From: Cymodocea nodosa
Taxonomy: Eukaryota; Streptophyta; Magnoliopsida; Alismatales; Cymodoceaceae
Assembly (NCBI GenBank): GCA_036874045.1
Contig: CM072343.1
Location: forward strand, 2,996,001 to 3,060,000
Direction of reading: 5' to 3'
Length of the DNA: 64,000 nucleotides
In this document: in pieces, positions 1-64,000 of the stretch
Layout: each line of letters opens with the position of its first letter
Position numbering within the stretch: the stretch's first letter is position 1
Notes under the pieces: model-generated
What the model was told of the DNA's origin: nothing
Seen by the model: the letters and a program-made list of their open reading frames with translations, nothing else
Database searches by the model: none
Position numbers and translations under genes: made by a program

Positions 1-846
1 TAAGAAATATAATAGAATTTTAGTTGATTTACCAATTTAACTAGTCTACTTTTAAGGATCACTTAAGTTTTATTAAATACTTCAACACTTATATTTGTTT
101 TCAGGTTGAAATAAGAATCAATCATTTACTTGAACTTTCTAGTTGTAATTCTAACTAACATTTTTTAAAAGTTTTTAAGTTAAAACTTCGACAAATCCAT
201 CTAAAGGTTTCAGGTTGAAGTTCGCTAACCTTGAGTTTTAACGTATAAACTTACTCATCAATATAGTATGTAGTTTTCAGTTTGTTTTCTTTATACTAAA
301 TAATAGATAATTTAATAGTAATATTTATAATAATTATATAATATTATAATAATATTAATATATTATTATTACATAATTTGATTAAAAGATTATATATTAT
401 TATTATTATATTATATTATTATAATATTATTTTAATTATTAATAATATTAGTAATATTATTTTTTAATAATAATATAATAATAGTAATATAATATAATAT
501 TATATTACTATTATTATTATATTATTTTCTTATATAATAGTAATAATAATAATAATATTATTATTATTATATTGTATTATATTATAATATTATATAAATA
601 ATATAATATTATATAATTAGTATTAATTAGATAATATTATATAATCATTTGTTAATAATAATATTATATTATCTTTTAATCAAATTATAATATTAATAAT
701 ATTATAATATCTTTATATTATCTTATAATTTTTTTCAAATATTCTTTTTTATCATAATTAATATTTTCTTATAATAATTATATTATAATTATTATACTTA
801 TATATAACTAGTATTTAATTATTAATTTATTGATAATAATTATCTA
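1..846. other. AT-rich spacer, no gene seen
   Basis: The first 290 bases are ordinary AT-rich DNA that I could not assign. From about 290 to 830 the sequence is almost only A and T, built of short TAATATTATTA-like palindromes. No coding potential is visible. Similar AT-rich palindromic stretches separate the plastid fragments further along, so this probably belongs to the same mosaic. Confidence 0.6.
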
Positions 847-978
847 TGAATTGAAAGGTTTGAATGATCAACTCCACGATCAGTTATTAGAATCAATAGG
901 TGTTCAAATCATTCATTTGAATAAATTGAAACCCTTCTTATTGGATGATCATGATAATTCTCAAAGATCTAAAAAAAT
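847..978 (+). pseudogene. ycf2: Plastid ycf2 fragment (NUPT)
   Basis: About 44 codons read [18 protein letters not shown], then a stretch containing [14 protein letters not shown] recognise this as an internal part of plastid Ycf2, the very large AAA-type protein linked to plastid protein import. Ycf2 normally exceeds 2,000 residues, so this is a small fragment. It starts and ends abruptly in AT-rich DNA. It is taken as a nuclear plastid insertion because neighbouring plastid pieces are in the wrong order and the region carries retrotransposon insertions. Confidence 0.9.
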
Positions 979-995
979 TAAGATACATTCTAAAA

Positions 996-1047
996 AAATG
1001 AAACTTCCATGGAAGAAAAGCAAATGAAACTTTCATGGAAGAGAAGT
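996..1047 (+). repeat. Two-copy 26-bp tandem repeat
   Basis: A 26-bp unit containing AAATGAAACTTCCATGGAAG occurs twice in a row with two differences, and a third partial copy follows. It lies just after the ycf2 fragment. No function is suggested. Confidence 0.7.
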
Positions 1048-1582
1048 AAATGAAATGTTTTCATAAAAATTCTCGTAAAATCGAAAATGAAGTTTTCATT
1101 TTGTACATGCCATTCTTTACTTTATTTATTATAACTAGTATTTAAATTAGTATTATATTATCTTCTACTAAGGATATTAAATATTTGATGATAAAAATAA
1201 TAATAATAATAATTATTATTAAATATTAAGATATTAATATAATTATAATAATTATTATAATTATGTTACTAATTATTATTATTAACATATTTATTTATTA
1301 TGATTAAATAAATATTATAACTAGTATTTAGATTATTAAAAGGATAATTATAATTATCCTTTTAATAATCTTTCCATTTTTTTATGGATAATTAATTCAT
1401 AATTAATCTTTATATTTTTGATATAGTTATATCCTTATATAATTCTACACTAAAGAAATAGGATTACATTAATTAACTCTATAATTTGCTTTCTATTTAT
1501 TAATTTTGGCATAATTATTACTAAGATTGAAAAGTGGAATTTTGCTAATATTATATTTGTCTATATTAGTAGAATTCCCCTT
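1048..1582. other. AT-rich spacer inside plastid-derived mosaic
   Basis: Mostly A/T with short inverted repeats. Around 1455-1500 it holds a sequence containing GGATTACATTAATT and TATAATTTGC. Related sequence recurs near 18240-18300 and 19805-19930, so it appears to be one member of a dispersed AT-rich repeat within the mosaic. No gene is visible. Confidence 0.5.
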
Positions 1583-1657
1583 TTCAATCCAATTGTAGAT
1601 ATTATGCCTGTCATACCTCTATTCTTTTTTCTCTTAGCCTTTGTTTGGCAAGGTGCT
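1583..1657 (+). pseudogene. psbK: Plastid psbK 3' fragment (NUPT)
   Basis: Reads [20 protein letters not shown] followed by VWQ. This matches the C-terminal half of PsbK, a one-helix photosystem II core subunit; the mature protein starts near the membrane helix seen here. The 5' part and the true C-terminal end are missing. It lies about 50 bp before an ndhC fragment. These two genes are not adjacent in a standard plastid genome, so the junction was probably made during or after transfer. Confidence 0.85.
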
Positions 1658-1710
1658 AAAAATATAAAAATGGATGCTTGTGATTTATTCCTATATTATA
1701 ATATTATATT

Positions 1711-1799
1711 GTATTGGGTCTATTCGTATTTATAGAAGCTTTAATTTTTGTGCTTATCCTAATTGTTGGTTTAGTTTATGCATGGCGAAAAGGGGCATT
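1711..1799 (+). pseudogene. ndhC: Plastid ndhC 3' fragment, part left of Copia-1
   Basis: Reads [20 protein letters not shown] followed by LVYAWRKGA. This is the C-terminal transmembrane part of NdhC (subunit 3 of the plastid NADH dehydrogenase-like complex). The reading frame stops at the LTR of Copia-1 and resumes at 14884, after a 5-bp target duplication (GCATT). The 5' two thirds of the gene are absent. Confidence 0.95.
1795..1799. repeat. Target-site duplication GCATT, left copy
   Basis: GCATT directly precedes the TG start of the Copia-1 5' LTR and is repeated at 14884-14888 directly after its CA end. The 5-bp length is usual for Ty1/copia integration. The duplicated bases belong to the ndhC codons for Ala and Leu. 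Confidence 0.95.
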
Positions 1800-1989
1800 T
1801 GTTAAGTATTTTGTTTTGATAATGTGTGCTGAATGAAAGTAATCATATTTGTTCAATTATTATTGCTTGTGAAAAGAAATTAAAATCATCATTTAATATA
1901 GAAAAAGTTTACTGATATAAATACTTGTCTGTATTGGATCTAAAATTATATTAAGTTAATAACTAGTCGTTTCGTTGCATTAATTTCTC

Positions 1990-2590
1990 ATTTAACTAAA
2001 CGTTAAGTTAACGTATGTTTTTATTGAAAAGTATGATATGTTTTAAAGTTATATTTTTTGTATCATAAATAATGCATGTTTAGACAACTCGTTAAGTTAG
2101 AGTTTTGTTTGTATAGAGGTCACGCGAGGACTCGTTAAGTTAGAGGCTTAAAGATTTAAATAGGTCACGTGAGAACTCGTTGAGTTAGTGAGTAAAAGAA
2201 GAGACACTTGTAAAGTTAGTGTTGTACACGTGGTGAAATTATAAGTTACGAATGTTATATTGTATCACGTAAGGTGCACATGTTTAACTCGTTAAGTTAA
2301 CATAACTAAACGTGTTGAGTTGCTATATTAAACACTAAGGCAACGCGTTAGGTTAGTGCTGTAAACTTAAGTTGTTATTTTTGCATGTGGTAAAATTCTC
2401 ATTATAAAAACATTTGTTTATTACTCGTTGAATTATCGTAATACAACGGAGATAGTTCGTTGAGTTAGCGTAACATCACAGAGATAGTTCATTGAGTTAG
2501 CTACAGTACTTGTCACGTGAGTTGGCACATGAGGAACTCGTTAAGTTAGAAACGTTAAGTTATATATATGCTTGTTTTACTCGTTTAGTT
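1990..2590 (+). promoter_or_regulatory. Motif cluster in Copia-1 5' LTR (CGTTRAGTTAG)
   Basis: About 13 variants of CTCGTTAAGTTAG / CGTTGAGTTAG lie at irregular spacing across 600 bp, upstream of a TATA-like sequence. Position in U3 suggests a promoter or enhancer array, which is inference. CACGTG cores are interleaved. The same motif reappears just before the extra ORF of this element and in the Athila-type elements. Confidence 0.6.
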
Positions 2591-2918
2591 AACATTAAAG
2601 TAACGACTTCTTATTACACTTGATGAAAGATTTTGAACGAGAAAGTTTATTTTGCAGGAAATTTTTTAGAGATCTAGGATTGATGATTAAAGAAAATTCG
2701 AAATGTAAACGTGAGTCAAAATGTATGTATTTCAATGAAGGAAAAAGAAAAGATGTGAAGAAGTGGAAGACTGATAGTGATTAAATGTGGAGGATATGCA
2801 TGAAATGAATATATAATATAAAAGACAGAATTCTCGTTGATTAGTTATCTTTGCACACCAAAAGAAAAATCTTTTCAAAGATCAAAAATACCTTTTGGGG
2901 AAAAGTTCTCAAGTGAAA

Positions 2919-3105
2919 GAAAGTTCAGTGAAGTAGAAAAGGTCAAATTTATGTCGCTGAAGATTTGAAGTATTAGATGGAAGATAATTCAGTGAAGCAG
3001 AAAAAGGTAAGATATACGTCACTAAAGAGTTAAAGTATCAAAAGAAAGCAAATTCGGTGAAGTAGAGAAAGACAAGATATTTGTCACTGAAGAATTACTG
3101 AAGAA
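2919..3105 (+). repeat. Three-unit ~62-bp repeat in LTR 3' part
   Basis: Three units share TTCAGTGAAG, AAGATAT and GTCACTGAAGA-like segments, starting near 2919, 2981 and 3044. The 5' LTR of the related Copia-3 has only two recognisable units, so unit number varies within the family. Confidence 0.7.
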
Positions 3106-3396
3106 GAAAAAGAAGAAGAAAGATCTCAAATAGGGAGAAATGTTTTAAATTTCGTAAATTAGTTTTTTTTGTTTGCAATTATGAAATTGTATAGATAAAA
3201 CATGGTATTGATATATAATTGCATTTACAATTTCTGAGGAGAATTGAATTGTATATTATAATTGAAACCTTGAATAAAAATGATTTTATGAAAATAGTGT
3301 CTCGACTTATTTTTGAATTTTAAAGTTTCAATTATATTTGAAAATGTTGAAAAACACAATTCACTCCCCTCTTGTGTAGCCATATGATCCTACAAG

Positions 3397-3408
3397 TGGT
3401 ATTAGAGT
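3397..3408 (+). promoter_or_regulatory. Copia-1 primer-binding site
   Basis: TGGTATTAGAGT, two bases after the LTR end. It corresponds to the plant initiator methionine tRNA site TGGTATCAGAGC with minor decay. The relative Copia-3 keeps the exact TGGTATCAGAGC at the same offset. Confidence 0.9.
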
Positions 3409-3587
3409 TTTGTTAATAATCTTTGATATAAAATAGATACCAACTTATTTAATATCATTACTTATTCTGTCTTCCTTGTTTTTAAATAGAAATTTATGTC
3501 TGAGCATTCGTTTAACTTTCTTGATTTAAAGCTCAAGTTCTTTTAAAGTTTTAAACTGTTTAAAATCAAATAGGATGAAAAATCTAA

Positions 3588-5850
3588 GGTAAGATAGCTA
3601 CTGGAAATGGTAATTTTTCTTTATATGAAGGTTAAAATCTTAATCGTCCTCTTTTATTTGATGGAATACATTTTAAATATTGAAAATATAGGATGACAAT
3701 TTTTCTTCAAAGTATAGATCATAAGTTGTGGTTCATGATTTCTAAACCATATACTCTGTTATCTACCCTTTATAATACTTAGACAATTACTGAAAAAGAA
3801 AATGAAACTTTGAATGCTAAGGGCTTAAATATTTTATTTTGTGCATTAAGTTATGAACAGTTCAGTAAAGTGTCAGCTTATAAATCCACTTATAAGGTGT
3901 GGCATGCATTAGAAGTTTCGCATGAAGGTACTTCTCAAGTTAAAGAGACTAAGATAAACATGTTAATTCATAAATATGAACTCTTTAAGATGCATGAAGA
4001 CGAAAGTATTTCTGAGATGTTTTCCAAATTTCTTGATATCATAAACTCTTTAAAATGCTTAGGAAAGAATTTGAACAAAAGGATTTGGTGAGGAAAATTC
4101 TCAGATCCCTAAGTTCTAAACGGTCTCAGAAAGTAACATCAATTGAGGAATCACGAGATTTAAATATTTATACCATGAATGAGCTTATAAGAAACTTAAC
4201 TGCTTATGAAGCTCAATTAAATGAATCATTGAGTCACAACAAACTAAAAATGAAGAAAAAAATAACCTTTAAAATTAATTCAGTTTTTGATATATCCATT
4301 GATTCTGATGAGGATTTGATTTTGCTGACTAGAAAATTCAAGAAAGCATGGAAATTTAGGAAACAACAAAGGAACAATAATGATAAACCCTCAATGTCAA
4401 GATCACTAAATGACAATAATTCTTCATCTAGAAAGTATGTATATTATAATTGCAAGAAGCCTGGACATCTTTCTCCAGATTGTCCTATAAGGAAAAATGA
4501 AAAGCATAGTAGGACAAATCAGAAGAAGATGGCTCAGAAAACTCAGAAAAAGTTTTACAAGAAAAAGGCTTTGAAGGTCACTTGGGATGACACGTTTGAA
4601 GAGTTTGAATCTAAGGAATCATCATCAAAATCTTCACATTCAGAAGGAGAACTAGAGTTAGAAGACGTTGCTCATGTGTGCTTCATGGCAGATGAGTTTG
4701 AGGTAATATCTGATCCTAAAAATCATTCAGATTTTAACTTTGATGAATTATTATGTGCTTATCATGTATTATTACAAAAACTTAAAGTTTGTAAACTGGA
4801 AAATAAGAATATTAGAAACTCTTTATCCATTGTGGAAGAAGAAAATTGTTTCTTGTCTACTACTTTAGAAAAGTTTAAATGTGATAATGAAAATCATGTT
4901 AGAGATTTGCATAAATTTAGATTTAATGAATGTGTCTTGCATGAACAAATATAGAATATAAATGCTGAAAAATTAAAGATAGAATCTAAAAATGAAATAT
5001 TGAGAAACAATATAAATGATCTTGAGTTAGAGATTGATAAATTAAAAATGAGAGAGCTAGATTTAATTTCTACCATTGAGAAATGGAATTTAAGTCAAAC
5101 TTAGTTAGACAAACTAACTAGTACCCCTGCGATGTCATAGAAATTTAACTTAGGATTTGATTATCCTGAATATCCTGAATCTCAAGCCAAGAAAGGATTT
5201 ATTAGTTGTAGTTCAAGTAAATCTAAGACTAAAATTCCTTTTATCATGAAGCAAGGTAATAAATACGTAGAAGTAGGTAATTCAAGGGATGAATCATGTA
5301 GTAATAATATAAATCAATGTGATTTGTCTAAATGTACTTCTAACATGACTATTAATGTTTCTAAAAATCTTATTTATTGTTCTGGAAATTCAATTTCTAT
5401 TGTTTCTAAAATTTCAAACAATTGTAGTAAACTGAAAATTCAGAAACCCGAGCATGTAATTCAAAACACTAGTATTAGACCAAGTACTCATTCTACATGT
5501 GATAAATCTAAAAATTCTAGTGTAGAAAAAGATTTTGTATGTACCAAAAATTCAAATACAAGTACAAAATCTTGGTATGAACTTACTGAAATGTATGAGC
5601 ATGACCAAAATAAATTAACATCTGATAAAAATCTGTTTGGTCTTGGTTATACTACATCTGAAAACAAAAAGAATGATTATAAGAGCAATAAAGCTATAAG
5701 TAAGTATGATATTAATGATAAATCAATAGTACTTACAACTAATAAGAATGTAAATGAAAATGTTAAACTGTTTTTAAACAAAAAGAAGAAATATGTGTTT
5801 AATGAACTTGGTCCTCAACAACATTGGGTATCAATAAAAAGTTGTTCTTA
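3588..5850 (+). pseudogene. Copia-1 gag region, broken
   Basis: Homologous throughout to the better-kept gag of Copia-3. Recognisable parts are the N-terminal gag domain (LNAKGLNILFCALSYEQF at about 3812), a CCHC zinc knuckle near 4441-4483 (one cysteine of the canonical set is not evident, by comparison with YNCKKPGHLSPDC), a basic stretch, a predicted coiled-coil stretch around 4770-5100, and a Ser/Asn-rich linker to the protease. The gag protein would package element RNA in cytoplasmic particles. It is a fossil with several interruptions. Confidence 0.85.
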
Positions 5851-5869
5851 ATTTCTTTTGCAAGAGGAA

Positions 5870-8800
5870 ACAACATCAAAATAGATCTTGGATAGTGGAG
5901 CGTCAACTCACATGACCGGACAGAAAAGTCTACTACAAAATTTTACAAATACCAAGAAAAGAAGTGTAACATTTGGAAACAAAAGCAAGGATAAAATCAT
6001 AGGTATGGGCAATGTTCAAATAACTCCTACTTGTGTTATTTCGAATGTACTATATGTAGAAAACCTAGGATTTAATTTCCTGAGTGTTATAAAACTAATT
6101 GAGAATGGATACTATGTAGTGTTTGAAGATAATATATGCAAAATTATTGATAAAAATACAGATAAAATTAAGTTTATTGCTAAAAGAAAAGGTTTTGTAT
6201 GTATTTTATCTTTACCTTTTGGTGCAATTGATTTAAATTCATGTTTGCTAGTTGAAACTAGTGATGCATATCTATGGCATAGAAGGATTGGGCATGTAAA
6301 TATGAAACTGTTACATAAACTATCTAGAAAACATTTAATGAGAGGTTTACTAAAGATTAAATACTCAAAGGACTTTATGTTTGATGCATGTGAGTTAGGT
6401 AAACTTCATAAAAACTCTTTTAAATCCAAAACTGATATATCAAGCAAGAGAGTCTTAGAACTTATAGATATGGATCTATTTAGACCAACAAGAATCATGA
6501 GTCTTGGTGGTAAATGGTATGTATTTGTTTTAGTAGATGACTTCTCTAGGTACACTTGGGTATACTTTCTAGCATCTAAGACAGAAGTTTTTGAAAAGTT
6601 TAAAATGTTTTGCAATCTGGTTCAAAATGAACAAAGTGTCTCTGTTCAAAAACTTAGGAGTAATCATGGTACGGAATTTGATAATGATCAAATGGATAAT
6701 TATTATAATGAGCATGGCATTGATCATAAATTTTCTTTTCCAAGAACACCGTTTCAAAATGGTGTTGTTAAGAGAAAGAATAGATCACTTCAAGAAATGG
6801 CCAGAACTATGTTGAATGAATATAAGTTATCTCAAAATCTTTGGGCTGAAGCAGTAAATACAGCTTGTTATGTTATTAACAAAAGTCACTTAAGACCTCA
6901 TGTTAATAAAACTCCTTTTGAAATTATGTTTAATAGGGTTCCAAAAATTTCCTATATAAAACCATTTGGCTGCAAGTGTTTTATTCTTAATACTAAGGAT
7001 AAAAGGGATAAATTTCAAGCCAAATCGAATGAAGGAATTTTTGTAGGTTACTCTACTAGAAGTAAAGCCTATAAAGTATATAACAAGACTTCTAGAACTA
7101 TTGAAGAAACCCTCCATGTAAGCTTCAATGAAAATTCTTGTAAAGAATCTTAATCTAAAGCTGATAATGATGATATGATCAATTTTCCAAAAGAGTTAGA
7201 GATTAATAGAGAGATTGAAGATTTATCAGAGAAAATAAAAAATATGAACTTAAATGATCAAACTAGTGATGAAAGTAATGAACCTTTAGATGCTGATGAG
7301 AATATTAAGGAAAATCAGAGAAATTGGCGTTATTCTTCATCACATCCCATTAGTCAAGTCATTGGTGATATTAATGAGGGAGTTAAAACTAGAGCTTCAA
7401 CAAATTTAAATAGTATGTGTATGTTTGTTTCTATGGTGGAACCAAGGAATATACAAGAAGCATTATCTGATGAAAATTAGATAGTGGCAATGTAAGAAGA
7501 ACTAAATCAATTCATTAGAAATGATGCTTGGGAATTAGTCTCTTCACTAGAAAATAAGTCCATAATAGGTACAAAGTGGATCTTTAGGAACAAAACTAAT
7601 GAAACTGGTCAAGTTATAAGGAACAAAGCTAGATTAGTTGCATAAGGGTATACATAGGAAGGACTAGATTATGATGAAACATTTGCTCCTGTGGCTAGGT
7701 TAGAAAGTATAAGAATATTATTGACCTATGCTTGTTATATGGATTTTAAATTATATCAAATGGATGTAAAGAGTGCATTTCTAAATGGTTTAATTAATGA
7801 AGAAGTCTATGTAAAACAACCACTTGGATTTGAAGATATTGAAAATCTTGACTTTATGTATAATTAAAGAAAGCCTTATATGGTTTGAAGCAAGCACCTA
7901 GATCTTGGTATGAAAGATTATCTACTTTTTTAATAGAACAAGGTTATATCATGAGAAAAGTAGATCATACTCTATTTATCAAGAGAGATGATAAAGATCA
8001 GATTGTTGTTCAAATATATGTGGATGATATAATCTTTGGAGCAACTTTTGATAAAAATGTTTTCTGAAAAGATGACTAGTTAGTTTGAAATGAGTATGAT
8101 AGGAGAACTTTCATATTTTCTAGGACTTCAAATTAAGTAAATGGATAAATGTATATTTTTAAATTAGGAAAAATATGTAGATGAAATGCTTAAGAAATTT
8201 AATTTTAATGATACAAGGATTCAAGGAACTCTTATGAGTATTTCTTTAAAGTTAGATATTGATGATATAGGAAAATCAATAGATCAAAGAAAATACAGAA
8301 GTATAATTGGTTCTTTACTTTATTTGACTACTAGTAGACCTGATATTATGTTTGTTGTGTGTGCTTGTGCTAGATTTCAATCTAATCCTAAAGAATCACA
8401 CTCAATTTCAGTTAATAGAATATTTAGATATATACAATGAACTAAAAATTTTGAACTGTATTATTCTAAGGATAGTTCAATAGATCTTATAGGATATACT
8501 GATGTTGATTACACAGGATCTAAATCTGATAGAAAGAGTACTAGTGGCACATATTAATTATTGGGAAATAATTTGGTGTCATGGTTTAGTAAAAAGCAAA
8601 ACTGTGTAGCACTTTTTACTACAGAAGCTGAATATGTTGCTGCTGCACTGTGTTGCACTCAAATTCTATGGATAAGGCAAACTTTAGAAGATTTTGGATT
8701 ATCTTATGATACAACTGAGATTTATTGTGACAATAGTTCTACAATAAATCTTTCCAAAAATCCTGTATTACATTTTAGAGCAAAGCATATATAGGTTAGA

Positions 8801-8957
8801 CATCATTTTCTAAGAGAACGTAATTAAAGGAAAAATTAAATTAAAATTTGTGTCTAGTAAAAATCAATTAGCTGATATATTTACAAAACCTCTAGATGGA
8901 AATACATTCTGCAACATAAGATTAAATTTGGGTATTTGTAGACTATGTGATGTGTAA
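5870..8957 (+). pseudogene. Copia-1 pol region (protease, integrase, RT, RNase H), broken
   Basis: Landmarks in order: protease DSGASTHMTG near 5888; the integrase zinc region (HRRIGHVNMKLLHKLSRKHL) near 6277; the integrase core with LVDDFSRYTWVYF near 6530; reverse transcriptase [13 protein letters not shown] near 8008; RNase H with TEAEYVAAALCC near 8620; and an ADIFTKPL-like end near 8870. This is the Ty1/copia order. Multiple interruptions make it a fossil. Homology to Copia-3 runs along the full length. Confidence 0.9.
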
Positions 8958-10310
8958 AATGCTTAAATTCCATAAAAAAATAAATATTATGGATGATGTT
9001 GTTCACCTCATAGATATTATGTACTTATCATAAATATCTAAGTAATTTCTAAACTGCTGTTTAAGATACTATGTATTTATTATAAAATCATAGTAGTATC
9101 TTATTAATTTTAAGTAGTTTATCAATTTTAATGATTTTCACGAGTTTAAGTGGAAGTGTAAATGAAAAACATTAAATACTTCTGAAATTTTGATTAAGTG
9201 TTTTCTTTGAATCAATGAAAGTGCATATGATCATGCATAAATTTGACTTGATTGATTAAACTTGTAGAATAATTTATATGTAAATCATCTTAAACTGTTA
9301 ATCAAAAGTATGAGCTTATTGAAAATGATTCATATTTTCAGTAAAATCATAGAAGTAAAAATTGTATGAGATTTGTGTTTTATTACATCTGTATTAATGA
9401 AATACATATATACTGTGCTTAAAATGAAAAGTGATTACAAAGTGAAAATCTTTGAGAGTTTATTGATTAGTTTGATCACGAGCTTTTTGTACTTGAGCAG
9501 ATAGGTATGTAAGGATTGTTGTCTTGAAAAATGATTCTTTAAATCTAGCAACCTAAGGTCTTGATCAGATCTGAGATTGTTGACTAAAAGCTCATTACAC
9601 GGGTACATTAGAAAGCTCTTGTATGATTCAAGCTTTTCAAACTAACTTTTAAAGAAAATTATCAATATTTACTGTTTTGAAAAAAAAAAGTTATTTCATG
9701 AATTATGGATATCTTTGAATCGAATATAGTTTCTACCAATATGATTACTGATTTATTGAATCAACATTAGTACTTTTGAAAACATTTATTTGAGATACAT
9801 TCTTTTATTCTCCTTGACTTAATCATATTAAGTTCAAAGTTGTGTTTTGATTCATATATAGTAGGAATTGATTCTAGAAATCATTTTTGATGAATTCAGG
9901 ATAACGGAAGTTTCTAAAAAGAAAATTTAAAACTATAGTTATACTTAACATCTATTGTTAATACAAGTATATTTAGTATGTTATTGAATATATTTGAAGT
10001 ATATTTGTAAGGGGAGGATTAACAATGTCCAAAACAGATTAATATAATTCAGAATACAAATCTTGGTTAATCTGAATTAAAGTCCTCTTAAGATTTTGAT
10101 GAAATAATTTAAAAATACAAACAAACTATTTTAGATTCATAAGACAAGAATGTTAGAATAGTTTACAATATTCTCAAGATAATGTTAAGTGTAGTATGTG
10201 TGTTGTCTACGGAAGGTTTTAGTTTAAAGCATCCGAAACTTGTTTTTTTTTTTTTGTACTAACTAAATGTTATGCTATATAAGGTAATGTGTAAAATTGC
10301 CACTAGACAG
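8958..10310 (+). other. Copia-1 non-coding block between pol and extra ORF
   Basis: About 1.35 kb without coding sense, matched by 35364-36720 in Copia-3. Roughly 9190-9950 of this block also matches, in reverse orientation, the Athila-type 3' region at about 50780-51530, including the segment TACTTGAGCAGATAGGTATG. Because Athila there lies on the minus strand, both families carry it in the same sense orientation. Confidence 0.7.
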
Positions 10311-10316
10311 TGTTTT

Positions 10317-10454
10317 ACTCGTTAGGTTAGTTAACTCAACGAGTTATACTGGAATTTTTCGGGTACTTTGCTTGAATAAGCTATATTCAATACTCATTTG
10401 AAATCTAAACCCAACTTATACACGTTGAGTTATTCACCTAAAAACCCTATTTAA
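10317..10454 (+). promoter_or_regulatory. Candidate internal promoter for the extra ORF (Copia-1)
   Basis: An imperfect inverted repeat ACTCGTTAGGTTAG / TTAACTCAACGAGT at 10317-10344 is made of the same motif that fills the LTR. One more copy (CGTTGAGTTA) lies near 10427, and a TATA-like TATTTAA at 10448-10454. The likely start codon of the extra ORF is 90 bp after the first T of this box, exactly as in Copia-3. Promoter activity is inferred from conserved layout only. Confidence 0.5.
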
Positions 10455-10537
10455 ACACTTATTACACGGGCACTTAGGTTATTCATAAACTTTGTCAAGA
10501 AAATTTTTCCCGCTTGTTGCTATTACAACCTGTGATG

Positions 10538-12798
10538 ATGGTCTCCAAGTTCTACAAAAGTCGTGGCAGAGGAAAAGGCAAAAGCAGAGGAGATGCAAAA
10601 GGAAAAGAAATCGATACTGATGAAGTTCCACGCACTTGATTCAAGAAAATACTTCGAGTGGACAAAAGGTTAGCAGAAATTTATAGAGATTACTTCTTTC
10701 CTCAAGGTATACTAGATGAAGTTAGACAAGAGCTTTAACATACAGATGAAAATATTACATATATGGGTATTCGTAGTAAGTTTGATTGAGAATACAGAAT
10801 GAAATGTGTTGAGATTGCATTTCTCGAGTAGTATGCAAAATATTTGGAAAAAGGTGTAGGTACATCAACTAGAATTCTTTAAATACCTATAAACGGTACA
10901 AGACTACATGCATTTAAGGAAGAGCATGACTCAGCTATCCCTACTCCTTTGTATACAAAACAAGTAGAATCACATATTGCTGTAGATAAAAGAAAAGTTG
11001 AGAGTTTTCGAAAGGCTATAGCAATAGAAAGTGTCTTTGAAGAATTAAAGTAGAAAACTTTTCTAGAGCAATTTGAAAATAAAACAGTAATACTTGAAGA
11101 GGAAAAATAGAAATTTTATAGAAGAAGAAAAGTTAGAAAAATTTTGGCTACAGAAATAAAGTCTATTGGACAAGGACAATCGGATGAAAATTTATTTCCA
11201 AAGGACAATGTATGTCTAGACATTGTACCTTATAGTGCATCTGATAAACTCATCAGTTCCGAGCATACTGAAACTGATGATGATAATGAGACTTTATTTT
11301 TCCTTACTAGAAAACTTGAGAAGAAATACAAGTCAAATATGAGCTCGAGTTTTTCTATAAATACAAGTCTTGATGATGAAGAAATTGACAAATCAGAGCA
11401 TCAAGCAACTAACATTGAACAAGTTATTGCAGATATAATTGAAAATGTTGAGGCAGTAACTAGTTTACAAGCTGAATTGTCTAGAGTAGTAGATATTGAA
11501 AAAGTTAAGACTCCAGAAGAGCTAAACGTTGACCAGCCTTTTTCAGAATCTATAGAAGCAAAGTCTGAGAATTCACAGCATGTATTAATGAAAATATCTA
11601 TTGAATACAATAAACAATTACAAACAGATACACTAGCTATATAATTTGTGAAAGCATTGAACTCTAATCATTCTATAGAGACTAAACAAATGAATGTTAA
11701 GCATAATGAAAATGTTCCTTACACTGTTGAAGCTGAAGAATCAAGTGTACATACGTAGCTTCAAGAAAATATTTTCACAAAGGAACAACATGACATTCAT
11801 TTTGAAAAACAAGTTCCTGAAGATGAATTAAACTCTGAATCATGGCTTCAAGTATTACCTTCTTTGTGTATAGTATTACAAATTCAAGGAAATTCAATTT
11901 ATTTTAGATCTGAGGAAGCAGTGCAGAAATACAATAATCTGATTACATGTCAGATTCTGCATGCTAGACCAATAAAATTCAAAAATTTGATTGATATGAG
12001 AGATTTATTTGAGTATCAATGCCTTATTCAATTCTTGCCAGTTGGAACAAAATGAAAGCAGTAAAAGAGCTTATTGCATCTTTTTACAATAATCTGGTCA
12101 AGAATGAAAATATAGTGTAAACTCAAATAAATAAACAAGAGTTAATCTTGTCTCTTGAATTAATTTTTGAAATTTTGGGATTAAAGAATGAAGGTGTTGT
12201 TACAAATAGATTTGACATGATTAGACAACTAGAATGGAACATTCAATCTTTATCAAATATTCCAGATGTATATATTGAAATGAGACTCATGGCAAATCTA
12301 AATGTAGAGGCAAGATTTATTGCAAATATATTGCATGCTAATTTATTTCAAAGAGTTGGACATAATATGGAAGTCAGTAGAAGTTGTTTATATACAACTT
12401 ATGGTCTATTGAATAGAATTCAAATCAATTGGTTTGATGTTTTCACTTCTCAACTACAGCATATGAGTTCAAAGTTATTTTATGATGATGCTGTATGTAG
12501 AATCCTTGCAAGCCAATTAAATTTATTCGACTGGTCCTCTGAAACCAAAGGCATGAAAACTTTTAGTATAAAAGATTTGCAAAAATTTCAAGCCTTACAT
12601 AAAACTCCATAATAACAACAACAATAACCTGATTGTATAAACCATATACAACAACAAAGTTATTTAGTTCAAGCATAACAGTAATCTCAACTACCTCCTA
12701 ACCTAGATGATGTACTTAACGACATCAAAAATGGTATTAGGCATCTAGGAGATAAAATATGTAATGTTATAAGTGATATACTTAGGAGGAATAGATAA
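10538..12798 (+). pseudogene. Copia-1 extra (post-pol) ORF, broken
   Basis: Begins MVSKFYKSRGRGKGKSRGDA, a strongly basic start, followed by an acidic and partly helical middle. A conserved globular region near 12148-12600 holds LILGLKNEG-like, FIANILHANLFQRVGHNMEV and NRIQINWFDV stretches, and the end is LRRNR. The globular part resembles the family annotated as putative plant transposon protein (I believe PF20167). The same domain occurs in the Athila-type loci of this window. It sits where SIRE-type elements carry an env-like gene, but I see no clear signal peptide or fusion segment, so the env label is doubtful. It is a fossil with several interruptions. Confidence 0.75.
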
Positions 12799-13274
12799 CT
12801 ATTTGCTTGCTTGTATCTAAATACAAAATGTAATATTTGTATTCATTGTTTGATTCATTAAACAATACATGTATTTTTTTTGTAAATGTTTACAACTCTT
12901 ATTCTTGTTTACAGAAGTGTTGTAAATATATCTCTCGTTTATATATTGTGTGTAATTATCTTTTTGATTAATGATAAAAAGGGGGAGAAAGGTTATAAAA
13001 GAATATGATTATGATTTTAATTGCAAAGGGAGATAATATTTAAATGGTTATGACAAATGATAATCTAAAAGATACTTATGAAATTATTGACATCTGAAAG
13101 TTTTATTTTTAAGAATTGAATTTTTACACAAACAATAGAAATAAGCTTAAGTAAACTTAAGTCAACAGACTTGTTTGTTGAATGAAAAGTTAACCCAATG
13201 AATGTGTTTTGTTGAGTTAAATATATTTCATAATTGATTTAATATGGTTTTGTCATCATCAAAAAGGGAGAGAT
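12799..13274 (+). promoter_or_regulatory. Copia-1 3' untranslated region and polypurine tract
   Basis: AT-rich, non-coding. It contains AAAAAGGGGGAGAAAGG near 12977-12993 and the true polypurine tract AAAAAGGGAGAGAT at 13261-13274, immediately before the LTR. Confidence 0.85.
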
Positions 13275-14883
13275 TGTTGAGTATTTTGTTTTGATGATGT
13301 ATGTTGAACGAAAGTAATCATATTTGCTCAATTACTATTGCTTGTGAAAAGAAATTAAAATCATCATTTAATACAGAAAAAGCTTACTAATATAAATAAT
13401 TGTCTATATTGGATTTGAAATTATACTAAGTTAATAACTAGTCATTTCGTTGCATTAATTTCTTATTTAACTAAACGTTAAGCTAATGTGTGTTTTTATT
13501 GAAAAGTATGATATGTTTTAAAGTTATATTTTTTGTATCATGAACAGTGCACGTTTAGACAACTCGTTAAGTTAGAGTTTTGTTCGTATAGAGGTCACGT
13601 GAGAACTTGTTAAGTTAGAGGCTTAAAGGTTAAAATAGGTCACGTGATAACTCGTTGAGTTAATGAGTAAAAGAAGAGACAAACTTGTTAAGTTAGTATT
13701 GTACACGTGGTAAAATTATAAGTTACGAATGTTATATTGTATCACGTAAGGTGCACATGTTTAACTCGTTAAGTTAATATAACTAAACGCGTTGAGTTGC
13801 TATATTAAACACTAAGGCAACGTGTTAGGTTAGTGTTATAAATTTAAGTTGTTATTTTTGCACGTGGTAAAATTCTCATTATAAAAATATTTGTTTATTA
13901 CTGGTTCGTTGAGTTATCGTAACACAACGGAGATGGTTCATTGAGTTAGCATAACACCACGAAGATAGTTCGTTAAGTTAGTTACAGTACTTGTCACGTG
14001 AGTTGGCACATGAGGAACTCGTTAAGTTAAAAACATTAAGTTATATATATGCTTGTTTTACTCGTTTAGTTAACATTAAAGTAACAACTTCTTATTACAC
14101 TTGATGAAAGATTTTGGACGAGAAAGTTTATTTTGCAAGAAATTTTTTAGAGATCCAGGACTGATGATTAAAGAAAATTCGAAATGTAAATGTGGGTCAG
14201 AACGTGTGTATTTTGATGAAGGAAAAAGAAAAGACGTGAAAAAGTGGAAGACTGATAGTGATTAAACGTGGAGGATATGCATGAAATGAAGATATAGTAT
14301 AAAAGGCATAGAATTCTCATTGATCAGTTATCTTTGTACACCAAAAGAAAAATCTTTTCAGGGATCAAAAATACCTTTCGAGGAAAAGCTCTCAGGTGGA
14401 AGAAAGTTCAGTGAAGCAGAAAATGTTAAATTTATGTCGTTGAAGATTTGAAGTATCAGATGGAAGATAATTCAGTGAAGCAGAAAAATGTAAGATATAT
14501 GTCACTAAAGAGTTAAAGTATCAGAAGAAATTAAATTTGGTGAAGTAGAGAAAGACAATATATTCATCACTAAAGAATTGCTGAAGAAGAAAAAGAAGAA
14601 GATGAAGAAAGATCTCAAATAGGGAGAAATGTTTTAAATTTTGCAAATTAGTTTTCTTTGTTTGTAGTTATGAAATTGTATAGATGAAATATAGTATCGA
14701 TATATAATTGCATCTATAATTTCTGAGGAAAATTAAATTGTATATTGTAATTGAAACTTTGAATAAAAATAATTTTATGAAAACAGTGTCTCAACTTATT
14801 TTTGAATTTTAAAGTTTTAATTATATTCGAAAATGTTAAAAAACACAATTCACCTACATCTTATGTAGTCATACCATCCTACA
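13275..14883 (+). repeat. Copia-1 3' LTR
   Basis: Starts TGTTGAG after the polypurine tract and ends CCTACA before the right GCATT. It matches 1800-3394. Nearly all differences I counted in the first 320 bp are transitions, the pattern expected from deamination of methylated cytosines in silenced repeats. Confidence 0.95.
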
Positions 14884-14899
14884 GCATTGGAATGAAATT
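14884..14899 (+). pseudogene. ndhC: ndhC end, right of Copia-1
   Basis: GCATTGGAATG restores the ALE(W) end of NdhC after the duplicated GCATT. With 1711-1799 it shows that Copia-1 integrated into an already transferred ndhC fragment. Confidence 0.9.
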
Positions 14900-15344
14900 C
14901 TTTTAGAATTTGTGTTTTTCTTTTGTTCTTGTTTACGAAAAAAAAGAATATCATTCGTACTCATAACTCAAGTGGGATAATCCTAAAAGAATTGCAAGGG
15001 AAGTCCTTAGACATTTATTAAGTTGTCTCTGATCTCTTTTGTCTCTCATTTCAAATCTATTTTTATTACTTATTCTGATCCAACCGTTGAGACGATTGAA
15101 AATAATGTTTCCTTGTTACGAAACTCTTTATCTTTGCTTTATTGAATCCTTGGGTTTAGACATTACTTCGGCGATCTTTACTTTTTTCAAAATGGTAGCA
15201 ACATACCCTTTTGTTTTTTTCTTTTTATGGAAAGAATGATTTAGGATACAAGTGGTAATCATATATATATTACCAATTTGGTATTTTCTAAACGAAGCTT
15301 GGATACCATTATTATATTATAAGTATAAGCCAACCATAAATTTT
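14900..15344. other. Unassigned, plastid-like spacer
   Basis: Not AT-repeat-like. Its style resembles plastid intergenic DNA (poly-T runs, segments such as TTGAGACGATTGAAAATAAT), but I cannot name its source. No supported gene. Confidence 0.4.
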
Positions 15345-15905
15345 TAAAAACAACCTTAGTAATGAATTAATAAATAGAATAAAAACTTTAGAAAAACAAA
15401 TGGAATTCATTGTTCTGGATGTACTAGAAAAAAGGAATAGATTATACAATGATGAAAATAAAGAAGGATATTTGCCTAAAAAATATGATCCCCCTTTAAA
15501 GGGACCATATAGTGGAAAAATAGAAAAATCGAATTCATTATCAATAGAAATAAATGATTTACTAACTTCTACATGGAATTCTATAAAAACAAAAATCGCT
15601 TGGCTAAACAAGATTCTTGGTATATTCACTAGGAATCCATTTATGAATTTTGTTGATGGGAAATCACCATCGACATATATCAATAATTCCTTATATTCAA
15701 GACACCCAATCATTGATTCAAAAAATAAAACAAAATTTTTGAAATTTTTATTCAATGTAGTCACAAATGATAAAACAATTAGAAATAATAAATTTGTTTC
15801 AATAAAAGAAATTAGTAAAAAAGTTCCTTGTTTGCAAAAATTGATAAAAAATTTTGAGTTGTTTGAATTTGATGAAATGGAAGATGAAAATCTAGAGGAA
15901 TTTAG
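15345..15905 (+). pseudogene. ycf1: Plastid ycf1 (TIC214) fragment
   Basis: Some 185 codons stay open in one frame and carry Ycf1 signatures: ELINRIKTLEKQ, EKRNRLYNDENKEGYLPKKY, SLSIEINDLLTSTWNSIKTK, NPFMNFVDGKSPSTY, KTKFLKFLFNVVTNDKTIRN and FDEMEDENLEE. Ycf1 is the large TIC214 subunit of the plastid inner-envelope translocon, normally about 1,800 residues, so this is roughly a tenth of it. The open frame continues to 16053, but that tail is the antisense of a ycf2 fragment and is not Ycf1. Confidence 0.95.
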
Positions 15906-16440
15906 AATTAGTTATCCAATTCGACTTAGATATCTCGTATTTCTTGAAAAAGTGATTCGATTGATGAGATTTGGTATGATACTTATAAGATCGATGAGAT
16001 TGATATTCAAATATTTCTTCTTAGAACTAAAACACATTGATTTGACCCCATAAGTGGGACTACCACCCAATAGCATGTTGTCGCTAGAAGTAGAATCCCA
16101 TTTTTTTTTAGAGAATCTTCTAATTGTTCTAGAGCAACTAGAAAGAGATTCTTTAATCAGAAAGAATTAAGTTCAAATGTAGGATACCTATTTAGAAGTT
16201 TTCACAACTAAATCATGTATGATGGAATTATCAAAGATTTGATCTTTTCTAACTCTATCTGTAACTCACTAATGGCTCAGGAAACAAAGATGAGAGGTAT
16301 CATGAAATATCCAACAACAAGAAGAAAGAAAATGATTGAATAAAGGAACTCTCAAGCATTTGTTGATATTAGATGAGTCCATATGAATGGAAGGGGTGAC
16401 TTATTATTTCGATGAATCATTTCTTCAAACATAAAAATAT
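15905..16440 (-). pseudogene. ycf2: Plastid ycf2 fragment, first minus-strand copy
   Basis: Read on the minus strand it follows Ycf2 order: [84 protein letters not shown], then [18 protein letters not shown] and [12 protein letters not shown]. Several stops and frame changes are present. It is fused head-on to the ycf1 fragment. A second copy of the [11 protein letters not shown] to GVKS part lies at 17835-17951. Confidence 0.9.
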
Positions 16441-16495
16441 TCTATAAACACACCTCTTAAAAGAACTTAAAGCAAAATACTTAATAACATTAACA

Positions 16496-16615
16496 TGACG
16501 ATACATTTATACAAAACTTCTACCTCGAGCACATGCAACGAAGCCGTAGACAGAGTGAAATCCAATCCATGAAATAATTTGATATATGGATAGCATCATT
16601 GTGGTAAAGGTCATT
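16496..16615 (+). pseudogene. rpl2: Plastid rpl2 exon 1 fragment
   Basis: Reads MTIHLYKTSTSSTCNEAVDR then VKSNP, NNLIYG and CGKG, matching the start of plastid ribosomal protein L2 (MAIHLYKTSTPSTRNGAVD...). The first residues, including the start codon, are kept; in-frame stops follow. It lies only about 50 bp from the ycf2 fragment on the other strand. Exon 2 material is found 1.1 kb further on, on the opposite strand. Confidence 0.9.
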
Positions 16616-16650
16616 AATATGTTTTGAGTGAATCCTTACTTCCTCGCGTA

Positions 16651-16841
16651 TTAACATAATAATTGGATTTATAAAATATGCATAATTCCAATTATTATGT
16701 TAATACTAGCTTAATATGTATTTATTAATAATAAGTTATATTAATCCTATAAATCACATAAATGTAATAAAAAGCAAATAGTAATTTATAGGATAAGAGA
16801 AAATAATAGTAATTATTTTCTCTTATCCTATAAATAGTTAC
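16651..16841. repeat. Two AT-rich palindromes in the NUPT
   Basis: A palindrome at 16651-16702 has arms TTAACATAATAATTGG / CCAATTATTATGTTAA. A second at 16781-16841 is centred on an arm pair GATAAGAGAAAATAAT / ATTATTTTCTCTTATC. The left arm of the second lies in a 42-bp sequence (16768-16809) found again at 19848-19889 with one difference. They would fold into hairpins. Confidence 0.8.
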
Positions 16842-17732
16842 TATTATTTTCAAGAATAAAAGTAGGAATATTATATTCCTCCTATTAATAAGGATTTCTT
16901 ACTGTTTTGATGATATATTATCCTTACATTAATATCTACTATTTTTACTAATTTTTGATTCGAATAAGCCTATTCAACTACTTCAACCATTTCCGAACAC
17001 CATAAAATTTCCAAGGCATACAACGGTTCGATTCTCTATCTATGGGTAAGGAATCACCCAATACCCCTTTCAACGGGTTTCAAAGATACAAATTCTATTT
17101 TTTTATTAGACCACAAATCGATCTAGATAAATCCATGCGTTCGATTCGATTAGTTCTTACCCAATATACAATAATTTTAATTTTAATCATTATTTTATTC
17201 TATTTTCAATTTCAATTGAAGTTGATTCTCAAAAATCAATAGTTATTATTTGGAATTATGGATTAATTTAATCAAAATAAAAATGAAATAAGCCCAAATT
17301 CCTTATATCAAAATTACGAAAAATTAATAAAATATTCATAACTAATATTAGTATAATTATTATTATGAGTAATACTAATTTAATAATTATACTAATAATA
17401 ATAGTCATGAAATAGTTAAGTTATAATATTAATAATATTATAACTTAACTATAATAATAATTAATATAAGATAATATAATATTATTAATAATTATATTAT
17501 TTTCTTATAATAATAATATTATATTAATATTATTATAATAATTATAAGAAAATAATATAATATTATATAATTAGTATTACTAGCCATATTATGATATTAT
17601 TTTCTTATATTATGATATAATATCATATAATTATGTATTATTAATAATATTATTTTCTTATATTATAATAATATTATTAATATTAATAATATTATTTTCT
17701 TATATTATATAATATTTAAGATAATTATTTAA
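16842..17732. other. Spacer: unassigned plastid-like DNA, then AT palindromes
   Basis: 16960-17260 has normal complexity and looks plastid-derived, but I could not place it. 17270-17730 is almost pure A/T with many TAATATTATTA palindromes and TTTTCTTATATTAT units. No gene is supported; the 66-codon open frame from 17042 has no recognisable match. Confidence 0.45.
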
Positions 17733-17829
17733 ATGTGGCCAATTTACCCTCTTTTGCGATTAGTTTTGCTACAACACCTACTACTCTAGCTAATTGTCCA
17801 CCTTTTCCAAGTGTGATTTCTATGTTATC
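17733..17829 (-). pseudogene. rpl2: Plastid rpl2 exon 2 fragment
   Basis: Minus-strand translation gives [20 protein letters not shown] then [11 protein letters not shown]. This is the conserved [31 protein letters not shown] block of plastid ribosomal protein L2, within exon 2. Only about 32 codons remain. It is directly joined to a second ycf2 fragment on the same strand, a junction that does not exist in a standard plastid genome. Confidence 0.93.
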
Positions 17830-17834
17830 TTAAA

Positions 17835-17951
17835 ATTAGAATGCATTGATTTGACCTCATAAGCGAGACGACTGTCAATAGCATATTGTTGCTAGAGGTA
17901 GAACCTCATATTTCTTTTAAAGAATCTCTTAATTATTCTAGAGCAACTAAA
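17835..17951 (-). pseudogene. ycf2: Plastid ycf2 fragment, second minus-strand copy
   Basis: Matches 16030-16150 with roughly 20% difference. It covers the same Ycf2 part (LEQL... to ...YGVKSM). Two diverged copies of one plastid segment in the same mosaic indicate either two transfers or an old internal duplication. Confidence 0.85.
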
Positions 17952-18450
17952 AAAAAGGAAGATGAAACATAAATCATGGATCAACCAAACCCTCTTAGGG
18001 GCTTGCTTAAGGAAGAGAAATCTTATGGAAATAGCATGAAATAGTTTGAATCGTATATCAACAATCAATTCTCGGTAGAAAGTTCCATCAGAACATTTAT
18101 TTATTTAGGCTACGTCCTTTCTTTTTTCTTAGAAAAGGGAAACAACAAAAAGGGAGTGTAGAGAAAAATGACAAGAAAATATTAGGGGAAATAAAAAAAG
18201 AGTATTTTTGGTGTAGAAAGTTACATAATATTTATAATATTAATTAAATATTATTTAATAGCAAATTATAAGGATGAAATAGGATTACATTAATTCTATT
18301 AATAGTAATTATTATATAAAAGAATACAGTCAATAATTAGTGGATAATATTATAATATTTAAAGAAATACCACTCCTAATAATAATAATAATAATAATAT
18401 TAAGTAAAGTACAAGCAGTAATAGCCATCACTAAATAAATATTAGTCATA
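17952..18450. other. Spacer, plastid-like then AT-rich
   Basis: 17960-18180 is of normal complexity and may be plastid-derived, but I could not place it. 18230-18420 is AT-rich and includes AATAGGATTACATTAATT, also seen near 1455, and an (AAT)n run near 18380. No gene seen. Confidence 0.4.
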
Positions 18451-18818
18451 TAAAGGACATGACGAGGATAAAGACCCTCTTTAATCTCGATTTTGATTGA
18501 CTGGATATCCCTAATAAAGAAGCGAAGGAAGATACGACGGTTTTTTCTAGGAAATCCCCAACGAAAAATACATACTATTCACTCTTTTCTATCAAAAAGA
18601 TCATAACCACTATCGATATTCAACGACATTGTGCACCACAAATAGGAACTAATGAATAGACTCATGATCCCATAGAAAGACATCATGATCCCTTGTGGAA
18701 AAAAACTATTTGTTTATAAGGAAATGGTGATATCAGATTTCTACCAAGATAACTGGAAGTTCCAACCACTAAAAATCCTAGCGAACCTAAAAAAAGGATA
18801 AGTAGATAGACCAATTCG
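18451..18818 (-). pseudogene. ycf4: Plastid ycf4 fragment
   Basis: On the minus strand: [20 protein letters not shown], then [38 protein letters not shown] and [19 protein letters not shown]. This is Ycf4, a photosystem I assembly factor in the thylakoid membrane, with the two N-terminal membrane helices and most of the soluble domain. The full protein is about 184 residues; around 120 are represented, with a few frame changes and a stop. The neighbouring gene in plastids, cemA, appears nearby at 19465 and 21770, but on the opposite strand. Confidence 0.95.
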
Positions 18819-18909
18819 AAATATTATGGAAATTATAATAGGAATTATACGAGAAAAATAGTAGATATCTTTAATATAACCTGAATATGAATTTATTATA
18901 ACTAAATTA

Positions 18910-18983
18910 TTAAAAATGGATTATATCACTATTATATTTTTGTATTTCATTTATTTATATAATAGTGATATAATTCATTTTTA
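18910..18983. repeat. AT-rich palindrome
   Basis: Arms TTAAAAATGGATTATATCAC and its near-perfect complement ending CATTTTTAA, with about 20 bp between. One of the hairpin-forming repeats scattered through the plastid mosaic. Confidence 0.8.
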
Positions 18984-19464
18984 AGTATCACTCTTTTGTT
19001 TTCCTTTTTTGGATTCATATTCTTTAACCCTTCTTGGCCATGAACCCCCTTTCTTTGGATTTTATATTGACTCAACTCTTCTAGAAAAAGGAACATAAAA
19101 TTAAAAAATCAATAGAAGTTTAACTCAGAATTACATTATAACGAAAGCTTTCGTGTAACAATTTCTATTTTAGGGTTTACATATATATATATAATTGTTG
19201 TTATAATTGCAAAATGATTGATTATTAAATGAAAAAATGAATAATGATAGGTTTTAAATTATTATTATTATTTATGTCATTAATTTCTTATATCATTAAG
19301 GAAAATTGGACATCCTAATTAAAAGAACCGCTCATTATATTAATTCAAAATAAAATAAAAAGTTAATAATTCACCATATTTCAATAGAAAAGAGAAGGGA
19401 TGTTTTTAATTGTTTGCCAAGGTTGTATGTCTTTTTTTAGCCTACTCAAGTCCAAACCATTAGG
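18984..19464. other. Unassigned spacer
   Basis: Contains possible plastid intergenic DNA near 19000-19160 and AT-rich runs near 19190-19330. No gene recognised. Confidence 0.4.
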
Positions 19465-19525
19465 ACCCAAAACATTTTTGAATGATATTCAAGAAAAGAA
19501 TGTTTTAGAAAGATTCAAATCAAGC
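19465..19525 (+). pseudogene. cemA: Plastid cemA fragment, first copy
   Basis: [17 protein letters not shown] matches the conserved [20 protein letters not shown] part of CemA, a plastid envelope membrane protein. Only about 18 codons can be recognised, and the sequence after it is not CemA. A second copy of the same segment lies at 21770-21864. Confidence 0.75.
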
Positions 19526-20384
19526 TTCCTTCCACTTAATCTAGAAGTCCTTCTCAGATACAAGGAAATGATTTAGTTCCAAAGCCAAAGATCGTAGTTC
19601 TCGAACGAGCAATCGAAAAGATTTTAGATTAATTTAATAATTGGAATTATAAATTAATAAATTATAAATAAAGCATATAATTCTATAAATATTTATTAAT
19701 TACTAATTTTTACTATTTGAAAATAGTAAAAATTAGTAATTAATAAATATTTATATCCTAATTTCTCTTCTAATTCATATTTACTACCTTGTTAAAAATA
19801 ATATTTAATACCAAATTATAGAATTAATTAATATATAATATTTTCTATAAAAAGCAAATAGTAATTTATAGGATAATAGAAAATAATAGAATTAATTAAT
19901 AAATATTATATATTAATTAATTCTATAATTTGCTAGTAAATATTTATTTTGAACTATAATTATTGTTGTCCTATAATTTTAAGATATTTTCTTTTCGTCT
20001 TTCCTTGCCTTTTTATCTATTCTATACATTTAACTATGACAAAACAAGAGAACAATGTGGTTTTCTTTTCTTAACAATTTGGGAACATAAATTGAAACCC
20101 TCTTTGGTTCTCCACGAAAAGAATCTCTTTTTTTTTTTATTTTTTAATCCATTTTTAAAGAATTAAAGAAAAAATTTCTTAAAAAAAAGTAATTTTAAAA
20201 ACAAAAATAAAAATATTTCTAAGTACCTCAAACGAAAAAAGAAAATGGGTTGTAAAAATAATTTTTAATGCAACCAAACTTTCTTTAGAATGCTCCTTCG
20301 AACAAGATATTTTATATTCCATTTCTCCGTTCTCTTGGCATGATGCCCTATACTATAGAATAAACGAAAAAAGTAGGAGGACAT
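19526..20384. other. Spacer with AT-rich palindromes and a repeated 42-mer
   Basis: 19687-19752 is a palindrome with arms AAATATTTATTAATTACTAA and its complement. 19848-19889 repeats the 42-bp sequence of 16768-16809. 20000-20380 has poly-T and poly-A rich DNA, perhaps plastid spacer. The 67-codon open frame from 19963 is not supported as a gene. Confidence 0.5.
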
Positions 20385-20563
20385 ATGCGGTAGCTTCCTC
20401 GATGTTACCCACTAAATAAAAGGCCTATTTGAAAAGATTGTCTAATTCTTCGGAAAGGATCAATTGAAATCCTCTAATTGTTTTTGTGAGACCTACATAT
20501 TTCCCTAGAGAACCCGTAAATACTTCTGCTACGAAGAATGGTTGTGATAAGAAAAGTCACAAT
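20385..20563 (-). pseudogene. atpB: Plastid atpB 3' fragment
   Basis: Minus-strand reading gives [20 protein letters not shown], then [33 protein letters not shown]. This is the C-terminal domain of the beta subunit of plastid ATP synthase ([21 protein letters not shown]...AFYLVGNIDEATAKA). About 60 codons remain of roughly 498, with at least one stop. The catalytic nucleotide-binding part is absent. Confidence 0.93.
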
Positions 20564-21002
20564 TGATTTTTCAAATTAGGAGGGATATTCTTTTTTTCTA
20601 CTTTGAAATTTCAAAGTACCACGATAGTGATTTTGTTCTCTTAAATTTTTTATTATATAGTGAATAACTTGCACTTTATCATCAGATTATTCTAATTTCT
20701 TTTTAATTTCCTTTGTTTTATTTTGATAAGTTGTTTCTACATCATTAATAATTTAATTATTTTTAGATAATAGTAGATAGAAACAATACTCGTAAGAAGT
20801 ATTATTGAAACCAAAAAGTATAGGCCTGCCTGCTATCTACATCAAAATAGATAGAGTTTTTCAAAAAAATCTACTAGTGGAGGAAGACCTCCTAAGGGTA
20901 AGAGATATAAGGCTGAAGAGAAAGCTAAAAAAGGATCTTTCGTGTATAATCTTGCATAATTTCAAATGTTATCAATTTCGATACGTAGACCAAATAATAA
21001 AA
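20564..21002. other. Unassigned plastid-like DNA
   Basis: Includes a 66-codon open frame from 20805 that I could not match. The region has normal complexity and is probably plastid spacer or a gene piece I did not recognise. Confidence 0.35.
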
Positions 21003-21170
21003 TAGATCTTGTTGTACTCGATAACAAGCATGCATGAACCATTTCTTGAAGTATGTGTCCGGATAGCCCAAAATCTCGGTAGTTAGCTCTGGGCCTTCAG
21101 TCAAAAAACAATGTTTATGGAGATGTATAGGTGCATTGTTTCATGGTGAGGATTGGGACAAATTATTTGG
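21003..21170 (-). pseudogene. rps14: Plastid rps14 fragment
   Basis: On the minus strand: [15 protein letters not shown], then, after a frame change, [11 protein letters not shown](Q/K)EMVHACLL and TTRS. This follows plastid ribosomal protein S14 ([47 protein letters not shown]). About half of the 100-residue protein remains. Confidence 0.87.
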
Positions 21171-21321
21171 GAAAAAATATCAATTGGTACATAATACTCC
21201 ATATTTTTTATCCTTTGTTATCTATAGATGGATGATCATTCTATTGATAAAAAAAGATCTGGAAGTTTCTTTTATTTTAAGATTTATTTTTCATACCTTT
21301 TAGAGTATCAAGAATTCATAA

Positions 21322-21455
21322 GAATTCAGTCAAAATTTTATCCGACTTCAGCATCATGACTAGAAAAACATTTTTTTTTTCTAAAAATAATTGAATTAGA
21401 AAAAAAACATATTTCTAGTCATGATCTGAAGTTAGATAAAATTTTGACTGAATTC
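21322..21455. repeat. Long hairpin-forming inverted repeat
   Basis: Arms of about 58 bp start GAATTCAGTCAAAATTTTAT and end as its complement. The central part is A/T-rich with CATGACTAGAAA / TTTCTAGTCATG. There are only a few mismatches between arms. It has no terminal features of a known MITE that I can identify. Confidence 0.85.
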
Positions 21456-21769
21456 TTAAATTAAATATTAATTCATGATAATATTTATAAATATAATTAA
21501 TAATTAATATGTTCTTATCCTTTACTTATAATATTTGGTGGTAATTATTATAGACTTAAATAATATTAATTATTAATTAATATTAACTATTAATTAATAA
21601 TTAATAGTAATTATTATAGAATTAATTAATTAATTAATATTAATTCTATAATAATTACTATTAAATATTATTTTAATTTTATATCCTAATTTCCCTTCTA
21701 ATTCATATTTGGTGGATTAATATAATTATTCCAAATGTGTTGACTATCTACGAAATAATTGGTATCTTT
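21456..21769. repeat. AT-rich palindromic spacer
   Basis: 21543-21660 consists of TTAATTAATATTAA-type inverted repeats flanked by AATTATTATAGA / TCTATAATAATT arms. It adjoins the second cemA fragment. Confidence 0.6.
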
Positions 21770-21864
21770 CTTACTAATTGGTGGAATATCAAGCAATCCA
21801 AAACATTTTTGAATGATATTCAAGAAAAGAACATTCTAGAATGATTCATAGAATTAGAAGAACT
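21770..21864 (+). pseudogene. cemA: Plastid cemA fragment, second copy, cut by Copia-2
   Basis: Reads [20 protein letters not shown] then LE and FIELEEL. This is the N-terminal soluble part of CemA ([36 protein letters not shown]). One stop is present. The reading ends exactly where the TG of the Copia-2 LTR begins, so the element integrated into cemA. The other side of the insertion is not in this window. Confidence 0.93.
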
Positions 21865-23111
21865 TGTTAGGTATTTAATTTTGATGATATATGCTTTATT
21901 ATCGTATTTAAATAAGTCTACATAATATTCTCTAAGTATAATAGTTAACAGATTATTGAAAAGTTTTATTTTTATGTTGGATAAATTAAAGATTTCTGAA
22001 GAGTTAGATTTGCAATAGTTAAACTTTCGGATAGTTAACGTTTCAGATAGTTAAACTTTCAGATAGTTAACGTTTCGTTTTTGTCGAATACTTTATGTTA
22101 AAAACTCGTATAGTTAAGGTTATATGTACATGTGTTTTTAATGTTTTAAGTTATCACGTGTTTTCCATGTGCGTTCAGTAATGAAAAATCGAATAGTTAG
22201 ATAACTGTTCGAGTTTTTATAGTCATGGATAGATAATTGTTTAAGTTTTATAAAATGACTAACAAACAGATAAGTTTCTTTGTTTAGTCACGTGTTTTGC
22301 AGGTACAAAAACTCGAAGAGTTAAAGGATAAGTGTTCGAGTTTTTATAGGACTTAAAAGATAAATGTTCGACTAAATCGAAGACTTAGAAGATATTCTAC
22401 AAGACTCCAGGAAGATAAAATTTCGATGAATCTATGAAGTGGAGATCATGGAAATTCAAAATGTTAGTGGAGAAAGTGGAAATTAAAATAGAAAGTAATT
22501 TGGATTAAAGAGAAAATTAGTACGTGGATTATGGATTATAGATTGTGGATCAAGTGGATGAACATGCTGAAGGTGAAAGACAACAGAGTTCGACTACTAA
22601 TAGAGAGTATGAGCTACATTACAATAGAGGATCCCAATCTCAAAAACCAAGTTTGAATATTCAATCCGGATCCCTAACTGAAAAGTTAAGTTTGAATATT
22701 CATATTCTAAAAAATTCTCCAACATCAGAAGAAGTTCGAAATTTCAAGTAATTTCAAAAAAGAGTTGCAAACGTAAGAAGTCTGAAAATTCGACAACTGG
22801 AGAAGAAGAGTTACAAAAGCTAAGCAAAGAGAAAGAAAGAAGTTGTACGCATAAAGATTAGGTTATATACAATTCAAAATTAGTTTTGAATAAGAGCTTT
22901 GTTTTCCTATTTGAATTGTATATTGAACATTACTGTATCAAAATCGTCAAAAAGGGAATTGAGCTGAAAAGATATTGTAAATTTTGTCTTGAAATAAAAG
23001 AATAGAATTTCATTTACGAGTGTTTTGTGCTCTTGTTTTATCTGCTAGTATTTAATTCCTAAAGACACAATTCACCCCCACCCCCCCTCTTGTGATATAG
23101 ACGATCCTATA
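21865..23111 (+). repeat. Copia-2 5' LTR
   Basis: Starts TGTTAGG after the cemA fragment and ends CCTATA before the primer-binding site. It carries the repeat array at 22013-22076 and further ATAGTTAA motifs. No right-hand partner in the window. Confidence 0.85.
22013..22076 (+). repeat. Four-unit ~16-bp array (ATAGTTAACGTTTCGG)
   Basis: Alternating units ATAGTTAAACTTTC(G/A)G and ATAGTTAACGTTTC(A/G)G in direct tandem. The core TTTCGGATAGTTAAC is the exact reverse complement of GTTAACTATCCGAAA in the Copia-4 LTRs. It is likely a regulatory array by position in U3. Confidence 0.75.
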
Positions 23112-23113
23112 AC

Positions 23114-23125
23114 TAGTATTAGAGT
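23114..23125 (+). promoter_or_regulatory. Copia-2 primer-binding site
   Basis: TAGTATTAGAGT, a decayed form of TGGTATCAGAGC (initiator methionine tRNA), two bases after the LTR. Confidence 0.8.
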
Positions 23126-23212
23126 CTTCATTATTATCGTAATTAAAAGCCTTCATTTCTCTATTTAGGAATCGATTTTTTCTTGTTATTTACCTCAGAT
23201 CATCTGTTTAAA

Positions 23213-24290
23213 ATGGATAATTCTGAAATCTTAGTTATGACTGAATGACAGACCACTAATCGTCCTCCTATGTTCGAAGATAGCAATTATGGCTACTGAA
23301 AATATAGGATGAAAGTATTCTTTCAGTCAATCAATTTCAAACTATGTCATATAATTAGCAATCCTATAGTGTTAGTTACGACTCCATATGATACTTGGAC
23401 TTTTGATGAAAAGGAGCGAATGACACTGAATGCTAAAGGTTTAAACATCTTGTTTTGTGCTTTATCTCATGATCAATTTAATAAAGTTTTTGCATATCAA
23501 ACTGCATATGAGATATGACATGCATTAGAAGTTGCCAACGAAGGTACTAATCAAGTCAAGGAATCTAAGATCAATATGTTAGTACATAAATATGAGCTTT
23601 TTAAAATGCACGAAAATGAATGTATCTCTAACATGTTTTCCCATTTTCTTGAAATTGTAAATTCATTAAAATCATTAGGCAAGAAATTCGAAGAAAAAGA
23701 CTTGGTAAGAAAGATCCTTAGATCTTTAACTAAAATTTGGGCTCAAAAGACAACATCTATTGAAGAGTCCAAAGACTTAAATACATATACTCTTGATGAT
23801 CTCATAGGAAATCTGATAGCCTATAAAGTACAACATTTAGATCCAAAAGGGAAAAATCCTAGAAGGGATCTGGCTTTTGAGGCTGATAAAGTCTCAAAAG
23901 TCGTTAGTGATTCTAACGATGATTTATTGTTGTTGACCAGAAAATTTAGAAATCTATTGAAGAAACTTAGGAACTTCAGGTCAGCAAAGACATCTAGAGA
24001 TATGGAGAAGAAGTCATTCACGAAAGACAAAAGTATATGCTACAAGTGCAACAGACTTGGTCACTTTCAAACTAATTGTCCTCTCAACAAAGATAACAAG
24101 AATTCAAGGAGGAATTTCAGGAATAAGAAATTCAAAAAGAGAAGGGCGCTTAAAGTGACATGGTATGACTCTTCAGCTTCACAAAGTGAAGAAACAAAGG
24201 ATTCAACATCAGACAATGAATCCTCATCAACATCAGATTCAGAAGAAAATCTGGCAAATGTATGCTTTATGGTAAAATCCAGTGAGGTAC
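23213..24290 (+). pseudogene. Copia-2 gag region, broken
   Basis: Recognisable are the N-terminal part with LNAKGLNILFCALSHDQFNK near 23432, the helical core with KYELFKMHENECISNMFSHF near 23588, and a complete CCHC knuckle CYKCNRLGHFQTNC near 24039. An acidic Ser-rich stretch follows, then the protease. It is shorter than the gag of Copia-1/3, because there is no coiled-coil and Asn/Ser linker between knuckle and protease. Confidence 0.9.
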
Positions 24291-27186
24291 ACAAATCAAA
24301 ATGGATAATGGATAGTGGAGCATCCAGCCACATGATTAGAGATATACGATTACTTACAGAAATAACAAAGACCAAGAACGAACAAGTTACCTTTGGAACT
24401 AAAAGCAAAACAAATATCCTTGGGTCTGGCAAGGTTCAGGTAATTGAGAAATGCTTTATAAATGATGTCTTATTAGTGGAAAACTTAGGTTTTAATTTAT
24501 TAAGTGTTCCTATTTTAATGAAGATTTACAAAGTAATTTTTGAAAAAAATTCCTGTAAAATTATTGACATGTCTACAAATGAAATTTTATTCACTGCATA
24601 CAAGAAAGGATTTGTTTGTATTCTAAATTTTCCTTCTGATATTATTAAAGACAATGCTTGCTTAATTGCAAAATCGGATGAAGTCATTTTATATCATAGA
24701 ATGTTAGGACACTCAAACTTAAAATTATTACAAAAGCTGTCTAAAAAGAATCTAGTTAGAGGTTTACCTAGTATTAAGTACTTGAAAGAGTTTATGTGTG
24801 ATGTATGTCAACTAGGTAAATTACATAAAACATCCTTTAAAAGCTTAAATGAAATAACAAGCAAAAGAGTATTAGAACTAATGCATATGGATTTATTTGG
24901 ACCTACTAGAACAACTAGTCTAGGAGGTAAACATTATGCTTTTGTACTAGTTGATGACTATTCTAGATTCACTTGGGTCTATTTTGTAGCTAATAAAACT
25001 GAAGTTTTTGAAATATTTAAGATATTTTGTAATAAAGTTCAGAATGAGCAAAATGTTAAAATTCAAAAACTTAGGAGTGATCATGGTACATAATTTGATA
25101 ATGATCAAATAGACACCTTTTGTGAAGAATTAGGCATAGATCATAAGTACTCATTTCCAAGAGCTCCTTCACAAAATGTGATAGTAGAACGTAAAAGCAG
25201 ATCACTTCAGGAAATGTCTAGAACCATGTTAAATGAGAATAAGTTACCCTTAGTTCTCTAGGCAGAAGCAGTTCATACAGCATGCTATGTTATCAATAGA
25301 ATACATCTAAGACCAATTTTAAATAAAACTCCTTATGAGATATGGTATAAGAGAGTTTCCAAAATAAGTTATTTAAAACCCTTTGGCTGTAAGTGTTTTA
25401 TTTTAAACACTAAGGAACGAAGAGACAAATTTAAAGCCAAATCAGATGAAGGTATTTTTGTTGGTTATTCCATTAGAAGTAAAGTATATAGAGTTTATAA
25501 TAAATCAACAAAAACCATTGAGGAAACCCTACATGTAAAATTTCATGAAAATTCTCATTTGGATTTAAGACATGTTGAAAACTTTGATTCAGAAATTCTC
25601 CCAAAAATAGTACCAAATGATGTTGATAGAGAAATTGATAGATTATCTGACGGAATAAGAAATCTAAGTTTGAATGATGAAAATTTAGAAGAAAATAATG
25701 TCATACCTATAGAAAATGTGGAACAACATAAAAATTGACGTTATGCTTCATCTCATCCTATTGATCAGATAATAGGCAATCCTAATCTAGGAGTTAGGAC
25801 TCAGTCATCAGTAGTCAACATCTATGGTGCTTATTCATTTGTTTCTTTGCTAGAACCTAAGAAAATTGAAGATGCCTTAGAAGATGAATTTTGGTATTTA
25901 GCTATGCAAGATGAGCTAAATCAATTTATAAGAAATGAGGTATAGGATCTAGTTCCACCACTTGAAAATCAGTCCTTAATAGGAACAAGGTGGGTATTTA
26001 GAAACAAAGTAGATCAAGATGGACATATAGTTAAAAATAAAGCTAGATTAGTTGCTCAAGGTTACAAGCAAGAGGAAGGAATTGACTATGATGAAACATT
26101 TGCTCCTGTTGCTAGACTAGAATCAATACGAATTTTGTTAGCTTATGCTTGTTATATGGATTTCAAATTATATCAAATGGATGTTAAGACTGCTTTTTTA
26201 AATGGATATATAAAAGAAGAAGTGTATGTAAAACAACCTCTAGGTTTTGAAGATTCAAAACATCCTAAATATGTTTACAGGCTTAAGAAGGCACTATATG
26301 GCCTTAAACAAGCTCCTAGGTCTTGGTATGAAAGATTATCTAAATTTCTTATGGAAAAAGGGTATTCTATGGGAAAGGCAGATCACACTCTTTTTATCAA
26401 GAAGATCAAAAAAGATATATTAGTAGTTCAAATCTATGTAGATGACATCATATTTGGAGCAACAAATGATAAATTAGTTGAGTCCTTTTCGAAAGACATG
26501 ACTAATCAATTTGAAATGAGTATGATAGGTGAACTATCATTTTTCCTAGGCTTACAAATTAAGCAATTAGATCATGGTACTTTTATTTCACAAGAAAAAT
26601 ATACTCAAGATTTATTAAAGAGTTTTGGTTTAGACAACACTAAAACAAAGAATACACCAATAAGTACCATCACCAAGTTGGATAAAGATGACTCTAGAAA
26701 AACTATAGATGTAAAACAATATAGAAATATGATTGGTTCATTACTCTATTTAACAGCTAGCCGACTAGATATTATGTTTAGTGTGTGTACTTGTGCTAGA
26801 TATCAATCTAATCCTAAGGAATCACACCTACTTGCTGTTAAATGAATTTTTAAATATCTATTAGGAACCATCAATTTCGGACTGTTTTACTTTAAACATA
26901 GTTCTTTAAACTTAGTAGGTTATAGTGATGCTGATTTTATAGGATGTAAGTCTGAAAGAAAAAGCACCAGTGACACTTGTCAATTGTTAGGTAATTCTTT
27001 AGTATCATGGTTCAGCAAAAAGCAAAATTGTGTAGCATTATCTACAACTGAAGTTGAATATATAACTATTGCACTTTGCTGCGCTCAAATCCTGTAGATC
27101 AGACAAACCTTAAAAGATTTTAATTTAGACTATGAACCAACTAAGATTTTTTGTGATAGTAGTTCTACAATAAGTTTATCTAAATA
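24291..27186 (+). pseudogene. Copia-2 pol region, broken, RNase H incomplete
   Basis: Landmarks: protease WIMDSGASSHM near 24302; integrase zinc region HRMLGHSNLKLLQKLSKKNL; integrase core MHMDLFGPTRTTSLGG and LVDDYSRFTWVYF near 24945; reverse transcriptase with [20 protein letters not shown] near 26180 and [11 protein letters not shown] near 26430; RNase H start with SKKQNCVALSTTE near 27016. The homology ends at the junction with the F-box sequence. Fossil. Confidence 0.9.
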
Positions 27187-28166
27187 TAAGTGTATTACCA
27201 TTAATGAAATGAAATGCAGAAAGAGATCTTCTTCTATTCCAAGATAATGTAACTGTTTCTATTTCTATATCTATTTCAATATATTCCTCTTCCCACTTCC
27301 ATTCATTCAGGTCTTTTATAATCCATATTTGAAATTTCTTTAATTCATCCCACCATCTTATCAGACATAAAGTAGGATCATCATATTCATTATACCACAT
27401 TCCTAATTGAATTTGATCATATTCTGAAGTCGGTGGTTTAGCTATATCACTCGGTATAGGTAATATTTCTATAAAATCATCATAACTGTCTATGCTTATT
27501 ATGTATAAATCAGATCTATATGCAACTGATATATTTGTGACTATATATATATATCCATAAAGTATGACATGCATGCTATTAATTAAAGCTTTCTGTCCTA
27601 GATATATCATAGTATTTTCAGTCCAAGATCTATTCAAAAAATTATACACACTTAAGCATAAATATTCATTCAAATTTCCAGTTGGTCTCCAATAATATAA
27701 TTTTTCATGAATGGTTGAATTTTTATTAGAAAAAGTTAAAGTTGACCCACAATTTTCAGTTGGTACTTCATATCTATTAGGCATTCTCATATTCCATTCC
27801 TTTTGTGAGAGGATTTCTAATCAAAATATCAGGTAATAGAATTGCATACCTTGGTTTGGTTCTGTAAATAATTAATCCTTCATTCATCCCCACAATATGA
27901 TCTATTCCTTCTAATGTATTAGGTGGAATTCCAGTAGTTTCTTTCATATTCAGATATTCATAGTTGATTAAACTACGATTAAATGACTTCTATATAAATC
28001 CATCTCTAATCTTAGTCATTTTTGCAACCTGTAGTCTATGAAAATATTTTTCTCTAACACAATCTTTAATTTCTTTTGATACACAACACAATCTGCATAG
28101 ATCTTTAGCTGATAGGTTACTCAGTACTTCCTTCAGTGCATCCAGTGGTAATTTCATAAATTCCAT
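27187..28166 (-). pseudogene. F-box gene copy A, truncated by Copia-2 junction
   Basis: Minus strand, starting MEFMKLPLDALKEVLSNLSA. This is an F-box (LPLDAL..EVLSNL..KDLCRLCCVSKEI), which in SCF ubiquitin ligases binds SKP1. The rest, with YYWRPTGNLNEYLCLSVYNF, QLGMWYNEYDDPTLCLIRWW and WKWEEEYIEIDIE, looks like the substrate-side domain of plant F-box proteins. There are no introns. A stop follows IRDGFI, a frame change lies near 27795, and the last part is lost at the fusion with Copia-2. Compared with copy B, it keeps 4 extra bases near its end that hold the frame. The upstream motif cluster (40191-40246) is now about 12 kb away, behind Copia-3. Confidence 0.88.
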
Positions 28167-28217
28167 CTGTTGTGATTCTATATAACATAAACAAAAATTT
28201 AACAAAGACAAACTTAA

Positions 28218-28222
28218 CATAG
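28218..28222. repeat. Target-site duplication CATAG, left of Copia-3
   Basis: CATAG precedes the 5' LTR; CATAA follows the 3' LTR at 40174-40178, one base changed. Locus B shows the unoccupied site as AACATAGCTACTTCAC near 55115. Confidence 0.85.
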
Positions 28223-29787
28223 TGTTGAGTATTTTTGTTTTGATGATGTGTGTTGAATGAAAATAATTATATTTGCTCAATTACTATTGCTTGTGAAAAG
28301 AAATTAAAATCATCAATTAATACAGAAAAAACTTACTGATATAAATACTTGTCTGTATTGGATTTGAAGTTAATAACTAGTCGTTTCGTTGCATTAATTT
28401 CTCATTTAGCTAAACGTTAAGTTAACATGTGTTTTTATTGAAAAGCATGATATGTTTTAATGTTATATCTTCTGTATCATGAACAGTGCACGTTTAGACA
28501 ACTCGTTAAGTTAGAGTTTTGTTTGTATAGTGGTCACGTGAGAACTCGTTAAGTCAAAGGCTTAAAGGTTAAAATAGGTCACGTGATAACTCATTAAGTT
28601 AGTGAGTAAAAGAAGAGACGAACGCGTTAAGTTAGTGTTATACACGTGGTGAAATTATAAGTTACGAATGTTGTATTATATCACGTGAGGTGCACATAAC
28701 TCGTTAAATTAACATAACTAAACGTGTTGAGTTGCTATATTGAACACTAAGGCAACGCGTTATAAACTTAAGTTGTTATTTTTGCATGTGGTAAAATTCT
28801 TATTATAAAAACATTTGTTTATTACTGGTTCGTTGAGTTATCATAACACAACAGAGATGGTTCGTTGAGATAGCATAACACCACGGACATAGTTCGTTGA
28901 GTTAGCTACAGTACTTGTCACGTGAAATGACACATGAGGAACTCGTTAAGTTAGAAACGTTAAGTTATATATATACTTGTGTTACTCGTTTAGTTAACAT
29001 TAAAGTAACGACTTCTTATTACACTGATGAAAAACTTTTAGACGAGAAAGTTTATTTTGCAGGAAATTTTTCAGAGATCCAAGACTGATGATTAAAGAAA
29101 ATTTGAAATATAAACGTGGGTTAGAACGTGTGTGTTTCGATGAATGAAAATGAAAAGATGTGGAGAAGTAGAAAACTGGTAGTGGTTAAACGTGAAGGAT
29201 ATGCATGAAATGAAGATACAGTATAAAAGGCATAGAATTCTCGTTGATCAATTTATCCTTGCACACAAAAAGAAAAATCTTTTCAAGGATCAAACCATCC
29301 CTGCACACCAAAAGAAAAATCTTTTTCAAGGATAAAAAACACCTTCTCGAGGAAAATCTCTCAAGTGGAAGAAAGTTCAGTGAAGCATAAAAAGGTAAGA
29401 TTTTCGTCACTGAAGATTTGAAGTATCAGAAGAAAGCAAATTCGGTGAAGCATGAAAAGACAAGATATTCGTCACTAAAGAATTGCTGAAGAAGAAAAAG
29501 AAGAAGAAGAAAGATCTCAAACAGGGAGAAAAGTTTTAAATTTCGCAAATTAGTTTTCTCTATTTGTAGTTATGAAATTGTTTAGATGATACATGGTATT
29601 GAAATATAATTGCATCTACAATTTCTGAGGAGAATTGAATTGTATATTGTAATTGAAACCTTGAATAAAAATGATTTTATGAAAACAATGTCTCGACTTG
29701 TTTTTGAGTTTTAAAGTTTCAATTATATCTCAGAAAATATTAAAAATACACAATTCACCCCCTCTTGTGTAGCCATACGATCCTACA
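28223..29787 (+). repeat. Copia-3 5' LTR
   Basis: 1,565 bp, TGTTGAG to CCTACA. Same organisation as in Copia-1: CGTTRAGTTAG motif cluster (about 28430-29000), then TATA-like ACAGTATAAAAGG near 29218, and two ~62-bp units near 29358-29480. Confidence 0.95.
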
Positions 29788-29789
29788 AG

Positions 29790-29801
29790 TGGTATCAGAG
29801 C
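29790..29801 (+). promoter_or_regulatory. Copia-3 primer-binding site
   Basis: Exact TGGTATCAGAGC two bases after the LTR, for initiator methionine tRNA priming. Confidence 0.95.
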
Positions 29802-29987
29802 TTTGTTAATAATCTTTGATATAAAATCGATACCAACTTATTTAATATCATTGCTTATTCTACCTTCCTTGTTTTTAAACAGAAATTAATATCTGAGCAT
29901 ACGTTTAACTTTCTTGATTTAAGGCTTAAGTTGTTTTAAAGTTTTTAAACTGTTTAAAATCAAATAGGTTGAAAAATCTAAGGTAAA

Positions 29988-32200
29988 ATGGCTACTAGAA
30001 ATGGTAATTTTTCTTTATATGAAGGCCAAAATCTTAATCGTCCTCCTTTATTTGATGGAATACATTTTGAATATTGGAAATATAAGATGACTGCTTTTCT
30101 TCAAAGTATAGATCATAAATTGTGGTTCATGATTTCTAAACCATATACTCTGTTAACTACTCCTTATAATACTTGGACAATTACTGAAAAAGAAAATGAA
30201 ACTCTGAATGCTAAGGGCTTAAATATTTTATTTTGTGTATTGAGTTATGAATAGTTCAGTAAAGTGTCGGCATATAAATCTGCTTATGAGGTGTGGCATG
30301 CATTAGAAGTTTCACATGAAGGTACTTCTCAAGTTAAAGAGACAAAAATAAACATGTTGATTCATAAGTATGAATTCTTTAAGATGCATGAAGATGAAAA
30401 TATTTCTAAGATGTTTTCCAGATTTCTTGATATCATAAACTCTTTAAAATGTTTAGGAAAGAATTTTGAACAGAAGGATTTGATGAGGAAAATTCTCAGA
30501 TCCCTAAGTTCTAAATGGTCTCAGAAAGTAACATCAATTGAGGAATCACGAGATTTAAATGTTTATACTATGAATGAACTTATAGGAAATTTAACAGCTT
30601 ATGAAGTTCAATTAAATGAATCACTGAGTCACAACAAACTAAAAATGAAGAAAGAAATAGCCTTCAAAATTAATTCAGATTTTGATATATCTACTGATTC
30701 TGACGAGGATTTGATTTTGCTGACTAGGAAATTCAAGAAAGTATGGAAAGCTAGGAAACGGCAAAGGAACAAAAATGATAAACCCTCAATGTCAAAATCA
30801 TTGAATGATAAGAATTCTTCATCCAGAAAGTATGTATGTTACAACTGTAAGAAACCTGGACATCTTTCTCCAGATTGTCCTATGAGGAAAAATGAAAAGC
30901 AAAGTAGGACAAATCAGAAGAAGACGGCTCAGAAAACTCAGAAAAAGTTTTACAAGAAAAAGGCTTTGAAGGTCACTTGGGATGACACGTCTGAAGAGTT
31001 TGAATCAGCATCAAAATCTTCACATTCAGAAGGAGAACAAGAGTTAGAAGATGTTGCTCATGTGTGCTTCATGGCAGATGAGTCTGAGGTAATATCTGAT
31101 CCTGAAAGTCATTCAGATTTCAACTTTGATGAATTATTATGTGCTTATCATGCATTATTACAAAAACTTAAAGTATGTAAACTGGAAAATAAGAATATTA
31201 GAAAATCTTCATCCATTATGGAAGAAGAAAATTGTTTCCTGTCTACTACTTTAGAAAAGTTTAAATGTGATAATGGAAATCATGCTAGAGATTTTCAAAA
31301 ATTTAGATTTAATGAATGTATCTTGCATGAACAAATACAGAATATAAATGCTGAAAAATTAAAGATAGAATCTGAAAATGAAATGTTGAGAAACAATATA
31401 ATTGAACTTGAATTAGAGATAGATAAATTAAAACTAAGAGAGCAAGATTTAAATTCTACCTTTGAGAAATGGAATTTAAGTCAAACTAAGTTAGACAAAC
31501 TAACTAGTACCCCTGCGGTGTCTTATAAATTTGGCTTAGGATTTGATTATCCTGAATATCCTGAATCTCAAGCCAATAAAAGATTTATTAGTTGTAGTTC
31601 AAGTAAATCTAAGACTAAAATTCCTTTTATTATGAAACAAGGTAATAAATATGTAGAAGTAGGTACTTCAAGGGATGAATCATGCAGTAATAATATAAAT
31701 CAATGTGATTTGTCAAATTGTACTTCTAACATGACTATAAATGTTTCTAAAAATCTTGTTTCTTGTTTTGGAAATTCAGTTTCTAATGTTTCTAAAATTT
31801 CAGACAATTGTAGTAAACTGAAAATTCAGAAACCTGAGCATGTAATTCAATACACTGGTATTAGACCAATTACTCATTCTGCATGTGATAAAACTAAAAA
31901 TTCTTGTGTAGAAAAAGATTTTGTATGTACGGAAAATGTTAATACAAGTACAAAATCTTGGTATGAACTTACTGAAATGTATGAGCATGACTGAAATAAA
32001 TTAACATGTGATAAAAATCGGTTTGGTCTTGATTATACTACATCTAAAAACAAAAGGAATAAGGAATGACTGTAAAAGCAATAATGCTATATATGAGTAT
32101 GAAGTTAATGATAAATCAATAGTACTTACAACTAATAAGAATATAAATGATAATGTTAAACTATTTTTAAACAAAAAGAAGAAATATGCGTTTAATTAAC
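29988..32200 (+). pseudogene. Copia-3 gag region, broken
   Basis: Starts MATRNGNFSLYEGQNLNRPP, then the helical gag core (KYEFFKMHEDENISKMFSRF). A complete CCHC knuckle CYNCKKPGHLSPDC lies near 30838, followed by a basic patch. A coiled-coil stretch (about 31140-31480, with NAEKLKIESENEMLRNNIIE) and a Ser/Asn-rich linker of some 200 residues lead to the protease. Length and coiled coil fit the large gag of SIRE/Maximus elements. A few interruptions. Confidence 0.92.
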
Positions 32201-32259
32201 TTGGTCCTCAACAACATTGGGTACCAAGAAAAAGTTTTTCTTAATTTGTGTTGCAGGAG

Positions 32260-35200
32260 GAAACAACATTAAAATGGATCTTGAATAGTGGAGCGTCAAG
32301 TCACATGACCGGACAAAAAAGTCTATTACAAAATTTTACAAATACCATGAAAGGAAGTGTAACATTGGAAACAAAAGCAAAGATAAAATCATAGGTATGG
32401 GCAATGTTCAAATAACTCCTACTTGTGTTATTTCGAATGTACTATATATAGAAAACCTAGGATTTAATTTGCTAAGTGTCATAAAACTAATTGAAAATGG
32501 ATATTATGTAGTGTTTGAAGATAATGTATGCAAAATAATTGATAAAAATACAGATGAAATTAAGTTTATTGCTAAAAGAAAAGGTTCTGTATGTATTTTA
32601 TCTTTACCTTCTGATGCAGTTGATTTAAATTCATGTTTGCTAGCTGAAACTAGTGATGCATATCTATGGCAGAGAAGGATTGGGCATATAAATATGAGAC
32701 TGTTACATAAACTATCTAGAAAACATTTAGTGAGAGGTTTACCAAAGATTAAATACTCAAAGAACTTTATGTGTGATGCATGTGAGTTAGGTAAACTTCA
32801 CAAAAACTCTTTTAAATCCAAAACTAATATTTCAAGCAAGAGAGTCTTAGAACTTATACATATGGATCTATTTGGACCAACAAGAATCATGTGTCTTGGT
32901 GGTAAACGGTATGCATTTGTTTTAGTAGATGACTTCTCTAGATACACTTGGGTATATTTTCTAGCATCTAAGATAGAAGTTTTTGAAAAATTTAAAATGT
33001 TTTGCAATTTTGTTCAAAATGAGCAAAGTGTCTTTATTCAAAAACTTAGGAGTGATCATGGAACTGAATTTGATAATGATCAAATGGATAACTATTGTAA
33101 TGAGCATGGCATTGATCACATATTTTCTTTTCCAAGAGCACTGTGTCAAAATGGTGTTGTTGAGAGAAAGAATAGATCACTTCAAGAAATGGCTAGAACT
33201 ATGTTGAATGAACATAAGTTACCTCAAAATCTTTGGGCTAAAGTAGTAAATACAGCTTGTTATGTTATTAACAGAAGTCATTTAAGACCTCATATTAATA
33301 AAACTCCTTTTGAAATTATGTTTAATAGGGTTCCAAAAATTTCCTATATAAAACCATTTGGCTGCAAATGTTTTATTATTAATACTAAGGATAAAAGGGA
33401 TAAATTTCAAGCCAAATCGGATGATGGAATTTTTGTAGGTTACTCTACTAGAAGTAAAGCCTATAGAGTATATAACAAGACTTCTAGGACTATTGATGAA
33501 ACCCTCCATGTAAGCTTCAATGAAAATTCTCTTAGAGAATCTCAATCTAAAGCTGATAATGATGATATGATCAATTTTCCAAATGAGTTAGAGATCAATA
33601 GAGAGATTGATGATTTATCTGAGATAATCAAAAATATGAACTTAAATGATCAAACTAATGATGAAAGTGATGAACTTTCAGATGTTGATGAGAATATTGA
33701 GGAAAATCAGAGAAATTGGCGTTATTCTTCATCACATCCCATTACTCAAGTCATTGGTAATATTAATGAGGGAGTTAAAACTAAAGCTTCAGTAAATTTA
33801 AATAGTATGTGCATGTTTGTTTCTATGGTGGAACCAAGGAATATTCAAGAAGCATTATCTGATGAAAATTGGATAGTGGCAATGCAAGAAGAACTAAATC
33901 AATTCATCAGAAATGATGTATGGGAATTAGTCTCTCCACCAGAAAATCAGTCCATAATAGGTACAAAGTGGATCTTTAGAAACAAAACTAACAAAACTGG
34001 TCAAATTATAAGGAATAAAGCTAGATTAGTATCACAAGGGTATACACAGGAATAAGGATTAGATTATGATGAAACATTTGCTCCTATGGCTAGGTTAGAA
34101 AGTATTAGAATATTATTGGCCTATGCTTGTTATATGGATTTTAAATTATATCAAATGGATGTAAAGAGTGCATTTCTAAATGGTTTAATTAATGAAGAAG
34201 TCTATGTAAAACAACCACCTGGATTTGAAGATATTAAAAATCCTGACTTTGTGTATAAATTGTAGAAAGCCTTATATGGTTTAAAGCAAACACCTAGATC
34301 ATGGTATGAAAGGTTGTCTACTTTTTTAATAGAAAAAGGCTATATCATGGGAAAAGTGGATCATACTCTATTTATTAAGAGAGATGGTAAAAATCAGATT
34401 GTTGTTCAAATATACGTGGATGATATAATCTTTGGAGCAACCTCTGATAAGTTGATAGAAATATTCCCTGAAGAGATGACTAATCAGTTTGAAATGAGTA
34501 TGATAGGAGAACTTTCATATTTTCTAGGACTTCAAATTAAGCAAATGGATAAAGGTATATTTTTAAATCTGGAAAAATATGTAGATGAAATGCTTAAGAA
34601 ATTTAATTTTAATGATACAAGGATTCGAGGAACTCCTATGAGTACTACTTTAAAGTTAGATATTGATGACATAGGAAAATCTATAGATCAAAGAAAATAC
34701 AGAAGTATGATTGGTTCTTTACTTTATTTGATTGCTAGTAGACCTGATATTATGTTTGCTATGTGTGTTTGTGCTAGATTTCAATCTAATCCTAAAGAAT
34801 CACACTTAATTGCAGTTAAAAGAATATTTAGATATATACAAGGAACTAAAAATTTCAGACTATATTATTCTAAGGATAGTTAAATAGATCTTATAGGATA
34901 TATTGATGTTGATTATGCAGGATCTAAATCTGATAGAAAGAGTACCAGTGGCACATGTCAATTATTGGGAAATAATTTGGTGTCGTGGCTTAGTAAAAAG
35001 CAAAACTGTGTAGCACTTTCTATTACAGAAGCTGAATATGTTGCTGCTGTACTGTGTTGCACTCAGATTCTGCAGATAAGGCAAACTTTAGAAGATTTTG
35101 GATTATCTTATGATACAACTGAGATTTATTGTGACAGTAGTTCTGCAATACATCTTTCTAAAAATCCTGTATTACATTCAAGAGCAAAGAATATAGAGGT

Positions 35201-35362
35201 TAGACATCATTTTCTAAGAGATAACATAATTAAAGGAAAAATTAAATTAGAATTTGTGTCTAGTAAAAATCAATTAGCTGATATATTTACAAAACCTCTA
35301 GACGAAAATTCATTCTGCAACATTAGATTAAATTTAGGTATTTGTAGGCTATGTGATGTGTA
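32260..35362 (+). pseudogene. Copia-3 pol region, broken
   Basis: Protease SGASSHMTG near 32288; integrase zinc region (RRIGHINMRLLHKLSRKHLV, CDACELGKLH); integrase core MDLFGPTRIMCLGGKRYAFV and LVDDFSRYTWVYF, KLRSDHGTEFDN; reverse transcriptase MDVKSAFLNGLINEEVYVKQ and [11 protein letters not shown]; RNase H with TEAEYVAAVLCC, CDSSSAIHLSKNPVLH and the ADIFTKPLDE end near 35277. A long open stretch covers most of integrase and the start of reverse transcriptase. Few interruptions overall. Confidence 0.93.
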
Positions 35363-36720
35363 AAATGCTTAAACTCCACATAAAAAGATAAATATTATTG
35401 ATGATGTTGCTCACCTCATAGATATTATATACTTATTATAAATATCTAAAGTAATATCTAAACTACTGCTTAAGATACTATGTATTTATTGTAAAATCAT
35501 AGTAGTATCTTATTGATTTTAAGTAGTTTATCAATTTTAATGGTTTTTACGATTTTAAGTGGAAATGTAAATGAAAAACAATTAAATACATCTGACATTC
35601 TAAAATTTTGATTAAATGTTTTCTTTGAATCAAGGAAAATGCATATGATCATGCATAAATTTGACTTAATTGATTAAACTTGTAGAATAAGTTATATGTA
35701 ACTCATCTTAAGCTGTTAATCAAAAGTATAAGCTTATTGAAACTGATTCATATTCTTAGTACAATCATAGAAGTAAAAATTGTATGAGATTTGTGTTTTA
35801 TTGCATCTGTATTAATGGAATACATATATACTGTGCTTAAAATGAAAAGTGCTTACAAAGTAAAAATCTTTGAGAGTTTATTGATTAGTTTGATCACGAG
35901 CCTTTTGTACTTGAGCAGATAGGTATGTAAGGATTGTTGTCCTGAAAAAGGATTCTTTAAATCTGGCAACCTATGGTCCTAATCAGATCTAGGATTGTTG
36001 ATTGAAAGCTCATTACACAGGTACATTAGAAAGCTCTTATATGATTCAAGCTTTTCAAACTAACTTTTAAAGAAAATTATCAATATTTACTGTTTTGAAA
36101 AGAAAAAGTTGTTTCATTAATTACAGATATCTTTGAATTGCATATAGTTTATACCAATATGACTACTAATTTATTGTATCAACATTAGTACTTTTGAAAA
36201 TGTTTATTTGAGATACATTCTTTTATTTACCTTGAATTAATTGAATTGAGTTCAAAGTTGTGTTTTGATTCATATACAGTAGGAATTGATTCTGAAAATC
36301 ATTTTTGATGATGTCAGGATAACGGAAGTCTCTGAAAAGAAAATGTAAAAGTATAGTTATACTTAACATCTATTGTCACTACAAGTATATTTTGTATTTT
36401 GATTGAATATATTTGAAGTATATTTGTAGGGGGAGGATTAACAATGTCGAAAACAAATTAATATAATTTAGAATACAAATCTTAGTTAATTTGAATTAAT
36501 GTCCTCTTAAAATCTTGATGAAATAATTTAAAAAGACAAATAAACTATTTTAGATTCAAAGGACAAAATGTTCAAATAGTTTACAATGTTCTCAAGATAA
36601 TGTTAAGTTTAGCATGTGTGTTGTTTTCGGAACGTTTCAGTTGGAAGCATCCGAAAATTGTTTTAAGTGTACTAACTAGACGTTATGTTAGATAAGGTAA
36701 CGTGTAAAACTGCCTCTAAA
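35363..36720 (+). other. Copia-3 non-coding block between pol and extra ORF
   Basis: Counterpart of 8958-10310. About 35640-36390 matches the Athila-type region 50780-51530 in reverse, with clear long identical runs such as TTGTACTTGAGCAGATAGGT. It also holds GGGGGAGGATTAACAATGTC near 36429. Confidence 0.7.
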
Positions 36721-36729
36721 TAGTGTTTT

Positions 36730-36869
36730 ACTCGTTAGGTTGGTTAACTCAACGAGTTATACTTGAATATTTCGGGTACCTTGATTGAATAAACTTTATT
36801 CAATATTTATTTAATTTCTAAACCCGACTTCTCTTCACGTTGAGTTATATGCCTAAAAACCCTATTTAA
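36730..36869 (+). promoter_or_regulatory. Candidate internal promoter for the extra ORF (Copia-3)
   Basis: Inverted motif pair ACTCGTTAGGTTGG / TTAACTCAACGAGT at 36730-36757, a further CACGTTGAGTTA near 36836, and TATTTAA at 36863-36869. The start codon follows at 36953, 90 bp from the first T, the same spacing as Copia-1. Confidence 0.5.
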
Positions 36870-36952
36870 GCACTTATTACACGGGGACTTAGGTTATTTG
36901 TAAACTTTGTCAAGAAAATCTTTCCCGCTTATTGTTGTTACAACCTACGACG

Positions 36953-39219
36953 ATGGTCTCCAAGTTTTACAAAGGTCGTGGTAGAGGAAAAGGCAAAAGC
37001 AGAAGAGATGCAAAAGGAAAAGAAATAGAGAATGATGAAGTTCCACGTACTTGGTTCAAGAAAATATTTCGAGTGGACAAAAGGTTAGAAGAACTTTATA
37101 GAGATTACTTCTTTTCTTAGGATATATTAGATGAAGTTAGACAAGAACTTCAACATACTGATGCAAGTATTACATACATGGGTATTCGAAGTAAATATGA
37201 TAGAGAATACAGAATGAAATGTGCTGAGATTGCATTTTTGGAACAGTATGCAAAATATTTGGAAAAAGGTGTAGGTTCATCAAATAGAACTCCTCAAACT
37301 CCTATAAACGATACAAGACTACATGCATTTGAGGAAGAGCATGAATCAGCTATCCCTACTCCTTTATATTCAAAACAAGTAGAATCAGATATTGTTGTAG
37401 ACAAAACAAAAGTTGACAGTCTTCGAAAGGTCGTTGCAATAGAAAGTGCCTTAGAAGAATTAAAGCAGAAACTTTTATGGAGCAATTTGAAAAGAAAACA
37501 GTAATACTTGAAAAGGAGAAACAAAAATGTTATAGAAGAAGGAAAGTCAGAAAAATTATGTCTAAGGAAACAAAGTCTATTGAAAAAGGAAAATCAGATG
37601 AAAATTTATCTCCAAAGGACAATGTATGTCTAGACATTGTACCTTATTGTGCATCTGATAAACTCATCAGTTCCGAACACACTAAAACTGATGAAGATAA
37701 TGAGACTTTATTTTCCCTTGCTAGAAAACTTGAGAAGAAATCCAAGTCAAATATGAGCTCAAGTTTTTCTATTAGTACAAGTCCTGATGATGCAGAATTT
37801 AACAAATCAAAGCATCAGGCACCTAACATTGAACAAGTTATTGCAGATATAATTGACAATGTTGAGACAGTAACTAGTTCAAAGGCTGAATTGTCTAGAG
37901 TAGCAGATATTGAAATTGTTAAGACTCTAGAAGAACTAAAAGTTAACCAGCCTTCTACGGAATCTATAGAAGTAGAGTCTGAGAATTCACAGCATGAATC
38001 AATGGAATTATCTATTGAACAAAATGAATAATTACAGACAGATACACCGGCTGTAGAATTTGTGGAAAAATTGTACTCTGAACATTCTATAGAGACTGAA
38101 TAGATGAATGTTGAGCATATTGACAATGTTCCTAACACTGTTGAAGCTGAAAAATCAAGCTTACCTGAACAACTTCAAGATAATATTTTGGAAGAGGAAC
38201 AACATGACATTCATTTTGAAGAAGAGGTTCCTGAAGATGAATTAAACTCTGAATCACGGCTTCAGGTATCACCTTCTTTGTGTACAATATTAAAAATTCA
38301 AGGTAATGCAATTCATTTTAGATCTGAAGAAGCATTGTAGAAATACAATAATCTGATTACATGTCAGATTCTGCATGCTTGTCCAATAAAATTCAAAAAT
38401 TTGATGGAAATAAGAGATTTGTTTGAGTTTCAAGGCCTCATTAAAATATTGCCAGTAGGAACGAAATGGAAGCAATACATAGAGCTTATTGCAGCTTTTT
38501 ATAGCAATCTGGACAAGAATGGAAATTTTCTGAAAACTCAAATAAATGAACAGGAGTTTCTATTGTCTCCTGAGTTAATTTTTGAAGTTTTAAGATTAAA
38601 GAATGAAGGTGTTGTTGTTACCAACAGATTTGACATAATAAGACAACTGGAATGGAACATTCAGTCTTTATCAAAAATTCCAGATGTATATTCTGAAATG
38701 AGATTAATGGAAAATCTGAATGCATAGACAAGATTTATTGCAAATATATTTCATGCAAATTTATTTCAGAGAGTTGGACACAATTTGGAAGTCAGTAGAA
38801 GCTGTTTATATGCAACTTATGGCTTGCAGAATAGAATTCAAATAAATTGGTTTGATGTTTTTATGTCTCAACTACAGCATATGAGTTCAAAGTTATTTTA
38901 TGATGATGCTGTATGTAGAATCCTTGCAGGCCAATTGACTTTATCTAATTGGCCCTCTGAAACTAAAGACATGAGAGCATTTAGCGTCAAAGATTTGTAA
39001 AAATTCCAGGCCATGCATAAACCTCAACAACAACAACAACAACAACCTGATACAGACCATATACAACAACAACAACAAAGTTATTCAGTTCAAGCAGAAC
39101 AGCAAACCCACCTACCTCCTAACTTAGATGTAGTGCTTAACGACATCAAAAATGATATTAGGCATCTAGGAGATAAAATATGTAATGCTATAAGTGATAT
39201 ACTTAGGAGGGGTCGATAA
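36953..39219 (+). pseudogene. Copia-3 extra (post-pol) ORF, broken
   Basis: Begins MVSKFYKGRGRGKGKSRRDA, with a basic N-terminus. A helical segment follows (EYRMKCAEIAFLEQYAKYLE), then a long acidic region with repeated Glu/Ser. The globular region has LIFEVLRLKNEGVVV, EWNIQSLSKIPDVYSEMRLM and NRIQINWFDVFMSQLQHMSS, and is followed by a glutamine run near 39024-39075 and the end LRRGR. The globular part is shared with the Athila-type loci. It resembles the putative plant transposon protein family; function unknown. Some interruptions. Confidence 0.8.
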
Positions 39220-39706
39220 CTGTTTTTGTTTGTTTCTGAATACAAAATATAATGTTTGTATTACTTGTTTGATTTGATTGAACAATACATTTTTCTGTAA
39301 ATATCTTCAATTATTATTCTTGTTTACGGAAAGAGTTGTTGTAATTATATCTCTTATATGTATATATATATTCTCTGTAATTATCTTTTTGATTAATGAC
39401 AAAAAGAGGGAGAAATATTATAAAAAGATGATTATGATCTTAATTGCATATATATATTATAAAAGGAGATGCTATTTAAATGGTTATTGTAATCTGACAG
39501 ATGATAATTAGAAAACTGATACTTATATAATTATTGACATCTGAGAGTTTTAGTTCTGAGAGGTAAAATTTACACAAACAATAGAAATAAGCTTAAGTGA
39601 ACTTAAGTTAACAAACAAGTTTGTTGAATTAAAAGTTAACCCAACGAAGATGCTTTGTTGAGTTATACATATTTCATAATTGATTTAATATGGTTTTGTC
39701 ATCATC

Positions 39707-39720
39707 AAAAAGGGGGAGAT
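39707..39720 (+). promoter_or_regulatory. Copia-3 polypurine tract
   Basis: AAAAAGGGGGAGAT directly before the TG of the 3' LTR; it primes plus-strand synthesis in this family. Confidence 0.9.
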
Positions 39721-40173
39721 TGTTGAGTATTTTTGTTTTGATGATGTGTGCTGAATGAAAATAATCATATTTGCTCAATTACTATTGCTTGTGAAAAGAA
39801 ATTTGAAGTATCAGAAGAAAGCAAATTTGGTGAAACATGAAAAGACAAGATATTCGTCACTAAAGAATTGCTGAAGAAGAAAAAGAAGAGGAAGAAAGAT
39901 CTCAAACAGGGAGAAAAGTTTTAAATTCCGCAAATTAGTTTTCTTTGTTTGTAGTTATGAAATTGTTTAGATGATACATGGTATCGAAATATAATTGCAT
40001 CTACAATTTTTGAGGAGAATTGAATTGTATATTGTAATTTAAACCTTGAATAAAAATGATTTTATGAAAATAATGTCTCGACTTGTTTTTGAGTTTTAAA
40101 GTTTCAATTATATCTCAGAAAATATTAAAAATACACAATTCACCCCCCTCTTGTGTAGCCATACGATCCTACA
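39721..40173 (+). repeat. Copia-3 3' LTR, short form
   Basis: 453 bp against 1,565 bp for the 5' LTR. Both its start (TGTTGAG) and its end (CCTACA) are present, so it is a reduced LTR and not a chance fragment. Confidence 0.9.
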
Positions 40174-40190
40174 CATAACTACTTCACACC

Positions 40191-40246
40191 CTCATGGAGT
40201 TAGGTCATAACTCAACAAACTAAGTTCGTTGAGTTAAGTAATAACT
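40191..40246 (-). promoter_or_regulatory. Motif cluster upstream of F-box, locus A
   Basis: GGAGTTAGG, TAACTCAACA and TTCGTTGAGTTAAG within 56 bp, counterpart of 55133-55190. Separated from the F-box pseudogene by the Copia-3 insertion. Confidence 0.55.
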
Positions 40247-40289
40247 TTACGATATTACTAACTATAATTAAACTTACATTTTTTTCTTT

Positions 40290-41690
40290 TTATATTTTTC
40301 TACTTACTATAGTATACATAGTTACTTCTGTTATACTATTTCATTCAGCTACCCTCCCAAAGGAGGTATCAATTTCATTAACAGTTTTGTTGACAAGGTT
40401 AGGTATTGCTTGTGTTGGCAATCCTCCAGTAGGTCTAACTTCCATTGATTCCTTCTATCTAGGTGGTACATTTCTATTCATATTTTGATTTTGCATTGCA
40501 GCATTTCCAAATACAAGATCTAGACGATTATTTAATTGTTGGATTATCTTTTCTAATTTCTCTATTCTAGATTCTTGTTCAATTAATGCTTCATAACTTA
40601 TATTCTTGTCATTTATATTTTCTCCTCCCTGAAAATTGTTGTTTCTCTAAGATAAATTCAGGTGATTTCTCCAATTAGGGTTATAAGAACTTCCAAAGTT
40701 ATCTTTTTGGTTTCTAGCATAAATAATATCTAAATCATTAACATTTGCATTCTTTTCTGCTAGTTTTTGATTTAATGATAACTCTTCTATTTTCTTTGTT
40801 AATTCAATTAATTTAACTTCAAGCATAGTGCTTGAATCTATTTCATGCATTCTCCTTGGCAATATTCTTTTATTTGTAATAGCTTCAGCTGAGTTTTCCC
40901 ACTATGCAATTCTTTTTGCAAAGTTTTCTAAATATGCCCATGCTTCTTCACTACAGAGTTTTAAAAATCCATTCTGACAAGTAGATTCTAATAAAGATTT
41001 CGTTGAAACATCTATGCCTTCATAAATTATACCTATTAATTGTGCTTTACTCATTGCATGATGTGGACATTGAGTCAGTAAATCTTTAAATCTTTCAAAA
41101 TATTTCCAAAATGATTCTTCTTGTTTTTGGCTACACATTAATATTTCCTTTTTCTTTTTAATTGTTTGATGTGTTGGATAATATTTTTCCAGAAAAACAA
41201 AGTAAAATTCAGTCCATGTAGAAATTGAATCAGGCGATAGAGTATATAACTATCTCTTAACTGTGTCTTTTAAAGCAAAAGGGATATATCTAAGTTTAAT
41301 AGCATCTATACTCATGTTCGGCATTTTCATCATTTGACAAACTTCGTTAAATTCTCTAAGGAAATAATAGGCCTCTTCTCTTTCTAATCCATGAAAATGT
41401 GGTAATTGACTAATATAATTAGATTTCAGTTCAAACCTATCCCCCTCAAAATTTGGTAATCGAATGCATGAAGGTTCATCAACTAATTCAGGATACAGAA
41501 TTTCCCCTAATGGTTTTTCTACTAGAGCTGTCATATCTTCGTTCTCTTTTAAAAAAAGGTTAGCTACACCCCTAAGGATTTCATTAAAGTCCAATTTAGA
41601 AAATTTTTCAGTACGTCTCTATGTTGAATAATCCTATGTAGGAGTTCTTACTAATTGTTTAGTGCTAGGAGAACGAATCCATGTGCTCAT
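40290..41690 (-). pseudogene. Athila-type gag, locus A, broken
   Basis: Minus strand, starting MSTWIRSPSTKQL. Recognisable: SCIRLPNFEGDRFELKSNYI, SQLPHFHGLEREEAYYFLRE and FNEVCQMMKMPNMSIDAIKL, the Ty3/gypsy retrotransposon gag domain in its Athila form (PNFELKSGLI..LPKFHGL..EDPHKHL..F in better known relatives). FWKYFERFKDLLTQCPHH and a coiled-coil-like LTKKIEELSLNQKLAEKNAN follow. No pol follows it; instead the F-box unit does. Fossil with several interruptions. Confidence 0.88.
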
Positions 41691-41865
41691 AAACTCTTAA
41701 TATAAAGTAAAATAGTAGAAGTTTAATTACATACCAGTCTGAAGCTTTATACTCTGTAAATAGTTGTTGACGGATGAAGTTGAATCAGCTGCTTCTCCTC
41801 CTAGTTCCCCAACAAATTTCTTTTTCTTTTAGAGGTGCTGGTAACTCATAAATAACATTTTGTTC

Positions 41866-42206
41866 TATATTTATAATGCACGTCCATAAAGCAAATGAAT
41901 CTCATTGCAAGAACGTGTAGTGTGGTTCCTATTTTTATGGATACGTGTGCCACTTCTAATTTCAAATTTCAATAACTGCTAAACCTACGAAGTTTCGTTC
42001 ATGGCTAAAAGAATAACCATTTAGCTTAATCCACAAACTAACATCGTTGAGTTATAGATAACTCAATGGACTAGTTTCGATTACTGTTGCTAACTCCACG
42101 GACTAACTTCGTTGAGTTATAGATAACTCAACGGAGTGACCCTATATTATATTATTGACCTCATGGAGTTACGGTTAACTCAATGAACTTACTTCGTTGA
42201 GTTAAC
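41866..42206 (-). promoter_or_regulatory. Motif cluster and TATA-like box before gag, locus A
   Basis: 42036-42206 holds several CGTTGAGTTA / TAACTCAACG motifs, many as inverted pairs with a short ATAGA spacer. On the minus strand a TATA-like TGCATTATAAATATAG lies at 41880-41866, and the gag ATG about 180 bp further. No primer-binding site is clear between them, so this does not look like an ordinary LTR. The same layout occurs in locus B. Confidence 0.5.
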
Positions 42207-42649
42207 ACTAGGCAGTTTTCTAAAACTTACTCCTCGTATTAACTTCTATGTTTTTTTTTCTCCTACATTTTTCCAACTTAAATAAAATAAATACATGTCA
42301 TTACTGTAGTGTTCTAATTAAAACTCATTTAAATCTAAACATTATATAAATATTTAACTTATAGTTCATTTCATGTTATGTAGAATTTATATTTTACTTT
42401 GCAGCATGTAGATATTTTCAAGCATTAATCAATTATCTTTCATTTAATCCTGTCATTCAGCAGATTGCATAATGTTCCACAAATTATATAATATTCAAGA
42501 TAATTCATCCATTACATCATTCTTAAACATGAATGCAAAAACATCTGAAAAACATACATTCATTTATATGAATAGTATAAATTACAATCAATTAGATATT
42601 TTTCATACAAATATATACAAATACAAGTAGACGAACAATACAATTTAAT
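42207..42649. other. 3' region between extra ORF and next motif cluster
   Basis: AT-rich, non-coding. It matches 57145-57590 in locus B. I see no polypurine tract followed by an LTR start here, although an LTR would be expected in a standard element. Confidence 0.5.
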
Positions 42650-44873
42650 ATTTTCTCCTAAGTTCATCTACTTCCTTCTAGAGTTCCTCTACTTGTTTCT
42701 CTAATTGGTTAATCCTTTCTACAACTCCTGTATCTCCTTTAGAAGGTTCAGCAATCTCTGTAGTAGCATAATTTCTGTATTCTTTCACTGAAATGGTTCT
42801 TGATCTTATCCTTTTGGATGTCCATTTCATGAAATTGATACAGTCCACCATCAACAGTGGAATTAGATCTCCATAAAATAATTTCTTCTTTATTGCTCTC
42901 AGTTTGGAGATAAAAACTGTAGACCAATTTATCTAAATTCTATTCACAACTGCATATGTGGCTCACTTGACAAATTGACTCAGTTTTATATTGTGGCTTT
43001 GTCGTTGGTAGACATTCTTAATTAGAATGTTAGCTATCATGTGTGCTTTACCATTTAAATGCTTCAATCTATTTAACAACGGCACACCAAGATTGATAGC
43101 TAAACAATCCTTTATGATCTGTTCTGTCCACTTGACTACAGTTGTGCTTTCTAGAATTTTAAGTCCTTCATTCTTCAATCCTAAAATGCTGTGGAGAAGC
43201 TCTAGTGTTATCTGTACATCAGCTTGCTCCACGTTGAAAATTAATCCATTTTCTCCTTCTCTTAGATTCGCATAGAAGCAGGGTACTAGATTCTCATATA
43301 CTGCATGCCCTCTCTCTTGAGAAAAAAACTATAGTAGACCTTGGAATTCAAATAAATCTTGGATTTCTTGCATTCCGTCCCAATTTACTGGTCTACTATA
43401 AATGATATCATAACTCCAAATCTCTTAATATTTATTATAAACTTCTTGACTCCAAAAGTGTACTTCATTTAAAACTGTTGCTTTAGACGGATCAGGAATG
43501 TGAATTTGTTGCTCTAGAGGGGTTTGTTCTTGAACTTCCTCTTCTATGTGCTGAACTTGAATAGACTGAAAATGCTCTAGGGATTTTTGAATATTTGCTT
43601 CTGCTTCTATCTATGGTGGTGAGCTGGCAGAACTCTCCACTCTATCTTGAATTCTTTCCAAAATTTGCTAAAGAGTTCTTCGCTCTTTAGTGGAATCTGT
43701 CGAGTCATTTCTTTTCATATGTACTTGTTCAGCTTCTTGTTCATTTTCGTCTTTTTCTTCCTCCTCCTGACTACCAATCTACATTGTCATTGTTCTTTCT
43801 GATTCTATGGCAGATTGGGATAGAGTTACAAGCAAATCAACTTCTGCCCTAATTTCTAATTCTTCTGCTTGTACAAGCTGCAAATTAATTTCAGCCTGAT
43901 TTTCTTCTTCTCTTTGCTCTTACTGTTGCTACCCCTACTCATCCATAGAATCAGATAGCAGGTTTACAAAAATTGGCTCTATAGGCCCTACTAACATTAG
44001 TATTTCAGATTTAATCTCCTCTTGATATTCAAGCACTATCTCTTTTCCTTTCCTTCTTCTGATTAATTGTGTCTGGTCTTCCTCTTCTTCCTCTGAGATT
44101 AAATCTACAAAAATAGGCTCTGTAGGCCTTTGAGTCATAGGTAGTAGCTCTTCCTGTTTAACTTTTTCTATAATTGCTGGTCTCGAAGGACCAGCTTCAG
44201 CTCCTCTTATAGTAGGTCTAGTAGTGGCTTCTTGATGCTGTTCAACTTTAATTTTATATTGGGCTTTCAACTTTTCTACAGCCCTCCTTTTGCACCATGC
44301 ATCAAACACCAGATGTACTATAGCTATTACCAATTCTTCTAGTTCTCCTTGGTCTTTTCCTATTTGAACCAGTTCTTGAAATTCTCTTCTTTCTTCCTCA
44401 ATAGAAGGCCCTAAAATTGCTGCTCTTTCTAACGGTCTTGGTTGTGGAACTGAATGTCTAGGCTGCTGTTCCTCAGGGACAGGTCTTTCAGCAGTTGGCT
44501 CCTCTTATTCTTCAGTTTCCCTTCTTTGTTGCTGCCACCTAATTTCACCCCTTGCACAACCAGCAATGCACCTTTTGAACCATAATCTAGCCTTGCGTTG
44601 GATTAGCTCTAGGGCAACTTCGTTATTTGGCCTGATTTTTCTCTCTTTGCTTACAGCAACTTCTGTTGCTACTCTGATTTTTGTCTTCATAATTTGAGGT
44701 ATTTGTATTCCTAAATCAATTAACACTTTCCTCCAATAGAAAAGGTCAGATACTACCTTTTTTAGTTCCTTTTCCCTCGTCGTATTCTTGATTTTCTACC
44801 TTATATGCCATTCCTTCGAATCTTTAAGAAATTCTGAAGTGTCAACTACATCTTCCCAAAACTTGAGTGTCAT
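42650..44873 (-). pseudogene. Athila-type extra ORF, locus A, broken
   Basis: Minus strand, starting MTLKFWEDVVDTSEFLKDSK, then RKARLWFKRCIAGCARGEIR and a helical REFQELVQIGKDQGELEELV. An acidic middle (PTEPIFVDLISEEEEED) and a globular region containing VEQADVQITLELLHSILGLK, HMIANILIKNVYQRQSHNI and NRIQINWS follow, with a coiled-coil end near 42740-42660. The globular part aligns with the extra ORF of Copia-1/3 (FIANILHANLFQRVGHNMEV, NRIQINWFDV). Role unknown. Several interruptions. Confidence 0.8.
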
Positions 44874-44977
44874 CTTCCACATCGTGGAGTTACAGTATGG
44901 AACAGAGTCGCTCTAATATCTACTGGTCTAAGTTCTAAATGATTGTGCGGATAATCCCCCCAAACCCTAAGTTTAAG

Positions 44978-45196
44978 TATAAATAAGCCCTAAGTTTAGG
45001 CGGGTAATTGGGTCATTTCCCACGTAAATTCTTGCTCTCTCATTCGTGGAATTACAGTTAACTCCACAGACTAAGTCTGTGGACTTAACTACAGTACTTC
45101 GTTGAATTATTTGTAACTCAACAGGGTAAATCTGTTAACTTATCCTAGACTCAACGGAGTAAGTTCGTTGAGTTAAGCATAACTCAACGAACTTCC
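44978..45196 (-). promoter_or_regulatory. Motif cluster and TATA-like box before extra ORF, locus A
   Basis: 45051-45196 carries GGAGTTAC, TAACTCAACG, CTCAACGGAG and CGTTGAGTTAAG motifs in both orientations. Minus-strand TATTTATA at 44985-44978 follows, and the ORF start is about 105 bp later. The arrangement parallels the internal promoter candidates of Copia-1/3. In locus B the TATA-like box is present (59904-59897), but the motif cluster is cut off by Copia-4. Confidence 0.5.
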
Positions 45197-45229
45197 TATA
45201 AAGTTATATCTAATAAAAATACATATAAT

Positions 45230-45597
45230 AATAATTTATACTTTGATAAAGATTGAAGAATTTCCAGTCTAGCCGACTCTTAATTTTTCAACACTTTAAA
45301 ATTTTTTCGATCAAACCGTTACATTCCTCGGTTGAACCGAAATTAAATTTTTTTCTCCTATCAATTGAACCGATACTATGCTTTGGTAAAACTGATGTTT
45401 TTACTACATATAATATATAAATTTTTTTTTTGTTTCGATCAAACCGATGGATCCTATTAGTTGAACCACAACGATTTTTTTCTTTTAAAATATGCTTCGA
45501 TAAAATCGATAATTCCTTTTGGTTGAACTGTGACTATATTTAAATAATATTTTGTTATATATATATATAAATATATATTTTATTTATTTATTTATTT
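45230..45597. repeat. Degenerate repeat CGATCAAACCG / GGTTGAACCG
   Basis: Between about 45307 and 45540 the pair TTCGATCAAACCG...GTTGAACCG-like recurs four times in diverged form (starts near 45307, 45355, 45431 and 45488). The rest is poly-T and TATA-rich. It lies between the end of pol and the next motif cluster. No coding sense. Confidence 0.6.
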
Positions 45598-48460
45598 TTT
45601 AAGCAAAGCTTGAGTAGTCCTCTACTCTTACTTCTTCTATAATTCCAAAAGCATTTTTTGGTATTTTCAAAATAGGTCTAAGTCTTTGTCTATTTACTTT
45701 AAATATATTCTGATTTTTAGGATTTTCAATTTCAATAGCATAGGGGTAAATATTTCGAACTATGTAAGGTCCTGCCATCTAGATCTTAATTTTCCTAGAT
45801 GGTTATGGAGTCTAGTCATGTAAAGATATACTTCTTATCCTATTTCAAAGGATTTTGGAATAATTTTCTTGTCATGCCGAAATTTCATTTTCCCTTTTTC
45901 TCTTATAGTTTTTGAATAAGCTTCATTCTTAAATTCTTCTAATTCAATCAATTGAATTTTCCTATTTTCAGTAGCTTGATTTAAATTAGTGTTCAGAGTT
46001 TTTAATGCCCAATAAGCTTTATGTTCAATTTCAACTGGTAAATGACAACTTTTTCCATATACTAGCCTAAAAGGTGACATACCTAAGCTTGTCTTATAAA
46101 TAGTTCTATAAGCCCAAAGTGCATCTATCAATCTATTAACCCAATCTGTTCTAGTAGGATTTACTACTTTTTCTAAGATTAACTTAATTTGTTTGTTTGC
46201 ACTTTCTACTTGTTCAGTTGTTTGCAGATGATATGATGTTGCAATTTTGTGGTTTACTCCATATTTCTTCATTAAGGCTTCAAAACTTCTATAACAGAAA
46301 TGAGTTCCTCTATCATTGATAATAGCTTTAGGTATTCCAAATCTGGCAATTATATTGGTTCTTACAAAATGTATTACCACTTTGTTGTCATTAGTTTTTG
46401 TAGGAATAGCTTTTATCCATTTATACACATAATCCACTCCCAACAATATATAACTAAATTGATTAGACATAGGAAATGGACCCATAAAATCTATTCCCTA
46501 CACACCAAAGATTTCAACCTCAACAATAGGATTAAAAGGCAACATATTCCTCTTTGATATTCTTCCTATTTGTTGACATCTTAAACAACTTAAGCAGTAT
46601 TTATGAGCATCTTTGAATAGTGTTGGCTAATAAAATCCACATTGCAGAATTTTAGTAGTAGTTTTCCCTGAACCAAAATGCCCTCCACATGCTTAGTCAT
46701 GGTAGAAAGACAATATGCTCTAATATTCAGTTTCTAGAACACACCTCCTTAAAACCAGATCAGGACATTTCTTAAATAAGTATGGGTCTTCCCAATAGTA
46801 ATATTTTACTCTTGAAAAGAACAATTTCTTATCCTGTCTATTCCAATCTTTAGGTGTTAAACCAATAACTAAGTAATTAACTATGTCTACATACTAAGGC
46901 ATTGTGTTGATGGTCATTAGTTGTTCATCAGGAAAATTATCCTTAATTTCAATATTTGATTTTTCTATTTGTAATCTTGATAAATGATCTGCTACTACAT
47001 TCTCACAACCTTTTTTATCTTTAATCTCTAGATCAAATTCTTGTAATAATAATATCCACTGGATCAATCTAGGTTTGGTCTCTTTCTTTGCTATTAGGTA
47101 TTTTAAAGCTGAATGATCTGTGTATACTATCACTTTAGCTCCAATCAGATATGATCTAAACTTTTTTAAGGCAAACACTATAGCTAACAGCTCTTTTTTA
47201 GTAGTTGTGTAATTAACTTGAGCATCATTTAAGGTTTTGCTTGCATAATGAATCACTCTAGGAGATTTTTCTATCTTCTATCCCAACACTGCTCCTACAA
47301 CAAAATCAAATGCATCGCACATTAATTCAAATGGATGGCTCCAATTAGGTGATTGTATTATAGGAGTTGAAATTAAGCTAGTTTTAAGCTTGAAAAATAC
47401 TTTTTTGCAATTTTTATCAAAGTTAAATGGGACATCTTTTAATAGATTAGTTAAAGGTCCAGCTATTTTGCTAAAATCTTTAATAAATCTTCTATAAAAA
47501 TCCAACATGTCCTAGAAATGATCTAATATCCTTTACTAATTTAGGTTCTAGTAGATTAGAAATTACTTTTATTTTAGCTTTATCTACTTCCAACCCATTC
47601 TTTGAAACAACATGCCCCAAGACTATTCCTTATTTAACCATGAAGTGACATTTTTCCCAATTTAGAACTAGAATTTTTTCCACACAGCGTTTTAATACTC
47701 GGTCTAAATTATTTAAACACACTTCATATGAAGTTCCATAAATAGTAAAATCATCCATAAATATTTCTAAAAAATCTTCAATCATTCCAGTAAATATGCC
47801 CTACATACACCTTTGAAAGGTGGCTGGTGCATTGCATAATCCGAATGGCATTCTCTTAAAAGCATAAGTTCCATTAGGACAGGTGAAAGTTGTTTTCTCT
47901 TGATCCTTTAATGCTATTGGAACTTGGTTATATCCTGAATACCCGTCTAGGAAACAAAAATATTCTTGCCCTGCTAATTTCTCTAGCATTTGATCTATCA
48001 AAGGTAAGGGAAAATGATCTTTCCTAGTCACTGCATTCAGCTTTCTATAGTCTATACACACTCTCCAGCCTAATTGAATTCTAGTAGGTATCAAGTCTTG
48101 GCTTTCATTCATAATAACTGTTAATCCTGATTTCTTGGGAACTACATGGATTGGACTAACCCATGAGCTATCAGAAATCGGATAAATTATGTCATTATCT
48201 AACTATTTCACTATTTCCTTCTTGACTACTTCTTTAAGGTTTGGATTTAATTTCCTCTTAGGAATTCTAACAGGTTTAGCATTCTCTTCTACATATATGT
48301 GGTGACAGCATAAAGTTGCACTTAACCCTTTTATATCATTCATAGTCCATCCTATTGCTTCTTTATAAGTTTTTACTACATCTCTTAATTTAGCAATTTG
48401 ATCCTCTTTTAAATCTGAAGCAATAATGATTGGACATTGTTTGGTTGCTTTAGGCGACAC
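45598..48460 (-). pseudogene. Athila-type pol (RT, RNase H, integrase), broken
   Basis: Minus strand. Pre-RT segment with YKEAIGWTMNDIKGLSATLC and KRKLNPNLKEVVKKEIVK; reverse transcriptase RVCIDYRKLNAVTRKDHFPL, PLIDQMLEKLAGQEYFCFLD and YAFKRMPFGLCNAPATFQRC; RNase [21 protein letters not shown] and [11 protein letters not shown]; integrase [20 protein letters not shown] and [20 protein letters not shown], with the C-terminal SRWQGPYIVRNIYPYAIEIE. Typical of Athila in Ty3/gypsy. The gag and protease are missing between the primer site and this region. Several interruptions. Confidence 0.93.
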
Positions 48461-48475
48461 TAGAGAACTTGTTTA

Positions 48476-48560
48476 GTTCCCCGGCAACGGTGCTAGAAAA
48501 CTTGTTTGGTTGCTTTAGGCGGCACTAGAGAACTTGTTTAGTTCCCAGGTAACATTGCCA
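48476..48560 (-). promoter_or_regulatory. Athila primer-binding site, present twice
   Basis: Minus-strand TAGCACCGTTGCCGGGGAAC at 48495-48476 and TGGCAATGTTACCTGGGAAC at 48560-48541. Both resemble TGGCGCCGTTGCCGGGGA, the tRNA-Asp-type site of Athila/Tat elements. They lie in a ~65-bp direct duplication that includes GAACTTGTTTAGTTCC. The copy nearer the LTR is more decayed. Confidence 0.85.
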
Positions 48561-48567
48561 GAAAACT

Positions 48568-50542
48568 TGTGTTTGTTAACTTCTGTTTTTAACTTGGTTA
48601 ATTTATCTTTGTGCTTATATCAATAATTTCTTTTTAGAAGTAAACGAACAACCTTTCACACAAATTAGATATTAATTCCAATTTGTATTTTAACTGCAAG
48701 TGCACAACATATATTGTATTTGTGTGCAAGTACAAGTTGATCTCATAGAGATTAAGAATTGTGTACTATTCCGTTTTTTTATATTATACTTAATGTGTTC
48801 AGTAATCACTCTGTTGAGTTACAATTAACATAACGGACTTAGTTCGTGGAGTTATGGCTAATTCAATGGACTAATCTCGTGGACTTAAGTTAACTCCACG
48901 AGCCTATCTTTCCAGTTTAATACTACTATTTACAAAGGAATTCGACCAACCATTGGGCGGTTCCATAGATTGTAAATAACATTAATTAAACTCTTTAATG
49001 TTAGTGAATATTAGATTTATCATTAGGCAATACTAACATCCAGATATTTCAAATAGTAACCATTAAAATCTTTAAGTATTTGGAACGAATCAATTTCAGT
49101 AAACTATAAAACTATTATCTATTTTCTAAATCAAACAAACATAAAACATTCACAATACTGACAATGGTAACTTTAATCACGATATAAAACAAACAATACA
49201 ACACTTAAATAGGAAATATAAACACAGATAAGTTGTTGTTTTTGGTATTTTTGTTTTGAGATGTTCATGAAAATGGGTGAAAGGTGAAATGTAAAAAAAA
49301 TAAATCTCTATCGATAGTAAATACTTCTGTCACTATATGTTACGCGATTACACCACTAAAAACTTAATCACTTACAATTCTGCCTCCTCTCCCTATAGAA
49401 TCGCGAGTCCAGAATTGCAAGATGATCTCCTCTTCAACATACTAGCATCAACTTGAAACCAAGGCTAGAAGCTTTACGATCTCTTAAGATATGAGTCGGT
49501 GCTTGGTGAAAATGGTTTCCCTTCCCGCAACGTGATCACTCCTCACAATGGTTGTCAGGCACCATGTTTGGCTCGGAATCGACCTGACATCAGGAAAGTA
49601 TCCTCACAAACCTCCGATGGTTGGTGATTATGGTGGTGGTGTGGAGCTTTAGAGAACTTCCGACATTGCCTGCAGTTAGCGTGGTTCTCCACCTCTGCAC
49701 ACACACACTTCTTCGTCTTTTCTCCTTTTCTTTTATATTTCTTTAGTAGTAACTGCTTCTACTTAGATGATCGGTTGGATTTCCTTCATTCATATCAACG
49801 ATGGTGATTTCTTCTCCCTTCCATGAGTGAATTCCTACGTGATACTTGCAATCGTGGTTTTCCTTCGAATGTCCTATTACTATAACCGCTATAGTGGCAT
49901 ATTAGAAAATAAATGGTTCGTAAAGTTACAGATAACTCAATGGGCTTACTTCGTTGATTTAACTATAAAACACATGCAATAAAGAAATAAGCTGCTAACA
50001 TAACGTGTTACCTTTGTGTGCATTCATGTAACCCAACCCATACAGTTATGCTAACTTAACGAGTTAAACATGTACATCTCACTTGATATACTAAAGCATT
50101 TAAATTCAACACGTGCATAATTCTAACTTAAGTTCAAATATTTTGAATACTTACAAACCTAACTATCTGATGCCTAGATGCATTTCAGATAGTTAACAGA
50201 TAACTTACCGAAAATCCACTTAAGTCATGTATTATGGTTTCAACACGTGTACTTCATGATATAATAAAATATTCTTTAAAACATAACTGTCAGGTACATT
50301 AAACATAACTCTCTGAAATAATAAAAAATTCGGATACTTAAGAATTTCACAGCCTGTAATTTACCGGTAGTTCAAAAATGTACTAAATTAACATTAATTC
50401 CCTGAAATTATGTAGATTCTTTCATTAAAACATATAACAGTGCAATTATAACATAATGACTTAATTCTCATATGATAAGCTAAATATTATGCAATTAACC
50501 ATCATTTAACCATTAATATTATGCACTTTTTCGTTCTAAACA
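48568..50542 (-). repeat. Athila-type LTR
   Basis: Plus-strand limits TG (48568) and CA (50542), about 1,975 bp. On the minus strand it is preceded by GTATGGGGGAAG (polypurine tract) and followed by the primer-binding site, so it joins the 3' end of one copy to the 5' side of the next. Motif clusters are at 48808-48905, 49915-49965 and 50035-50065, plus TTTCAGATAGTTAAC near 50190. Its plus-strand left part, with TGCAAGTGCAC, resembles known Athila LTR ends. No second LTR of this copy was found here. Confidence 0.75.
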
Positions 50543-52188
50543 CTTCCCCCATACTTAAATTTTGCTAGTCCCTTAGCAAACTAAGATCTAATTAGTTGGT
50601 CTTTCTAAAGTGCTAGAATTAATTCTTCCTTTTGTTCTTCTTCAGAATAAGAATTTAGATTATTATATAGATATTCTATATGTTTCAGTAATCTGTTTTA
50701 ACTTTGTTTTCTCCTCTTTAACCTGCAAATATACTTAGAATATATGTAAATTACATACAAAATATATCAGCATCACATAGGTGTTAATTATATTATCATT
50801 TGTTCTTTTTTTCAACATCTGTCATCCTGAATTTTCTAATAAGATTTCCAAAATAAATTCCAACAACATATGAATCAAAGCACAATCCAATTCAATATGA
50901 TTAAGACAAGTAGAATAAAGAATTGTATCTCAGATAAACAACTTCAAAAGTCTATTCTAAATTCATACTTCAGCAATTTTAGATAACATAAAATATACTT
51001 GATTCAAAAGATATCTGTATTTCACAAAACACTTGTATCTTTTCAGAACAATATATGCATATTTGTACTTTAAAAGTTAATTTGACAAGCTTAAATCATA
51101 CAAGAGCTTTCTAGTGTACAAGAGCTTTCTAGTCAACAATCCCAAATCTGATCAGGATCTTAGGTTGTGAGATTTAAAGAGTCTTTTTTTCAGGTCAACA
51201 ATCCTTACATACCTATCTGCTCAAGTACAAAAGTCTCATGATCAAACAAGTCAATAAACTCTCAAAGTTTTTCTCTCTTTTTTTTCTTTTTTTTTTCTTT
51301 TCAACACAGTATATGTACGTATTTCATTAATACAGATACAATAAAACACCAATCTCATATAGTCTTGCTTCTATTATTTACTGAAAATATGAATCGATAT
51401 CAATAAGCTCATACTTTTTCTGTAGTTTAATAAGATTTACACATAAATCATTCTACAAGTTTAATCAATCAAATTAAATGTATCCTTGATCATATGCATT
51501 TCATTTAATCCAAAAATCAACATTTCAGCTCTTTCAGGATTTCAGATAATTTACTGAGTTTCAGTTAAGCATTCTGATTTCATTTTAAAATTGTGAAATT
51601 GTTAAACTCATAAAATTCGGCAAAAACATAAGATACTATATGTAGATTTGTATGAATAATAAAATTCTGTAGCATCTTATATAGGATTAAAAATATAACA
51701 TTCACGCAGTTACAGTTAAAAATTTTACAGTCTCAATTATCAGATAGCTACAACAAATTCATAAAAATTTTCAATTTTCACAAAATTTTGCAATACCATT
51801 CTAATTCCTTTAATTAACAAACTTACATAGCTGTTACTTTAATTACCTCCTCCCCCATACCTACATTTTGCATTATCCTCGATGTGAAAGATTTTACAAT
51901 AAATTTAGTAATTGTAGCAGGCTTGAATATTGTTTCGTTGACTTAGCATCTAACTCAACGAACTTAATTCGTTGAGTTAATGAATGACTCCACGAATTGA
52001 GTTTAAATCTAAATTTAGGATAAGTAATCAATTACATACCTTGTTCTTTTGTATCTCCTTCAGTATATTTCGATTTTTAATTCTGAAAAACTTTTCATTC
52101 TCAAATAAAAGCAGAATATATAACAAAATAACATTTAACAAAACAGATATTGTTAAATGTAAAGTATCAATTTGTGCATTTTATATAT
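50543..52188 (-). mobile_element. 3' non-coding end of an Athila-type element
   Basis: Minus strand, read from right to left: a motif cluster at 51930-51995 (CGTTGACTTAG, TAACTCAACGAAC, TTCGTTGAGTTAA), a purine-rich GTATGGGGGAGGAGG at 51862-51848, the ~750-bp block shared with Copia-1/3 (51530-50780), and the polypurine tract GTATGGGGGAAG at 50554-50543 before the LTR. No coding sense was found. The right border is uncertain. Confidence 0.6.
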
Positions 52189-53758
52189 GTTAATTCATGC
52201 ATATTAAGGATTATAAGTCATCATTATATATGTTCTTATGAAAGATTACATGAAAATCATATTTTAGAACTATGCATATTTTATTGGTTAAATAGTCAAT
52301 AATGCACAAATTTATCCTTTATCAATTAAACACCTAGTCAATAGCCCTTGTATTAGACATAATTCTTATAATTCTTCAATGTATGACTTTATATACATTG
52401 TATGATTGCCAAATCTCTTAAATATGATGTTAAACTAAAGAACTTTAAGTAATTCATGTATGTACATGTGAAAAAGTTGTAGACCAAAACATTCCTAATT
52501 TGGCAACTTTCCATATATGGCAACTCATGCATGCATGTATACTATATTTGCATCATATGATTTATATTCAATGTATATGTGCATCAACTTGGTTTTGAGT
52601 TTTATATGTCAATAAATCATGAAATCAAGGTGGATCAAAGAGGAAAAAAACGTGGGCCATTGGATGCAACTTATTGGAGCCCAAGCAACAAAAGCCTAGA
52701 GTATTTAAAGTGTTTGACCACTCAATTGTAGGCTATCTCCTCCTCTTCCAACACATTGCAGCCAGCGGTTCCAGCCATTCCAACATCTTCATCTAGAAAG
52801 TCTCATCTTCCCCTTGATCTTGAACAAGCTCCCTTTAAGAATGGTGAGCTTTGGCATCTTCCACTCCTCCTAGAAGACACATTCTCTTCAATTCAGACGG
52901 CCATACGTTAGGATCTCCTTGGGCATTCATCTTGGTGGATTGGGAGGCTCGTGTGACTGATTTGGAGTGGAGCAAAAGGTTAGGATCTTCAGGGTTGAGT
53001 CATCGGAAGCATCATTCTTAGATGTGGAAGCCAAAGTTGTGGGTCTTGGAGGCAAGATCTTGAGGGCGTGCACCATTCTTCTTTAAGGCAACCTTAGAAG
53101 CTTCACTTGGACGTGCTACAAGTGGTGACAGCCCTGTGGAGCATTGATTTCAAGGACTTTGGGAGTCATTGCTTGAAGAAACGTGGAAAATTAAAAGGTA
53201 TGATGGAAAGGAGAGATCCTCATACTAGTTTTTATGTTTTACAATTTTATATGTATGAGTATAGTTTGAGTATGTGGAAGGACGAAATTCTATGCATAAA
53301 TCTTTGTTTCCAATGTTCTATATTAAAGATCACATATTGTTTTGATGTTAATTGATATCAAGATTGTGTTCATATTATATATTTAGTGTGAATGAATGTG
53401 ATGATGTGAATTGTGAAGGCAGTTTTCCGTTCTTAGATGGCCAGATTGTTAGTAATTTTTCTTTGAATTGTATCTACTTGTTCGTCATCTATAAATTCCG
53501 TTTTTTGTTTCGTTTTGTAAGTATAATGATGTAGAACAGGTTTACAAAGTTTTAGAATTTTTTAGAATGTTTTCTGAAGATTTTCGATTTTATTTTGTAA
53601 AGGTATCAGCAGTTTTGAGTCTCTATCGAATGCTAGTTTTAAGCTTGACGCCTGTGCTGTGATTGCATTGTGTATTTTGTGGAATTCAATTCTATAAATT
53701 TTCCTTGTTAGTGTAACGGATCTACTTTCAAGGCGCGCTTATTTCGTAGCATTTTACA
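52189..53758 (+). repeat. Possible solo LTR of an unidentified family
   Basis: The stretch starts TGTTAATTC and ends TTTTACA. A TATA-like GAGTATTTAAAG lies near 52699, followed by a C-rich leader (CTCCTCCTCTTCCAACACAT), the layout of a plant LTR. No target duplication (ATATA left, AGTAA right), primer site or partner supports the limits. The open frames at 53107 and 53352 have no recognisable match and are not called as genes. Confidence 0.3.
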
Positions 53759-53929
53759 AGTAAGCCAGTTGGTTTCCCAAAACAGATACCAACAAACTGG
53801 ATTGATATTTTGTCTTTCTTTTCTTTTAAAATAAAACTAAAACTAAAATTTTTCTTCCTTCTTTTTTTAAAAAAAAAATAATAATAATAATAAATGTAGA
53901 ATACAACATTAAAAGCACAGAATCACCAT
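53759..53929. other. Spacer with (AAT)n run
   Basis: Poly-T/poly-A and an AATAATAAT run near 53878-53894. Nothing else recognised. Confidence 0.4.
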
Positions 53930-55065
53930 TTAAGAACATGATTGAAAAGTAGTAACAAATGAAATAAACGTGTCAGTCCAAGCAAACTTTTTAGGCATAA
54001 TTCTTCTTGCTATTAATTTTGTTTTAATGCAATTCGTTTTCCTTCTTAATTTGTAAACTTGCAGTATGTTATCAATACTAAATATAAGTGTATTACCATG
54101 AAATGAAATGCAGAAAGGGATCCTTTTCTGTTCCAAGATAATGTAGCTATTACCATTTCTACATCTATTTCAATATATTCCTCTTCCCACTTCCATTCAT
54201 TTATGTTTTTCATAATCCATATTTAAAATTTCATCAATTCATCCCACCATCTTATCAGACATAAAGTAGGATCATCATATTCAATATACCACATTCCTAA
54301 TTGAATTTTATCATATTCTGCAGATGGTGGTTTAGCTATATCACTCGATATCGGTAAAATTTCTATAAAGTCATTATCATAACTATCTATGCTTACTATG
54401 TATAAATCAAATCTAAATGCAACTAATATATCTGTGACTAGATATATATATCCATCAAGTATGACATGTATGCTATTAATTAATGACTTCTGTCCTAGAT
54501 ATATCGTAGTATTTTCAGTCCAAGATCTATTAAGAAAATTATATACACTTAAGCATAAATCTTCATCCCAACTTCCAGTTGGTCTCCAATAATACAATTT
54601 TTTAGGAATGGTCAAATTTTTATCAGAAATTATTAAAGCTAACCCACAATTTTCAATTGGTACTTCATATCTATTAGGCCTTCCTATATTCCATTCTTCT
54701 CTTGTGATAGGATTTCTAATCAAAATGTTGGGTAACAGAATTTCATACCTTGGTTTGGTTCTGTATATAATTAATCCTTCATCGATCCCCATAATATAAT
54801 CTATTCCTTTTAATGTATTGGGTGGAATTCTAGCAGTTTCTTCCATATTCAGATATTCATAGCTAATTGAACTACGATTAAATGACTTCCATAAAAATCC
54901 ATCTCTAATCTTAGTCATTTTTGCAACTTGTAGTCCATGAAAATATTTTTCTCTGATATAGTCTTTAATATCCTTTGATATACAACACAATCTACACAGA
55001 TCTTTAGTTGACAAGTTACTTAGTACTTCCCTTAGTGCGTCCAATGGTAATTTCATAAATTCCAT
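53930..55065 (-). pseudogene. F-box gene copy B
   Basis: Minus strand, starting MEFMKLPLDALREVLSNLST. The F-box motif spans residues 4-42 (LPLDALREVLSNLSTKDLCR, LCCISKDIKDYI). The C-terminal domain includes RPNRYEVPIENCGLALIISD, YYWRPTGSWDEDLCLSVYNF and QLGMWYIEYDDPTLCLIRWW. The first 280 codons are open to 54223. An in-frame stop and then a 4-base difference from copy A near 54090 break the rest. The homology continues to a stop near 53930, giving about 375 residues in the ancestral protein. F-box proteins recruit targets to SCF ubiquitin ligases; the target is unknown. Intronless. A motif cluster lies 70-125 bp upstream. Confidence 0.88.
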
Positions 55066-55132
55066 CTATTGTGATTCTGTATAACATAAACAAAAATTTA
55101 ATAGAGACAAAATTAACATAGCTACTTCACAT

Positions 55133-55190
55133 CCTCGTGGAGTTAGGTCATAACTCAACGGATTAAGTTCGTTGAGTTAAGTAATAACTC
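55133..55190 (-). promoter_or_regulatory. Motif cluster upstream of F-box, locus B
   Basis: GTGGAGTTAGG, TAACTCAACGGA and TTCGTTGAGTTAAG lie 70-125 bp before the F-box ATG and just after the end of gag. The same motif type stands before gag and before the extra ORF. No clear TATA box was found between it and the ATG. Confidence 0.5.
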
Positions 55191-55279
55191 TATGATACTA
55201 TTAACTATAAGTAAACTTACATTTTTTTTTTTTCTTTTTATACCTACTATATTATACATAGTTACTTCAGTTATATTGC

Positions 55280-56622
55280 TTCATTCAGCTACCCTCCTAG
55301 AGGAGGTATCAATTTCATTAACAGTTCTATTGACAGGGTTAGGTATTGCTTGTATTAGCAATCCTCCGGTAGGTCTAACTTCCATTGATTCTTTCTGTCT
55401 AAATGGTATATTTCTATTTTGATTTTGAATTGCAGCATTTCCAAATACAAGATCTAGACGATTGTTTAATTGTTGAATTATCTTTTTTAATTTCTCTATT
55501 CTAGATCCTTGTTCAATTAATGCTTCATAACTTATATTCTTGTCATTTATATTTTCGCCTCCCTAGAAATTGTTGTTTCTCCAAGATAAATTCGGGTGAT
55601 TTCTCCAATTAGGGTTATAAGAATTTTCAAAGTTATCTTTCTAGTTTTTAGTATAAATAATATTTAGATCATTAATGTTTGCATTCTTTTCTACTAGTTT
55701 TTGATTTAATGATAACTCTTTTATTTTATTTGTTAATTCAGTTAATTTAACTTCAAGTATAGTGCTTGAATCTATTTCATGCATTCCCCTTGGCAATATT
55801 CTTTTATCTGTAATAGCTTCAGCCAAGTTTTCCCACTGTGTAGTTCTTTTTGCAAAGTTTTCTAAATATGCCTATGCTTCTTCACTACACAGTTTTAAAA
55901 ATCCATTCTGACAAGTAGATTCTAATAAAAATTTTGTTGAAACATCTATGCCTTCATAAATTATACCTATTAATTGTGCTTTACACATTGCATGATGTGA
56001 GCATTGTGTTAATAAATCTTTAAATCTCTCAAAATATTTTCAGAATGATTCTCCTTGTTTTTGGCTACACATTAATATTTCTTTTTTCTTTTTAATCGTT
56101 TGATGTGTTGGATAATATTTTTCTAGAAAAATAAAGTAAAATTTAGTCTATGCAGAAATTGAATCAGGCGACAGAGTATATAACCATCTCTTAGCTGTCT
56201 TTTAAAGCAAAAGGGATATATCTAAGTTTAATAACATCTATACTCATGTTCAGCATTTTCATCATTTAACAAACTTCGTTAAATTCTCTAAAGAAATAAT
56301 AGACATCCTCTCTTTCTAATCTATGAAAATGTGACAATTGACTAATATAATTAGATTTCAGTTCAAACCTATCTCCCTCAAAGTTTGGCAATCGAATACA
56401 TGAAGGTTCATCAACTAATTTAGGATACAGAATTTCCCCTAATGGTTTTTCTACTGGAGCAGCCATATCTTTGTTCTCTTTTAAAGAAAGGTTAGCTACA
56501 CCCCTAAGGATTTCATTAAAGTCCAATTCAGAAAATATTTCAGTACACCTCTATGTTGAATAATCCTAGGTAGGTGTTCTTACTAATCGTTTAGTGCTAG
56601 GAGAATGAATCTATGTGCTCAT
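55280..56622 (-). pseudogene. Athila-type gag, locus B, broken
   Basis: Counterpart of 40290-41690, about 10% different. It keeps SCIRLPNFEGDRFELKSNYI and the C-terminal RPTGGLLIQAIPNPVNRTVN, with an end VAE. The helical NKIKELSLNQKLVEKNANIN is also present. Several interruptions. It is followed by the F-box unit on the same strand. Confidence 0.87.
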
Positions 56623-56794
56623 AAACTCTTAACATAGTAAAATAGCAGAAGATTAAATGCATACCAGTCTGAAGCTTTATATTCAGTAAATAGTTGTTGA
56701 TGGATAAAGTTGAATTAGCTGCTTCTCCTTCCAGTTCCCCAACAAATTTTCTTTTCTTTCAAAAGTGTTGGTAACTAGTAAATAACATTCTATT

Positions 56795-57142
56795 CTATAT
56801 TTATAATGCATGTCCATAAAGCAAATGAATCTCGTTGCAAGAACGTGTCTTGTAACGTGTAGTGTGGTTTCTATTTCTATGGGTACGTGTGCCACTTCTA
56901 ATTTCAAATTTTAGTAACCGCTAAACCCATGAAGTTTCGTTCATGGCTAAAAGGAATAACTATTTAGCTTAATCCACGAATTAACCTTGTTGAGTTATAG
57001 TTAACTCAACGGACTAGCTTCGGTTACTGTTGCTAACTCCACAGACTAACTTCATTGAGTTACAGATAACTCAACGGAGTGACCTTATATTATATTATTG
57101 ACCTCGTGGAGTTAAGGTTAACTTAACGAACTTACTTCGTTG
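56795..57142 (-). promoter_or_regulatory. Motif cluster and TATA-like box before gag, locus B
   Basis: Cluster 56970-57142 with TAACTCAACGGA, TTCATTGAGTTA, TAACTCAACGGAG and TTCGTTGAGTTAAC. Minus-strand TGCATTATAAATATAG at 56810-56795. Same layout and spacing as in locus A. Confidence 0.5.
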
Positions 57143-57590
57143 AGTTAACACTTAGCAAATTTCTAAAACTTACTCCTCGTATTAAGTTATATATTTTTTC
57201 TCTCCTGCATTTTGTTAACTTAAATAAAGTTAAATACATGTCATTAAACTCATTTGAATCTAAACATTATATAAATATTTAACTTATAGCTCATTTCATA
57301 TTATGCAGAATTTATATTTTACTCTACAACATGCAGATATTTTCAGCATTAATGAGTTATTTTGCATTTAATCCTATCATTCATAAAATTTGTATATATT
57401 TTAAACAATCTTGCATCTTGTTCAAACAATTATATACTATTCAATATAGTTCATCCATTTCATCATTCTCAAACATGAATGAAATTACATCTGAAAAACA
57501 TACATTCATTTATATGAATAATTTACATTACAATCAATTAGATATTTTTTATACAAATATATACAAGTAGACGAACAATACAATTTAATC
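57143..57590. other. 3' region of extra ORF, locus B
   Basis: AT-rich, homologous to 42207-42649. No gene. The 79-codon frame from 57331 is not conserved in the A copy. Confidence 0.5.
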
Positions 57591-59793
57591 TCTTCTCCTA
57601 ACTTCATCTACTTCCTTCTGGAGTCTTTCTACTTGTTGCTCTAATCCTTTCTACAGCTCTTGTAATTCCTTTAGAAGGTTCAGCAATGTCTACAACAACA
57701 TAATTTCTGTAATCTTTCACTGAAATGGTTCTTGATCTTATCCTTTTGGATGCTCATTTAGTGAAATCGATACAGTCCACTCTCAGCAGTGGAATCAGAT
57801 CTCCATAAAATAATTTCTTCTTCATTGTTCTCAGCTTGGAGATAAAAACTACAGACCAATTTATCTGAATTCTATTCACAACTGCATATGTGGCCCATTT
57901 GACAAATTGACTCAATTCTATATCGTGGCCTTGTCGTTGGTAGACATTCTTAATCAAAATGTTAGCTATCATGTGTTCTTTACCATTTAATTGCTTTAGT
58001 TTATTTAATAATGGCACACCAAGATTGATAGCTAAACAATCCTTTGTGGTCTGTTCTGTCCACTCGATTGCAGTTGTGTCTTCCAGAATTTCTAGTCCTT
58101 CATTTTTTAATCCTAGAATGTTGTGGAGAAGCTCTGGTGTTATCTGTACATCAGCTTCCTCCACGTTGAAAATTAATCCTCCATCTTCTTCTCTTAAGTT
58201 TGCATAAAAGCAATGCACTAGATTTTCATATACTACATGCCCTCTTTCTTTAGAAATAAACTACAGTAGACCTTGGAACTCAAATAAATCCTTAATTTCT
58301 TGCATCTTGTCCCAATTTACTTGTCTACTGTATATGATATCATAACCCTTGATCTCTTGGTATTTATTATGAGCTTCCTGACTCCAAAAGTGTACTTCAT
58401 TTAGAATTGTTGTTTCAGTTGGGTCAGGAATGTGAATTTGTTGCTTTCGAGGGGTTTGTTCTTGAACTTCCTCTTCCATATGCTGAACGTGAACTTGCTG
58501 AATATTTGCTTCTGCTTCTGTCTGTGGTGGTGAGCCAACAGAACTCTCCACTCTGTCTTGAATTCTTTCCAAAAATTAGTAAAGAGTTTCTTGCTCTTCA
58601 ATGGAATCTGTAGTCATTTCTTTCCATATGTACTTGTTCAGCTTCTTGTTCAGTTTCTGTTCTTTCTTCTTCCTCTTGACTACCAATCTGCATAGTCACT
58701 GTTCTTTCTAATTCTATGGCAGATTGGGATGGAGTTACAAGCAAATCAACTTCTGCCCTAATTTCTGTTTCTTCATTTTGTATAAGCTGCAAACTAGTTT
58801 CAACCTATTTTTCTTCTTCTCTTTGCTCTTGCTGTTGCTCCTGCTCCTCCTCAGAATCAGATAATAGGTTTACAAAAATCGGTTCTATAGGCCCTACTGA
58901 TATTGGTATTTCAAATTTAATCTCCTCTTGATATTCAAGCACTATTATCTCTTTTCCTTTCCTTCTTCTGATTAATTATGTCTGATTTTCCTCTTCTTCT
59001 TCTAAGATTAAATCTACAAAAATAGGCTCTACAGGCCTTTGAGCCACAGGTACTGGCTCTTCCTGTTTAACTTTTTCTATAATTTCTGGTCTCGAATGAC
59101 CAACTTCTGCTCCTCCTGCAATAGGTCTGGTAGTAGCTTCTTGATGTTGTTCCACTTTGATTTTATATTGGGCTTTCAACTTTTCTGTAGCCCTCTTTTT
59201 GCACCATGCATCAAACACTAAATGTGCTATAGCTACTACCAATTCTTCTAGTTCTTCGTGGCCTTTTCCTATTTGAACCAGTTCTTGGAATTCTCTTCTT
59301 TCTTCCTCAGTAGAAGGTCCCAAAATTGCTGCTCGTTCCAACGGCCTTGTGGTGGAATTGAAGGTCCTGGTTGCTGTTCCTTAGGAACAGGTCTTTCAGT
59401 AGTCGGCTCCTCCTATTCTTCCTCTGCTTGTTCTTCATTTTCTTTCCTTTCTTGCTCCTAGATTGTCCACTGAGCCTGTCTACCTATGCGTCTTTTGAAC
59501 CAAAGGCGGGACTTATGTTGGATTAGTTCTAGGGCAACTTCGTTATTTGGTCTGATTTTTCTCTCTTTGCTTACAGCAATTTTCGTAGCAACTTTTATTC
59601 TTATTTCCATAATCTAAGGTATTTGTTTACCCAAATCTACTAAAACTCTTCTCCAATTGAAAAGTTCAGATTCTACCTTTTGTAGCTCTTTTTCCCTCGT
59701 CGTATTCTTGATTTTCTACCTCGTGTGCCATTCCTTAGAATCTTTAAGAAATTCTGACGTGTCAACTACTCCCTACCAGAATTCTCGTGTCAT
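57591..59793 (-). pseudogene. Athila-type extra ORF, locus B, broken
   Basis: Counterpart of 42650-44873. The globular region is well kept at 58218-57754: MHCFYANLREEDGGLIFNVE, ADVQITPELLHNILGLKNEG, EHMIANILIKNVYQRQGHDI and WATYAVVNRIQINWSVVFIS. The FYANL start and the INW stretch are hallmarks, as I recall, of the putative plant transposon protein family (PF20167). The middle is acidic, with PVEPIFVDLILEEEEE. Upstream are TATTTATA (59904-59897) and, at 59962, the Copia-4 insertion. Confidence 0.82.
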
Positions 59794-59956
59794 CTTTGTC
59801 ATCGTGGAGTTACACAACGGAATGAAATTGCTTTGATCTCTACTGTTCTAAGTTCTAAATGATTCTGTAGATAATGCCCCCAAACCCTAAGTTTAGTATA
59901 AATAAGCCCTAAGTTTAGGCAGATAATCGAGTCATTTTCCACACAAAACTCTCGCT

Positions 59957-59961
59957 CTCTC
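59957..59961. repeat. Expected target-site sequence CTCTC left of Copia-4
   Basis: CTCTC precedes the first Copia-4 LTR. In locus A the homologous position reads GCTCTCTCATTCGTGG without an insertion (about 45040-45056). The partner copy would be outside the window. Confidence 0.6.
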
Positions 59962-61325
59962 TGAAAGGACCTCTAGATTTTGATAATACAGAAATCAATG
60001 TGAGGATTTAAATTGTATTTCTCAGGCTTAACAGTCAGCAAGAGAGTAGAAGTTGATATAGACATTTCAAAGTATGCTGCAAGTGATAAAAAGGAATTTC
60101 AGAAGGTTACCAGGCTTAACATCCGAAAGAGAAATATTTTCGGTGAGTTAACAATCTAAGTATCCAAAATGCAGTATAAAATAGTAGCAATACTATCGGA
60201 CAATTAGAAGATTAAGTATCCGACAATTAGAAGACTTTCGGAAAGTTAGGAAGATGGATGTATGAAGAATCGAAAAGTTACTAGAGCTAACTATCCAAAA
60301 TCTTGAAGAGTTTCAGTGAGTTACAGGTAAAACCATCCGAAACTTAAGTCATTGAATTTCCCACGTGTAGAAATCCAAAAAGAAGCTTAAAAGAAGAATC
60401 AAAAAGTTACTAGAGCTAACTATCCAAAATATTGAAGAGTTTCGGTGAGTTACAGGTATAACCATCTGAAACTTAAGTTAGTCTATTATGCACATGCTGA
60501 ATTAGATAAAGTAGTTAGAAACTTAACGAAGGATTTCGGAGGGTTACTGTAGCTAACTATCCGATAGTTAAATAACAATTCGATAAGTTACAACTGCAAG
60601 TATCCAATTGAATGACAACTCTCATTGTATGATCTGAAATCCTACATGGTAGAAAGACTTAAGTGATTTTTTGGTGAGTTACAAACATCCTTCGGAGAGT
60701 TTCACAGCTAACTATCTGAAAGTTTGAGAAAATCGGAAGGATATCTTGAATTATCTTCCTAAACGGTAACTTACCATATTTGGGACTGAAATCTTACCAA
60801 GTACAGTAGAATACATCCATTGGAAGAAAAATATGATCGTTACACATGTTTAGTATATATACAAGCTACAAACAACAGAATTAGCTTAGCTTTTGCTTAT
60901 ATACATATTTACACCAAGCTTAATAAAAGAAAGCCTTAGAGATCAAATCACCTTCAGCATTTACAGATTCAATTTTAGAAGCTCATCACGCACTCAACTT
61001 TGATACTTTCAAGCAAGTGTTTTATTGAAGTATACGGATCAAAAACTTTAGAGAAAGATTGGTTGGAGCTACGACTAGAAAGCTCAAGTGAATGGTTGGT
61101 TCTTGCTTTAACCTTAAAGCAAGTGGTTGTAAGTTTGTGAAAGTTTAGTGAAGCCCAAGTATCCCCTAGGGGTGGACTAGTCGTTAGTAGTGAACCACCT
61201 AAAATCTCTGTGTGTATTCTTGTTATCGTGTGCTTGTTATTTTTCTATATGAATCTATCATTAAATAGCTAAGAAACAAATTATTACCATTCACCTCCCC
61301 TTTGGTAAGTCATAAGGTCCTAACA
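59962..61325 (+). repeat. Copia-4 LTR, first copy
   Basis: TGAAAGGAC to CCTAACA, 1,364 bp. It has motifs CTAACTATCC(G)AAA and GGTGAGTTACAGG in clusters, and an internal ~129-bp duplication (60264-60392 and 60393 on). A TATA-like TTTAGTATATATACAAG lies near 60849. One base separates it from the next LTR. Confidence 0.92.
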
Positions 61326-61326
61326 T

Positions 61327-62645
61327 TGAAAGGACCTCTAGATTTCGATAATGCAAAAATTAATGTGAGGTTTTAAATTATATTTCTCAAGTTTAACAGT
61401 CAGCAAGAGAGTAGAAGTTGATACAGACAGTTCAAAGTTTGCTGCAAGTGATAAAAAGGATTTCGAAAGGTTATCAGGCTTAAATATCCGAAAGGCAATA
61501 TAAAGTAGTAGCAATACAATCGGACAGTTAGAAGATTAAGTATTTGACAGTTAGAAGGTTTTCGGAGAGTTAGAAAGATGGATGTATGAAAATTGGAAAG
61601 TTAGTAGAGTTAACTATCCGAAATCTTGAAGAGTTTCGGTGAGTTACAGGAATAACTATCCAAAGCTTAAGTCATTGAATTTCCCACATGTAAAAATCCA
61701 AATAAAAGCTTAAAAGGAAAATCAGAAAGTTATTGGAGTTAACTATCTGAAATCTTGAAGTGTTTCGGTGAGTTTCAAGAATAACCATTCGAAACTTAAG
61801 TCAGTCTATTATGCACGTGCTGAATTAAATAAAGTAGTTAGAAACTTAATGAAGGATTTTGGAGGGTTACTATAGCTAACTATCCAATAGTTAAATAACA
61901 GTTCAGTAAGTTACAACTGCAAATATCCGATTGAATGACAACTCTCATCATACGATCTGAAATCCTACATGGCAGAAAGACTTAAGTGATTCTTCGGTGA
62001 GTTACAAACATCCTTAGGAGATTTACACAGCTAACTATCCGAAAGGTTGAGAAAATCGGAAGGATATCTTGAAATATCTTCCTGAATGGTAACTTACCAT
62101 ATTTGGGACTGGAATCTGATTAAGTACAGCAGAATACATCCATTGGAAGAAAAATATGATCGTTACACATGTTTAGTATATATACAAGATACAGACAACA
62201 GAATTAGCTTAGCTTTTGCTCATACATATATTCACACCAAGCTCAACAGAAGAAAGCCTTAGAGATCAAATCATCTTCAACATTTATAGACTCAATTTCA
62301 GAAGCTCATCACGCACTCAACTCTAATACTTTCAAGCTAGTGTTTACTGAAGTACACAGATCAAAACTTCAGAGAAAGATTGGTTGGAGCTACGACCAGA
62401 AAGCTCAAGTGAATGGTTGGTTCTTGCTTTAACCTTAAAGCAATTGATTGTAAGTTTGTGAAATTTTAGTGAAGCCTAAGTATCCCTTGGGGGTGGACTA
62501 GTCGTTAGTGGTGAACCACCTAAAATCTCTATGTGTTTTCCTTTCATCGTGTGCTTGCTAATTCTTTATATCATTCTACCATTAAAAAGCTAAGAAACAA
62601 ATTATTACCATTCACCCCCCTCTAGTAATCCATAAGGTCCTAACA
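61327..62645 (+). repeat. Copia-4 LTR, second copy
   Basis: 1,319 bp, TGAAAGGAC to CCTAACA, followed two bases later by the primer-binding site, so it is the functional-position 5' LTR. The core GTTAACTATC(C/T)GAAA occurs near 61613 and 61738. Confidence 0.92.
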
Positions 62646-62647
62646 AT

Positions 62648-62659
62648 TGGTATCAAAGC
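62648..62659 (+). promoter_or_regulatory. Copia-4 primer-binding site
   Basis: TGGTATCAAAGC, one base from TGGTATCAGAGC (initiator methionine tRNA). Confidence 0.93.
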
Positions 62660-62697
62660 AAGGTTGATCTCGTTAATAGATTTAACTATCTGAGATC

Positions 62698-64000
62698 ATG
62701 GCTTTCCACACTATAAAGGGTCAGAATATCCATCAACCTCTCCTCTTTGATGGTAGCAATTATAGCTACTGGAAAAATAGGATGGAGTGCTTTCTCAAGA
62801 GTACAGATGCGAAACTTTGGAGAATGGTTGTATATGGTACACCAATTCCAGTCAGTCATGAAAGTGACTGAACTGAGGAGGATGAAAGATTCATCCAAAT
62901 GGATGCTCGTGGGCTTAATTCCATTTATTGTGCACTAACTAGTGAACAGTATAATAAAATATCAGCTTGTAAATTCTCTCATGAAGCTTGGAAGATCCTT
63001 CAAATTACATATGAAGGAACCAACTAAGTTAAAGATACTAAAATCAGCATTTTGTTAAGAAAATATGAATTATTCAAAATGCTTGAAAAAGAAAGTATTA
63101 CTGAAATGTTTTCTAGATTCACAAAAATTGTGAATGAACTAAGAGGCCTTGGAAGGAGTTTTTCTAATCGTGAACAGGTACAAAACATCCTAAGAAGCTT
63201 GAGAGTTGAATGGAAGTAGAAATCTACTTCCATACAAGATTCAAAGGATCTGAACAACTATTCAGTTGAAGATCTGTTGGGAAATCTTCTAGCCCATGAA
63301 GTCCAAATGAAGGAATGGAAAGAAGAAGAAGGAGTCACTAAAAGAAAGGTTGAGAAAAAGAAAGAACTAGCCTTTCCTTCAATAGAAGACCAACCAAGCT
63401 CGGATGAGGATGAAGTGTTACTACTAGCCAGAAATTTCAAAAAGATGATGAGACAAGGAGGCAAAACCAGCTCCTCAAGATCAAAAGTCCCTACATGCTA
63501 CAAGTGCAAGAAACTAGGACACATTCAACTTTACTATCCTTTTCGACAGGAGGAGGACAAACAAAAATGGAAGAGGAAGAATAAGAAGATAATGGCTTTG
63601 AAAGTCACATGGGATGATAGTAGTTCATCCAGCAGCTCATCAGACTTAGATGAAGAGACATCTGCAAATGTGTGCTTTACTGCACAAGAGGTATGCTCTA
63701 CATCTCCCTATTGCTCAGAAATGAAAATGATGATGTAGATATAGATAGTCTTCTCCGTATAGTAGATAACTTATATGTAAAATGTAAGAAGTATAAGAAA
63801 GAATTAAAGAGTTTAAATTCCTATCTAGAAGATGTTTTTGCTGAATTAGAAAAAGCCCTAGTTGATAATAGGGAATTAAAAACTAAAATGGATAGCTATA
63901 GTTGTAAAAATTTTGATCTAAAAGAAGAAGATAAGAATCTACTATCTGAAGTTACTGATTTAAAGAAAACTGTATGTAAATTTACTAAAGGTGAAAACAG
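62698..64000 (+). pseudogene. Copia-4 gag region, broken, continues beyond window
   Basis: Starts MAFHTIKGQNIHQPLLFDGS, NYSYWKNRMECFLKSTDAKL; the helical core has RKYELFKMLEKESITEMFSR; then LLGNLLAHEVQMKEWKEEEG and a decayed zinc knuckle CYKCKKLGHIQLYYP near 63496. A basic patch and an acidic Ser run SSSSSSSDLDEETSANVCF follow. After 63738 a coiled-coil-like stretch (about 63740-63990) resembles the large gag of SIRE/Maximus elements. Some interruptions. Confidence 0.9.

Follow-up and report, generated by a model that had tools for sequence, protein, structure and literature searches.

We describe a family of LTR retrotransposons of about 17 kb, present in many copies across the 374.6 Mb genome of Cymodocea nodosa. 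Two of them, A and B, lie in the stretch of 64,000 nucleotides that was analysed (the window). Read in sense, the order is LTR, zinc knuckle-protease-RT-RNase H-integrase, extra ORF, capsid half of gag, F-box gene, tail and LTR, and together with a primer site and a polypurine tract this makes up one mobile unit from LTR to LTR. We consider it probable that this is an Athila-like Ty3/gypsy family with a rearranged genome. Its gag is split and its F-box gene was under selection; internal motif-plus-TATA promoters are likely, and the F-box protein may have a role in an SCF complex.

A complete copy and the two loci of the window

The complete copy, C19:7988564-8005525, is 16,962 bp long and has ATCAT on either flank as target duplication. 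Its LTRs are 92.5% identical over 1,907 columns, it has a tRNA-Asp-type primer site and a polypurine tract, and its gene order was established piece by piece. It is colinear with a copy on C3 over 7,971 bp at 89% identity. A solo LTR on C17 is flanked by the target duplication CAAGG, and the LTR ends (TGTTTAG...CCAAACA) were defined from this solo LTR and the C19 pair. Between them, these two loci show the paired TG...CA LTRs, 5-bp target duplication, primer site and polypurine tract of an LTR retrotransposon. Broken copies are the majority of the family. The copy on C5 has a scrambled interior and was dropped as a candidate for a clean insertion, while from copy 2 (L031, L032, L037) and the C1 locus (L033, L034, L036), where elements are nested or in tandem, only the order was used.

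The initial annotation of the window had described two copies with their sense order, motif clusters and TATA-like boxes. All of these are confirmed, the clusters upstream of the extra ORF (A), gag (A and B) and the F-box gene (A and B) at no more than one mismatch. A and B match at 86.5% and 89% identity in two pieces, 5.9 kb in total. They are two elements in tandem with one common LTR (48503-50542), each broken by later copia insertions. The features are as follows.

27180..28222, minus strand: F-box gene of A, with an internal stop; 89% match to B; ORF pieces
28223..40173, plus strand: copia element E2, a later insertion splitting A, outside the unit
40208..40236, minus strand: motif pair upstream of A's F-box gene
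40341..41690, minus strand: capsid half of gag of A; no zinc knuckle, frame broken; PF03732 in relatives
42045..42204, minus strand: motif cluster upstream of A's gag; TATAAATA at 41868-41875
42645..44880, minus strand: extra ORF of A, PF20167-like, broken, limits approximate; homologous to the extra ORF of copia E1 and E2
44883..45189, minus strand: motif cluster upstream of A's extra ORF; TATA-like TATTTATA at about 44978-44985
45835..48437, minus strand: pol of A (RT, RNase H, integrase; PF00078, PF00665, PF17917), frames broken
48438..48477, minus strand: place where A is without the approximately 1.9 kb (zinc knuckle, protease) found between primer site and RT in the C3 and C19 copies
48478..48495, minus strand: primer binding site, presumably of tRNA-Asp type; same position in L039 and L042-L049
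48503..50542, minus strand: LTR, TGTTTAG...CCAAACA, both 3' LTR of B and 5' LTR of A; three groups of motif sites; compare the C17 solo LTR and the C19 pair
50543..53755, minus strand: tail of B; motif cluster 51936-51979; spacer common with copia E1 50689-51567; polypurine tract at about 50543-50553
53926..55065, minus strand: F-box gene of B (PF00646); 280 aa open at 55065-54223; family frame (379 aa) extends to about 53926
55136..55179, minus strand: motif cluster upstream of B's F-box gene; splice-acceptor-like TTATACAG just before the ATG, by eye
55281..56622, minus strand: capsid half of gag of B, frame broken
56988..57147, minus strand: motif cluster upstream of B's gag; TATAAATA at 56798-56805
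57585..59961, minus strand: extra ORF of B and part of its promoter region, cut by a copia insertion at 59961

Some limits of the loci had to be redrawn. The F-box gene of A had been placed within 40174-59961; it is present, but at 27180-28222, parted from gag by the copia element at 28223-40173. The position 59961, taken earlier as the right end of the unit in B, is another copia insertion, and the pol-side sequence of B continues beyond it, at L035:4979. E2 is flanked by CATAG and CATAA, where the uninterrupted B reads CATAG. The tail of B is interrupted by a foreign insert of 1.6 kb (52159-53755). A normal LTR and its primer site, which differs from the presumed tRNA-Asp complement by 2 mismatches, do lie inside the block, between the F-box gene of B and pol of A.

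Motif clusters and candidate promoters

The core of the motif is CGTTGAGTTA / TAACTCAACG. The window holds 24 CGTTGAGTTA sites against 0.06 expected, a number reached in 0 of 100 shuffles, and the 78,188 sites in the genome are 35 times the reversed-pattern control. Clusters of the motif mark LTRs and the gaps between genes; at no more than one mismatch, eight internal gene-bearing stretches (about 25.9 kb) hold no site. A chance or coding feature was rejected because of this excess over shuffles and reversed pattern and the lack of sites in the gene-bearing stretches. Upstream of the F-box gene, at least one site within one mismatch is present in 30 of 30 loci, and the tail cluster in 29 of 30. 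Below the cluster that precedes gag, TATAAATA is exact in 20 of 21 aligned copies. A literature search for the 10-mer motif gave no retrotransposon paper by title among the matches listed.

From these sequence features we infer separate promoters for the internal genes. The LTR would likely drive the genomic RNA as well as the pol unit, and mRNAs of the extra ORF and of the capsid half would likely begin at the internal motif-plus-TATA promoters. A separate capsid mRNA could allow more capsid than pol to be made without the usual control of the gag-pol ratio, and the split gag makes the setting of this ratio a testable question. The F-box gene is likely read from its own start or via splicing.

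Alternatively, the same element may express its downstream genes from spliced or read-through LTR RNAs, with the motifs acting as enhancers, insulators or packaging signals. We hold this to be possible rather than probable. By eye, L042, L044 and L046-L049 have a donor-like GTAAGT behind the primer site, and the acceptor-like TTATACAG precedes the F-box gene, whose unit has its TATA-like stretch upstream of the motifs, opposite to the other units. The env-like gene of barley Bagy2 is spliced according to an excerpt of PMC7264820, which also describes an accessory gene of maize Grande with its own promoter, in line with separate promoters in the present family. The near-invariant TATAAATA and the occurrence of the same type of cluster inside LTRs also argue against this alternative, and we favor separate promoters.

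Gene linkage, split gag and the F-box gene

Each junction search scored the best 40 of thousands of candidates, the query's own place counted, so that a relative with the normal order could have escaped. Among the 40 scored, LTR, primer site and knuckle are contiguous by DNA match at 40 places, integrase and extra ORF at 33 (matching at least 1,610 of 1,701 bp), extra ORF and gag at 29 over the full length, and gag and F-box gene at 40 dispersed places, a count that cannot exclude unlinked copies since its query covered both genes. The rearranged, mobile Athila-like derivative including the F-box gene, as proposed by the initial annotation, is therefore upheld by an order that recurs at many places and by a complete copy with target duplication. 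The further copies with this order, for which a genome search had been suggested, are dispersed on many contigs and not only in one shared flank. An LTR between extra ORF and gag, which would have spoken against this derivative, is absent from A, B, the complete copy on C19 (7.99 Mb), the C3 copy and the 29 of 40 scored full-length places, and the F-box gene is linked to this gag at all 40 places scored for it. A worn primer-site-like stretch near 41815 was considered as the trace of such an LTR and rejected, because the true LTR ends lie elsewhere and matches bridge that gap at the same 29 of the 40 places scored.

In L041 and L043, two of 12 loci retrieved around the LTR-primer site, the LTR-primer region joins the gag unit directly. 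Thus, LTR-gag arrangements exist, apparently as deletion derivatives. They could also reflect two cooperating elements, one with LTR, pol and extra ORF and one with LTR, gag and F-box gene, which recombined into composites. We regard this as unlikely, since among the best 40 places scored integrase continues into the extra ORF at 33 and the extra ORF into gag at 29, and since the joint in L041 sits within the gag promoter, at the TATA box, as expected from a deletion.

The capsid half of gag is separated from the zinc knuckle and placed behind pol, which the initial annotation had overlooked. The only zinc knuckle found is the start of the pol unit, with the capsid half 7-8 kb further downstream. 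The Gag domain was recognized in a profile test on the relative L015 (PF03732, E=9.4e-9), and the capsid Pfam matches are partial. In a Cephalotus protein, capsid (residues 5-68) stands ahead of protease (210-409) in a single ORF, and these parts align with two pieces of the C19 copy that lie in reversed order; an Asparagus protein gives the same pattern. In the standard layout of LTR elements, gag is ahead of pol, and capsid and nucleocapsid are in one protein. The order of gag before pol is also given as standard in an excerpt of PMC7264820, and no LTR element with gag behind pol was found in the open-access journal papers searched. If the family spread widely without the standard layout, capsid can come from its own unit. 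Internal-branch N/S of gag is 1.02, and its stops are 19/181 on internal versus 72/892 on terminal branches; the lack of internal depletion may reflect an imperfect gag alignment or frame, or partly non-autonomous spread.

The F-box gene was under purifying selection while the element spread. In 30 copies, its N/S is 1.10 on internal versus 2.40 on terminal branches (p=1.9e-6), and stops number 2/208 internally versus 56/851 terminally. As controls, forward frames +1 and +2 show no internal/terminal difference (p=1 and 0.52). Against this reading, antisense +1, which has the same wobble phase, likewise differs (p=5e-6), and for antisense +0 the difference is in the opposite direction (p=0.014). 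The gene of B matches PF00646 at E=2.2e-9 and 37.3 bits and that of L019 at 25.8 bits (cut-off 20.5). No homologue was present among 872 protein candidates, a sequence search of PDB gave no match, and in a search of the own genome the matches were taken up by element copies; a structure model had a mean pLDDT of 34.4 and was unusable. No LTR element with its own F-box gene was found in the open-access journal papers searched.

A selected F-box gene points to counter-defence via protein destruction. Its product may join the host SCF ubiquitin ligase, and this putative SCF might target for destruction a restriction factor of the host, perhaps one that belongs to its silencing machinery. By analogy only, P0 of poleroviruses is also an F-box-like protein of a genetic parasite, though of an RNA virus; it acts on RNA silencing, and according to PMC6593998 (in part) AGO1 is lost with a contribution from autophagy, while the role played by SKP1 binding was unclear. 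It is quite improbable that the F-box gene is a captured host gene carried as a passenger without function. The full frame of 378-379 aa is open in 3 of 30 copies and missing from 27, and plant LTR elements do capture genes, such as maize Bs1 with gene fragments from three host genes (PMC13317346, in part). Like Bs1, the present family is a plant LTR element with host-type coding sequence, but here it is a 379-aa frame under selection, with an internal N/S as low as that of gag and hardly any internal stops.

The A-B pair itself fits the other reading of the initial annotation, tandem elements with a common LTR, and the C1 locus is likewise tandem; that old normal elements were merely joined in this way and then copied as a segment, with no rearranged element, is nevertheless highly improbable, as one copy that runs from LTR to LTR between target duplications has the same order and the junctions recur dispersed over many contigs, for which segmental duplication is rejected as the source of the gene order.

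Relation to Athila, copia and other elements

The order of domains along L058 is that of Ty3/gypsy elements (PF13650, PF00078, PF17919, PF00665), and relatives of the protease were found in flowering plants. The known Athila layout is gag, then pol, then extra ORF. Our family resembles Athila in its PR-RT-RH-INT order, tRNA-Asp-type primer site, gag and pol patterns, and an extra ORF located behind integrase and before the 3' LTR; this label, drawn from sequence patterns, is presumptive. The extra ORF of B matches PF20167 at E=1.8e-5 and 25.2 bits, and scores for this profile are 22.8-25.2 bits, below the cut-off of 45. Unlike in Athila, capsid and knuckle do not form one protein ahead of protease and RT; the capsid half stands behind the extra ORF, and there is an additional F-box gene. 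Ty3/gypsy elements of orchids also carry a cellular-type protein in a separate ORF, but theirs is an m6A RNA demethylase (2-ODD), and their gag and pol share one ORF and keep the usual order (PMC9289625, in part).

Sireviruses (Ty1/copia) have many palindromic repeats, which lie ahead of TATA within the LTR and again on the 5' side of the env-like gene (PMC2829016, in part). Clustering of palindromic motif repeats in the LTR and at an env-like gene is common to both, whereas the core is CGTTGAGTTA here and CGG-CCG there, and here the motif is also on a gypsy element, at extra ORF, gag, F-box gene and tail. The extra ORF (E1 and E2) and the tail spacer (E1) are common to this gypsy family and copia elements of the window. 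A motif, extra ORF and spacer common to two superfamilies suggest an exchange of control modules. More speculatively, and we are doubtful here, capsid and nucleocapsid from separate units might assemble in trans, copia and gypsy elements might be under one CGTTGAGTTA code read by an extra-ORF factor, and the F-box protein might disarm host silencing, which would make a modular community of cooperating retroelements. The copia element in B has no space for the extra ORF, yet has 2 sites (at no more than one mismatch) per LTR copy against 0.03 expected, and this counts against the extra-ORF factor. As a separate observation, copia E1 and E2 in the window look Sirevirus-like.

Element structure and the pair in the window

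The family has a defined structure, has been mobile and carries a record of selection. Its LTR ends are defined by a solo LTR on contig C17 with CAAGG at both flanks. The complete copy at C19:7988564-8005525 (16,962 bp), which is flanked by ATCAT on both sides and nested within a copia element, has 5' and 3' LTRs that are 92.5% alike. Assembled from pieces read separately, its order is LTR, primer site, zinc knuckle, protease, RT, RNase H, integrase, extra ORF, capsid half of gag, F-box, tail, polypurine tract and LTR, and it is colinear with the C3 copy over 7,971 bp at 89%. We take the element to be of the Athila type, and its primer site presumably to be that of tRNA-Asp. The protease has 1,180 matches; of the 120 listed, those that carry a species name come from flowering plants. 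The LTR 3' end has ~65-bp repeats, each containing a primer-site-like stretch (window 48503-48580; also fetched loci L043 and L045), and their number differs among copies.

The genome searched comprises 374,616,459 bases in 28 contigs, with the window at C15:2996001-3060000. The copia elements and the LTR that concern loci A and B, the two minus-strand copies, or their surroundings are:

1799-14883, copia element E1, target duplication GCATT
28223-40173, copia element E2
48503-50542, LTR between the F-box of B and the pol of A

A and B match in two pieces, with identities of 86.5% and 89%. E2 splits A in two, and the F-box of A therefore lies at 27180-28222. B is uninterrupted across 54078-59961; a second copia element interrupts it at 59961, and pol-side sequence resumes beyond. 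The LTR has a polypurine tract at one side and a primer site at the other; thus, A and B are a tandem pair of elements with one common LTR. The knuckle-protease stretch is missing from A, between 48477 and 48438. The two ~1.3 kb direct repeats at 59962-62645, which are 86.8% alike and lie head to tail ahead of a copia gag, are the LTRs, in tandem, of the copia insertion that interrupts B. The tail of B also has a ~1.6 kb insert (52159-53755) that is absent in copy 2 and in the C1, C3 and C19 loci. Elsewhere in the window, a piece of plastid ycf1 (15340-16053; PF05758, E=3.1e-27) is likely a plastid-to-nucleus insertion.

Split gag and recurrent junctions

A partial protein of Cephalotus follicularis has the capsid (residues 5-68) and then the protease (210-409) in one ORF. 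Its capsid match in the C19 copy lies at 7999733-7999933 and its protease match at 7991509-7992402; since these positions run the opposite way, the order in the C19 copy is reversed, with the two matches 7-8 kb apart. An Asparagus protein (residues 1-33 and 232-478) gives the same reversed pattern. PF03732 matches the capsid half of gag in loci L015 and L010, and the only CCHC pattern that the C19 copy gave, with stop-to-stop pieces of 25 residues or more examined, is in the pol unit; Pfam gave no report for the zinc knuckle in the one piece tried.

Each search of the own genome scored the best 40 of 4,700 to 6,600 first-look candidates, the query's own place included, so the junction counts are lower bounds and are uninformative on lower-ranking copies. 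At the gag-F-box junction, at least 1,602 of 1,623 bp were covered at 89-100% in 40 of the 40 best places, and the DNA match from the LTR end through primer site and leader to the knuckle was likewise contiguous in 40 of 40. The integrase-extra ORF junction was covered over at least 1,610 of 1,701 bp in 33 of the 40 best places (the whole 1,701 bp in 30) and partially in seven, and the extra ORF-gag junction matched at full length in 29 of 40 and partially in 11. Twelve loci were fetched at the LTR-primer region. This region continues into the leader-knuckle region in seven. In two (L041 and L043), which are apparent deletion derivatives, pol and the extra ORF are missing and the region abuts the gag unit; the others are the window's own place, a solo LTR and a rearranged locus (L051).

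Selection on the F-box gene, with gag for comparison

The F-box domain (PF00646) scores above the cut-off in B and in locus L019, and an open frame of 378-379 aa is found in three of the 30 copies sampled (the best 30 of 40 scored). N/S and stop changes were counted by parsimony on a tree of copies. For the F-box of these 30 copies, N/S is 1.10 on internal versus 2.40 on terminal branches (p=1.9e-6), and changes to stops number 2/208 versus 56/851. Thus, the F-box was useful during the spread of the family and decays once inserted. On the same tree, forward frames +1 and +2 gave no internal/terminal difference (p=1 and 0.52), nor did antisense +2 (p=0.062); antisense +1, which has its wobble phase in common with the sense frame, gave the same signal (p=5e-6), and antisense +0 went in the opposite direction (p=0.014). 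Gag was counted on 26 of the 30 copies, the start being unrecognisable in the other four. Its N/S is 1.02 on internal versus 2.46 on terminal branches (p=8.5e-7), with p=0.033 for antisense +1, and gag stops were not depleted on internal branches (19/181 versus 72/892 terminal).

Repeated motifs and proposed expression

Exact matches to the motif CGTTGAGTTA number 78,188 across the genome, and those to the reversed pattern 2,207; some of the places listed on C1 repeat every 33 bp. In the window region the motif lies in LTRs and intergenic gaps, and with up to one mismatch no site falls within eight gene-bearing stretches (~25.9 kb). Motif sites of the C19 copy are in the LTRs, in the tail and ahead of the extra ORF, gag and F-box. 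All 30 loci examined have one or more sites ahead of the F-box, and 29 of them also have one in the tail; the exception is B in the window, which carries the insert. Of 21 aligned copies, 20 have an exact TATA-like box TATAAATA ahead of gag; the other nine of the 30, in which the cluster did not appear at its normal distance, were left out.

We suggest that the LTR would drive transcription of the genome and pol unit, while internal motif-TATA promoters would serve the extra ORF and capsid. The F-box may have a start of its own or be expressed through splicing, at presumed splice sites read by eye. Both the internal promoters and the F-box target are what we infer: with the host SCF machinery, the F-box protein may act against a restriction factor, a role suggested by the case of polerovirus P0 and ARGONAUTE1. 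For P0 and ARGONAUTE1, PMC6593998 calls the role of SKP1 binding unclear.

E1 and E2 are ~90% alike over 11.6 kb. Each has gag-pol and an extra ORF that is preceded by an internal pair of motifs and a TATA-like box; CGTTGAGTTA is present in both. We take them to be Sirevirus-like. Since Sireviruses are described, in a section of PMC2829016, as having palindromic repeated motifs in LTRs and ahead of env-like genes, the motif arrangement in E1 and E2 is of an already known kind. Their extra ORF is homologous to that of the element (37% over 126 aa, with 29% over 59 aa in a second, weaker match), and a spacer of ~0.9 kb is common to the element and copia at 76%.
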